From NCBI GenBank assembly GCA_021234155.1, contig JAJEKV010000008.1:24014618-24078617 (forward strand): a DNA stretch of 64,000 nucleotides. The letters run 5' to 3'. Each line of letters starts with the position of its first letter. Positions within the stretch are counted from its first letter, which is position 1. A model generated the notes under the pieces. That model was not told the DNA's origin. It saw nothing but the letters and a program-made list of their open reading frames with translations, and made no database searches. Shown here one piece after another: positions 1 through 64,000 of the stretch. Origin of the DNA: Isoetes taiwanensis. Taxonomy: Eukaryota; Streptophyta; Lycopodiopsida; Isoetales; Isoetaceae. The translations under genes and the position numbers were made by a program.

Positions 1-2640
1 TTGTTGTACTTTGTTCCGGTTTACGTATTGTTACTATAGCGTACTGACCATGTTGGAAGAATTATACACTCAAAATTACATTTTTTGCACTTGCCAATAC
101 TTCATAATAGCCATATTAGGGACAATGGCACGGTATTCGGTTGTTTTAATACTTAAGAATATACCATTCTTGATACCAAAGGCATGAAGATAAAGAAAGT
201 CGCTACCGGTTTAGGTCTAGGTTGTCAATCATGGCAACCCATATTCACGCAATCGAGGAAGGCCAGAGCTGCATCATTAGTTTTCCCAGAAGGCAGTCTA
301 AACAAAAGGCAGTGAGCCCGGTTCCCTAGCAATAATAATGCGTAAAGTGCTTGAGAGATAAACCATGCATGTTTTGCAATAAATCTTGGCGGGCTTCATC
401 AGCATAATACTCCCGCGAGAGATACACATCCATCATCCGGAACGAGGGAGAGAATTACGTGTTTTGTTATGGAAACAACATGACTCCATTGATCTTTGAC
501 CACGGATACTAAGAACGTGACTCCCTCGGGAACACCGCTTTGCATCCGGGGAAATATCCACACACCCAGGTTTGATGCCATAGCGAGACAAAGGTATGAC
601 CAAAATGGCAGCAGTAAGCATGCTATAGCCTACCTTCGGATTCTTAGCGTCGCGATCTCTCCTGCTGCTGAGGAAGCGAGTTCTCGGCGCAGTACAATCT
701 AAATGTAAGAACCCGGCTTTGATGGCCAAAAGTGTGTCACTATGTATGACTTTATCTTACACTCCATCTCCTTTGTGCTCTGATCGGAAATGAACAGTAG
801 TAAGCCCACCCCTATTATAGTGGACTTACGTTAAATCTTTAAAACGCGCAAGGGTGAATGAAAGTTTGTATTCCGGCCCCAGCACATGTCATTTTCTTGG
901 GACCAAAGAAGCAGGGGGCGCATATCCTTTTCGACTCATCGTTTCTCATGGCAGGTGGCTCCATCCTCCCATACATGCGCCAGGTTGAGAGTACAGGACG
1001 CGGCGGCCCAGCAAGCGAGACCTAGCATTCCGAAACTACGGCGGGGTTTTGATTTTTGGTATATTCTGGGCATATCTTTAGGTATATACCATGAATATCC
1101 TAAAAAACCCATAAACGAGGATTGCCCCTAGGGGCAACTTAAAAATCCCTTTGTTGTTTCCTACAATGTTTTGCCTTACGGTAAATCAACAACATCATAG
1201 ATATGTCCATTTAAAGGCTATTTCATTTTCCATTGTTTCTATATCCATTTAGCGAGTCATCGCATTTATGGCTTCCAAATAAAATCACGAAATATTAGCA
1301 TCCACTGACCATCAGCCATTTCCTATTATTTATCAATGTTTTACGCATTGTCGGTATCCTTCGCATTTTCCTTTAACCTTAGACTTCTACCCTATACATC
1401 TACTTGAATTTCAAGACTTACAGCAATTCATTACGTAGTATTTAAGCTTGCATGCGATTTGTTTTTGTCTTGTATAGGTCTAGAAGCGTGCTTGATAAAG
1501 ACTCAAAGCGAGGTTTTCAGTGCTCCAGTAAGTTTCTCAACTGGCAGCCTCGGCTTCTTGGTTCTAGATATTATTTGTACAATAGATTTGTTAGCATCAT
1601 TAAATTACATCATCATCATCTAAATATCCATTATTAAATACTTACGTATCCTTTTCCCTCCTTCTTTTCTCGATTATCGGGTTTTCAAATAGCATCGGAA
1701 GCATAAAACTCTTTCATCCAAGATCACATCTCTATTTACTTGATAACCTTCCTTTTTTGAGGGATGCATTATAACATCTAGGCCTTTTTGAGGTTATCAT
1801 CATATCAAGCATGCTTGGGTTATCCAGAGAATTTCGGTCATCCGGCTTGTTTTGTTTTCCTTTGGAACATGTGCATATGTTAAGCAACCAAAAGCACGTA
1901 GTTTCCTTTGACTAGAGGCGGAATAATGTTCTAGCGTAATATAGCGTCTGAGCACTCCTTCAAAAGAGGTTTGGCGGTATTGCTTTTAACTGACTCCTGA
2001 AGCGTGAAATAGAAAATAGCATTTTGCTCTTACGCTTTATTATCATCAATAAATATTATAAAATATTTCTTGCCACTTAGGCTTGTGCGTTTGTTAGTAC
2101 ATAAGTACGTATTAGCAAGATCTAAAGATCTTCTTTTGTATGCTTTGCGAGTCTTAGGAAGGGGAAATACCACAATAGTAGCTTTCCTATAAGCATACAA
2201 TCGACATAGGGAATTTCATTTGATTTATCCTCTGCAACAATTAGATTAGTAGGGAATCCAGCCACTGAGATCTTAATTTTGTTTGCATTGGCGGCTTCCA
2301 TCCTTTTCACTGCTAACACTTGATGTCTATTCCTCACAATTCAAAGTAGAGTTGCTTAGAGGGTTTTCAGGCGATTAAAACTTTGTGGATTCGGACTTCA
2401 CCGTCATATATTTCTTTACCCTTTAAATGCCAGCGATTACTAACTCATCCACGTAATACAATTTTTCTCCAAAACTACTTTGTAGATCAATCGTCTAGAT
2501 TTGATCCTTTGGTCAACTTCGACTACTACTTCGAGGATTTCCAGCGTGTGTTTCATCGAGAGATCTCAAATCTCTGCCTTAATCGGCTTGATTTCCATTT
2601 GCATGTACTTAGAATGCATTTAGAGGCGGTGGGTTATTTT
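1..2640. other. Gene-free stretch, nothing recognised
   Basis: No open frame here resembles a protein I know, and I see no tRNA, rRNA or clear repeat boundary. The base composition is uneven: the first 1.1 kb has many CG dinucleotides, the following 1.5 kb is AT-rich. It reads as old repeat or intergenic DNA. Confidence 0.4.
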
Positions 2641-2645
2641 GGCTA

Positions 2646-4333
2646 TCAACAATGCGGATGCGAAAAGGTATCCTTTAGATTTGGTGTCAAGTATTGGAGG
2701 CTTATAAAGAGACCATATTCCAGAAGCACGAAACATTCTTCTAAGGATGGAGGATGTATTTGGGCGGGGTTGGAATTTGGAAGAATCACGAGAATCCGAG
2801 GTAGTGATGCTTGAGGCGTAGGCATAGCGGTATGACTCCGTATATCGATTACCCTATATACTAGTTTTGGGGATGGGAAAAGAATGTCTATTATATGGCT
2901 CTCCAAATCATCTTAGCGACTGAGGAGCTTGTGCATAAAATAAATCTTTTGCATCCCATCCCACCTTCTTTCTTAGACTTGGGTGGGTCATTCCATACAT
3001 AAAACCTTATAGACCCCTTGCCAAATGAATTTCGATACTTTGCTTCAATCTTACCATGATGCTTTATCCCTATTGTGAGAGAGGAAAAATACACATAGGT
3101 GCTTCTATAGCGGCATTTGCTATTTGGATTCTACGCCCAGGGGCAGGGGAGGGAGGAGTATGAGAACCCCGATTTCTTTTTGATCCTAGTCCTTGTATTA
3201 TTGGATACGGAGGCCTTTTCAAAGAGGAATTTTTTATGCGAGGAGGGATACCCTGGCATATGACGGTACACCGCACATCTTTACTTAAAACTTTAATCCC
3301 TTGCATGGTTTTCTCCTCGTAATCCAATATTATTGCACTTTTTATTTTTTTTGTTCAAACAAACTCCAGAAATCAGACCAAACCTTTCCATTGCTGAAGA
3401 AATTTTTGGAGACTCTCCCCTTCCTTCTTTCCAAAGGCATTAAAGGTGTCGGCGATATTTTATAGGAAAAAGCCCTTCCTTTTTGGTAGTTGCGGTGATT
3501 GAATATCCTCCTTTGTCTTGCATTTGTAGTACTAATTTTGTGAGTACTTACGCAACAATAAAAATAGATAAAGAGGGGCTGGGACAGCGCTTTGGCTTTA
3601 CCCTCTTCACTTTGGAGTTTGTCGGTAGAGGCACCATTAACAATTAAAGTCAAGTTGTCGCTGGAATTGAATCCAAGGACTTTTTTTGATACACCTTTTT
3701 TCGATAGTCCCAAATGGGCCAGCGGCTTTCTCCAAGTGAACCCGCCAATATAGTATCCATATGCTCTTTTGAAATCCAAATTTTTGAGTACCGTGCATAT
3801 TCTTAGCTGAATGTACTTAAGTTCCAATGGCCCTTTCTCAAGAGCCCTGGGTAATGTACTATCAAGCGATATGTCTGGGGAGGAAAGCGACCGACATGGA
3901 TTGATAACGCTTTATAAGGCGCCTTTAAATCCTGCTAGCGCTGACCTGGCCGGCTACCTTGGCGTAAGTGGTATTTGGTCGGCTGGAGGACGCTTCCGGG
4001 GCCTATGCTATTTGACACCCCAATTTTAGGTATCAAAAGCGATGTGACCAGCATTAATGTTGGGATGTAGAAACCCGCTTCTAAGTACGCACTCAATAAA
4101 CTTACGAAATCATCCTTCAGCGATTTTCCCCTGAATCCCGGGTCACCGAGGAACGTGCTGAAATCCATCCGGGATCTCGCTCCTTCCTGCGCCATTGACT
4201 TCGGCAACTCAAATTTATTCTCCGGTGGGTTTTCAGATATCCCTGTCTTAATTTCGCCCCCAGGCGCCTTCCTAAAGAAGTCCTCAATTGTCTTACTTTC
4301 TACTTCATAGTTGCTGAAAAGAGCTTGGTACAC
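2646..4333 (-). other. Cluster of unassigned minus-strand ORFs, possibly a decayed coding region
   Basis: Five open frames lie head to tail on the minus strand: 3935-4333 (132 aa), 3342-3827 (161 aa), 3070-3327, 2891-3094 and 2646-2906. The first two have a mixed, protein-like composition (for example an acidic and basic stretch around KTIEDFFRK) rather than the low-complexity composition of chance frames nearby, and they follow one another with about a 100-bp gap. That is the pattern of one reading frame broken by frameshifts. I do not recognise a domain, so retroelement gag, a captured gene fragment and chance all remain possible. No splice structure or promoter was evident. Confidence 0.25.
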
Positions 4334-7300
4334 TTTTATAAAGTATTTTGGATCTCTCGTTGGGAGCCAAAGGGGAATTTGCCTTGTTCATCACCACCTC
4401 TCTTATTCCATTGTTTTTTATATCTACTTTTTCGCCCCTGCCAAGAAGAATTGGATCCGTTATCATCCAAAATCTAGATTTCAAATATTTACATATGCTT
4501 CTAATAACTTTTTAGCTTCTTCCTCCCTCAATCTTCTTGACCTTAATCTCCACTTCCCCTCCTTTTCTTTTGCCACACCTTTATTGTTTTTATCTTGGAA
4601 CAATAATTTTCTGATTTCCCTCATGGCTTCATATAAACTTCCTCTCTTTTCTTTTCCTTTTCTATTCCACTCCTTTCCCCAAACTTTTAACCCATTCTTT
4701 TTCATTTTTCTTAAGATTACGCACAAAAAGCATTCATTGATTGGAAGGTAAGGGTGACCTTCGGGATTTACTGTAACATCAGAAGCCCTCGCCGTAACTT
4801 TTGTTATGTAGCATCCCCTGGTTAGTTCTAAGGTGTATTGAAGCCCCTTGTAGAGTGTTTCATATTCCTGGGAAAGTGATCCTTAGTATAGAGTTACCAT
4901 CAAAGAAAATCATTGTCCCGCAAATTTTCAGATCATTATTGCTTAGATAAAATCACGCGCAAAACAAAGTTCTCTTTTGTTCCCCTTCCTTTCTTTACGT
5001 TTCCAAGAGTATTGGTATATGGCGAGCTGGAGTGGAATATAAAATTCGCCATCAGACTCCATTCCCCTCTTTCTCCCTTTTATATGCCAGTTGTTACCCA
5101 AAGTGGATCCCAACCCGTGTTTGTCAACAAAGGATGCCTAAAATCACCGGTCCAATTTGTGTCCATTAGTTGCTCTCGGCCAGACCGAGTACCATTGCCA
5201 CATTTCAGCAATTCCAAATTTTGGCTCTTCCCTTTCTTTTAGAATACAGCAAATGTAAATTCATCCGGCCACTACTATCTTTATATTTTCTCCCTGCCAT
5301 TTGAATCTCTCCAAACTTAATTCCCTTGGTCTCCAACTCCCTGGGCCGAGTCCAAACCAGTCACCATTAGAATAATCCACCCCCACCCTGATGCCCCAAA
5401 TTCCTCGTAACCTCGTGTTCCCTGCACTTCAAAAACAATATCCTCACCTTGTAATGCAATAAGCCCTGAGAGGACATTTGACCTCTCTCAAATTCCTGGC
5501 TGCCACAACTCTCACTTGACCCGCAGATTTCTTTTCACCTCACTCTATCCAGTGCCAAAATTATCGCAGAAATGACAACCTTAGCTAATTTCTTTTTTCC
5601 TAGTATGAAGTGGTAAATTCTTCATTTCCCCACCTTTCCATGTACTAGCTCACCATTTAACTAAGATATATACCTCTAGATGGGATCTATTGGCCTACCG
5701 TCATTCCCTGGTCATGGCCGCCATTCCAAGCGTGAGGGCCAGCTTGGGGCTTCTAATGGTCTCAAGGGTTTCAACCTGCCAACCTGCGATGCAATGCTCC
5801 CTTCTTGGTGTAAAAAATTCTCTCATTTACCCCTGGGCCTTCTATCAGCTTCTGCCTCTACCAAAAAATTCTCCTAGTTGGGACTTAGGCCCCATTGCTC
5901 ACTCTCAGCCACCTAGTTTGAGTGGATTCCAATGGTCTATCAAGCACACCCCGTGCCACCCAGAGCCTGCTTTTTCATCTCCCCTTTCTAGTATGAAAAA
6001 TCTCTCCTCATTATGTCTCTTTATCCCATCGAAACCCCCTGTTCATCATCGACTTATTGGCCTATTGACAAGTGCTCTTGGTTCCCTGCCATTAGACCCA
6101 TTTCCTCAGTCGACCTCTATTGTTGACCACCCTCCCGCCCCTTCTATCTCCTTATAGGATCAATGGGTCCCCACTTGAGGAAAAACCTCGACTTCCTTGT
6201 CCATACTTTCCTCCTGCATTCTCACTTCTTAAAATTCCATTGGAGACTTGGTAAAAATTTATAGTTTCCTCTGTGTTCTCACTCAAGTAAGAGAGGCTGA
6301 GGAGTGATGCTTTTGGCAATGAATCTCCTTTCTTATCCATGTCCCTCTTATCTCTATTAGGCTCCTCACAAAACACGGACCTGGCCATGTTCCTCCGCTG
6401 TTTCCTCTTTGGGGAAGAGAAAATCTTGCCGAACTGATTTATATAAACCGGGAATGCCTCCCCTTTCAGTAGACTGCCCCCGCTGGTATCTCCCAACCTG
6501 TGACATCTGTGATGAAGTACAATGGAGGGAACTTCCGCCCCGTGTAAAATTTATAGTTAGGGTATTACTCCCCTGAAATGAGCGCAGGAGTACTTTATAA
6601 GAACTCCCGCTTAATCGTGGCCTCTTTCCCTTTCTTACCATCACCTGCTCCCCACTTTTGACCAAGACCTTGACCTTTCCGGGCCATTTTGTCATTAGTC
6701 TTTTTCCACACTCTTTCTCCGAAGCTTGCTTCAAGCCCCATTCTTTTCTTTCCACCTCTTTCTTTAGTTGTTTGGCTCTTTGCTTTCTTGCTTTTTATAT
6801 GCACCCACCATTTTGCTTCTTCCTCTTCCATGCCGGATGGAGTCCTCAAATCTTATCCTTTAAAGCAATCAGAGAGACAGCTGAGTCGCCTTCTGGCCAG
6901 TTCATCATATTTATTGACTCTTTGACCCCAAACTCCCCTCCTACGAATTCAGTCCGCTTGTAAATGCCATGCATAAGGTACCCACATTGAAGCTTTTAAA
7001 AACTCCTTTCTCTTCCCCATAGTAGTCTTAAGGGACTACTTTCGGGATATCCTTTGAGATCTAGTTGGACCCATATTCTAAGCCCTTCCTCCTTAGATTG
7101 CTCCAATCCAAGTATATTCTTCAAAAAATAGATTTTAATATGTCCTCATGCCAGCACATAAATTTGGTGACTGCATCGAAAGTATGATGCCGTGGAATAA
7201 CACCTCAGATCATTTGGGCTTAATTTTGCATTCCACTTTTGAAAGTAGAACTGAAAGAGCTTTTGAATATGGTCCCTTCTTTAACAAAGAGAATTGGAAC

Positions 7301-8100
7301 CGCCTGTGGATCACTACATTCTAACACACAAAAGGAAAATCAAGCCGTAACATACTGGGTCACTTACATGCTTCCCATCTTAGTATAGTTCTGCATTCGA
7401 TATCGTATTGTGAAGTCTCTAATCTTCATGCCTAATGCAAATCTGACACCGCTTTCATTGGAAGATCCCTTAACTGCTAGGACGAAATTCATGCCAGTGT
7501 AAATACCTAATTCCAAATTTTGGTTCTATGCCTCCCTCGACATTCAAGCAACAATCTCCTCCTCGCTCCCCGCACTTTCGGCCCAAAATGGCCGCACTCC
7601 GCTTGGCTTTTGCATTTGAATAGTGAGTGAGACGGCTCAGACCTGTCCTCGCCAGCCTCCACCCTTAGCGGTGAGGAAATTCAGCCGGGCCATACGCACA
7701 AAAATGGCTTTCGCTTCTTCGCAGTTCTTCCCTGCCAAGGTCTTGATCATTTCCACTAATTGGGCTTGTATGGACATCTCAAAAAGTTCTATTCATAACA
7801 AGCCCTAGATTCTCATTCCTCATTCCCTCAGGCCCCCTGTACCTTGTTCTCACAAACCTCTACCCCGCACTCCACATTCTCTTAGCCGCATAACTCGTTT
7901 CCCCTGCACCCCCGATAGGTCCCACTCGATCTCAACTCTCAATCTACTCATAGCCTTCAAGTATTACTACCCCGCTTACTCCTTACCTTCGAATCCTTTC
8001 GATAAAGATGGGCGTCAAGTAGTACCATGCATGCCGCTAAAAGAATTGCTGAAGGTGATACGGTGCTTTACTTCCTCGCTTTTTCTACTTTAGTAAAGTA
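4334..8100. other. Intergenic, pyrimidine-biased on the plus strand
   Basis: The stretch is rich in C and T on the plus strand (CCTTTC-type words), so the minus strand yields lysine-, glutamate- and arginine-rich frames such as those at 4481-4726 and 6366-6849. These may be the remains of a transposon ORF read on the minus strand, but no reverse transcriptase, endonuclease or zinc-knuckle signature could be read. I assign no gene. Confidence 0.3.
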
Positions 8101-8756
8101 AAATGTTGTGCGATGCGAATACCCATATCCGTGAGGAAATCCAACAAACAATGTGCTGCAGTACGTCTGGCGGTGATAGCGGATGTCGCGTGTATGATGA
8201 AATCAAAGTATTTGATGTCGTGGTTGATGAATCAAAGTATTTCTACCAAAGCCGCTATTGGCAAGCATGGTTGGCATCTCAAATTCAGCTGAAAATCAGA
8301 AGTAAAAAGTCCACAGAGATGTGGCCTTATCTTTTTAAAAGCATTTCTCAATTTTAAGATCTCTTCTCAATTAAATGAAAGGGGGTACATGATAAGGATA
8401 AGGTGGTAGAGTTTTTTTCCAAAACTTTTGATAGTGTAATAGCAAGGCTACATGGAAGATGAAGGAAACCGTTTTAACTATTGAAATCCTGAATTGTTGA
8501 CAATTTCAAAGGGCTTAAGAGATAGATTGAATGATAATCTAGCCAACTTGATCTGAATATTGCTTTCAACAGAGAAAGAAGCGTGGGGACAAAATGTAAA
8601 TAGGATGAAAACTTTATTCCCGAAAGAAGAAGAAGAAAAGCAAGAGATTTTGTATTCTTGCATACAAGTCCTGTGAGTCCTAGGGGAGGGTAGTTCAGGG
8701 GGCCAATTGGTTCCCTTTTTGGTGTGACTTTGTCTATCATTTAAGGGTAGATTGGC

Positions 8757-9134
8757 CTTAAACCGCAAGAAATTGAATGTTTTAATTGCAGAAGGGACCA
8801 TGTTTCCTCAGCATGTTCTAGTCCTAACAGGCAAAAAGGGATCTAGGGGAAGGAAGGCGTATGTTGTGGAGTGGAAACCTTCATCAAGGATAATATAGAG
8901 ATAAGGAACTCATTTGTGAATATTGCAAAGAAAGTTGTAGAGGAAGAAATCAAGCGGCAAATCATGGGGTATATAAACCATCATTCACCAAATGGGATTA
9001 TGTCTATTCCAAAATCGCGCCCGTATAAAGCCTTTATTGACCATTATATTGAATTAACCACACTTTTGCACCGAAGTTCATTTCGGGCTAGGAAGATGCA
9101 TTTTATGTTGAAATGCAAAGGCATCAAATATTAG
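8757..9134 (+). pseudogene. Possible retroelement gag remnant with a damaged zinc knuckle
   Basis: Around 8770-8815 one plus-strand frame reads QEIECFNCRRDHVSSAC, close to the CCHC knuckle of retroelement Gag proteins. The canonical spacing is C-x2-C-x4-H-x4-C; here there is one residue too few between the second Cys and the His, so the finger would be broken as written. A stop follows shortly after. An open frame of 87 codons (8871-9134) continues downstream in another register. No LTR, protease or polymerase is recognisable nearby, so this is at best a fragment, and chance is not excluded. Confidence 0.25.
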
Positions 9135-9874
9135 GTGCAAATGACCCATATTATGAAGAATGTTGCATTATAAAAGTAGGAAATTGCTTATTAATCTGCA
9201 TAATCACCTTGGGGCGAAATCTAAATCTAAACATTGAGGTGTAGTGTTTTACTTATCAAACAGCCAGCGCTGCTACAAAACGTAGATTTTTCTGGCGTCA
9301 AATCGCCAGGTGGAAGCTGATTTCTTTGGCCTGCGATAAATAGTCAAACGATGGCAGTGAACATAAACTTAAAAACTAATTCAATCATCGCTTCTACCGG
9401 TGAAGCAAGGTTTATATCCTATCACCATCATGAACAAAACCATGCTCTGGATTCCATATAAAGATGGATTGCCAACATCACAAAGGGATCGATGTAGTTT
9501 AATGGACATTCATAGCAACGCACATCAAGCCACCAAGTTCTATTTCTAGCTCGGCGCATTCCCGCGCAGAGGTCTCTGCGATGGTCTATCCGGGTGCGTA
9601 ATAGAATGTGCTATAATACCGCGTAAGGCGGAAGCCGGGTTTATGGTTTGCCAATTTCATGCATACAATGCATTTATAGACACCTAAATTATTGACTGCA
9701 TATACATTGCCAAAATTACTAATGGTGCCCGGCCAAGGCCGGGCAAATGCTGTAAACATTTGTGGATGGAAACCTAGCATCAAATTTCTAATTAGCCATT
9801 TTTTATACATCTAATATAATAGAAAACCAAGTCCATCATTGCTAGGCTATAAGAGGTTTTGTGCATTTGATAAC

Positions 9875-11480
9875 CTTCCCGCTTTGCTCTATCTCTCATA
9901 ATCCTTTTTTTTCCCTCATTTTCTTACACACTTTCTTTTTTTCCCTTTTCTTTTTATTTTCCCTCAAGCATTTTACTTTTCTCCTTCTCTCTTTTTTTTA
10001 CCCTCTTCTCCCTCTTCTTTTCTTCCTTTTCTCCTTCTCATTTTTCCCTTTCCCTTTTCCTTTTTTTGGCCGGCTTTTTTTCCTTCCCTTTTCACCTTTT
10101 CTCCACCCTTCCCATTTTTCTCTTCTATGATCTTTTTTCCCTTTCCTTTTCCCCATTCCTTTTGCTTTTTCTTTTCCCTTCCCTTTTTCTCATGCCCTTT
10201 TTGCATTCCCTTTTCCTCTACCCTTTTTTTTATGTTTTTTTCTTCCTCTCCTCACCTCTTCTTCTTTATCTCATATACTTTTTTCCCATTTTTTCTTTTC
10301 TTTCTTTTTCTCATGCCTTTTTTTTTCCTTTTCTCCCCTTTCCTCCCTTTTCCTTTTCCACTTTCCTTCTTTTTTTTTTCGAATTTCCCCACCCTTTCCA
10401 TTTTTCCCTGCGGTGCCTTTTTTCCTCTTTCTCCTTCCCTTTCCTTTTCTCTTTTCCCTTTTCCCTTTTTTCCTTTTCCCTTTCCCTTTTCCCTTTTCCC
10501 TTTCCTTTTCCTTTTCCCCTTTTCCTATTTTTTTCCATTCCCTCTTTTTTCCACTTTTTACTTTGCCTTTTCTTCCGCCTTTTCCTTACCCTCTTCCCTT
10601 TTCTCCCTTTATTCCTTTTTTTTTTTTTCTTTTCCCTTCCCATGCTCTTTTTCCCTTTATTTTACCCTTTCCTCACCCTTTCCCTCTTCCAGCTTTTTCC
10701 GGGTACTTTTTCCCTTCCTCTTTTCCATTTTTCCTCCTTATTCCTCGTTTTCTTTTCCCTTTCCCTTACCCCTTTTTCCTTTTCCTTCTTTTTTTTTTCA
10801 TCCTTTTCTCTTTTCCATGCCCTTTTTCCGCTTTTCCTTTCCACCTTTCCTTTTTTTTTCCTTTCCTTTTCCATTTCACACCTTTTTTCCATTCCATTTT
10901 TTCCAATTTTTTCATGCCCTTTTTTTCCTTTTCTTTTCCACCCTCCTTCCCTTTTCCTTTTTTCTCTTTTCCTATTCCATGTTTTTCGTTTCTCTTTTAA
11001 TTTTCCTTTTCCCTTTTTTCCTTTCTTTTTTTCCTTTCTCACCCTTTCCTCTTTTCTCCTTCCTTTCTCATTTTCCCTCTCCCCCTTTTCCTCATGCCCT
11101 TTCCCTTTTTTGCTCTTTTTCCTTTTTCCTTCCCCTTCTATTTTTCATGTATTCTTTTTCCTCTCTCCCATTCTCTTGTATTCCCTTTCCCCTTTTTCCC
11201 TTCCTCGGCCACCTCTTTTCGCCTTCACATTTCTTTCCTGCTAGTTCTCTTTTTTTTCTTCCTTTTCCTCCCTCCCCTTTTTCTTTTCCCTTTATTCTCA
11301 CCCTTTCCCTTTTTCCTTTCATAGTGTCTTTTTTCCCCTTTCCTTTTTTCCTTTCTTTTTTCTTTCCTTTTTTCGTGTTCTTCTTTTTCTCCTCTTTCCT
11401 TTTTCTCTCCTAGCCTTTTCCTCTTTGGCCCGCAGCTTTTTGCTCTCACTACCTTTTCTTCGCCATTTTCCCTTTCCCTC
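9875..11480. repeat. 1.6-kb polypyrimidine tract (C/T on plus strand)
   Basis: Nearly all bases are T or C on the plus strand, in irregular runs of TTTTCC and CCCTTT, with scattered short interruptions such as CATGCCCTTT that recur many times. The long open frames here (up to 428 codons of Phe, Pro, Leu and Ser, and Lys/Arg/Glu/Gly frames on the other strand) come from the absence of purines and are not genes. Long homopurine-homopyrimidine DNA can form intramolecular triplexes and is hard to sequence accurately. No unit repeats exactly, so it is a degenerate compositional tract, not a clean satellite. Confidence 0.9.
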
Positions 11481-14400
11481 TTAAAGAGACGGAAGTAATA
11501 ATCATGGTGGTGGAAGTTGCTTTTATAAATTTCAAAATGCATTTTATCTCAACCTTCATCTAAATTAGGGTTTGATGCAAGACATACGCTTAAAACCCCT
11601 ATAATATAAGATTGCAAGCAAGAAACCATATTACATGTAATATAAAAGAAACAAATACGCGACATGCAACCAATAATAATGCCGACAAGAAATTCACAAT
11701 ATATATTCCCGGCAAGAGGTTGGTGTGTAAAAAGCATATTCTCGCATTCAAAACTTTTTGAAAGTGCGCTTCCCTGCAGGCATGTATATATGGCGCGTAA
11801 ATAATGCGCCCTTTGTGAACGACTTCTGGTACGGCCTCGCCACCGTCCGACAAGTTATGTATAGTGTTTGTATCTCTTCGACCGCTTCCGCGTGTAGGCT
11901 ATTTCGTAAGATAATCGAATAAAAACGGCGCAGGGTCATCTTTGTCAAAAATCTCGGTGATGATAGGATAGACGCAGCGGACCCGACCGGGACAGCCAAA
12001 CACCGGTGTGTCATCTATCAACCTATAATATATTTGCCCTCTTCCTTTCTCCAACGTCATCCATCATGTCGTGCCATTTCAATAAATATTTTTACTCCTC
12101 AGAGGATCCTTCAGTTATTGAATGACTTTACATTTGCTCGATCCCAAATGATGCCCAATCTCTATGTAACTCAAAGAACTACTCTCAAAACTTCCTCAGA
12201 TATTTCTATTTTCCATCGACCAACAAATTGCACAACTTAAATAAAAGTGAAAAGCTTTTGGTCTAACATCTCCTTCAGATAATTTTCTACGGGATATATA
12301 CCCATTTCAGATATGTTCCCAAATGGCTTTTCCTCTCGCGGCATGTACCATGATAAAGGGAATTGCGGCTTTTGTAACGCTTTTGGGTGCAGCACCCATT
12401 CAAATCTAACACCGTAATTTTGGAGGAAACCGGATGGTCTCTGTAATAATAAAGCAATACACTTGTGAGACAAGCGGTGCGCGAAATTGTACCGCGCCGG
12501 GCGCGATTTTCAATTGCTTTGGTCATCTGGAAATCGCTACCGCTACGCATTTTCAATTTGGTTTCGGAAGAATTTAAAATCGCTACCGACGCATTTTCAT
12601 TTCTCAGCTTTATTTAACATACTTCCTTTCTCTCGGGGTTCCCCGCTCAACATCCGCATGATGAGTTTATTCTACCGCTCTCGGCCCCGGGCCGTAAGTG
12701 TCAGCCACATCACTTAAGGTTTGGAACTATGGTTGATAATCATTACTCTTTATGCTAACCCTCACTGAGCTTCTCCTCGATTCCACCGGTGATCATCAGA
12801 TTTTGTCTTTCTCGCTTATGCTACCTACATCCACTTCAAATGATTTTCCGGCAATGTGATTGAACGATAGGCACGCCCCTGGCCAAGATAGTTAAGCCGC
12901 CGCCGGTTTATATTCTTCTTTGGCGCCCCTCTAGATGCTTTTCTCATTTCTTCCCCAGCCTCGCTCGTGACCGGAGGTAATTCGACTTAGAAATGGGAAG
13001 CTTTATTTTTGCACTACCTAGCTTGGGACCCCTAGGGTGCCACCTCTAGTACCTCTTCTAAAAATATCAAGGAAGTCCTTGGCTGACCCATCAGAGACCA
13101 CACTTCTCAAGTATACTTCCTAACAGGCTCTCGTAGCCTCCCTCCGGAGCAACCTCCAACATGAAACTCCCAACACATAGACTCCCAAAGGGGCTTCAAT
13201 GCTTCACGAAAGGGGCCTGAAACCCACCCTTATCCGCCCCCCTCCCCTTATCTTGTAGCCAAGAGGCTCATACTTGATTGGTGAATTCAAGGATGTGGGC
13301 GAGGGTCGACCCGATTTTTCTTCTTCCTCTTCCCTCTTAGGTCCTCTTCAAAGTCCATATCCACACTCTGCAATATCCTTCCTTTGTCTTCATTGGATTC
13401 GTTATAAAAAATATTTTTTTCAATAGGGGTTCATCTAGCCGCATAAAGACGCGAAGCTGATCTTCTCACCTTCCTCGTTTCCCCTTGAGTCTTTCATATT
13501 CTTTTATCATCCGCCATAATGGCTATCATAAGGGACTCAAAGCACATGTGAGATCTCTTACTTTAGGTACTAAACTCACTATCTTTGAAAACCATCTATC
13601 ATTCTTGGCCTCATGCTTTAATGCATTCATATCATTTCTGCCGCTAGTGCATATCGCGTAGGACATGTCTGGAGTGGCAACCCTGTCCGCGATAGTATAA
13701 TGCATCTCGCCGTCAAACCCGCATGTGTCAAGAAGATGCCTTTGAATCATCCCTGCGGTCCATCTCGCGGCCACGGCTATCAAGAACAAATAGAGTGATG
13801 CTCTGGGGTTGGCCTTCACCCACCCTCCTCGCATGGCACACACTTATAACCCGATGGACACCTTATAGAAAAAAGGAGACTCGTCTCTTACCGCCGCCTT
13901 CTTTCACCAAAGCAACTTTTCTTTTTTTTTAGGTCAGACGAACTTTCGCGGTGAATCCCCTTAAGAGTTGCCACATTCTTCGCCTTTTCTTTGCTTCACA
14001 AAAATCTTTTGACCAAAATACATATTTTTAATGTCATCATTAGATAATGTTGTACTTTGCATTGCCTATTAAACCATGTCTCCCGAGCCTTTTCTGCCAA
14101 ATTTTGTGGACTTTCATATTTTTTGTATCGACTACATGCATCTTCAAAGATGTCGCTTTTGGCAGCAGACGCTTTTCTTTGTAGATAACTTCCTTTTCCA
14201 TGCAACTATCTAGAACGTATATTAATTCCTCGTGATCATCCAACTTTGTGCCTTTCTCATTTCGGTGATATGTATATAAAAAAATAGACGATCTTTATGG
14301 AGGAAACTTGGCTACAATGACTCCGCAACTTCTTTTCCTAATAGGCGCCCCAAGTAAAATTTTCCACTTTTCCCATACTCCGGGTCAAGAAAAAACAACC

Positions 14401-16300
14401 CTAAGCATCCTTTTTGGGCACCGCTTTTTGCTTTCTCAGGCAAATTTTTATGCATCCCTTTTTCTTTTGATCTAGTGCCCTTGGTCTTGTCCTTGCATAT
14501 GGTTTGGCATGTTGTCCTTTCTAGTAATTTGAATTCTAAGACTTAGATTGCCCCCTTGTCTGGCTCTGTGATTGGTTTTCCATATTCGATCCATCGTTAC
14601 GAAGCGCGGCCGCAAATCGCTTCCACATACCGGGACGCGAAAAATATGGGTCGTTAGATAAAAATAGACAGCCGTGAGTAATATTATAAAACGCCGCCAG
14701 CGCTGCTTATAGTAATCCGGATAGAACGCCACCGGGCGCCATTTCTTCACGATGAAGAACCGCGCGCCGCTTTGTAAATCCGGCCACACAAATACGATAG
14801 CCACAGCGCTGCTGCCACCTCACGATTTAAAACCACGCCACCGGGCGCATCTCTTCATGTATGCTATATGAAGAAATCAAAGGCCAGCGCCATTTTGTCA
14901 ATACGCGATTAGCTAAACGCTACCGACGCTGACATTTGGAACGCTTATGTGGAAAATAAAATACCTTTTGTATAGGGAATGTTCCTTCTCCCATGTCATC
15001 TCAAGAGCTACCGATTTCAAGCAATACCCGCCAGCGCCGCGAGCTGAGCCACCGAGGAACCGGCAGGTAATTCTCGGGACTCTCAAATACAGCCTTATAG
15101 AATAACCGGGATTTCCGCTGTGCTTGGATCGATCAAAACCTTTCACGCCTCCACGAATCTTCGGCATCTATTTATCATGAAGTGAATATCGAGGTTGCCA
15201 ATTAAATCTTCAAGTTTATTCCATATCAACACCTTCTTTTTCGCTCTTCATATCAAAAGGCACCACATCCGCCGCATTGGCACCCTGGCCCCGGTTTCTA
15301 TCATCTTTGTGGACTATTTCCATTGCGTCGCTTGTCGTATCTTTCACGACAAACATAGCCTTCGCGGGACCAAAAGCCCGCCGACATGGATAGGATCGCA
15401 CGTGCGCGAAGCTAAGGCCCAAAGTGGATACCCAGCCAAGATATTTCTTGAGTTTGCTCATGGCTCTAATTTGTCTGCTTTGTCATCATCACTAGTCATA
15501 TCCGTAATGCCTAGAACGCCCCGTGTTTCCCCGCTCTAGAACTTGCATCTTCCTTCTCTTTTAAAGCTTGTAGGTACGGACTAATTAGCCGACGGCCTTG
15601 TACTTGATTGCTCTCCTCGGAGAGACCTTCACATATTGTTTTGGTGTCAATAGATCACCACCCGATTCAGCCAAATTTGAAGAGGTTATCTCAGCGGCCT
15701 CATCCGGATTCTTTTAGGGGCAGTCTCTTAAAGGAACCAGCTACTCGCTATAATTTAACTTCTTCAATACTTTTTATTTTTTTCGACCCGCTTCAAGTAA
15801 TACGGAATAAAGAAGAATCGCCCGTTCTTTCTCGCATGTGATCGTAATACTTTGTTTCTTCATTTGATCTGTTTCCTTAACTCTAGACATGAAAAATCAG
15901 ATCTGGTCTTTAAAGCTAGTCTTGAAGATCTCCACATACCATTCCGTAGCCCTCCTGGTAGATCTTCTTCGACATGGGCTCTACTCGAAAGCCTTCATTA
16001 TTCCCGGCCGTGATCGCCAATGGTCACAACGCGGTGCCAAATCTGCGAATCGATACATCTTCATCCGTTTCTTGGTTTTGCGTGTGGATGTCCTCGCGAC
16101 TCGCCGCTGGGCTTTGTTTTTTTCTTTTTCACAATTTTAGAAGATCCCTAAAAGTTGGCAATCATGTGGTGAGTAATGAAATCGCTACCGGCTGCTTTAC
16201 ACGCCTTACTTTAAAAAAAAACATAAATTCAGGCACAGTGAAAGTAGAAGCCAGCTGCTTTTAAGAGGGCCCTACAGGACGCCTATTCTTTTTATAAGAG
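11481..16300. other. Gene-free stretch, nothing recognised
   Basis: Several short frames exist but none resembles a known protein. Parts (about 14.5-15.4 kb) are unusually rich in CG, GCC and CCGG words for plant repeat DNA, which may reflect uncorrected sequence rather than a CpG island. Confidence 0.35.
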
Positions 16301-16620
16301 ACATACTAGGCTACAAAAAGACTTGTCAAAAAAGAACTGGAGAATACGTAACAAAAGTATAAACAAACAAGTCTGTAAGAAACTATAATTAAACGGTCTA
16401 CATTATACAAAATGGAGAATACAAAACAAAAACATACAGAGTAGAGTAGATTATAACAAAAACACACAAAACAAGGTAGTAAAAAGCAGTGAGAAATGAT
16501 ACGTAAAACAATATAAAAGGTAGAAAATAATGTGAGAGACACGCATACAACGTAAAATACATCCTAAAACATCCTAAAAACCTAACAAAAAGGGACAATG
16601 TAAATCAGTACAAACAAAAA
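16301..16620. repeat. A-rich low-complexity stretch
   Basis: The plus strand is dominated by A with interspersed C and G (words such as ACAAAAACA and GAGTAGAG), giving hydrophobic, Phe- and Tyr-rich frames on the minus strand that should not be read as membrane proteins. Confidence 0.5.
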
Positions 16621-18640
16621 AACGTGATCAATTACCCGAGGCTTTTGTTGGATTTGTGCTCGCTTTTTGTTCAGCACCTCCGTGCTTGGGATTTGTGCTT
16701 TTAGCTGTCACCTCTACAGCGCCCACTTGCCGCCAGATCCTCTAGGACGCTATAGAACCAAGCAAGTGCGGATAGTATGAGACGGGGTTTTGGTTTGAAC
16801 TTATATGTATGCGCTCATAATCTAAGGCCGCCGATTTACAAACCGGAATTCAAATTCGCGATCCTTTTTAAATTTATACGCTTTAATTAACCGCCTCAGG
16901 CCTCATTTTACAAATTTAAATTGTGTTTTTCTTTTTTTTAGTGCAATTTCAAGATAACAATTAATTATTAATTTCAAGAAACGATATGTGGTAATCTACT
17001 ACCACCTGTCCGGGCCACCTACTTATCCCGAGCTTCAAGATCATTCCTTACTATCGAGGCCCAAGAACATTCGGACTATCGAGCGCCTGAAAGATCCGCT
17101 CGACGATCAAGATTCGCTCAATCCCATCTCGACGTCGAGCGCCCGCTTTCAATCCATTCGGACGAGACGCCTTCAATTCCCATTCATGTCCGGCCAACTA
17201 TGGTGAGTGTGATTCCATTCGAATGCATTTCTTGTTCTCTATTTTTCGGCCCTCTATTTTTTACAATGCATTCTTGATTCTTTTATCGTCGGAGAAGAAT
17301 GCTATCTTTAACAAAGAAACTTGAAGCGCCGAAGTAGGCTTATGTAAAATCTAAGATCTGGAATCCAAGTTCTATGTGTCATGGTGTTCCTCTTTGGAAA
17401 TAGTTTTACGTAAGATTTCCATTATAAATCTGCAATTATGAAGATGAGGCTCTCTTCCAAGAAGACATCGTTAACATATGATTGGTGAAAGTGTGGGCAC
17501 ATTTGTGCATGGCCAAAAGAACGTCTCAAAAAGGTATGTATATTTGATATTCAAAAAAAATGAATATATCATGTAACATCCGCGTGATGTTGTGAATTTT
17601 TTTGGATTCTTTTGATGTTCTTTAGCTGTTATATCGGTCCCCCATGAAACTACACACATTAATGAAAATATGTAGTTTTGGGGTTGGGTTCAGTCGCTCG
17701 AGGGCATCAACGGATTCAATTTTGACATTGCATATAAAAACATAATAAACTAATGACATAAAAGTAGTGCAAATTGCGCCAGCGCGAGTTTGTATTCATA
17801 TTCCAAAAGTGTATGTACATTTCTTCTTACTCGCAAAAATGCGCCAGGCGCTGAATGCTTTCTATCTCTACAATATGTCACATAAGCCCACTTCATCGCA
17901 AAATACCGCAGAGAAAGTCCCACCTGCATTTTCATCAGGATATGATGATCCTCATCCGCCCGCGAATGTCGAGTCTCCAAACCAGAAAGTGTTGTATCGT
18001 CCATCCTGATACTATAAAATCAAATTGTACTTATTTGTTGGCATGAGCCTTTACTAAGAGCATGAGGAGCCGATATGACCAGAGATGGCGGAAGTGTTCC
18101 CATGGCCCCTCGATATTGCACTGTCTAATGGAATCTCCAACTCTCTTTGAACGCTTCAAAATAAAGACAATCAAGTAATATCTTGTACAGTGGTCCAGAG
18201 TTGATGGTCATCCAGTGGAAAGTGTATTTGAACTAGAACCATCCAGCACCGGGATCAGCCGTCCATTCATAAGGAAAATCCATGGCACTAGAACGAGGGA
18301 AATTAAGTAATTAGAAAATGATATATTACCTCTCCCATTAAAACGATTCAACATTACATACATTCAAAAACGCCGCCAAAGCGGCTTGCTTTGTTTTTTC
18401 ATTGTGATGTATTTCTTACTTTCCCGGGCGCGATTTTGTATAGAACCGTATGAAATAGAAAAAGCTAACTAAAAAACGCTTGGTGCGCTTTTGATTAACC
18501 TAGTGGAAAATCGAAACAAAAATAGAAATGCCAAGCGCCATTTCTCCCATTCTAACATATTATTCTAATGTAATGCATAATGCGTAATACATTATTTTTA
18601 GTTCAATATTTAGTTCATTGTTTTAGTTCATTATTTAGAG
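16621..18640. other. Gene-free stretch, nothing recognised
   Basis: No supported gene. Around 16.98-17.21 kb there is a short GC-richer patch with repeated TCGAG and ATCG words, but its open frame (72 aa) resembles nothing I know. Confidence 0.35.
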
Positions 18641-18930
18641 TGTATAGAGGAAGAGCTTGGGGTGAAATAGGAAGATAAGGTGACATACAAAGAAAAATCA
18701 TATAAGCAAGATCATAGAGCATATATCATAGAGCGTATAGATCATAGAGCGTATAGATCATAGGATCATAGATCATAGAGCAAGATCATATAGAGCATAT
18801 AGATCATAGATCATTATTTACTTCATTATTTTAGAGCTAGTGAATAGAAATAGTATTTCACTAGAGGAAGAGCTAGTGAAATAGAATAAGAGCGATCATA
18901 TAGGCAAGATCACGTAACAAGATCATAGAG
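18640..18930. repeat. Degenerate minisatellite of GATCATAGAGCGTATA-like units
   Basis: Short words GATCATAGAG, CGTATAGATCATAG and CATATAGATC recur about ten times with variable spacing. The array is imperfect and lacks a fixed period. It carries many GATC sites. No coding frame runs through it. Confidence 0.6.
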
Positions 18931-19059
18931 CGGGATCTATAACGGAAGGGGTAGGGCAGCTTTAGGACTGGATGCATGTAAAAGTAAATAAATTATGCTT
19001 TATGTAAAATACCTACTTTATGTAAATAACAGGAAATACTAACCTATTTGTGTTCTCAG

Positions 19060-19620
19060 ACTGGAGAATTGAGCCTTTGCCTTCGAAATAGGAACCAAAA
19101 AAGAGTTGATTTGATTGAGAAGCCGAGAAACCGAGAAGCCTTAAGAAACCTTAAGAAAACCGGCAAGCCGAGAAGCCGGTGAAGCTTAACACAAAACCAA
19201 AGTTATTCAAAGTAGAGAGCCTAAAACCAAAAAGCCAAAAAAGCCTACAAACCTTTGAGCCTAAAACCCTAAAAGGCATGATTGCTATAGGCTCGGGTAA
19301 AAGCTCAAAAGCCGAAGTTTAAAGTATATAGGAAGCTGAAGCTTAAAGCAGATAGAAGCCTAAAAATAAGAATTACACATTTATAGAAGCCGAAGCGCAT
19401 AGAATTCGGGATTGAAGCAGATTGAAGAGCGCCTAGATAGCTAGATTGAGTTACGCCTCGGTAAAAGCATGCCTCTGCGCGATGCGCTCGAAGCGCAGCC
19501 GAAGCGCCAGCCAGTAAGAGGAAGATCAAAGCGCTACGTAAGTCTGAAAAGAGAAGAGAAGAGAAGATCGAAAGCTACGGTTCGAAGAGAGACGTAAAAG
19601 TCGAAAAGTTCGAAAAGGGA
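19060..19620. repeat. Purine-rich array of GAAGCC/AAGCCGA words
   Basis: Repeated words such as GAGAAGCCGAG, CCTTAAGAAAC and GAAGCCGAAGC fill this stretch on the plus strand without a constant period. It looks like slippage-derived cryptic simplicity. Confidence 0.5.
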
Positions 19621-19689
19621 TTGTAAATCGAAATAATAATTGCTTTTAAAATCGCCTGCATGAAGGCCTATAATAAGCTAGCCAAATGA

Positions 19690-20130
19690 AATTTATTGCA
19701 AAGGGTTATAAGTTATAAGATTTAAGGTTAATAGTTTTAAGGTTATTATAAGTTAAGGTTAATAGTTTTAAGGTTATAAGTTAAGGTTAATAAGTTAAAG
19801 TTAATAGTTTTAAGGTTTTAAGTTAAAAGTTATTAGTTAAGGTTAATATTTTTTAAGTTCATAAATAAGGTTATAAGTTTAAAAGTTTATGAATTTGAAT
19901 TTTAAGTTTTTAAGTTTTAGAAGTTTTAGCGTTATATTTATTGAGGGTTGAAGTTTTCAAACCTTTAAAACTTCTAACAGCAAAAGTGCTAACTTATAAT
20001 AAGCTTTAAAAGTTGTTTCTAAGGTTACAACATTTAAGGTTATTATAAGTTAATATATTATAGGTTAACTTATTATTCTTATTATAGATTAAGTTATTAT
20101 AGTTATTAAGGTTATTATTAGGTTAACTTT
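19690..20130. repeat. AT-rich array of AAGGTTAATAGTTTT-like units
   Basis: The words AAGGTTAATAGTTTT, GTTATAAGTTAAGG and TTAAGTTTT recur throughout. Units drift in length and sequence. It directly follows the purine-rich array and precedes the DUF7869-like pseudogene. Confidence 0.6.
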
Positions 20131-20779
20131 CATTTAAGAACATGTTAGGAGATGTTATTTGATATGCTAACTTACTATAGGTTTTATGCATTTTAGGTCA
20201 TGGCATGCAAAATGCTAAATCCCAAGGCCCAAAGCAATGATGGTGATCAAGGCAAGGATGACAAAGATGATGGGAAAGGAAAAGACCTCAAATGAAAAAG
20301 GATGATGCCAAAGGAAAGGAAATTGTACTTTATACTGGGTCGATTGGAAAAAAAAAAAGGTCAAGATCCTGATTACGCAACAGAGGGGCAGAGGGAGGGA
20401 TTATTGTTCCTGAAGCAGATCCTATCAATGCAAAGTGAATGATGAAAAGATTAGGGGAGTGAAAAGTTAGGTGTGGCAAATCTCAAAAATTATATGACAA
20501 TTGGAAGGAAAAAGGGTTAGTGCAAACAAGAATGCCTTGCTTGTGTGAAGCAACTAGAGGTTCTAACTATTGTTGCATGGCCTAGGGACAACATTCAATT
20601 CAAAGGGGAGGGGAACTACACGCTTCCTATAGATGTAGAAAATTGTCATCAATGTTCACCATGTAGCAAGAGGCTACTTCCAACTTTCAAACATTATCCA
20701 CCAAAAGATGCAAGTCGATTATGATTGGTATCTCCGGCCTCCAAGGAAGCCTTGAGTGATGTTGTTGGAGTGAAGTGAA

Positions 20780-22165
20780 TGTTCACAATAGAGGAGATGG
20801 TGGCGCAAGGCCACATATCGAACATAAGTGTGATACGTGAGGAATTTCATGTACACCATATTTGGCTATACAGTAAAATGAAGAAGAAAATTCCCATTGA
20901 ATGGAAAGGGATATGTTCAAAAGTGCATGGATGGCTATACATGGAATTCCAACTGCTTGGGTACCTCGCAAAAAGACATGAAATGGTAGTAAAATTGTAT
21001 CAGATGGGAACCGCTCGGTAAGCCTACCCTTTCAAGAACTATAAATGCAAAGGAAATATTTGAAAGATATGTGGATTTCACGAGGAAAACATGCCACATA
21101 AGAGTAAGAAGGATGAAGCGAGGGGTAGAAGTTATTGTTGAAAAGAGATTACCATCCCATTGTACCCGTAAGAGCATATTAGAGGAAATAAATGCATTGT
21201 CGAACTTGGAGTGGCCTCTATATCCCGCCCGGTTTTAGTAGGCTATGGAATTAAGCATTTCAAGCATGTGACCATATAACTTCAAAACAACTTTGCTAAG
21301 TGCAATTTATGTGCTGTCAAGGAGACACTAGATAAGACGTGCGGCAACCAAGTCTAAGGGCAAAGATAGGGGAACATATGAAGGACCATATGGCCGTATC
21401 AACTATCATGTAGATCAACTTATTGGATGTGGAGGACCTTATACAAGAATGGAACCTAATAATTATCTATGTATTATACATGATAAAATGGACCAATGAA
21501 GACTTGTCTTCCACAATTCAAGTACATTCCTAAGTCATGTGGAAGATCATACCCTTTTCGCATTTCAATGATCGGGGCAATATTGCATGGGCGCCTCGGA
21601 CCTATTATGGCCATTTGGGTTTTAGAGTTGGGAGTGATGGTCCGTGATTTTCACATTGGGAGTATCATGAGGTGTTTAAGAAAACTATGAGAAGGGTTAC
21701 AATGGTCACCCACGGGGATCTCATACCCCAGCCAAGCACTACATAGTGCATTGTTGGATGGAACCCTAATAGTATTGAAAAAGTTTTAGGGCAAGGCAAG
21801 ATTTAGGAGGAATGGACCTAATGAACATGTTGGGAGCTTCAACATCTCGCGGCTAAACCTCGGACCGCCTTTAAAACTCTCTTGCAACTAGATAATTGTG
21901 CCGGTCAAAAAGAAGGAATGTGGATGTTTTTTCCTATCCTACTAACGTACCGGGGTATTTTTTGAAAGAGTCAATTTGGGTTCCTAATGCCGGGACATAC
22001 CATGAGGATGGATATTGTTTGGAAAATATAGTCATGTATTGAGACAGCACGGGCTACCAACTTTCCTGGGCTATTGGAAATATTTCATGGATGTACAAAT
22101 CCATCTCCTATAGGATCTATCATAGAAGAAGTGCCCGATTGGAAGAGTTTTGTGGATGGTTATGC
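20780..22165 (+). pseudogene. Decayed DUF7869-like, repeat-associated gene
   Basis: Three plus-strand fragments in several frames match, in the right order, what I recall of the DUF7869 family. A cysteine segment (KCNLCAVKETLDKTC, about 21.30 kb) is followed by an IHDKMD...KTCLPQFK block and ISMIGAILHG (about 21.48-21.60 kb). Then comes LQLDNCAGQKEG with GIF and FLMPGHT (about 21.88-22.0 kb), where the family usually continues into a His-Glu-Asp-Ile-Asp motif. Just after GHT a frame change scrambles that motif into GHT/HED, and a fragment EVPDWKSFVDGY follows at about 22.13 kb. Frameshifts and stops show that it is not functional. The family's biochemical role is not established; it is multicopy in several non-flowering plant genomes. 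The call rests on memory of family motifs, not an alignment. Confidence 0.55.
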
Positions 22166-24692
22166 TCTCTAACATGGGAAGGTCATTCTAGACCTCTTCA
22201 ATTCACTTTTGGGTGAGAGAAGGGATTCCAATCATGCAATGGAAAATGAGACCTTCGAGGAGATGGGAGATGTGGGGCGGGAATTTGGCGCAGGGATGCA
22301 AATGGCAAAGCCTGGCGATACCTCCCCGGTCAACCAAAAGCTCTAAAACCAATCAAGAAGTCAAGCAATTGGGCTTGATTAAGGATGGCATCAATGATTA
22401 CATCAAGCATTGGCAAACCATCTGTATGACACTAATCGGCATTGATAGATTATTGGAAGAAGGTGATCAACTTTGTTGGATGAGGTAGACACATCCTCTA
22501 AGAGCCGCTAGAAGGGTGGTTCCCTAAAAAGTAAGTGGAAAACATTAGCTGGTGTCGATTCCTAAGATGATGGTACCATTATTAGTAGCATTGTGAAGGC
22601 ATATGCTCCTCCAAAATCATAATTTTAAAAGATAAACACTATGTTGGTCCTTAAGAAGGATAGGCCAAAAATATTTAGGCAAATGGATCTGTGTATGGAT
22701 TGTTATGAACCTCTAATCGACGTGGAGTGCCACCAATTTGTAGTAGTAAACCAGCAGATCTAGAGACCTATCCAAAGTTGTGGTTGGGATGGACTATCTC
22801 TTTATATTTGCAAAGAAGAAGGTGATGTTAACTTCAATAAGGTGCGCTGTGGAATGGTGGGGTGTCCAAAGACATCGGCTTGAGTAATGTCACCGCATAA
22901 AAGAAAGATATTCGGGATTGTTGGACAAAGAGGTGGAGGAGAAATCCAGTGATCCCTGATCTTTGGCTAGACATTGAAACCCCATTGTACTAGAGTATTG
23001 GACCCAAAACTATTCCTAGCAAAAACAAATGAGAGTTACAATACCTCAGGACAAGGGGAATAAGGTTCTCATATCCCAGATGCTAGTGGAAAAATGAAAA
23101 TGCCATTACTATGTATCTTTTCTAAAGTTAATAAAAGTTTGTAATTTGAAGTTAAGGTGTGAATTTATATTCCGTGTGTGATTATATGTTAACGCCTATT
23201 CTAGTCTAAGGGCAACAAAGTTATTAAAAAGTGAATTTACAAAGTTACTAAAAAGTGCAATATAAAAATTTATCCAAATTAAAGACATAAATCCCAATTT
23301 AATGAATGGAATGATGGTTTATAATACTTGTGTTTTGTTGTTGAGAAAATCAAATTGTAAATAGATTTAATAATGATTTCCTCATCGTAGGTTGTGAGAT
23401 GAAAAGATGTGTAATATTTTCAGCTAGGTTGCAAGCAAGGTAAATGTCAAACTTCAGATCATATCCAAATTTTGGTGATGGTGGGTCGCAAAGTGTAGAA
23501 GACACTGAGTTTTGGAGATCCTTGATTTGGAAGGAAAAAGCCTCCGATTTTGGAAAAATGTTTTGTATGTGCCTAGACTAGTAAGAAATTTAACTTTTAG
23601 CGTGCGACTTGTTGACCTAGGCTACAAGCTTCTATTTGGATAAGCTCGAGTGTAAAAATTTTCCCGATAATAAAACAAAGTTTGTAAGCAACCGAGTTGG
23701 GAACTTATTTGGTTTTTTAGTTCCAGCAATAGGGGAGTATATGATTATGATACCCCCCATGAAGGGTGTGGCATGGCATGAAGGGGTTAACAAACAACAA
23801 TTGGAGGACCATGTCTTATAGTTTCCTCAACACAAGAGGATAGTGATATTATACACAACTGGGTCAAAATTTGGGGGCTGCGGGTGGAGTTTGCAGAAGC
23901 ATAGGAGCGAATTTGGCAAATGGAAAATAAAAGAATCCCCAACATTATATGGCCGAAACAAACATTTTTAAAGCGAGGGTGGCAAAACTTTCGCTTGGTG
24001 GCTTTATAAGTCCTTAAAGGGAAAGAAGGTATGATATAGGATGGAATGCCTTTGTAGATTTGGGGGGTAATTATGAATTTTTGTTCTTAATCTAGCCTAG
24101 CTGATGATGACATGTTACACAGGTGCCATGAGGAGACTCAATGGGTGGGGAGCGGTGGATGAGGGATGGAGTAGCGTAAGATTCGGATAGTGAAGATAAA
24201 TTGGTTCGTAATTGAAGAGGACACCTCTTCATTCAACTAAAACAGAAGTCATACATATGCCGCACTAAAAGGTCCTTAAGTGCAGGCACATGGAGACACA
24301 ATAATCTTAGGCCTTTCTTTATGAACCCTGTTTCATAAGTGGCAAGCAGTAATAGAGGGCTCATGTCCTACTTGCTCTTGGATTTTACAAATTACCCAAA
24401 GCTCGGCGATGAGTTCTTGAATATCTTTTGCCGAATAAAGTAAGGGTGAGGACGACCATGCGGGATTTACTTGATGGCCAATGAAAAAACTTACTACTGA
24501 AGCATTAAACTTTTTTATAAGTCTAAAACATATGATTTTTGTTTTGATATATGTTTTTGTATCGGACTATGATCTCGATTTTTAATCGCCCTAGTACCGT
24601 GAAAGTGCTTTTCTACTTATTTGTATACCCTCTATGGTATACTCCATATTTATGTAATCTTTTAGTATGAATATAAGTCCCACCTTGCCTCC
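22166..24692. other. Probable continuation of decayed repeat sequence
   Basis: Short frames (22213-22488, 23636-23821) have protein-like composition, and the stretch may be the 3' part of the same element as the DUF7869-like pseudogene. I recognise no domain. No intact frame exceeds about 90 codons. Confidence 0.3.
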
Positions 24693-24713
24693 AAAAAAAA
24701 AAAAAAAAAAAAA
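24693..24713 (+). repeat. Poly(A) run of 21, probable retroposition scar
   Basis: A run of 21 A follows sequence containing TATGTAATCTTTTAGTATGA, suggesting the 3' end of a retroposed transcript or LINE/SINE in plus orientation. I did not find a convincing target-site duplication. Confidence 0.5.
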
Positions 24714-27700
24714 GTATCTACAACTAAACTCCATAATCCTTCTATCTTAAGAATATGCTCAATTTCTCCTTCCATATCCAAAAACCAAGCCCACCCATAG
24801 ACATCCACAACATTCAGAATTAGCTCCAAGGCTGCTTGCCATGGTTTAGCTCTAAATATCATTGTAGGTTTTCTACAATTAAAGAGCTTGATTGCACAAG
24901 AGAAAATATATCGCCTAAATCCATTACAAGTCCAAATCACCTAATATACCAAAAGGTTCGTGGGCGGGTCATTGACCGAGATGAAGTCAGACAAAGTGCA
25001 GTCAGAGGGAACCTCTTTCAAGTTAAGAATGCATTGAATGGATGCCTTTGGTTGAGGAGAAGGACGCCAACCAAAAAGGTCGGCCGCAGATCCTTCTTGG
25101 TCAGCTTCTCTATATATCTTAATTTAGTTGTAGAGGTTTGAAAGAGAGATGACCATAGAATAAAAAATCTAGAGCAGAATATTCTAAAGTATAATAAATA
25201 ACAAATGCTATGAATATCATCATAAACAGGAGGCATTTGAAATAGAACAATCTGGCACCCCAAACTAGAAAAATGTATTAATTGAGACTCATTCATGCTG
25301 CGGATAGAGCGTAGCTATCAGTAAAGTACTAGCTTCTACTTGTAGAAAAAATTTTTTGACCGAAATGGGATTTTAGATATCAATGCCATAAACAAGACAT
25401 AGCCACATTATTTACTCCTTTAAGCTAGGAAACTACTCACATTTTACTCATTGTAAGCTAACAAAAACAAGAGACATTTTACTGGTAAAAGACAAGTTTA
25501 TTCTTCATCCTTCTTATCATCCTATCCTCATTAGCAACTAGGTCTCTTAAATGAGAACCCATCAGCTTTTTGGGATCAATGTGGTTGAAGGCATCCCTTC
25601 AACTATCCATGCATAGTCAATGGTTTCATATGTTGGTATCGAAGGGAGAAACAGGATGAGGGACAATTTGTTTTCATGTCTTGCACTTTTTCTTTCCGGA
25701 TAACCGCCTTAATCTAGGGCAAATTGCCACCTCATGCTATCGATCTTTGGGTATAATGTTTTCCTATTTTTATTTTAATCTCAATATCTAGAATAAATCA
25801 AAAATGTTTTTTGTTGCTTTCCTAGGTTAGGTCTTGGACATGAAACAACTTGTTGAAATATAATTACTATAAGCATTGGAGAGATGATGACGGCCTTGCA
25901 AGGTCTGTTTCTATGCATGATCAACACATAAAAAGACTTATCATTAACAGAGTGTGTCTATTGATATTTATTATATAACATTCCAAAGATTATCTAGATC
26001 AGAAAGTTATTTCCACTCTTAGAACCTCTCAAGTCGCCACATATTTGGAGATTCTTTTGCCTTACACATTGACCCTTGATGAGCGGTGCATTAAAATACC
26101 TAGCATTTTGACAATCATATGTGCTCTCATTTGGGCAAAATAGTTAGTGGAAGGAGGTCGGAAGACATCTTAATGACAATCAACATATGAAGTCCTTATC
26201 AAAATGTGTGATAATCATTTTACTTTTGGAAAAAGGAAATATTGGACGGGAGAACTGGCTAATTATTATGGATATCGACTTTTGCAATGTGAAAGCAAAT
26301 GAACACAACTTAATCCATCAACTGAGATGTTGGCTAAAACCTCCAAAACCAGGCTTAAGAACCATGTGTTAGAAGTTACCAATAGCTTATGTAATCAAAC
26401 TCAGCTCACAAAACTAGAGAGAGATCCAACACAATGACCAATTCATGGTAGTGCAGCACCTAACAGGATCAATCAATCTTAAGAACTGCATAAATATATG
26501 GCAAGGTAGGATAGTTAGCTTCCACTAGTAGCTTCTCCCTCCAGCTAGCAGTAGTTTTCCACCGACCCTTTTATCACTCTTTGAACTTCATCTCTCTCTC
26601 TCATTTGAATTAGACAATCGCAGATCCTAAACTAGACTGTAGATGGTTCCGGTAAAAGCTAAAATCGCCCAAATCATCCCTAGTTGCAAAGATATGTGTA
26701 AATGAAGTTCCTCTTCTATTTATAGATCTTTGTCGCGACTTTAGCCCTTTTATTTTATGCGGTCTTTTTAGCATCATAGTTAAAATATAGATCATAGGGT
26801 TGCCTTGCTTGCCTTGCTTTTGCCAATAATTTTCCAAACTTAGATAGTCATGCTAGCCCACCAAGACTAATGTCCAATCCACACCCTGAGCTACCATATT
26901 CATATCAATTCCGCCCTTTCTAGGGAAGCAATTGACCCTGGAGTTGTATCTCGTCAACCACAAGTTGAGCACCAACTCAATTTGTGTCATATAACTTTGA
27001 ACTCATTCTATTTGCGCATAGATACCAACCTCATTCATGAGCACCAGCTACGTCCAATTCTATCTGAGCACCAAATCCAATCCATTTAGGGATCCAAAAG
27101 GCTAGGGTTAGATCTCATAGATAGCACCGGCTATTTGCAATCACAATTGTAAGGCTAAGGATTGGAGTAAGTTATTGAAAGATTGAATTGAAGGCGCTTA
27201 TCCAAGTAACTAACTAAAATAGACTTCTAAATTCTAAGGATGGCAAGATTTAAGAAAGAATAGGTGGATTTTTTGTTGAAGCACCAACCTCAATCGCTGC
27301 TCCAAATTTTAGGACTTCAGTCTAAAATTGTCAATATCATCAAACATTTATGAACCAACCATAATATTGTGCAAATATAATAAACACGAACAACTACAAA
27401 GGAAGGATCTGATACAATAATAAAATAGATCTACAATTTCCTAGTGGCAACAATTTGCCATAAACATGTAACCGTTCTCTATCCTCTACTTTTTACCACA
27501 TTTAGTGACAAACAAACTTCGAATCACCGACCAACTAGAAACAATGAACTCATAAGGTTTGGGATTAGTTTGACAGAAATAGACGGTCCACTTGTATTTG
27601 ATTTGAAGAAGATCCATTTTGGCAAAAGCCAAATGATTGATAAAGCGAGGATAAGATTTAGTTCTCTTTCATTCCAAAATCACCGTACCTAATAAATTCA

Positions 27701-30100
27701 TATATATTTCCGCAACAAAGAGGTATCCTGAGATATTCAAGGGCTACTTTAAAGGCCTTTGCTTTAAAGAGGATCAGATTAGTAAGAATAGTTCAAATAT
27801 ATTAAATTCATGTGGAGAAAAAATCATTTGGATTTCTCCGGAATAAAAGATTTCTATTCGGGTTTACAATCACCAACACCAGCTAGATGACTTAACAAAC
27901 ATCAAAAGAATATAGCGAGGAATAAGAGTCTCTATTCCCATTTTGCTTTATCCATAAACTTGAGGTATTTTGCAATAGGCCACCTTCTTCTTCTTATAAT
28001 CGATGTCTCTCTCTTAATTTTAAAGGGTCTTTCCCGTCATACAATTTTGTTGATTCCTCGAAAGCCGATTATACTTTGGGGAAATGGGTGGCCCTCTAGG
28101 TACCGCCAATTCTTCTGTAGCCTTTTCCTCCCCGGCACCTCTTGGGCCATTTCTTCTTCATCTTTGCTTCTTCCGCCAGATGCCGAATCCAAGGATTTCC
28201 TCTATGCGATAGTTCGTAACGACCCTTCCAGCGAACCTTAAGGTCGAAGCCCTGCCTACTCAGCGGCGTAAGTTAGCGCGGATTCATCCAAATGGCGGCA
28301 GCCTTCCTTAAGGTCTCATAATTTCGCCTTTGCGCTTTCAAGAAACCGTTTCGGTCGCACATCACTTCCGAGCATCTGTGGTACGATCCAATGTCTCTAA
28401 CCGACCGCTTTGCTTGGTCCTTCCAAAGAACTGCGAATACGTTTCGGTGGCGTCCTTGAGAGCTGGTTTCCATTGAGCATTTCATCAGCCGTCCATCGAG
28501 ATCTTTTCTCCACCAACTTCCAGTTGCCCCAGCTCTCCGGCGATGCACCTCTGATATGTTACTTCGAATTGGTTTTATACGCGAAAGATTCTGCCAATAT
28601 TTCAAACTTTATAAAATAATGGGTGGGTGTTCCCATGGTGGTTTCAACGCCCTTTTTCTTAGGGTGCTGTGTGTTTATAACTATGGGTTATTATTTAAAA
28701 GTACAGCCTCTCTTAATCAATTAACTACTTTCGAAATTTTCCTATTTCTTTTTTGGGCCAAGTATTGGTCACCGACCCCTTTTCTTTTCCATTTTCCAAT
28801 TTCCCATTTGGCCGAAATTTTTACTTTTAAATTTGGTTTTATGAATAACTTGAGCTCAAAAATTACTAGAAGTTCTCTTTTGACTCTATCCTTAAAATTA
28901 AGCTCACCTCTAACTATATTTACATTTGCTAACCAGCCTCTAACAATGGGAAAAATTTATCCCACTTTTGAGGTTCATATTCGGGATCTATCTCCAATTT
29001 TCTACTAGGCCATGGTTTTACTAAGGGGTAATGGTTATTGCTTGATCTTGGTCAACCAAGATCATTGCTCGACATTCATTGTGGCCTCGAGATAACATAC
29101 GATGCTTCATCATGATATCCCATGGGAAATCTTCCATCCATTAGCTGCGTAGAGTATGGGCCCATCGTCCGCCTCACTTTACGTTATGGCAAGGCGCTAG
29201 AAGAGGACCGCGAAGGTGTCTTGTCGCCTGGCCCCCTATGGGCTCCTATAACATCAATACTATCAATAGTAATCACAATCATCTACCCGCGATGGGGTAG
29301 TGGAATCCATCCATAGATCCATCTTATAGATTAATACATCAAGAGCATCAATATAGCTCCTACCGGGTTCCGGACTCATAGGGAGATAGAGTGACGTTTG
29401 GGGGTCTCAACATAGAATAGACCGGAGCTATGGCAATGACTTGGGCAAAGTAATAGACAATGGCTGGGATTGGCCGCCTCCATTCTCCCTCCTATACATA
29501 TTTTCCCTCCTAGGGCTTTTTTGATATGGGCTAGGTGGCGTGCTTTGATACCATGGAGACTTGGGTTTGCATCTCCCTTGCCGATGAGGGAGAAGGGTTG
29601 CATCTCCCCTTCTTGGGATGTAGTGCATCCAGCGGAGCAGCTAGATCGCATGCTGCATCACCTTTACTCAACAAATCCTCTAAAATAAGAGCTGGGACGA
29701 AGAGAGATGTGAACTCTGAATATCGCAGCAACACCCATTGACCCGTGAAGGCCAGACCATACCCGCCTGCGTAATGAAGTGACCAAAATTATAATATGAT
29801 CGGTATGTGGCGCATCAATTTGTTAGTGGAAGACTACCGTAGCTCAAAATCGAAACCGCTAAGGAGCGTTTTGCAAAAATCAACGAATTTTATTGTAGGC
29901 GTGAGTTTCGGTTCTTCCACATTTAATTTGAGGAAGTCTCCAATTTAAAAAACTGGCAGTTAGCATATAAAATGACTTGAGGTGAACTTTTATAAGCATT
30001 GATTGAACTGTAATTTCTGGTTCGGTAATCCATACAGCAACGAATCAACATTAACACAATCCCACACCTGCAATGCATCGATATAGAGTGTCTGCCACAC
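24714..30100. other. Gene-free stretch, nothing recognised
   Basis: Frames of 60-150 codons occur on both strands (for example 28273-28605 minus and 28556-29008 plus). None has a domain I recognise or supported splice structure. The sequence is AT-rich to 27.9 kb and somewhat GC-richer at 27.95-29.75 kb. Confidence 0.35.
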
Positions 30101-30113
30101 GCGAGGGCGCCCA

Positions 30114-30690
30114 AGGCGCAAAGCAATCACTGGACAAAACTTTATTATGATGGGTTTATTATTTTCCCTTATTTTAACATAGCATTATGGATCAAAGTTT
30201 AGCTTTGATTGGTATTGAACATGGCAATAAAAGTAGGGGTTGTATGGGCGCCCATAACCATTAAGTGCCCTTCAATGGGCCCACTTCCAATGGACAAAAC
30301 TTTATTATGGCCCCCATGGGTTTATTATTTTTTTTTTTTTTAATCTCTAAGGCGGCTTTAAAGGATAGAAAATGGGCATTATGGAAATTCTACCACTGCG
30401 ATGATTAACAACAACGCATGGATGGGCTTTTTATTCTTGTTCCTAATAGACCATTAAGTGCCCTTCAATGGACCACCAAAAGCCTTCCAATGGATCATCA
30501 AATGCTCACCCTTGACCTTCATTGGCCCCCATGTGCCTAACAATAGACAATGCATCTAATTCAATCTCCAGTAGTTCTTAAGGTGGGCTACTAAAGGGCG
30601 AAGGTGGGCTATTAAAGGATAGAAAATGGGCCATTGAAGGGTAAAAGTGGGCTATTAAAGAGCAAAAAGTGGGCCATTGAAGGGGAGGGT
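30114..30690. repeat. Local diverged direct repeats
   Basis: TGGACAAAACTTTATTATG occurs at 30131 and 30291, each followed by a variant of GGGTTTATTATTTT. At 30.60-30.69 kb the words GTGGGCTATTAAAG and GGGCCATTGAAGGG alternate. These look like slippage or old duplication products downstream of the FRO gene. Confidence 0.5.
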
Positions 30691-31084
30691 AGAAGAAGGC
30701 ACCCTCCACTAGAAGAAGTGTCGGAGAGTGCAGTAATTTTCAAGAGTTTTTTAAATTTCATAGCTGTGGATTGGACGACAGAGAGTAAAAATAGATGATG
30801 TGGCATGACAAGTGGATAAGTTAGAGCTGCAAGAGGCATTATAAAAGCCTGCTAATATAAATTTTTATTTTTTTTAATTAAAAGAATAGTAGTTGAATCT
30901 GGTACATAAGTATAATATATAATCTCACTTTATATGTTTTTTTAGAAATATTTATTCATTTTGTAGTTGTACCCTCATATATTGTGCTCCACATTCGTTA
31001 CATACTTCAATATGTTATAGCTTGAATTTTATTTTTATGAAATACTTTCCATTTGTTCAAGCATTATAGGAATATATCTCTGCA

Positions 31085-34000
31085 TTACAAATCATAACTC
31101 AAAGGATGAAAGTCTATGGCACTTGAAAATCCAGCATAAGTTTGGCAGTGGAATGCCACATTTTGTTGTAAGCCTTCCGGACCACATGTATAGACTCCTA
31201 TATTGCTAGTATGCATTTGCTTGGCATAATATGAGAAAATACCTGCAAAGTAAATGTGATAACCCAAGGGTAAAATTCATATATTTATATTTCATATATC
31301 GAATTCAATAAAAGATGCATACCATCAAAGTTTGGCCTTGAATGATAGATATTGTTAAATACTATAGGATCATTGTGGACTTGTCTTGTTGGACTGGTCT
31401 GGTCTTCAACTCTAGTACTGGTTTGCTGTTGGAGCCACCTCATAGAAAGCATAGCAGTAGCACCTCCAAATATGAAAACTCCCAAGAGCATTGCCATTAA
31501 AGAAATCATACCGCGTCCAGATCTTGAGAAGTGCTTGTAAGTATTGTGATCAATAGGGTATATATACAAGGCATGTATAAGACCTTCTATAATCATATAT
31601 CCTGCAAAAGATGCGAAGAGAACTAATGCAAACAAGAGGTTATTATTAGTTCCTGCAAAAGCGCACATAGGTCTTTCTTTCACGCTTAGGTCTCCACCTA
31701 AAGCTCCTAAACATTTAGGATTTGTGTGTTTTTGGGCTTCTTGGCTCCCCAGATAAGGTTCTTGATCAGTTTTCCTAGTACTTGACATGCAATTGCCCTC
31801 AGGATCTGGTCTGTCCTCTCTAGTGACGTATGCGTCTATCTCCAATTTAAGTACTGCTTCAAATCCTGGTAGTATGGATGATGGTGAAAGGACATTGAGA
31901 ATTTTAAGTTCCTCTGAGTTCTTTACTACCCATATTAACTTTATCTCTTTCAAAATGTGTGCTTCCTTCTTCTTAATTGTGTACAATACATCTTTGAGTA
32001 TAGAAATGAAAGGCGAGATTCCGCTTCCTCCAGCTACAAAGATAAGAACATCATAACTGCATAGGAAAAAGATTTAGTATACTAGCTTCGGAAAAAGATT
32101 TAATATACTATGCTTTTGCATACAATATTTGTTACATGGTGCTTACATTAATATTGAGTCTAGGAAGTTATCACCATATGGACCATCTGCTAATACATAA
32201 ATATTATTCACAGGTTCCTTTTCCAACAATGCTCTAAGTTTCTTGGTCCAACTTCCATTGCATTTGATGAGAAGGTGAATGTCTTCATCTGTGTTAGAAC
32301 TTGACACTATAGTGAAGGGGTGCCATTGCAAGAGTGAAATCTCAGACACATTAAGGAATAGAAGACTTCCTGTATCGTATTGGACATCTGTATAGTATAG
32401 TATATACAAAACGTCAACAACAAAGCATAAAAAATTAATTAATTACCTATGAAGAACTCACTTGGTTTCCTTGCTATCACAAATTCCAACGTTTCAGAAG
32501 ACAACATGGATGTCGATACGACTTGCACACGTTTTCTTGATTGCAAAAATCTAAGGTATCGATCTATGCAAAAAAGCATAATACCCCCCATAACTGCTGC
32601 CATATCTCTATCTCCAACATGTATGACATACATGACAATGAATAACACATATAACTGATGGGAGTAGAAAAATAGTTCAAAATTCTTTTTTCTAAAAGGT
32701 TGTAACGAGGTTGCCCACATGATAAGTCCAACTACAAGAGCAATTAAACCTGAGATATTGTTCACTGGTACTAGCTCCCATGTTATCAGCTATAAAACAC
32801 AAAAAGAATGAAGTTAGATTATGTAAACGCATGTCATGCCAAATTTTACTATATCCCTCCCATTTCTCGAGGACTCTCCTTAATGTCAATGCAATAATCA
32901 ATTTGTCCTCCAATCATGTGCATAAATCTTGCTTTCATTTTGCAAATAAAAGTTGGCATCACTATAGGTCCAATCATGTGCGTAAATCTTTGCCACTAGA
33001 AGTCGACACCATTATTCTATATTTCTTTTTGCCTTGATAACTTCTAGAGCAAAACTTAAACAAGAAGAAGGTAGGATTCTTACTTCTTTAAGTTCATGAC
33101 TGACACCATAGTAAACTAGATATGAGATACCATGGGCACTAAAAGTAATCATAATAAGGTGCCCAAGCCATATGTGATATGTTATTGCGTGCTCAAAGGG
33201 AATATTGAGAAGACGAAGGCAAACAGATCTGCGTGACACTGGTATGAATAACAAGGCCAAAAGCACAACTCCTCCAGATCCAAGCTCTGCGGCCGCAGTT
33301 TCTAATTTCTTTTGCCACCTGAAACGCATCAACAAAATAAAAATTGCAACATTATAAAAATAAAGAATGAAATACGTCAATAAATTGAAATTGCTTACAT
33401 GTTTGGCTCCTTCTTAGTTAAAGTATTAAAGCCCTTTTGAATGTATGCTCCAGCTGACCATACAGCAAGGATGACAAAGCAACAAAAAATGGCTATTTCG
33501 GTAAGAGAAACAAGTGAAAATGGGCCTCTGATGAACACAGGATATGCCCATGGGTTCAGACCATGTCGAAAAACGTTGCCCTTTCTTTTCCTATAAAAGT
33601 TCATATAACAAAAGCTTGAAATTAAAGAAGATGATTCAAACTATAGGAAACAAAGGATTGATAGAATTACATTAGATTTAGTTTGCCCTTTATGTGCATA
33701 TTGATGGCACCAACAAATGAAATGAACACGATAGGTGCAGCATATATGAGAAGGGCAGGTCCTACAAATGCACACAAAAATGAGTTGAAGTTTAATGCCA
33801 TATTTACAAAAGTAGAATCTTAACATCATGTAAAGACTTCATTGATGGGACTTTCAATGCTTGCTAAGGCCATCAAGGGAGTCGCTAGTATGTGAAAATA
33901 TACAGACCTGCAGAGCCATAAGCAGTGGTCCTAGTGTGATCTACAACAGGGGTATAAAATTTTTTCCAAGTAAGCGTGGGTCTCATGATCCATACGATCA

Positions 34001-34118
34001 TCCACCCTATAAATAGTAACATCATTATTGTCTGAAGTGTCTTGTATAGCACATGAGCAACTTTGTTGGACTCCATAATGTAAGAAACCTTGTTGTCTAT
34101 GTCATGAGTTTCATGCAT
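31085..34118 (-). CDS. FRO: Ferric reductase oxidase (FRO family), eight exons, apparently intact
   Basis: Exons on the minus strand, 5' to 3': 34118-33908, 33761-33671, 33590-33399, 33318-33084, 32789-32447, 32387-32147, 32056-31323 and 31242-31085. All introns are GT-AG, and the exons sum to 2205 bp (734 codons plus TAA), close to typical FRO length. Motifs, in order: N-terminal membrane segments; heme ligand pairs H213/H227 (YHIWLGH...SAHG) and H287/H300 (YSHQLY...IHVG); FAD motif HPFT at 380-383; GPYG at 426-429; NADPH motif AGGSGISP at 446-453; two late membrane spans in exon 7; and CGPEG at 702-706. The family reduces Fe(III) or Cu(II) chelates using NADPH across the plasma membrane or an organelle envelope. 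I chose the first Met; a second in-frame Met lies at codon 15. No stop or frameshift was found. Which paralogue this is cannot be told from the sequence alone. Confidence 0.93.
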
Positions 34119-34218
34119 ATATATATAGACATCCCAATGTTGACGTTTTAAGTTGGTTTTAAATATTTTAATAATGGTGCAAAGTCAACAAGGTACAACA
34201 TGCATGCAAAGCAATGCT

Positions 34219-34249
34219 ATGGTTCTCTTCTTATATAGAAGAGAACCAT
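34219..34249. promoter_or_regulatory. Perfect 13-bp palindrome holding the probable FRO TATA box
   Basis: ATGGTTCTCTTCT at 34219-34231 is mirrored by its exact reverse complement at 34237-34249 around a 5-bp centre. Read on the minus strand, the centre gives TATATAAG (34237-34230), a consensus plant TATA box about 112 bp upstream of the FRO start codon. A second TATA-like run lies at about 34122-34131 but is too close to the ATG to give a usual leader. The transcription start is inferred, not seen. Confidence 0.55.
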
Positions 34250-34425
34250 CATTCTGGGGAAAGGGACGCCTGTTTTAGCGTTAAGCCATTTTGGGCGTCA
34301 GATCTATCTATGGCCTGAGCCTTCTATGGCGCAGGCTTTCTTTGGCTCTGTCTACTATATATCCATGTTGTCTGCTAGCATTCCTCATGGGCGTTTCCTC
34401 TGAGCTGAATTCTGTTGGTTCTAGA

Positions 34426-37400
34426 CTTTCTAAGCTAGTTCTCTCCATCTTCTCTATCCTACCAGTTTTCCAAATGATTCTGCTAGTTTCTTCCTATGAT
34501 GCAAACGATTCTGCTAGTTTTCCTATGATGCCCTACCGTTTCTTACCCTATAAGATTTTGTCTCTGAGTGTTTCTTTTTGGTGTGTTATGTTAGCCAATT
34601 GAGTAAATCACTAGATGGGAAATTTTTTTTGGACGAATCACGATCTTTTTGGTGGTTATCAATGGTGCTGGACCAGTGATCTGATATTGTCTCCAAGAAC
34701 GTGGATCTGGATCTGCAGTCGGCATGGTTGGTTGCAGCTTCGCTACAAGAGCAGTTTTTTCCAGATAAGTTACTGTGATCAGGGTTTTCTTTTGTATTTT
34801 TTGGCTCTGCTTTTTTCACTGATGGGGTCTGGGTTCTCTGTTGCCTTAACCCTGATTGCTTGGTTGTGTCTTCTTTCACGATTTGGGATCTGGGGTATAT
34901 GCCCATGATGCCAGTGATTGCTTGGTTGTTTCGTTAATTCACTGCGTTCTTGATAGTTCTTGTAGCTCAAAAAACTAGATTGATGCCAGATTCTTGGCAG
35001 TTCGAGTAGCTCAGAAAAGCTGGATTGATGCCAGATTGGGTTTCTATTTGTTCGGATTGAGGCTAGGTATGGCCGTTTTTGGGCCAAATCTCAGGCTAGA
35101 TATTGCCGATTCAGGCCCAAATTTCGAGCTTTTTGTAGATCCACATAAGAAAGCATTCACGGTGTAGGATTCTTTGCATGAGGTAAGTTTATTCTTGTTA
35201 AGTTTCATTAATTGTCTGTACCCAACTGATATATGAATATGATCCTTCAGTACTCTTCATTATGTAAAATTGCAGTTTACATAGGCTGCACAGACTCCAG
35301 TCTTCTAGACCCCAACCCCGTTTATAGCCTTGAGCCTATATTCTTGTGACATTTCCTTGTTTGCCGATGTTTGTTGTCTTATTAGCCAGAATTTTTCATG
35401 TATGAGCAGGGTAGCCCTTAAGCCCAAATTTTTATAGGTGTAATTTAGAATGTGAGGCGAATCTTAGCTTTTTTCGATTAGTTATGTTGGCGATTTTGTT
35501 TCGGGCTTCAATTTGAGTTGTAGCAACCTTGGCGAATCTTTCATCCATCAAGCGATGGAATATATACTTTTTTCTCAATTAAAATTTGGGTCTACAATAT
35601 ATATTTGTTATGTCCGTATACATATTCATTATGTGAGCATTACGCTTACAACTACATGTTACCAGACATTGGCATATGATTGTAAATCTCAATAGATCCA
35701 CACTAAGGGCTAAACAACAACAAGTACATAAACTTAGCCGAGGCATGATTGCATATCATGGTGGGCAAGCACAAACCAATTTGATTTCAGTCATCTTTTT
35801 AAGATTGGATAAACAACAGACCAAAAGCAAAAATACTCTAGGATTGCATACTTGGATGTTGGAACCGCATCGTGAAATCCATATAACATGCATGGTTTTT
35901 TCCCTTCCCCCTTTTTTTTCTTGGAGGTAAACGACAATTCTAAAAAACTCACCAAGGATAGAATTCGTATTAATTTTACATGATTTTAGGGGGTTAAGGG
36001 GCGATTTTAGAATAATTACCAAGAATAAAATTCACATAGGGGCGAATCCAAGAATCCATCATTTAGTGGTGTAGGCTAATTTATAAGTGGAGGGAGAAAA
36101 TTTCGTAGACAAGGTGGCGATATTTTATTGGCACCACTCCTAATTGATCCTACTCGATAATAGTGAAAAAAAATAAAAAAGTCCAAAAAAATAGCCTTTT
36201 GGCGATATTTCGAGCTTAAGGGCTACCCTGTGTATGAGTCTCTTCTATTATTCTGAGTCTTCTAAGAGCTATGTCATTGCAGCTATGTTGTTAAGCTTCA
36301 ATCTAAGATAGCATTCTATTACTGTACAGGATATATATAGGATCCTTCATCTTGCATTAAGTCGTTTTTCATATTCATTTTATGCATTATTCCAATGCAT
36401 TGTAGGCAGGAGATGCAAATTTTGTGATTATGAGGTGAACATGGTGCATAACTACTTTGCGGCATTCTTTAGTGTCAAATTTGTGTTCTGGATTGCATTG
36501 GGACTGTGTTTTTGTTGATCACAAAAGCTTACTAACGCAATATCATTTGCGAAATTCCAAAATTACAGTTGGTCTGGCGGCTAAGCTGGTAATTCTCCAG
36601 TTTGGCGATGCAGGTATTGATGGTTCAATCAAATCCAAGTCCAAACATGTAACCTCGATATTAAACAGTTTTAGATTCAGTTTGGCTCGAGTTTATCTGC
36701 ATCCTGAACAGTTTATCGGTCATCTGGTGCTCCGGATCATTTGCCTTAAGCGGCCAAAATAAATTTATCCATCTCTGTGATCATCTACCATGAATGGGTC
36801 ATGAATCAGCCATGATTCTGTGAGTATCACTGCTCTATGATCATCTGAGTCGGCCTTTGGACTTCATTCATCCTCAAAAAGTCAACGAGAACAATCTGTG
36901 TTGGGTTCTTTTTCCAGAGGATACCAGGGCCAGCTTATCCCTCTTAGTCCTGTCTATCCCTTGTCAGGGACTACCAGACCTGGTATCCCTTAAAATTCAT
37001 ATTTTTCTAATAATTAATCTTGTTTTAAGTAAAGTGCTATGGTCCGGGTTTACATGAGGTCGAGTTTAGGGTCTATTGTCTTTCTCCCCTAGGTCCTAGA
37101 TCTTGCGCTATGAGTTCCTTGTTTTTGGGTTTGCATAGGTCGTTTTAGGTTGCTTTGATTAGGCTTTGCTTCTGGGAGCTTGTCGAGTTATTTGGTCATA
37201 GAAGTTGAGATTGTTACTGTTGAGCGCTATTTTTGTGCTTCTTGCTTTGGAATTAGAGGTATGTTTCTTGTCGTCCTAGACTTTTTGAGGCTTTTTTGAA
37301 TGGTCGGTCCTTGGTTTGACTTCGTCCTTTTTCATTTTTTAGGTTAAATTGTTTGGAAGGTTGCTCGTGGGCCGTATTTTCAGTGTTCTAGTAGTTTTTC

Positions 37401-40400
37401 GAGTTCTTCTTTGTTTGTGGATGCTATGTATGCTTTTGGTAGTTTTATATGCAGTTTTTTGGTCTAGCATCTTGTGTCTTGCTCTCATATGTTCATTAAG
37501 TAGTATAGCCTAGATACTCCATTTGTACTTCTCGGGTGGTCAGTCCTTTTTCTTGCACTGTCATTCCTATTATTTCGGGTTGTTGCGGGTCAGTTAGGAT
37601 GTTTTTGCTTGGGCCTTGTTTCTTGGATCTTGTTGAGTTGTTTGGTCGTAGAGTTTAGGTCTATTTTGTTGGTACATTTGTTGTGTTTCTTGCTTTGAGC
37701 CCTGGTGGTTGTTGGAAATGTTTTGCCTAGGTTAAGATGCTTTGTTGGTCTAGGGGGGTCTGTGACTTACCTTTCTAGGTTCGTCTAGACATTGCTTAAA
37801 TCCAGGTTTGTCATCGTATACAATAATAGAGCCTCTTCATATGTGTTTTATGCTTTATGCATGTTTGTATGCTCTCATCTAAATACATGGTTCTATTTGC
37901 TCTTATTGACGCTCAATTGGTCGAGTATACCCTCTTAATGACCCTTATATACATGATTCACTTATGAATAGAGGCCCTTCATATGCATTTTTTTGTGCTT
38001 TATATCGGCATCTCATCCAATTTTCTATTTTTTCATGGTTTTCTTCATGGTTTGCTTGGCTATCTTCCACAGGATATAGTTTTCCGGCCCTGGCTTGTCC
38101 TTTCAACATGTGGTTGCTTGGGCCCATGCATTAACGAGCTCGATTGGAAGATGAGATATGGCTTTTCATTCATGGCTTTTCATTCGTCTTGGATTAGGGG
38201 TTCCTATCTCTTGATGACAGGATGGAGATTGATGTGTTGGGAGACTCTATATTCATGGTTAAGTATCTATTTAATTTTGCTCTTTGGTCTTTGCATTTTC
38301 TACATGTATAATCGCTTTGCACATGAGCATTTTGCATAGCAATTTTTTTTTTTTGGGTGAGAGCATTCATTTGAGCATATAGTAACTTTAGTCAAATGTC
38401 TAATTCATTGCTTGGCTATTCCATGGATTTCTATCTTTGCAGTCTAGGGTAGCATCCTTTGTACCATAGGGTTTTTAGTAGTAGGGTGCACATTCATTTC
38501 TCCATGTTACATCGTTTTCTCCTCGGATTTGTTGATCTTGTTCTGCAAGTTATGGGATTCCCAGTCCTCGCTAATTTATTTCTACGATTATATGGTTCAT
38601 TGGTTTAGTCCGAGGTGGCTCTTTTCTCTCTATCTCTCTTGCCTATAGTTTCATTTGGTATTCACTGTGCTTGCTCTATTTCTTTTGCCTCATAACTTCC
38701 CTCCTTCTTCTTTTCCTGTTTGGCCTAGATGTCTTGTCCCATTCGACATTTGTTGCATCAGTGGCTTTTTACTCCATGCATCTCATGATGTCCTCTTCGT
38801 TTGTTTTTTCATTCCTTGATCTTTCGATTTTTTGTACTTAGTCATCTTTTCATGTTCCCATTTCTTCATCCATTTCATTTGCTTCTGTTCTTTTTTTTGC
38901 TATAAGGTTCTTGAGCTTTGTTTCTAGTGGTAAGCGTAGGTGGGTACGGAGCCTGCTTCTTTCTGCATTTTTTCCTTCATGGGATTATTAGTTTGTTCAT
39001 TTGTCCAATTGTGAGCTTGTTCCTCTTATCCTCCCATGTTCAGTAGCAGGTTTCTATGCCCCACCACCTCTCCGTATTGACCTTCATTACCCACCACCGC
39101 TTCTTGTTTCATTTACTAGTCATCCAACACCTTCTTTAATCCATTTGTCCCGTTTGTCAATTCTCAGTTTCCTCCCACTTGCTCTACTCGTCTTAACTTG
39201 TCCCATTATGTTTGTCATTTCCTTTTTGTTTTACTATTTCCAATTCATCTTGTTTGCTCTTGTTCCACTGCCACTGTCCCCTTTGCACGACATCCTTTCC
39301 AATCGATCCCCATATTTTCTGGTGACCTGAATTTCTCCTCTAGTCTTGCTTAGCCCTGTGTTCTGCTTGGTTAGCCCCCCTTTGTCCCATTCGTCTTTTT
39401 TGCTTCCATGAGTTGCATTTGCCTCTTTCCCTAGTCAGTTGGTCTTAAATTCTGTTTTAATGCTTTTTGTTTGGTTTCTATTTGCTCTATGGTTTTTTTT
39501 TTAGTGTCTGTATATCATTTAGTTCTTTAGGTTCATTTTTTGTTACTTTCTTTTAACCCCCCTTTTTGCTCCATTTTTTGTCCAGCTCTTTTTAGTTCTG
39601 TCTCCTTCGCCTATTCTTTGACCTCTTGAATCGTCTTGGCTCATTACTATATTTACCCAGTTGCTCTTTGCATATGAGCATTTTGCACAAAAAGTTTCAT
39701 TTTTTATACGAGCATCCATTTGAGCATATGTTGCTTAGTATTCTATGATATTCTATCTTTGCATCCTTTGCACCTTAGATCTTTAGTCTTAAAAACGCAT
39801 GGGGTTCGTTGCCAGCTCAGTGTCTACATAGTTCAAAAAGGAACTAACTACTTTGTATATTGCTTTTTTAAGCCAGGTCAATCTTGCATTTAGTTGCTTC
39901 ATTGCATTTTTGGCGGTTCCTCACTATCTCCGGTCTTTAATCAATACCCCCCATTTGCCTCCTTTTTGTTGACATATTGGCACTTGACCTATATGATGAG
40001 TACTTTAGCACGAGTTGTCGATTGAGTCAGATTTTCCAATGCCTTGTATGTAAACTTTGTCCGCCATCTCCGTGCAGATATTCTGGCATTTTCTCTGCTC
40101 ATGAACTTTTTCTTGGCTGCATTCGTCATAAATTGGTGATACATGTTAGTTCATGCCATGTGGCTTTTGGTTATTCTCAAAGCTTTCAAGTCTCTTAGAC
40201 ATGGTTATGGTCCATTACATCTCTATTTTCTACCACAATGTCTTTTTAATGCGCTTTGCTTGCATAGTTAGATGTGATCCTTTTTCTGCCTAGGAACTTT
40301 GGTTTCCCCCTCGTTGGTCTATTGGCACCGTTTGCGGTGGTAGCTTACATTTTGGTCTTTTTGCAGGGGTTTTACATCGGTGGTATTTGCTAGAATTGTT

Positions 40401-40900
40401 TGGCTCATTTATACATAGCTTTCTCGTGCCACATCTCAGTTGCATTTGTATGGGTTGAGTTGTTGAATTCTTGTTGCATCGATGCTGATAGTTAGTTGCA
40501 GATCTTATATATCTTGTGTTCCTTTATGTGGCGGGTTCCTTGTCGGTGTGATGACCACTTGGCCATATGCCCCTTCAATTCGTTCGGTGCATTGGCTTCT
40601 TTTCACTGCCTTTGTTCGTTCCCTTGACCACATGCCGTCCATTATTCTCGTTTGTCCACTATAGTTCCATTTGTATCATTGAGCTATGAACTTGTTCCTC
40701 TTACCCGTTCGATAGCAGGCTTCTATGCCCCATCATTCCCTCAAGTTTTTTCATTTCTTGAGTATTTTCTATCTAGTGGTGACTAGTTATTCACTCAGTC
40801 TGGAGTTATTCATCCAGTTGTTCCACTCTATCTATGGTCCCTTAATGTTATTCTATTTGTTAAATCATGGTTGGTTCGCATCATCTTGAATCTGATATCA
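34426..40900. other. Interior of element A: non-coding, diverged internal repeats
   Basis: Similar passages recur. A segment with GAGCATTTTGCA and ATTTGAGCATAT appears at about 38.32 and 39.67 kb. GTTCCTCTTA with CTTCTATGCCCC appears at about 39.01 and 40.69 kb. A passage at 40.86-41.21 kb recurs in diverged form at 41.39-41.61 kb. No frame exceeds about 120 codons and none is recognisable. Captured host fragments are possible but I could not identify any. Confidence 0.4.
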
Positions 40901-40937
40901 TCATGCCTCCATCTCCCCTCCCACTATTCCTTGCTGG

Positions 40938-41214
40938 ATTTTGCATTCTATGGCTAGTTTTCCATCTTCAATGTTCTTATCTACTGTCTCGCCTCGGCTC
41001 CCTTGGGTTCCTCAATCTCATGCAGCTGTTGTTTCACCTTTGGCGCACTCTGGATTTTGGTTGCTCCTCGTATATTTTGCATTCTATGGCTAGTTTTCCA
41101 TCTTCAATGTTCTTATCTACTGTCTCGCCTCGGCTCCCTTGGGTTCCTCAATCTCATGCAGCTGTTGTTTCACCTTTGGCGCACTCTGGATTTTGGTTGC
41201 TCCTCGTATATTTT
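40938..41214. repeat. Exact tandem duplication at a 136-bp offset inside element A
   Basis: The sequence from 40938 is repeated from 41074 without visible change, returning to unique sequence after 41214. It is one of at least fifteen duplications sharing this exact offset. Confidence 0.9.
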
Positions 41215-41853
41215 TGACATCCTTTGTTCTTTTGTCGGTGTCTCTTTCACATATAGTTTGACGCATTGATTCTCCAGTTTGTTTTCATGTGCTCATTGTT
41301 GTGGTCGTCATTTGTGGTTTGTGTTCGGTTTTTTGTGCCTTATTTGTTTACGCATTCTATTTGCCCCATAATTTTGGCTTTCTTGTTTGTTAATCGTGGT
41401 TGGCTCGTATCATCTTTATGAAGTTTGTATCATTTGTCTCTGTCTTCCTCCCATCGTTCTTTTGTTAGGTTTTGCATTCGATGGATAGTTTTTTCACCTC
41501 CAATTTTCTGACCTCTTGTCTCACCTCATCTCCCTTTGGGTTCACTAATCTCATTCTGCAGTTGTTTCTCCTTTGGCAAGCCCATGGTATCGGTTGCTCC
41601 TCATATATTATTCTTTGTTGTTCTCTACCGAGTCATGCCAGTTCCAAGTTAGTTCGTCATCATACGAAGGTCTTAGTTTCATAGTTGTTTCCCAGGACGT
41701 CTCTTTTCTGCATCTCTGCCGCTAAGAAATCGCCTGTACTCTCAGTGATCTTACTTGTTTTTGCTCGCAGTCTCGGTCTGTGATTGGAGGAGGTAGGTTC
41801 CTCTTTGTGTCGGATGTTGTTGCTTTGCAAAGGACCTTTCCCTAGAATGCCAT

Positions 41854-42960
41854 CATTCTGGGGAAAGGGACGTCTGTTTTAGCATTAAGCCATTTTGGGT
41901 GTCAGATCTATCTATGGCCTGAGCCTTCTATGGCGTAGGCTTTCTTTGGCTCTCTCTACTATATATCCATGTTGTCTACTAGCATTCCTCATCGGCGTTT
42001 CCTCTGAGCTGAATTCTGTTGGTTCTAGAGTTTCCCTCCCTCCCTCCTCTGACTCTAGTCACCTGATGTCGGCTCGTCTTAACATCTGTTGAAATCTTCT
42101 CGTTCCACCTAGAGAGGGCTGGATCGATTCTTCTCTTCTATATCTTTGTGGCTGTGCTATTGTGCTTGGTTGCTTCTGCTGGCCATTAACTATTTGTTTA
42201 CTATCGGGTTGATTCTCAGTTGGGTTGAAATCGTACCGTTCCACCTAGAGAGGGCTGGATCGATTCTTCTCTTCTATATCTTTGTGGCTGTGCTATTGTG
42301 CTTGGTTGCTTCTGCTGGCCATTAACTATTTGTTTACTATCGGGTTGATTCTCAGTTGGCCATTGGTCGTACTTTTACTCTCTCTCTCGGTGTAGCACTT
42401 GTGCAAACGCTATGTCGCTTCCGAAGATTCTTTATAATTTCTCTATTCTGCTATTTTTTCTCATCAGATTCTTGTGCTTTGCTTGCTTTTTCGAGCATGA
42501 TGCATGCTTGGCCATTGGGCTCCTAACCTTTTCACGTTAACTATCTGTATGATTGTCCGAAGATTCTTTATAATTTCTCTATTCTGCTATTTTTTCTCAT
42601 CAGATTCTTGTGCTTTGCTTGCTTTTTCGAGCATGATGCATGCTTGGCCATTGGGCTCCTAAGGGGTGGGGGTTGGGAGTCGATATTTGGGGGTTGCGGG
42701 CTAAGGTGCAGCTTTGATCTGGTGAATTCTGCCCTAACGAGCTTTGGATGCGGTTTTGGGTTCGGGAACTTTGGGGGTCATGGGCCTAATTTTATGTTTT
42801 GAGCTAGTTATGTGGCTGAGGTCATTGTTGGATTTTTTCACTCATATTCACTCATGTTGGGGCCTCATTGTGGGTACTCCTATGGGTCATTGTATTTTCA
42901 TTCAGCTCAATGGAACTCCATCGGATGTTGTTGCTTTGCAAAGGACCTTTCCCTAGAATG
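41854..42960. mobile_element. 1.1-kb element B, non-autonomous relative of element A
   Basis: It begins CATTCTGGGGAAAGGGACG, matches element A closely for 176 bp (to 42029), then differs, and ends with the same GGATGTTGTTGCTTTGCAAA...CCCTAGAATG sequence as element A. It starts just after the CCAT that follows element A. The right flank is GTAC, so a 4-bp duplication is not seen on both sides. B may be a deletion derivative of A, or A plus B may be one element with an internal terminal duplication. It contains two further 136-bp-offset repeats (42087-42359 and 42420-42662). Confidence 0.6.
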
Positions 42961-43652
42961 GTACAACATATGTTTTCCCGTGTTGGGCATGTGTCCTACA
43001 AAGGAAACACATGCTTACGTCTATCTTTGCACAGGGACATGTTGGCATTGACATACATGGAGTATAGCTGTTAAGAATCCTTCATTTAGATACATCACTC
43101 TAAAATATTTATTATTAGCTTATATGATCAAACATTATCATCGTACATTTAGAGGAGGAAATACGCCTTCATCGATACTTTACTAAGGGGATAAATTATT
43201 TATTTTTTACATGTTAAAAAAAAGTTATATATATAAGTATTCCCTCAACTTGACGTTCCCCTATTTACTAAGGGGATAAATTATTTATTTTTTACATGTT
43301 AAAAAAAAGTTATATATACAAGTATTCCCTCAACTTGACGTTCCCCTAAAATATACGGTATAAATATGTATATTTTAAGGCCATGGCACCATACAAGCCT
43401 ACTATACAGTATTGTATACCATCAAGTGTGCTTAGGGGTGCACGAACAAGTTATATTATATAACTTACCGAACCTTAGTTTTATGATGCATAAGTTAGTC
43501 TTACATGACCATAATGATAAGCACGTCCTTACCATTTCCCCCGATTAACATTTTTTCCAATAGAAATTGTGTTATATACTGTTGCACTATGGTCAATGAG
43601 GACAAGTTTTTCATTTCTGGATGATGACAACCTTATCTTGTTGTCAAATGAG
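42961..43652. other. Unassigned sequence between element B and the Copia element
   Basis: It holds an 85-bp tandem duplication (43179-43263 and 43264-43348, one visible base difference) in an AT-rich stretch. A short frame ending FLDDDNLILLSNE reaches the Copia target site and continues for only a few codons beyond it at 52304 once the element is removed. No gene is recognised. Confidence 0.4.
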
Positions 43653-44216
43653 TGTAAAAGATTGTGGTTCACATCAAAATTTCATAATTTAGAGTTGCAG
43701 AATAATGGCAGAAATTGTTCTAGCATTGAGGAGTTAGCACACAGTGTGATGCTGTGATAACCCTCAAGAACTGAGCATGGAGATATCTGTGTTATGAGGT
43801 TTAAAGGGGAACAAATAACAAATTACTAGGGCAACGACTTAAACTCATTGTTGTGAAGTTGAAGATTACCTATGGTTGTTAAAGTTGCAAATATTATAAA
43901 GGCAAAGGTTAAATCCTAAGGTTATTGCCTAAGGTAAGTCTTATGAATAAATGAAACAGTGAAGATCAATTATTTAGAAGTTGACCCTTGATCATGTTTC
44001 GGAGGGAACCGAAATACAAACTCGGTCCAATGCAAAAACGCCATGCTTGGAGCCTGATACAGAAACTAAGCAGTCGGTCAGGCTCACCGGCCGGACTGAT
44101 GGCTTCAAATAAACCTAAGGAGAATGGTAATGGATTTTTTGGCAGTTCTGAGGTTCGGGGCATCACTCAAATAAGGTCAGTATACAAAGAGGATAATTCA
44201 ATATGGTTAGGAGAAT

Positions 44217-44863
44217 CCCATCGATCCGAGACATCGGATCGCCATTCTAGAATGGGACGAGCATGCATGTTTTGCATGCATGCGGGCGGCGCATGCCCAT
44301 TTTGGTTGGGAGTTCGCTATTTTAGGCGTGTTTCTGCATCAACATCTCATCGGCGCTTCCTCTTCTCTCAGCAGTACCTTATTCTCTTTGAACCCACCCT
44401 CCCCCCCTTCTTTGTTATTGTATGGCGCATGCCCATTTTGGTTGGGAGTTCGCTATTTTAGGCGTGTTTCTGCATCAACATCTCATCGGCGCTTCCTCTT
44501 CTCTCAGCAGTACCTTATTCTCTTTGAACCCACCCTCCCCCCCTTCTTTGTTATTGTATTTTTATCGCGTGGCGCAGCGCATAATCAACCCTCCACTCGG
44601 GAGGTTTGTTTTGTCTTGTTGTTTTGTTGGTGATGTGCAGTGCGAGGGTTAGCGGCGGCATCTGTTTCGACTTTTTCCATTAGGTGGGTTTTGGGGCATT
44701 GTATTTTGTTGGGGTCCAAATGATATAATTGGATTTTCCCTTTATTTTTTATGGGTAGTTCGCATGTGTGCGGCTACCCACTATCCACCATTGTAGAAAA
44801 TCTGCTGAGATGAATGAGAAGCAAGTCTAAGGCGGTTTGTTGGTTTCATGCGAGTCCCATTCT
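44217..44863. mobile_element. 647-bp element nested in the 5' LTR, possible CATTCT-family member
   Basis: Comparison with the 3' LTR shows exactly what was inserted, with AGAAT on both sides (44212-44216 and 44864-44868). Near its ends the palindrome CATTCTAGAATG occurs at 44243 and 44858 in inverted arrangement (CATTCTAGAATGGGAC against its reverse complement), resembling the CATTCT termini of elements A and B. A small hairpin, CGATCCGA/TCGGATCG, occupies 44222-44241 outside the left copy. It contains a perfect 136-bp tandem duplication. No coding capacity was seen. Confidence 0.65.
44288..44559. repeat. Perfect 136-bp tandem duplication in the nested element
   Basis: Positions 44288-44423 and 44424-44559 appear identical. 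Unique sequence resumes immediately after. Confidence 0.95.
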
Positions 44864-45080
44864 AGAATGATTATTACATGACATATGGGTGTAAGTTGCA
44901 ATAGTGAATTACTATTGTATGTGATCATAGATGTATTGATCATGATGATTTAAGCATATGAATATCTATGATTATTGAGGATATTATGGTTGCTTAACAT
45001 TTGTATTGATGTGAACATGTGAGAAGGAAATTTTGGTATTGTTATTGTTGAATGAAATTATTTGCCATTGAAACTAACAG

Positions 45081-45097
45081 TGGTATTAGAGCAGGTT
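45081..45097 (+). promoter_or_regulatory. Primer-binding site for initiator-methionine tRNA
   Basis: TGGTATTAGAGCAGG follows the 5' LTR after one base. It matches the usual plant Copia PBS (TGGTATCAGAGC) with one difference, a T for C. Confidence 0.9.
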
Positions 45098-45108
45098 AAG
45101 ATTTAATC

Positions 45109-46356
45109 ATGGCAAGTAGATTTGGAGCAGGATTGCTAAATGCAATCGAAGTGTTCAAAGGTGATTCAGGTTTCCAGGTTTGGAAGGAAAAGGTGAAACA
45201 TGTTTTGCAGGTGGAAGATCTATGGGATCTTATAGAAGGAAACAATGAGGACCAGAGAAGTTCAGGAGGAAGAGAGAGTGTGGTTGGAAAGATTGCTGCT
45301 GTAGCAGAAGGAAGTTCCTCATCTAATGAAGAACAGATTGAGGAAGAATCTGCCCGAGAAGTGAGCCAAGTGACCAGAAGGAGAATATTTGAAGATAATT
45401 CCAAGGTGAGAGAAGCACAAGGAATTATCATGAGCAAGGTGAGCTCAAGCATAGTATTGAAGCTAAGAGGTATGAGCCCTAGACAAATGTGGAAATATAT
45501 GCTGTTAACATATGAAGAAAAAACCTCATCTCAGATAGATGTGTTAGAAAATGAGCTAAGAAGATTGAGGTTTAATGAAAAGGACAATGTCAATGATTTT
45601 TTTCAGAACTTTGACAATGTTGTGGCAGACTTGGAAGGAGCAGGAGTGTTTTATACACAACAACAACAAGTCTTGGCCATTTCTAGAGCAGTTGCAGGTT
45701 TGGTAAATATATCAATGTTTATTAGGACCATAGCTAAAACAAGAATAGAGGCAGAAAGAATGCTCAAAACTGAAATTGAACAGAACAGGGTTCTTGAAGA
45801 AGATGAAACATCACAAATATTATTTGCAAAAAATAAAGGAAAGAGAGAAGACAAAAAAATAGGACCATGCTACAATTGTGACTAGTTTGGACACTTGAAA
45901 ATAAACTGTCCTAATATGATGAGGGAGATTAACTGCTATAATTGTGGAGGTAGAGGGCATTATGCTTCTAACTGCTCAACTCCAAAAGAGAATTCTAGAG
46001 GAAGAGGAAAAGGAGGAAGGGGAAATGCTAGTATGAGAGGAAGAGGCAGGGGAAAGAATTCATATCATGAAGCCAATATTGCAGAAGAAATCCCTCTTGA
46101 AGAAGATGATGGAGCTGAAATCGAAGAGGTATGTGCACATCAGATTTTTTCTTGCTGTGACAATATTGACAATAATGATTTTCTGATATTAGATAGTGGA
46201 GCCGAAAAAACAATTGCATGCAAGTCCAAGATCTTGAAGGAGAAAAAGGAAAATCATGGAGGATATATCCAAGTTGGAAATGGGAATTTGCAAAAGGTGG
46301 AAGAAACTGGAATCCTTGAGTTGTTCACCTTAGAAGGAGAGATTGTAAATCTGTAA
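45109..46356 (+). pseudogene. Copia gag and protease, interrupted by two stop codons
   Basis: The frame opens at ATG 45109 (MASRFGAGLL), just after the PBS. A Copia-type Gag capsid region runs to a pair of CCHC zinc knuckles at about 45868-45995. A TAG at 45883-45885 falls inside the first knuckle, right after CYNCD. Reading resumes in frame through the second knuckle (CYNCGGRGHYASNC), a Gly/Arg-rich linker and the protease, whose catalytic triad LDSGA is at about 46190. A second stop, TAA, lies at 46354-46356 where the polyprotein should continue (VLCVPTL follows). Both stops are explained by single C-to-T changes of glutamine codons. Gag would package the RNA and the protease cleave the polyprotein. 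Confidence 0.9.
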
Positions 46357-46857
46357 AATGTTTTATGTGTACCAACTTTGGTCAGAAATTTAATCTCCAT
46401 ATCTCAGCTTGTAGATATGGGTTTTAAAGTTGTATTTGAGCAAATGCATTGCAAAATTTATGAGGGAAATCAATTAAAGTTTTTGGGCAGAAGAGTGGGA
46501 AATTTATTTGGTATAAATGCAAAATGCCTTGGCAGTGCAAATCTGTCCACCATTCCAAATATTGCAACATGGCACCAAAGACTTGGTCATATTAACATAA
46601 AGAACATAGAGGGAATGATTAAAAAGGGCTGGATTAAATCTGAAGACAGCAAACTAGAAGACTTCATATGCAGGGGATGTATGTTGGGCAAGCATTCTAG
46701 ATTACCTTTCTCAAAGGCCAAGGGAAGATCAAATGAAATACTAGGTTTAATCCATACTGACTTATGTGATCCTCTGAATGTAACAGGTTTAACAGGAAAA
46801 AGGTACTTCATAACTTTTATAGATGACTTTCCAGGAAAACCAAAATCTACTGCTTGA
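46357..46857 (+). pseudogene. Copia integrase N-terminal part
   Basis: The frame holds the pre-integrase/HHCC zinc-binding region (WHQRLGH...CRGCMLGKH, about 46570-46695) and the first catalytic Asp (LIHTDLCDPL, about 46748-46777), then FITFIDDF. Just after this the frame is lost and ends in TGA at 46855-46857. Comparison with the family and with the downstream frame indicates a single-base deletion in the run before CCAGG at about 46830. It is broken as written. Confidence 0.9.
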
Positions 46858-48841
46858 GAACAAAGGAGTTAGCTTTTGAAGCTTTCAAGGAGTATGCTGC
46901 TGAAGTGGAGCTTGAAACAGGGAAGAGGATCAAATGCGTAAGGTCGGATAGAGGAGGTGAGTACATGTCTTTTAAATTCAAAAAATATTGTAGAGATAGA
47001 GGTATAAAAAGACAATACACATGTAGCTACACCCCTCAGCAAAATGGTGTAGCTGAGAGGAAAAACAAGTCTATTCTAAATGCTGCAAGGGCAATGATCA
47101 AGGAATCAGGCCTGCCAAACTTCCTTTGGGAAGAAGTGGTAAAAACTGCAGTGATGATCCAAAATACAATGCCATCAGTAAGCATAGGAGGAAGATGCCC
47201 TGATGAAATGTGGTCAGGCAAAATGCCTAACTATGACAAGTTCAAAGTATTTGGATGCTTGGGTTATACACATGTGCCACAGGAAACTAGAAGAAAATTG
47301 GATGACAGATCAGTGGTGACATACCTTGTGGGATATGATGAAAACTCTAAGGGATATAGGATGTATAATCCCTTAAGAAAAACCATTATAGTGAGTAGAG
47401 ATGTGATTTTTGCTGAAAATGTGTTGTACAGACCAAACAAAGAAGAGGAGAAGGTAAAGCTCAATGAAAACTCGGATGGGAGTAAAACAGATAATGAACA
47501 TGATAAAACCATTAGGTTTGAAGGAGAAGAACTTAATTCTGATACAGAATCAGAAGAGGAAAACTCAGAGATGAATGAACATGGAGAAACAATAGGCACC
47601 CTAGATCCTTTCGAAAAAAATATTGAAAGCCAAGTAGATGCAAAACAGAAAAGGAGAAGGACAGAAGGGGAAAGGCTGAAAGAAGAATTGAACTTAGATG
47701 TGACTGAATATGGAAGGAAAATGGATGGGAAAAGCAATAGACTTGAAAAACAGGAACAGGAAATGCATGTAGATGAGGCTTTAATGGTGATGCAGGCTGG
47801 TGTACCAGAAAATTATGAGGAGGCAATTAATGGCATTGAGGGATCCAAGTGGAAACAAGCTATGATTGAAGAGATGGAATCATTTGACAGAACTTCCACT
47901 TATGAACTAGTGGATTTGCCAAAGGATAAGTGTGCAATAGGAAACAAATGGATTTATAAACTTAAAACAAACTCAGATGGGACGCCTAAATATTTATATA
48001 AGGCAAGACTGGTTGCACAAGGGTATTCTCAAAGGAAAGGGATTGATTTTGAAGAAACCTATTCCCCTGTGGTGAAGCTGGTTAGCATTAGGACAATAAT
48101 TGCAATGTCTAATGCATTAAATTTAGATTTACATCACATGGATGTATGTACTACTTTTTTGAATGCAGATCTAAGGGAGGAAGTTTACATGAATCAAGCT
48201 CAGGGCTTTGAGAAGGGAATTGGAAAGGTATGGAAATTGAAAAAGGCTGTTTATGGCCTAAGACAGTCTCCTAGGGAATGGTATGCTTGCATTAATGATT
48301 TCTTGAAAGATCAGGGATTTACTAAACTATTGAATGATGGGAATGTGTACATCCTAAAAAAACAGGAGAATTTTTGTATTATGGCAATATATGTTGATGA
48401 TTGTATACTAGCTTCAAACAATACAAAGTTCCTGGAAGATTGCAAAGGATTGTTAAAGGGCAGATACAAAATGTCTGATCTTGGTGAGTTGTCTCAATTT
48501 CTTGGAGTGCAGGTAAAAAGGGATAGACACAGGAGAACCATATCATTATGCCAGAGCAAATACATAGAAACAGTTTTAGAAAAATTCAACATGCAGGAAT
48601 GTAATCCAGTGAGGTCACCAATACTTCCTGGATGTAAGATATCCAAGCAAATGTGTCCCCAGACGGATGAAGAAATAGAGGAAATGAAAAGGATACCATA
48701 TAGGCAGCTAATAGGAAGTTTACTATTCATTGCTAACAACACGAGGCTAGATATAACTTACATAGTAAATGTACTGAGTAGATATAACAACAATCCTGGA
48801 CTTGAACATTGGTCTGCTGCAAAGAAGGTCTTAAGGTATTT
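46854..48841 (+). pseudogene. Copia integrase C-terminal part and reverse transcriptase
   Basis: After the frameshift, the integrase core resumes with the second Asp (VRSDRGGEY) and the catalytic Glu (VAERKNKS). An acidic linker of about 120 residues follows, then the reverse transcriptase with KARLVAQGYSQ, MDVCTTFLNADL and the active-site YVDD (YVDDCILAS, about 48400). Next is SDLGELSQFLGVQV, then KKVLRYF, where a LINE interrupts it at 48842. Two unusual residues, VCTTF where VKTAF is common, sit beside the first RT catalytic Asp. The open frame runs from 46854 without a stop, so this part is well preserved. Confidence 0.92.
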
Positions 48842-49107
48842 CAATCAATCAATCAATATATATTGATCATGCCATTTTTTGGGACCCTCAGGTCCATATG
48901 GCAAACAGTACATTTACATTTACATTTTAGGCGCCAATATGGCACATAAATCATCAAAATATAAATAATCCGTATTTCAATCAATCAATCAATATATATT
49001 GATCATGCCATTTTTTGGGACCCTCAGGTCCATATGGCAAACAGTACATTTACATTTACATTTTAGGCGCCAATATGGCACATAAATCATCAAAATATAA
49101 ATAATCC
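48836..49107. repeat. Perfect 136-bp tandem duplication at the LINE 3' end
   Basis: Copies 48836-48971 and 48972-49107 look identical. Each begins with GTATTT, the last six Copia bases, followed by the LINE's (CAAT)n-type tail and 3' region. The repeat therefore spans the junction between Copia and LINE. Confidence 0.95.
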
Positions 49108-51000
49108 AGAATTTTCAAGCGGTGTCATGTGATCATATAAGAGTATGATGTCGATCTTTCCTTAAAGATAGTCTTGGATATGATCGGCTTGGCCGGTTAC
49201 CAAGCTGGAATAAGTCTTGAAGATTATCGGCGGTGATGGCAAAAGCTTCCGCGGATATGCTCATAAGATGGACAAAAGAGCAAAGCATGGGCCTCGTCCT
49301 CAATTTGTGGTTACATCAAGCGGCGGGGACATAGCCGGTCTTTTTAAGCTCCAATCCTTGCCATCGCCGGTTTCTATGGCAAGGTGATGGGATGAGAGTG
49401 GCGTTACGGAGATGGTTTTCTTAAATTAGATGCGGATCCATTTCGGGTATGGCTGCTCACCATAGGTGTCAAGATTGTTAATTTCCTTTACGTAGAAGTA
49501 CGCTTTGACACTAGTATCACAATCCATCGAGCTTTGCAAGCTGCTTTGCGCGCATACAAATGCTTGCAATTCATCCCATTTGTGAGGCCGGTGCCGGGCA
49601 TTATATCGATTTTCCGCCCATTTGATTCTTGCATTATACCATCGTTCATTTTAAGCGAGAGTGCATAAGTGCTAGAGGCGGGGGCGTTAGTCAAGATTAG
49701 AGATCTGTCCAAGTAATGTAGCGTTTGCCAGGCGCATCAATCTCGATTGGGACTAGTCTGTTTTTACGCCAAGAGCATATTATATGGTGTTTGGGCCTTT
49801 ACTCCCAATTCCTCGGGGAGGAATTTTTTTTGTATTCTTTCCGGCTTGGCCCAAGCGATCTTGCCAATCCGGTGCCGGGATGGGCAGCCATAGAAACATT
49901 GCTTGGTTTAACTAGAACACCAAAAGCAGCTTGCGTAAATGCCAACCTTCTAGGTTATTTTGTTCACATACTTGGAGCATGCCAAATAATGCTTTCAGCC
50001 CACCTAATGCTCTCCTTGATCTTTGCGGTGACCATTTATAGTTGGAAGACATTTCAATCCCTAAATATTTATCTTGAGTGGATGACTTCCAAAGCAACAC
50101 CTCCAACCTGAGAAATCAGCATGGGGCCTTGAACCAAAGACCATGATTTTAGATTTGGAATGGTTGATAGACATACCTTTATGCTTGCAAAAGCGTCAAA
50201 GACATCTAGATGTATTTGCGGACCCAATTGTGTTTTGGAGATGAGTACAATATCATCGACAAAGCGGCGACAACTTCACTACATGGTCATATAAATCGCA
50301 CCAATTCCACTACGGTCATTGAGCCAAGATTCTACTTCATCAATGAACAGCCCAAAAGTCTTTGGTGGCGAGGGGGGCAGCCTTGTTTAACCCCTATGGT
50401 GCTGGAAAACGTGTATCGAGCGTAAAGGGAGCGAGAGTTCCACCAATACCTTATGATATAGGCAAGCAAGCTGCTTCTTTGAGAGCATGAGGGACCCCAA
50501 TTGCATCCATCTGTCTTGAAGCTTGCCTCGATCAACACGATCGAATGCCTTTGCAAGGTCCATGAATGCGAGGTATAGTTTGTTCCCCGCCCCTTAGCAT
50601 TTTACGTGAGCACCGGTGTCACTAAGTGATCAATAGTAGAGTAACCCGGATCTGAAACCAGCTTGGCCTGTTGCAATAACATCGCATCTTTGGCCCAATC
50701 CACTAGCTTTTGCTCAATCAAAGAGGCAAAAGTTTTAGCCATAATATTACCAACTAGAATTGTCCCGTAGTTATGTATGTCACGTTTTATGCCACATTTA
50801 TACACCTGGGACAGCTCTACTAACATACCGGTATCACGGAAGTCCGCCATGCTTGAGCACCGGGTTAAAGATGTGAGTGAGTTTTTCTAGGAGCAACTCA
50901 CCTCCCCATTTAAATGTGTAGAGGCCATTTAGCAAAGAAATCATCTCTTCTGCAGCAAAATTAGGACATGGAGAAGGGCTTTTGGTGATGTTCCATACAC
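48842..51000 (-). mobile_element. Decayed LINE inserted in Copia pol, minus orientation
   Basis: Read on the minus strand from about 51.0 kb, it shows a typical non-LTR reverse transcriptase. A pre-RT segment (LLNGLYTF...WGGELLLEKLTHIF) is followed by MAKTFASLIEQKL, a degraded FxDLAKAFDRVD block, GVKQGCP (about 50.39 kb), the active-site FVDDIVLIS (about 50.25 kb), YLGIEMSSN, and a C-terminal EDEAHALLLCPSY zinc-finger remnant near 49.27 kb. The 3' end carries a short (ATTG)n-like tail instead of poly(A), as in RTE-type LINEs. Many stops and frameshifts are present. The right edge is approximate. About ten Copia codons appear missing at the insertion site, so a clean target duplication was not found. 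Confidence 0.85.
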
Positions 51001-51004
51001 TGGA

Positions 51005-51508
51005 ATAGTTTACAGGACAGATAATTTACAATTGAATTGTTATTCAGATGCTGACTGGTGTGGGGATATGGATGAAAGAAAATCCACTTCTGGATATGTT
51101 TTGATGTTAGGTGGTGCTCCCATAAGCTGGAGAAGCAAGAAACAAGCATCTATTGCTTTGTCTACTGCAGAATCTGAGTATGCAGCAACTACCATGGCAG
51201 CTAAGGAAATTATTTGGACACGAAGACTGTTGAATGAACTAGGGATTGAGCAGAAGGAAAGCACCAGACTTTTCTGTGATAATCAGAGTTGTATTGCAAT
51301 GTGTAAGAACCCTGTTCTCCATGAAAGGACCAAGCACATCAAAATGGAGTTACATTATATCAGGGATATGGTGGAAAAAGGGTACATTCAATTAGTATAT
51401 ATAAAGAGTGAAGATCACCTAGCAGACATTTTCACAAAAGCATTAAGTTGGAAGAGATTTCAAAACTTGACCAAATTACTGAACTGCCAGGATGTTATGA
51501 AATTATGA
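51005..51508 (+). pseudogene. Copia RNase H domain, separated from RT by the LINE
   Basis: The frame resumes at about GIVYRTDNLQ and continues with SDADWCGDMDERKSTSGY, the metal-binding Asp region, then SWRSKKQASIALSTAESEY with the catalytic Glu. FCDNQSCIAM follows, then HERTKHIKMELHYIRD, and the conserved HLADIFTKAL near the C terminus, before TGA at 51506-51508. The domain itself is intact. It degrades the RNA strand during reverse transcription. The polypurine tract follows 4 bp later. Confidence 0.93.
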
Positions 51509-51512
51509 TATG

Positions 51513-51522
51513 AAAAGGGGAA
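51513..51522 (+). promoter_or_regulatory. Polypurine tract of the Copia element
   Basis: AAAAGGGGAA directly precedes the 3' LTR and primes plus-strand DNA synthesis in this family. Confidence 0.9.
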
Positions 51523-52298
51523 TGTAAAAGATTGTGGTTCACATCAAAATTTCATAATTTAGAGTTGCAGAATAATGGCAGAAATTGTTCTAGCATTGAG
51601 GAGTTAGCACACAGTGTGATGCTGTGATAACCCTCAAGAACTGAGCATGGAGATATCTGTGTTATGAGGTTTAAAGGGGAACAAATAACAGGTTACTAGG
51701 GCAACGACTTAAACTCATTGTTGTGAAGTTGAAGATTACCTATGGTTGTTAAAGTTGCAAATATTATAAAGGCAAAGGTTAAATCCTAAGGTTATTGCCT
51801 AAGGTAAGTCTTATGAATAAATGAAACAGTGAAGATCGATTATTTAGAAAGTTGACCCTTGATCATGTTTCGGAGGGAACCGAAATACAAACTCGGTCCA
51901 ATGCAAAAACGCCATGCTTGGAGCCTGATACAGAAACTAAGCAGTCAGTCAGGCTCACCGGCCGGACTGATGGCTTCAAATAAACGTAAGGAGAATGGTA
52001 ATGGATTTTTTGGCAGTTCTGAGGTTCGGGGCATCACTCAAATAAGGTCAGTATACAAAGGGGATAATTCAATATGGTTAGGAGAATGATTATTACATGA
52101 CATATGGGTGTAAGTTGCAATAGTGAATTACTATTGTATGTGATCATAGATGTATTGATCATGATGATTTAAGCATATGAATATCTATGATTATTGAGGA
52201 TATTATGGTTGCTTAACATTTGTATTGATGTGAACATGTGAGAAGGAAATTTTGGTATTGTTATTGTTGAATGAAATTATTTGCCATTGAAACTAATA
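51523..52298 (+). repeat. 3' LTR of the Copia element
   Basis: It starts TGTAAAAG like the 5' LTR and ends AACTAATA where the 5' LTR has AACTAACA, so the terminal CA has changed to TA. It lacks the 647-bp insertion. The duplicated target ATGAG follows at 52299-52303. Confidence 0.95.
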
Positions 52299-52303
52299 AT
52301 GAG

Positions 52304-53011
52304 AAAATCGAATGTCTATAATTAGTGAATTCTTGCTTAAAGGTGATGTACCCTTGAACTGGTACAAGCTTGCTTGCATTATTTTAGGATGTAAGCTTTA
52401 AGCTTTACTCAATAGCATGTTGGCCTTAAGCATTTGATGAGCAAAAAGAGCTTGTAACTAATGGATGGTTTTTATGAGTTATGTTTTTTAATTCAAAATG
52501 TGCTCCACCTCTTACTTAATTCTTTGAGAGAAATAACTTGAGCACTCGAATTTGAATTCAAAAAACCTTATTGCTTCTTCTTCTTGTGATTGCCATGATA
52601 AAATCCAAGCCGTATTAATCCAATTAAATCAATCTTGAAAAGCAGATACAATAAAATGAATTCGATGACTCGGTTTTGCAGATCCCATGATAAATTTTTA
52701 AGAACCTTGCCAAATCAGACCATAAAAATGTTATTTGAACACAAAAAACTTAACCAATCATGGCCATATCATACACCATCAGAAAACCCTTGAAGAGAGC
52801 TTTCCAACACAACAAGAATCATTGAAAACCTGAGTCACATGTCAAACATTATGTTAAAAAGTATACTGCCTTCAAAATTGCATCGCATGCACTTGCAAAA
52901 AGGTACCCAAGATCATCTTATTCTAGCATATGTAGCTCGAGTTATGAGCTTGGAAACAATTGCCATTATACTGCTTTTCTCTCTAGAGCTTCTCTCGCTG
53001 TATCTTTCGTG
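52304..53011. other. Unassigned flank between Copia and the tandem units
   Basis: AT-rich sequence with no recognised gene. It contains a pyrimidine-rich end (CTTCTTCTTCTTG at about 52.57 kb) and leads into the poly(T) at 53012. Confidence 0.35.
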
Positions 53012-53034
53012 TTTTTTTTTTTTTTTTTTTTTTT
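53012..53034 (-). repeat. Poly(T) run of 23 at the start of tandem unit 1
   Basis: It is the poly(A) of a minus-strand retroposed sequence, or an expanded homopolymer, and is missing from the corresponding position before units 2 and 3, where TTTTTATTATA is found instead. Confidence 0.6.
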
Positions 53035-56000
53035 AATGATGGAGTTTTTTATGCGTAACATGAGGCAATATAAAGTCTAGTTTTCAAAGTTCCCAAGGAC
53101 ATGGGGAACCAGTGTAATGCAGTTGTGAGTTACAAATATGGAGCTTTTTTAGAATATTGTCCATAACCTTGAATTTATTGGTGTTATGGTCATTATGGTT
53201 AAATCACCATATATGGTGACAAGATGGGTTTAGTCTATGATGTGCTTCTGTTTATCATGTGGGACTGTAACTGATAATCTGTTTATGGTATGACTTACAT
53301 AACCCTTTTCCACATTGGAATGTGAACCTGACTTGAGTTTTAAGCTTTGCTTAAATATGTACCTTCTCTTCTCAGGCCGGAATTGGGCTCACAAGTAAAG
53401 GTAAAGTCTCTTGAAGTTGAATTATCTAGACATTGGAACTTGTTTTGACTTTCTAGGATGCATGTTATTGCAAAGGCAAGTAAAAAAGACAATTGATAAA
53501 ACTAGAGGTTTTTGTATTCTACATATGGCCGATGGACGTTATATGGGCAGATCTAAGTGTTGTGGCCTTAGAGCATGGTAAGTACGTGAAGTAATGATTG
53601 GGAACAAGATATATGTGGACCATGGAACTTCCAAAACAAGTTAAAATCATGTATTCTATCATCATGTATTCTGACCATAAGTGGGACATGTCATTGGCAT
53701 TCACCTACGGTATTGGCATTGGCATTCACCAATGGTTTGAGCATGTTTACTTCTGATGGTCCACGATAAGGAAAATCGTGCAACATTGAAAATACCATGG
53801 ATAAATACATTATAACCCTAAAATTGTGTACGATTATAAGAAATGATATTTCAGAGGAAAAGACAAGGAGGATCGCCATTGCGCATCTGCCATATGGAAG
53901 CTTGGAGTGATCCTCAACCACTGATAAAAGGTAAGGCTGTGATTTTACAGAGATTAGGTTTGAGCAAATATAAAAATCGGCCAGTGCATGACCTGATTTT
54001 AAGCTATGCTAGAATCTTCATTAGGGTTCGAAGCAGGGCCGGCGGCCTGTGTGGCGTTGAAGCAACATCCTGCATCTGATATTCATCATAAATAGTGATC
54101 AAATTGCTACATTATAATACTGTTGCTGCATCTTGGCACATGATTTGTGATGAGAATCAAATGAAAAAAGACAAAGGAAATGGTGCAGATAACATCCTAA
54201 TATATTGTAGCTTCAGATGATCTGAGTGCAAGTAGAAATAGCGGCAAAAGAGAAGAGCAATAATGGTGAGCATTCAACTGAAATTTCTCTGAATAAGCTG
54301 GATGAGTATGGCAACAAGGATTTCCTCAAGCCGATGGAATTAAAGCTGAGACAAACGGCTACTCTCAGGTCTGATTAAGTCAATTTAAATCCTTGTCTAT
54401 TTCATGTAAAATGCTTCATGTATTTTTGATTCAATCTCTTTTTTTTTTTTTTTTTTTTTGAAGAACGTGTTACTTCATATTATACACTCAAAATATTACA
54501 AAGTATTTCCAGAAGTAAGAAATATCCCTGAAGCATCAATCACTTTTAGATGATCACTCCATATTGGAAATTTAATACGATCAGGCCAATTGGAGATCTG
54601 AAAGCAATTATACAACTTCTTACGAATTTCTTGAAGTACCACCTGAGAAGAAATATGTTTATCATAAAAGACCTTTCTTCGCCTTCGCTTCCATACACTC
54701 CATATTAGCCAAGACTTTGCCATGTGAAATGCAATCCTTTTAGAAGCAGTCCACTGATTTGGATAAATACCCAAAAGAAAGTGCTGACTATCCAAAGATA
54801 CTCCAAAAAGAGAATGCAGCCAGGACCTAAGACTACTCAGCTCTGCACACAAATATAAACAATGCTCCAATGTTTCAATGCACCGCTCACACATTGGGCA
54901 AAGTGGGCTTACTCCCGGCTTAAAGCGATGAACCATCTCATTAACTCTCAAAGAGCGATGAATCACCTGCTCGTTGCTATAATGCATTATCCTGCAGTTC
55001 ACCTTTCACCTTATGTCTGATCATGGGCTTTGCACATCTTGCTTTAAGCCAAAAAAGAACGGTATATCCATGCTTGCTCTGACCATATAAATGCTCTGAC
55101 CATATAAATGTTGAGCAAACTGAATATTAAGAGAGATTGTTAAGACCAAGGTGCCCAATTATTATATCCAGGGGTAGTTTACTGGGTGTGGATGAATCCA
55201 TGCAGCCAGCTTTGTCCACTTCATATAACTTACTGTAGAAGGTAAATACATGTAGCCTAACTAATAACATTTCTGATAAGACCAAGGTGCCCAATTATTA
55301 TATCCAGGGGTAGTTTACTGGGTGTGGATGAATCCATGCAGCCAGCTTTGTCCACTTGAGGTACAGTGTCCTTTGAGTAATGCTTTTCTACTAAGTATAT
55401 ACTGTTGTATAGAGCTTTGTCCACAGAGCTTAGACCATAATAAAATTATTGAATCTGCTTGTTGCATCAGGTTATATTATTGTTCTACATTCTAAGTATG
55501 GTTTATCCCCCTAGCATATATACTCATTTGCAGAACTTGGAAGCACCAAATTATAGAAGACCATGCATTCGCTGGGGTTTAGGTAGTGGAAATGACAATT
55601 CTGTTTTAATTCATACATCTGCTAGATAATGTTGGCTTTATGGAAATTCTAACACGTTATGCTCTTGCTGATGCTAGTTACATGATTGGACCTACTTGCA
55701 TTTTTTGTTTTATAAACATGCAAGGTGAAGGGCGATGAGCCCAAGAGATCCGTAGCTTACCTGCTAGTGACTTAGGCTCTTACCCTTCTTAGGCTAACTG
55801 TCCTCTGGTTTCACTGCAGGTAACGGGATTTCTTGCTCCTGTGTATGTTTTCCCAGTATTCAATTTGTCTACATGACATGGAAGCTAAGAATGATTCAAG
55901 ATCGAATTTCAAGATTGCTTCAACAACAAAGATCACTTTGAACGTATACTTTTATATTCTCAAATTGGTGTAACAATGGATATAGACGTGAGTATTCAAT

Positions 56001-57685
56001 TTGTCTACATGACATGGAAGCACTATTATCATTATTTGCAATACAAAGATCTTTGAATTATTTGGACTCAATGCCTTGTAATATACGTTAAAAATGTTCT
56101 AGATATTGGAGAAGAGTTTGTAGTTTGTTGAATTTATAACCATGTCATGGCCTAAGTTGAAATACACCTGTTTTAAACTTAGGGCTGCTAATTGTACCTT
56201 AAAAGGATCTTTGCAAAAGGTCTTGGAAAGGTAGAAAGTCTGTTTGAACAGGTTTAAAGGTTTTTTTTTTATCAATACTCAGTTCTCTAGTTTTACTAGA
56301 GACCATGGTCATGGTTACTTTATTTCTCAGGTGTAAAATTAAATGAATATCTGTGAGTACTAATGACAATGTGGATTTATAGGAGACTACAGGAATTACT
56401 ACTGAAGCCATTGAGGTAGACTTTAACTCGTGCAGCCTGCCATACAAGTTGTAAATGCAGTAAGATCTTTTTATCAATTTGGACGAATACTCACTAAGGT
56501 AACAAATTCATACCTTTAGAAGATGCTTCTTATAGGAGATTGAAAAAAATATATCTGATAAAATGATGCTTAGACATGGAAATGACTTCTCCTTTGATTA
56601 TAGACTATGCTTGGGTTTTTGGAGTTTTACCAAGCATGGTTGTAAATGATAAAAAACTGATACTTCTATTGCCATTTGGCTTGATATCTTCTACTACCAT
56701 TTGGCTCTAATATGACTCCTTTTAAGGAGAATACAAGTAAAATGACAGATGCTGGAAAGGATTATTCTGATGCAAGTAATCGATATAAGTGAACTTATAC
56801 AATTCAAATAGTATTGCAGAAAGGACAGTCCGAGCTCTGGAGTTCAAACTGTCTTGGCATATATCAAGAATAAGGAAATGCACCGCAACACTTGTAGCAT
56901 GAGACTCCTGCTCTAGTTGCAGTATGGTACGTGCAACTTTACTGATCTAAATGTTAATGACATTAAGCAACCTGACTTCTCTATTAAGACTCTGCTGGAT
57001 TATTGATGACTTATTGAGAAGCATATTTCATATGAATAGTTGTGGGTCAATACAACCTCACCAAGGCCTTTTTGTACATGATGAGATTGGACATAATTTG
57101 TCAAGAAGACTGTCATATGAAATAAATTGCCATTGGGCTTATGAAGTCTATGAATTGCCATTGGGCTATTGCAGACCATACTGGCGAGCTTTGAAGGTAA
57201 TCCTTTCCGAGATTTTTCCTTATATCTATACTCACTCAAATGCTTCTTTGCATTCTATACAATAAAGAAGTTTTTGATCAAGTTTTCAGCGTAGATTATA
57301 TTTCTGGAACATATATGGGGTAGGCAGGCATTGGCACATACTAGTACTCTTAACATGCAGCATAGCTTGCTCTCTTTATTGGTCCACTTGCTTGCCATTG
57401 GCACGTGTTTTCAAAATGTAATGTGCATAGATTATATTTCTGGAACATATATGGGGTAGGCAGGCATTGGTGCATACTAGTACTCTTAACATGCGGTATA
57501 GCTTGCTCTCTTTATTGGTCCACTTGCTTGCCATTGGCACGTTAAAGAATAATAAATACTTGTGGGGTAGGCAATATAGGTAGGGTAGGGTTTTGGCAAC
57601 AAGGTCCTACTCTCCTTGTTGCTATCTCTATTTATGAATTTTGGCCCACCCTGACCTACGGTAGGAGGCAGGCTTTTTATTATAT
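53035..57685. repeat. Tandem unit 1 (about 4.65 kb)
   Basis: The unit starts AATGATGGAG and recurs at 57686 and 62633. Contents in order: an exon-like block GCCGGAATTGGGCTCACAAG at about 53.38 kb preceded by TCTTCTCAG and followed by GTAAAG; a splice-like AGGATGCATGTTATTG; a second exon-like block before GTAAGG at about 53.93 kb; an open stretch ending in KPMELKLRQTATLRSD (to about 54.38 kb); an L1 fragment; and AT-rich sequence. I cannot identify a host gene. It carries 136-bp-offset repeats at 55141, 55855 and 57292. Confidence 0.8.
54439..55060 (-). mobile_element. 5'-truncated L1-type LINE 3' end in unit 1
   Basis: On the minus strand a 168-codon frame (55002-54496) carries the zinc-finger domain common at the C terminus of plant L1 polymerases (CPMC...LEHCLYLC, about 54.9 kb). 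It continues with WSVWKRRRRKVFYDK and ends at a TAA. A poly(A) of about 21 (T run 54439-54459 on the plus strand) follows. The reverse transcriptase itself is absent, as expected for a truncated insertion. Confidence 0.85.
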
Positions 57686-58968
57686 AATGATGGAGATTTT
57701 TATGCATAACATGAGGCAATATAAAGTCTAGTTTTCAAAGTTCCCAAGGACATGGGGAACGGTGTAATCTGATTGTGAGTTACAAATATGGAGCTTTTTA
57801 GAATATTACGTCCATAACCTTGAATTTATTTTGGAATGTGAACCTGACTTGAGTTTTAAGCTTTGCTTAAATATGTATGGGATAAGTGCCTTTTCCTTCT
57901 CTTCTCAGGCCGGAATTGGGCTCACAAGTAAAGGTAAAGTCTCTTGAAGTTGAATTATCTAGACATTGGAACTTGTTTTGACTTTCTAGGATGCATGTTA
58001 TTGCAAAGGCAAGTAAAAAAGACGATTGATAAAACTAGAGGTTTTTGTATTCTACATATGGCCGATGGACGTTATATGGGCAGATCTAAGTGTTGTGGCC
58101 TTAGAGCATGGTAAGTACGTGAAGTAATGATTGGGAACAAGATATATGTGGACCATGGAACTTCCAAAACAAGTTAAAATCATGTATTCTATAATCATGT
58201 ATTCTGACCATAAGTGGGACATGTCATTGGCATTCACCTACGGTATTGGCATTGGCATTCACCAATGGTTTGAGCATGTTTACTTCTGATGGTCCACGAT
58301 AAGGAAAATCGTGCAACATTGAAAATACCATGGATAAATACATTATAACCCTAAATTTGTGTACGATTATAAGAAATGATATTTCAGAGGAAAAGACAAA
58401 ATGGTTTGAGCATGTTTACTTCTGATGGTCCAAAGCTTGGAGTGATCCTCAACCACTGATAAAAGGTAAGGCTGTGATTTTACAGAGATTAGGTTTGAGC
58501 AAATATAAAAATCGGCCAGTGCATGACCTGATTTTAAGCTATGCTAGAATCTTCATTAGGGTTCGAAGCAGGGCCGGCGGCCTGTGTGGCGTTGAAGCAA
58601 CATCCTGCATCTGATATTCATCATAAATAGTGATCAAATTGCTACATTATAATACTGTTGCTGCATCTTGGCACATGATTTGTGATGAGAATCAAATGAA
58701 AAAAGACAAAGGAAATGGTGCAGATAACATCCTAATATATTGTAGCTTCAGATGATCTGAGTGCAAGTAGAAATAGCGGCAAAAGAGAAGGGCAATAATG
58801 GTGAGCATTCAACTGAAATTTCTCTGAATAAGCTGGATGAGTATGGCAACAAGGATTTCCTCAAGCCGATGGAATTAAAGCTGAGACAAACGGCTACTCT
58901 CAGGTCTGATTAAGTCAATTTAAATCCTTTTCTATTTTATTTAAAATTCTTAATTTTTTTTTTATTAA

Positions 58969-60330
58969 ATTTTTTTTTTTTTTTTTTTTTTTGAAGAACG
59001 TGTTACTTCATATTATACACTCAAAATATTACAAAGTATTTCCAGAAGTAAGAAATATCCCTGAAGCATCAATCACTTTTAGATGATCACTCCATATTGG
59101 AAATTTATTTTTTTTTTTTTTTTTTTTTGAAGAACGTGTTACTTCATATTATACACTCAAAATATTACAAAGTATTTCCAGAAGTAAGAAATATCCCTGA
59201 AGCATCAATCACTTTTAGATGATCACTCCATATTGGAAATTTAATACGATCAGGCCAATTGGAGATCCGAAAAGCAATTATACAACTTCTTACTTAATTT
59301 CTTGAAGTACCACCTGAGAAGAAATATGTTTATCATAAAAGACCTTTCTTCGCCTTCGCTTCCATACACTCCATATTAGCCAAGACTTTGCCATGTGAAA
59401 TGCAATCCTTTTAGAAGCAAGTCCAATCGATTTGGATAAATACCCAAAAGAATAGAATAGAATAGAATAGAATAGTTTTTTAACGCCCACGAAGACCAAT
59501 AGGTCATGGGACCCATACAATGGGCTAGTACAATCATTACTACTAGGATTAAAAACCCTCGCCGAAAAGGTTTTCAAGGGAAAAACCTTTGCAGTAATGA
59601 TGATACTAGACAAGCTTAGATAATGACTACTGAGGGCTCGCGAATTGTTGACGTTTATCTAGAACCTCAAGTATGTATAATGCCAAGTCATGCATGATGG
59701 TGCTACCGAGAAGTTGTGGAAGTGTGGAATGGAATGCTAAGGTCTAAAAAATGATTCCGGACTATCTCAAAAGCGGGCAACTCGAGGAAGAGTATGGCTT
59801 TCATCTTCAATAACCTATGGCGTGAATCGGGCACATAAGCACATAGTCTCGCCGCGGCAATTGCGGCCGCTCCCATCTGTCTCAATCCGTAGACATTGTG
59901 GGACCCCCGCGGCGAATTGATGCAATAGCTACAAGCTTGTTCCTGGACAATGAAGCAAGCAAATAAGCTTGGGGCCCTGGTGCCAAAGTGGGATTTATGT
60001 GTGCTGACTATCCAAAGATACTCCAAAAAGAGAATGCAGCCGGGACCTAAGACTACTCATTTCGCACACAAATATAAACAATGCTCCAATGTTTCAATGC
60101 ACCTCACACATTGGGCAAAGTGGGCTTACCCCGCTTAAAGCGATGAACCATCTCATTAACTCTCAAAGAGCGATGAATCACCCGCCGTTGCTATAATGCA
60201 TTATCCGCAGGTTCACCTTTCACCTTATGTCTGATCATGGGCTTTGCACATCTTGCTTTAAGCCAAAGAACGGTATATCCATGCTTGCTTTCGACCATAT
60301 AAATGCTCGACCATATAAATGTTGAGCAAA
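58969..60330 (-). mobile_element. L1-type LINE 3' end in unit 2, duplicated tail and nested insertion
   Basis: This is the counterpart of the L1 fragment of unit 1. Its 3' end (T run, then GAAGAACGTG...) appears twice, at 58993 and 59129, an offset of exactly 136. At about 59451-60001 it is split by a second LINE fragment. The zinc-finger frame is broken by many small differences from the unit 1 copy, most of them at CTG/CAG. Confidence 0.75.
59451..60001 (-). mobile_element. LINE fragment with (AATAG)n tail nested in the L1 fragment
   Basis: The stretch is absent from unit 1, so its limits follow from comparison. It begins with about five AATAG units, read as a (CTATT)n tail on the minus strand, followed by ACGCCCACGAAGACCAATAG, whose minus-strand reading (GSHDLLVFVGVKKLF) resembles the 3' ends of tandem-tailed LINEs. 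The rest encodes no recognisable domain. It is unusually rich in CG. Confidence 0.6.
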
Positions 60331-62632
60331 CTGAATATTAAGAGAGATTGTTAAGACCAAGGTGCCCAATTATTATATCCGTGGGTAGTTTTATGGGTGT
60401 GGATGAATCCATGCAGCCGACTTTGTCCACTTCATATAACTTATCAGAAGGTAAATACATGTAGCCTAACTAATAACATTTCGATCATTGTCCACAGAGC
60501 TTAGACCATAATAAAATTATTGAATCTGCTTGTTGCATCAGGTTATATTATTGTTCTACATTCTAAGTATGGTTTATCCCCCTAGCATATATACTCATTT
60601 GCAGAACTTGGAAGCACCAAATTATAGAAAACCATGCATTCGCTGGGGTTTAGGTAGTGGAAATGACAATTCTGTTTTAATTCATACATCTGCTAGATAA
60701 TGTTGGCTTTATGGAAATTCTAACACGTTATGCTCTTGCTGATGCTAGTTACATGATTGGACCTACTTGCATTTTTTGTTTTATAAACATGCAAGGTGAA
60801 GGGCGATGAGCCCAAGAGATCCGTAGCTTACCTGCTAGTGACTTAGGCTCTTACTCTAACACGTTATGCTCTTGCTGATGCTAGTTACATGATTGGACCT
60901 ACTTGCATTTTTTGTTTTATAAACATGCAAGGTGAAGGGCGATACATGACATGGAAGCTAAGAATGATTCAAGATCGAATTTCAAGATTGCTTCAACAAC
61001 AAAGATCACTTTGAACGTATACTTTTATATTCTCAAATTGGTGTAACAATGGATATAGACGTGCTGATTCATGTGACAGTGGGGTACATTTGACTATTAT
61101 CATTATTTGCAATACAAAGATCTTTGAATTATTTGGACTCAATGCCTTGTAATATACGTTAAAAATGTTCTAGATATTGGAGAAGAGTTTATAGACGTGC
61201 TGATTCATGTGACAGTGGGGTACATTTGACTATTATCATTATTTGCAATACAAAGATCTTTGAATTATTTGGACTCAATGCCTTGTAATATACGTTAAAA
61301 ATGTTCTAGATATTGGAGAAGAGTTTGTAGTTTGTTGAATTTATAACCATGTCATGGCCTAAGTTGAAATACACCTGCTTTTAAACTTAGGGCTGCTAAT
61401 TGTACCTTAAAAGGATCTTTGCAAAAGGTCTTGGAAAGGTAGAAAGTCCTGTTTGAACAGTTTAAAGTTTTTTTTATCAATATTTTCAGTTCTCTACTCG
61501 TGCAGCCTGCCATACAAGTTGTAAATGCAGTAAGATCTTTTTATCAATTTGGACGAATACTCACTAAGGTAACAAATTCATACCTTTAGAAGATGCTTCT
61601 TATAGGAGATTGAAAAAAATATATCTGATAAAATGATGCTTAGACATGGAAATGACTTCTCCTTTGATTATAGACTATGCTTGGGTTTTTGGAGTTTTAC
61701 CAAGCATGGTTGTAAATGATAAAAAACTGATACTTCTATTGCCATTTGGCTTGATATCTTCTACTACCATTTGGCTCTAATATGACTCCTTTTAAGGAGA
61801 ATACAAGTAAAATGACAGATGCTGGAAAGGATTATTCTGATGCAAGTAATCGATATAAGTGAACTTATACAATTCAAATAGTATTGCAGAAAGGACAGTC
61901 CGAGCTCTGGAGTTCAAACTGTCTTGGCATATATCAAGAATAAGGAAATGCACCGCAACACTTGTAGCATGAGACATGCAAGTAATCGATATAAGTGAAC
62001 TTATACAATTCAAATAGTATTGCAGAAAGGACAGTCCGAGCTCTGACTTCTCTATTAAGACTCTGCTGGATTATTGATGACTTATTGAGAAGCATATTTC
62101 ATATGAATAGTTGTGGGTCAATACAACCTCACCAAGGCCTTTTTGTACATGATGAGATTGGACATAATTTGTCAAGAAGACTGTCATATGAAATAAACTG
62201 CCATTGGGCTTATGAAGTCTATGAATTGCCATTGGGCTATTGCAGACCATACTGGCGAGCTTTGAAGGTAATCCTTTCCGAGATTTTTCCTTATATCTAT
62301 ACTCACTCAAATGCTTATTTGCATTCTATACAATAAAGAAGTTTTTGATCAAGTTTTCAAAATGTAATGTGCATAGATTATATTTCTGGAACATATATGG
62401 GGTAGGCAGGCATTGGTGCATACTAGTACTCTTAACATGCGGTATAGCTTGCTCTCTTTATTGGTCCACTTGCTTGCCATTGGCACGTTAAAGAATAATA
62501 AATACTTGTACAGGTAGGCAATATAGGTAGGGTAGGGCTTTGGCAACAAGGTCCTACTCTCCTTGTTGCTATCTCTATTTATGAATTTTGGCCCACCCTG
62601 ACCTACGGTAGGAGGCAGGCTTTTTTTATTAT

Positions 62633-64000
62633 AATGATGGAGATTTTTATGCATAACATGAGGCAATATAAAGTCTAGTTTTCAAAGTTCCCAAGGACAT
62701 GGGGAACCAGTGTAATGCAGTTGTGAGTTACAAATATGGAGCTTTTTTAGAATATTGTCCATAACCTTGAATTTATTGGTGTTATGGTCATTATGGTTAA
62801 ATCACCATATATGGTGACAAGATGGGTTTAGTCTATGATGTGCTTCTGTTTATCATGTGGGACTGTAACTGATAATCTGTTTATGGTATGACTTATATAA
62901 CCCTTTTCCACATTGGAATGTGAACCTGACTTGAGTTTTAAGCTTTGCTTAAATATGTATGGGATAAGTGCCTTTTCCTTCTCTTCTCAGGCCGGAATTG
63001 GGCTCACAAGTAAAGGTAAAGTCTCTTGAAGTTGAATTATCTAGACATTGGAACTTGTTTTGACTTTCTAGGATGCATGTTATTGCAAAGGCAAGTAAAA
63101 AAGACGATTGATAAAACTAGAGGTTTTTGTATTCTACATATGGCCGATGGACGTTATATGGGCAGATCTAAGTGTTGTGGCCTTAGAGCATGGTAAGTAC
63201 GTGAAGTAATGATTGGGAACAAGATATATGTGGACCATGGAACTTCCAAAACAAGTTAAAATCATGTATTCTATAATCATGTATTCTGACCATAAGTGGG
63301 ACATGTCATTTTGTGGCCTTAGAGCATGGTAAGTACGTGAAGTAATGATTGGGAACAAGATATATGTGGACCATGGAACTTCCAAAACAAATCGTGCAAC
63401 ATTGAAAATACCATGGATAAATACATTATAACCCTAAATTTGTGTACGATTATAAGAAATGATATTTCAGAGGAAAAGGCAAGGAGGATCGCCATTGCGC
63501 ATCTGCCATATGGAAGCTTGGAGTGATCCGTGCAACATTGAAAATACCATGGATAAATACATTATAACCCTAAATTTGTGTACGATTATAAGAAATGATA
63601 TTTCAGAGGAAAAGGCAAGGAGGATCGCCATTGCGCATCTGCCATATGGAAGCTTGGAGTGATCCTCAACCACCGATAAAAGGTAAGGCGCGGATTTTAC
63701 AGAGATTAGGTTTGAGCAAATATAAAAAATCGGCCGCTGCATGACCCGATTTTAAGCTATGCTAGAATCTTCATTAGGTTCAAGCAGTACGGCCACTGCG
63801 GTGGCGCTGAAGCAACATCCCACGATCCGATATTCATCATAAATAGTGATCAAATTGCTACATTATAATACCGTTGTCTGATCTTGGCACATGATTTGTG
63901 ATGAGAATCAAATGAAAAAAAGACAAAGGAAATGGTGCGATAACATCCTAATATATTGTAGCTCGGATGATCCGAAAGTGCAAGTAGAAATAGCAAGAAA
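62633..64000. repeat. Tandem unit 3, partial (runs off the window)
   Basis: It matches the first ~1.2 kb of unit 1 and includes the ~150 bp lacking in unit 2. It has 136-bp-offset repeats at 63175 and 63393. From about 63.66 kb to the end nearly every difference from units 1 and 2 falls at a CTG or CAG. In this copy the coding-like stretch reads DDPKVQVEIA without the stop seen in units 1 and 2 just upstream of VQVEIA. Confidence 0.85.

Follow-up and report, generated by a model that had tools for sequence, protein, structure and literature searches.

Why should fifteen stretches in the last 23 kb of a 64-kb window (the whole stretch of DNA analysed) each recur at one and the same distance? 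In this study, exact-run and gapless offset scans of the window confirmed all 15 pairs listed in the initial annotation, each at an offset of exactly 136 bases. The gapless scan, which covered offsets 20-1499 and counted segments with a score of at least 20, gave 15 segments at 136 and no more than one at any other offset. The exact-run scan, which covered identical runs of at least 20 bases at offsets 1-2000, gave 17 runs at 136 (three of them within the 57292 event), five at offset 1, two each at 2, 3 and 85, and one at each of the other offsets listed. A second repeat period near 136 was ruled out, as no other offset recurred in the range 20-1499, and the 85-base tandem copy at 43179 stands alone. 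Scans for tRNAs and Rfam families gave no hits.

The two copies agree at 1556 of the 1563 bases compared (seven differences), a count made without 57407-57427, the start of a block whose first copy is 11 bases shorter. Such a pattern is far above chance. The shared 136 on which the initial annotation built its argument holds as an offset; it does not hold as a copied length, which ranges from 31 to 141 bases. Seven matches are full (136-141 bases) and eight are shorter (31, 33, 70, 80, 81, 89, 107 and 115 bases). Most of the starts given earlier were exact, and three required correction: 42087 to 42088, where the pair carries three mismatches close to its start; 58993 to 58972, a start inside a T run; and 61055 to 61054. 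As previously remarked, the first 40.9 kb is free of such pairs, its sole segment at 136 being weak (10493, 24/30, score 12) and situated in a C/T-rich repeat. The probability that 15 uniform positions over 64 kb would all land in the last 23.06 kb is P = 2e-7, for a boundary picked post hoc.

Five of the events lie at 41-49 kb:

41074..41209, + strand: second copy of 40938-41073, in a run of 141 identical bases.
42224..42359, + strand: second copy of 42088-42223, 133/136 identical.
42556..42662, + strand: second copy of 42420-42526, 107/107 identical, with no control for the overwritten bases.
44424..44559, + strand: second copy of 44288-44423, 136/136 identical.
48972..49107, + strand: second copy of 48836-48971, 136/136 identical.

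Between the last two of these, the Copia frames, inspected by eye, run from 46357-46854 on into 46827-48863 with a small frame change near 46830. By eye, and with no relative for comparison, no 136-base loss that could mark where the 44424 piece ends was evident in these frames.

The other ten duplications lie in a head-to-tail array of units of about 4.7 kb, recognized by self-comparison, which provides an internal control:

53023..57673, + strand: unit 1, used as control.
57674..62620, + strand: unit 2.
62621..64000, + strand: unit 3, cut by the end of the window.

No 136 event occurs at the same place in any two of the three units, so the other units show the original sequence at each site. 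This does not hold for 55277 in unit 1, a site at which unit 2 carries its own loss. The far end could be measured against an undisturbed unit in seven of the ten, so that both ends were measured in 7 of the 15 events; the others are the five at 41-49 kb and those at 55277, 59108 and 63529.

This control reveals a feature that adds to the initial observation: each of the seven measurable duplications (7/7) is compensated by a loss of nearly equal size. The sequence from 40.9 to 64 kb alternates between two registers offset by 136 bases, of which register 1 is the true one and register 2 is shifted upstream. A switch from register 1 to register 2 repeats 136 bases, and the switch back, where measured, drops nearly as many. 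In the longer out-of-register pieces, the first 136 bases are here called the leader and the remainder the body. The events in the array are as follows:

55277..55357, + strand: second copy of 55141-55221 (81/81), with the control interrupted at the same site.
55991..56021, + strand: 31-base copy of 55855-55885, replacing 29 bases kept in unit 2 (61064-61092).
57407..57830, + strand: out-of-register piece of 424 bases against a true stretch of 424, with leader 57407-57542 and error-rich body 57543-57830.
58400..58432, + strand: 33-base copy of 58264-58296, replacing 31 bases that units 1 (53867-53897) and 3 retain.
59108..60482, + strand: out-of-register piece, with leader 59108-59243, a copy of 58972-59107, and body to 60482.
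60855..60943, + strand: 89-base copy of 60719-60807, replacing 87 bases that unit 1 retains (55784-55870).
61190..61495, + strand: out-of-register piece of 306 bases against a true stretch of 307, with leader 61190-61325, a copy of 61054-61189.
61976..62045, + strand: 70-base copy of 61840-61909, replacing 69 bases that unit 1 retains (56906-56974).
63311..63390, + strand: 80-base copy of 63175-63254, replacing 79 bases that units 1 and 2 both retain.
63529..64000, + strand: out-of-register piece, with leader 63529-63664, a copy of 63393-63528, and error-rich body to the window end.

Three full duplications in the array are each followed by a loss ahead of the next event, of 135, about 138 and 137 bases. 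In the piece at 57407, the last 115 bases of the leader match 57292-57406 with four mismatches, and 135 bases are absent at the junction of 57830 and 57831. The body of the piece at 61190 extends to 61495 and is followed by the loss of 137 bases, as seen by direct alignment. After 60482, about 138 bases are lost relative to unit 1; because unit 1 has the 55277 event at this place, neither of the two events provides an exact test. For the seven measured cases, the bases inserted and overwritten are 31/29, 33/31, 89/87, 70/69 and 80/79 in the short copies, and piece and true stretch are 424/424 and 306/307 in the two long ones.

Every one of the five short pieces is one or two bases longer than the stretch it replaces. 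We read this excess as draft indels, and an off-by-one rule is possible.

The compensating losses bear directly on the cause put forward in the initial annotation, that overlaps of fixed length (k-1 = 136) were left untrimmed when sequence pieces were joined. Its attribution to an artefact is strongly supported by our data; the specific mechanism fared less well. An untrimmed overlap can do no more than lengthen each join by 136 bases, and it thus predicts a constant offset, which was found, and gains without losses, whereas losses were found in all seven measurable cases of the 15. Simple non-trimming is therefore not supported. A variant in which the overlap between de Bruijn pieces was trimmed at the wrong end of reverse-oriented pieces would account for more, as it shares with simple non-trimming the constant 136 and the near-identical copies and would also yield alternating gains and losses of near-equal length. 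However, it leads one to expect equal lengths, and six of the seven measured pieces differ from the true stretch by one or two bases.

The same losses weigh against a biological origin. Biological tandem duplications, whether by slippage, unequal exchange or template switching, vary in length from site to site and usually show short matches at the junction. The judgement of the initial annotation that slippage and unequal exchange do not fit is borne out here by the single offset in 15/15 events and by four of the seven full-length copies, which have no matching base beyond the 136. A real process that always copies DNA over a distance of 136 bases has the regularity alone in its favour. Against it stand those same four junctions, the reversal of each jump away by a near-equal jump back (7/7 measured), the type of error in the bodies, which is unlike that of their surroundings, and the copied stretches themselves, which in self-comparison (short motifs not covered) resemble one another only through the array units. 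We regard such a process as extremely improbable.

The quality of the sequence differs between the registers in both rate and type of error. In a single-use count, each base was compared once against another unit. The bodies were represented by five stretches, from which 59453-60000, a segment with no counterpart in unit 1, and the final six bases were excluded; their 1506 columns yielded 49 difference clusters, or 32.5 per kb. The in-register sequence, represented by eight stretches that leave out the T-rich region at about 58921-59107, 56022-57406 as query side and short edges, gave 16 clusters in 3078 columns (5.2 per kb). On the clean side, a CAG or CTG lay within one base of 32 of the 49 body clusters; the background was 15.8%, and none of 20000 random draws gave as many. 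None of the 16 in-register clusters lay at either triplet. A wider count, in which overwritten stretches were left out and some stretches were used twice, gave 75 clusters in 2002 columns for the bodies (46 at CAG/CTG), 32 in 4079 for the in-register sequence (two at CAG/CTG) and four in 616 for the leaders (none at CAG/CTG). In quality, the leaders match register 1. In three-way alignments, the odd one out was the out-of-register unit: unit 2 in one block, with three clusters (19 columns), and unit 3 in another, with 16 clusters (42 columns), the in-register units having 0-2 clusters each in the three three-way blocks.

A frequent change in the bodies is CCG, CGG or CG opposite CTG or CAG, and small indels occur as well. 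The two LTRs compared at 41-52 kb have eight differing columns in the first part and none in 214 bases of the second, and one of the eight (44076/51947, CGG versus CAG) resembles these errors. In the four long pieces, the first difference falls 9 to 52 bases past the leader end (57564, 59268, 61378 and 63674), indicating that quality falls just beyond the point where register 1 stopped.

These errors bear on the overlap readings in either form, trimmed wrongly or not at all, which do not predict differences centred on CAG/CTG in the bodies but not in the 136-base leaders, and which alone leave the absence of events before 40.9 kb unexplained. We therefore consider an origin in k-1 overlaps unlikely. 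In another reading, the switching was between two haplotypes or assembly versions that differ by an indel of 136 bases near 40.9 kb, and it followed coordinates rather than an alignment. Switching of this kind gives alternating gains and losses of one size, with nothing upstream of the indel. Between real haplotypes, however, 23 kb should hold additional indels that make the offset drift, and 136 was found in 15/15; moreover, the CAG/CTG differences and small indels of the bodies resemble errors of base calling more than they do allelic variation. This reading is accordingly very doubtful. The five overwritten true stretches contain 14 CAG/CTG in 295 bases (about 47 per kb), and the density in register-1 array sequence is 22.8 per kb. 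That a real mechanism overwrites DNA with sequence from exactly 136 bases upstream, perhaps favouring CAG/CTG-rich stretches, seems to us extremely improbable.

Taken together, these findings make it almost certain that the repeats reflect an error of assembly or finishing and not biology. Judged from the sequence, stretches that lay beyond polishing were probably filled from a draft at a position 136 bases too far upstream. The sequence from 40.9 to 64 kb would then be a mosaic of polished sequence and of stretches that polishing could not handle. An unpolished stretch [p, q) would have received the draft from [p-136, q-136), so that the first 136 bases of the fill would repeat the sequence before p and the last 136 or so true bases would vanish at q. 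Where the stretch was shorter than 136 bases, only a short copy would be visible, standing in for the true bases. A misregistered fill predicts gains and losses that alternate and nearly cancel, as found in the seven measured cases, and bodies of lower quality, as also found.

The shift itself may reflect two draft coordinate systems that differ by one 136-base piece, perhaps an end that was trimmed, a clip that was ignored or the padding of a chunk; the steadiness of the shift at 136 across 23 kb fits such a difference. The block repeated at 57407 occupies 125 bases in its first copy (57282-57406) and 136 in its second, which in this one case suggests that the shift is counted in the coordinates of the fill. 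The same block holds a case contrary to the general pattern, since at 57292-57406 it is the register-1 copy, with four mismatches and 11 bases missing, that differs from unit 2 and also from the fill. This runs opposite to the expectation from a cleanly polished register 1; if register 1 is indeed polished, our guess is that it was mis-polished at this site, perhaps with reads of another unit.

The misregistered fill would have come from an unpolished nanopore-type draft affected by methylation. Plants methylate CHG, and the window looks plant-like: it carries a Copia element and a ferric reductase fragment whose five relatives with a species name, among the 51 listed, are all plants. Nanopore consensus errors in bacteria cluster at the methylated Dcm motif CC(A/T)GG (CCAGG/CCTGG), and, according to the part of that study consulted, Dcm motifs accounted for about 70% of the errors made by the then-current ONT basecallers with default models (PMC6591954). 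The Dcm errors, the CHG methylation and the plant-like window together point to unpolished nanopore-type sequence in register 2, although the motif there is bacterial Dcm and here is CAG/CTG in plant-like sequence, with methylation and platform both presumed. A keyword search of the literature for nanopore errors at plant CHG sites returned no paper that matched five of its six terms.

The pattern resembles false duplications, as portrayed in the sections of PMC9516828 consulted, in that extra copies are present in the assembly and not in the genome. In contrast to those, gains are here paired with losses wherever a control exists, a single offset of 136 applies, and the short copies replace true sequence. 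Finishing tools such as GoldPolish-Target (PMC11887200) and ntEdit+Sealer (PMC9196995) are described, in the portions consulted, as soft-masking error-rich stretches, which are then cut out, polished and re-inserted, or filled; such stretches are thus handled apart, as we propose here. Unlike the present case, these partial descriptions mention no shift on re-insertion, and the default flank given for GoldPolish-Target is 64 (PMC11887200), compared with 136 here. We make no claim for the use of either tool here. A fault of fixed shift is not named in the portions consulted of the assembly-error literature on duplications and polishing, a search not aimed at shifts.

If a misregistered fill is indeed the cause, sequence length barely changes and checks of length may miss the error, and a per-contig histogram of short self-offsets would be a cheap test for it. 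At each site, between 29 and about 136 true bases would have been destroyed and a false tandem repeat planted. Calls of tandem duplications, gene models and recent repeat insertions drawn from such an assembly would be misled.

Features of the window as assembled, apart from the probable Copia element discussed below, include:
31288-32073, match to a ferric reductase NAD-binding domain on the minus strand
53023-64000, head-to-tail array of three copies of an approximately 4.7 kb unit, the third cut by the window end

The five species-named relatives of the ferric reductase NAD-binding domain were all plant proteins, with 28-33% identity. Earlier in the window, at 9888-11425, lies a long C/T-rich tract with a strong strand bias and degenerate short repeats. 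Within the array, a 548-base segment (59453-60000) that starts within an AGAAT repeat is present in unit 2 (57674-62620) and absent from unit 1 (53023-57673).

Two further repeats were found apart from the series of second copies at a constant 136-base offset. A 185-base repeat occurs at 34246-34430 and 41850-42034 (95.7% alike), with the first copy pair of that series (40938/41074) falling between its copies, and a single 85-base tandem copy at 43179-43348, identical at 84 of 85 bases, bears no relation to the offset.

The stretches 43650-45077 and 51520-52296 are probably the LTR pair of a Copia element, and the gag, zinc knuckle, pre-integrase, integrase and RT matches all lie between these two putative LTRs. 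Read by eye, the element seems to be broken near its RNase H region by about 2.1 kb of different sequence (48840-50975, limits likewise set by eye). The 5′ putative LTR contains an insertion of about 650 bases, inside which lies the duplication at 44424-44559, and the 5-base repeat AGAAT is present on both sides of this insertion. Such flanks would be the kind of trace left by transposon insertion.
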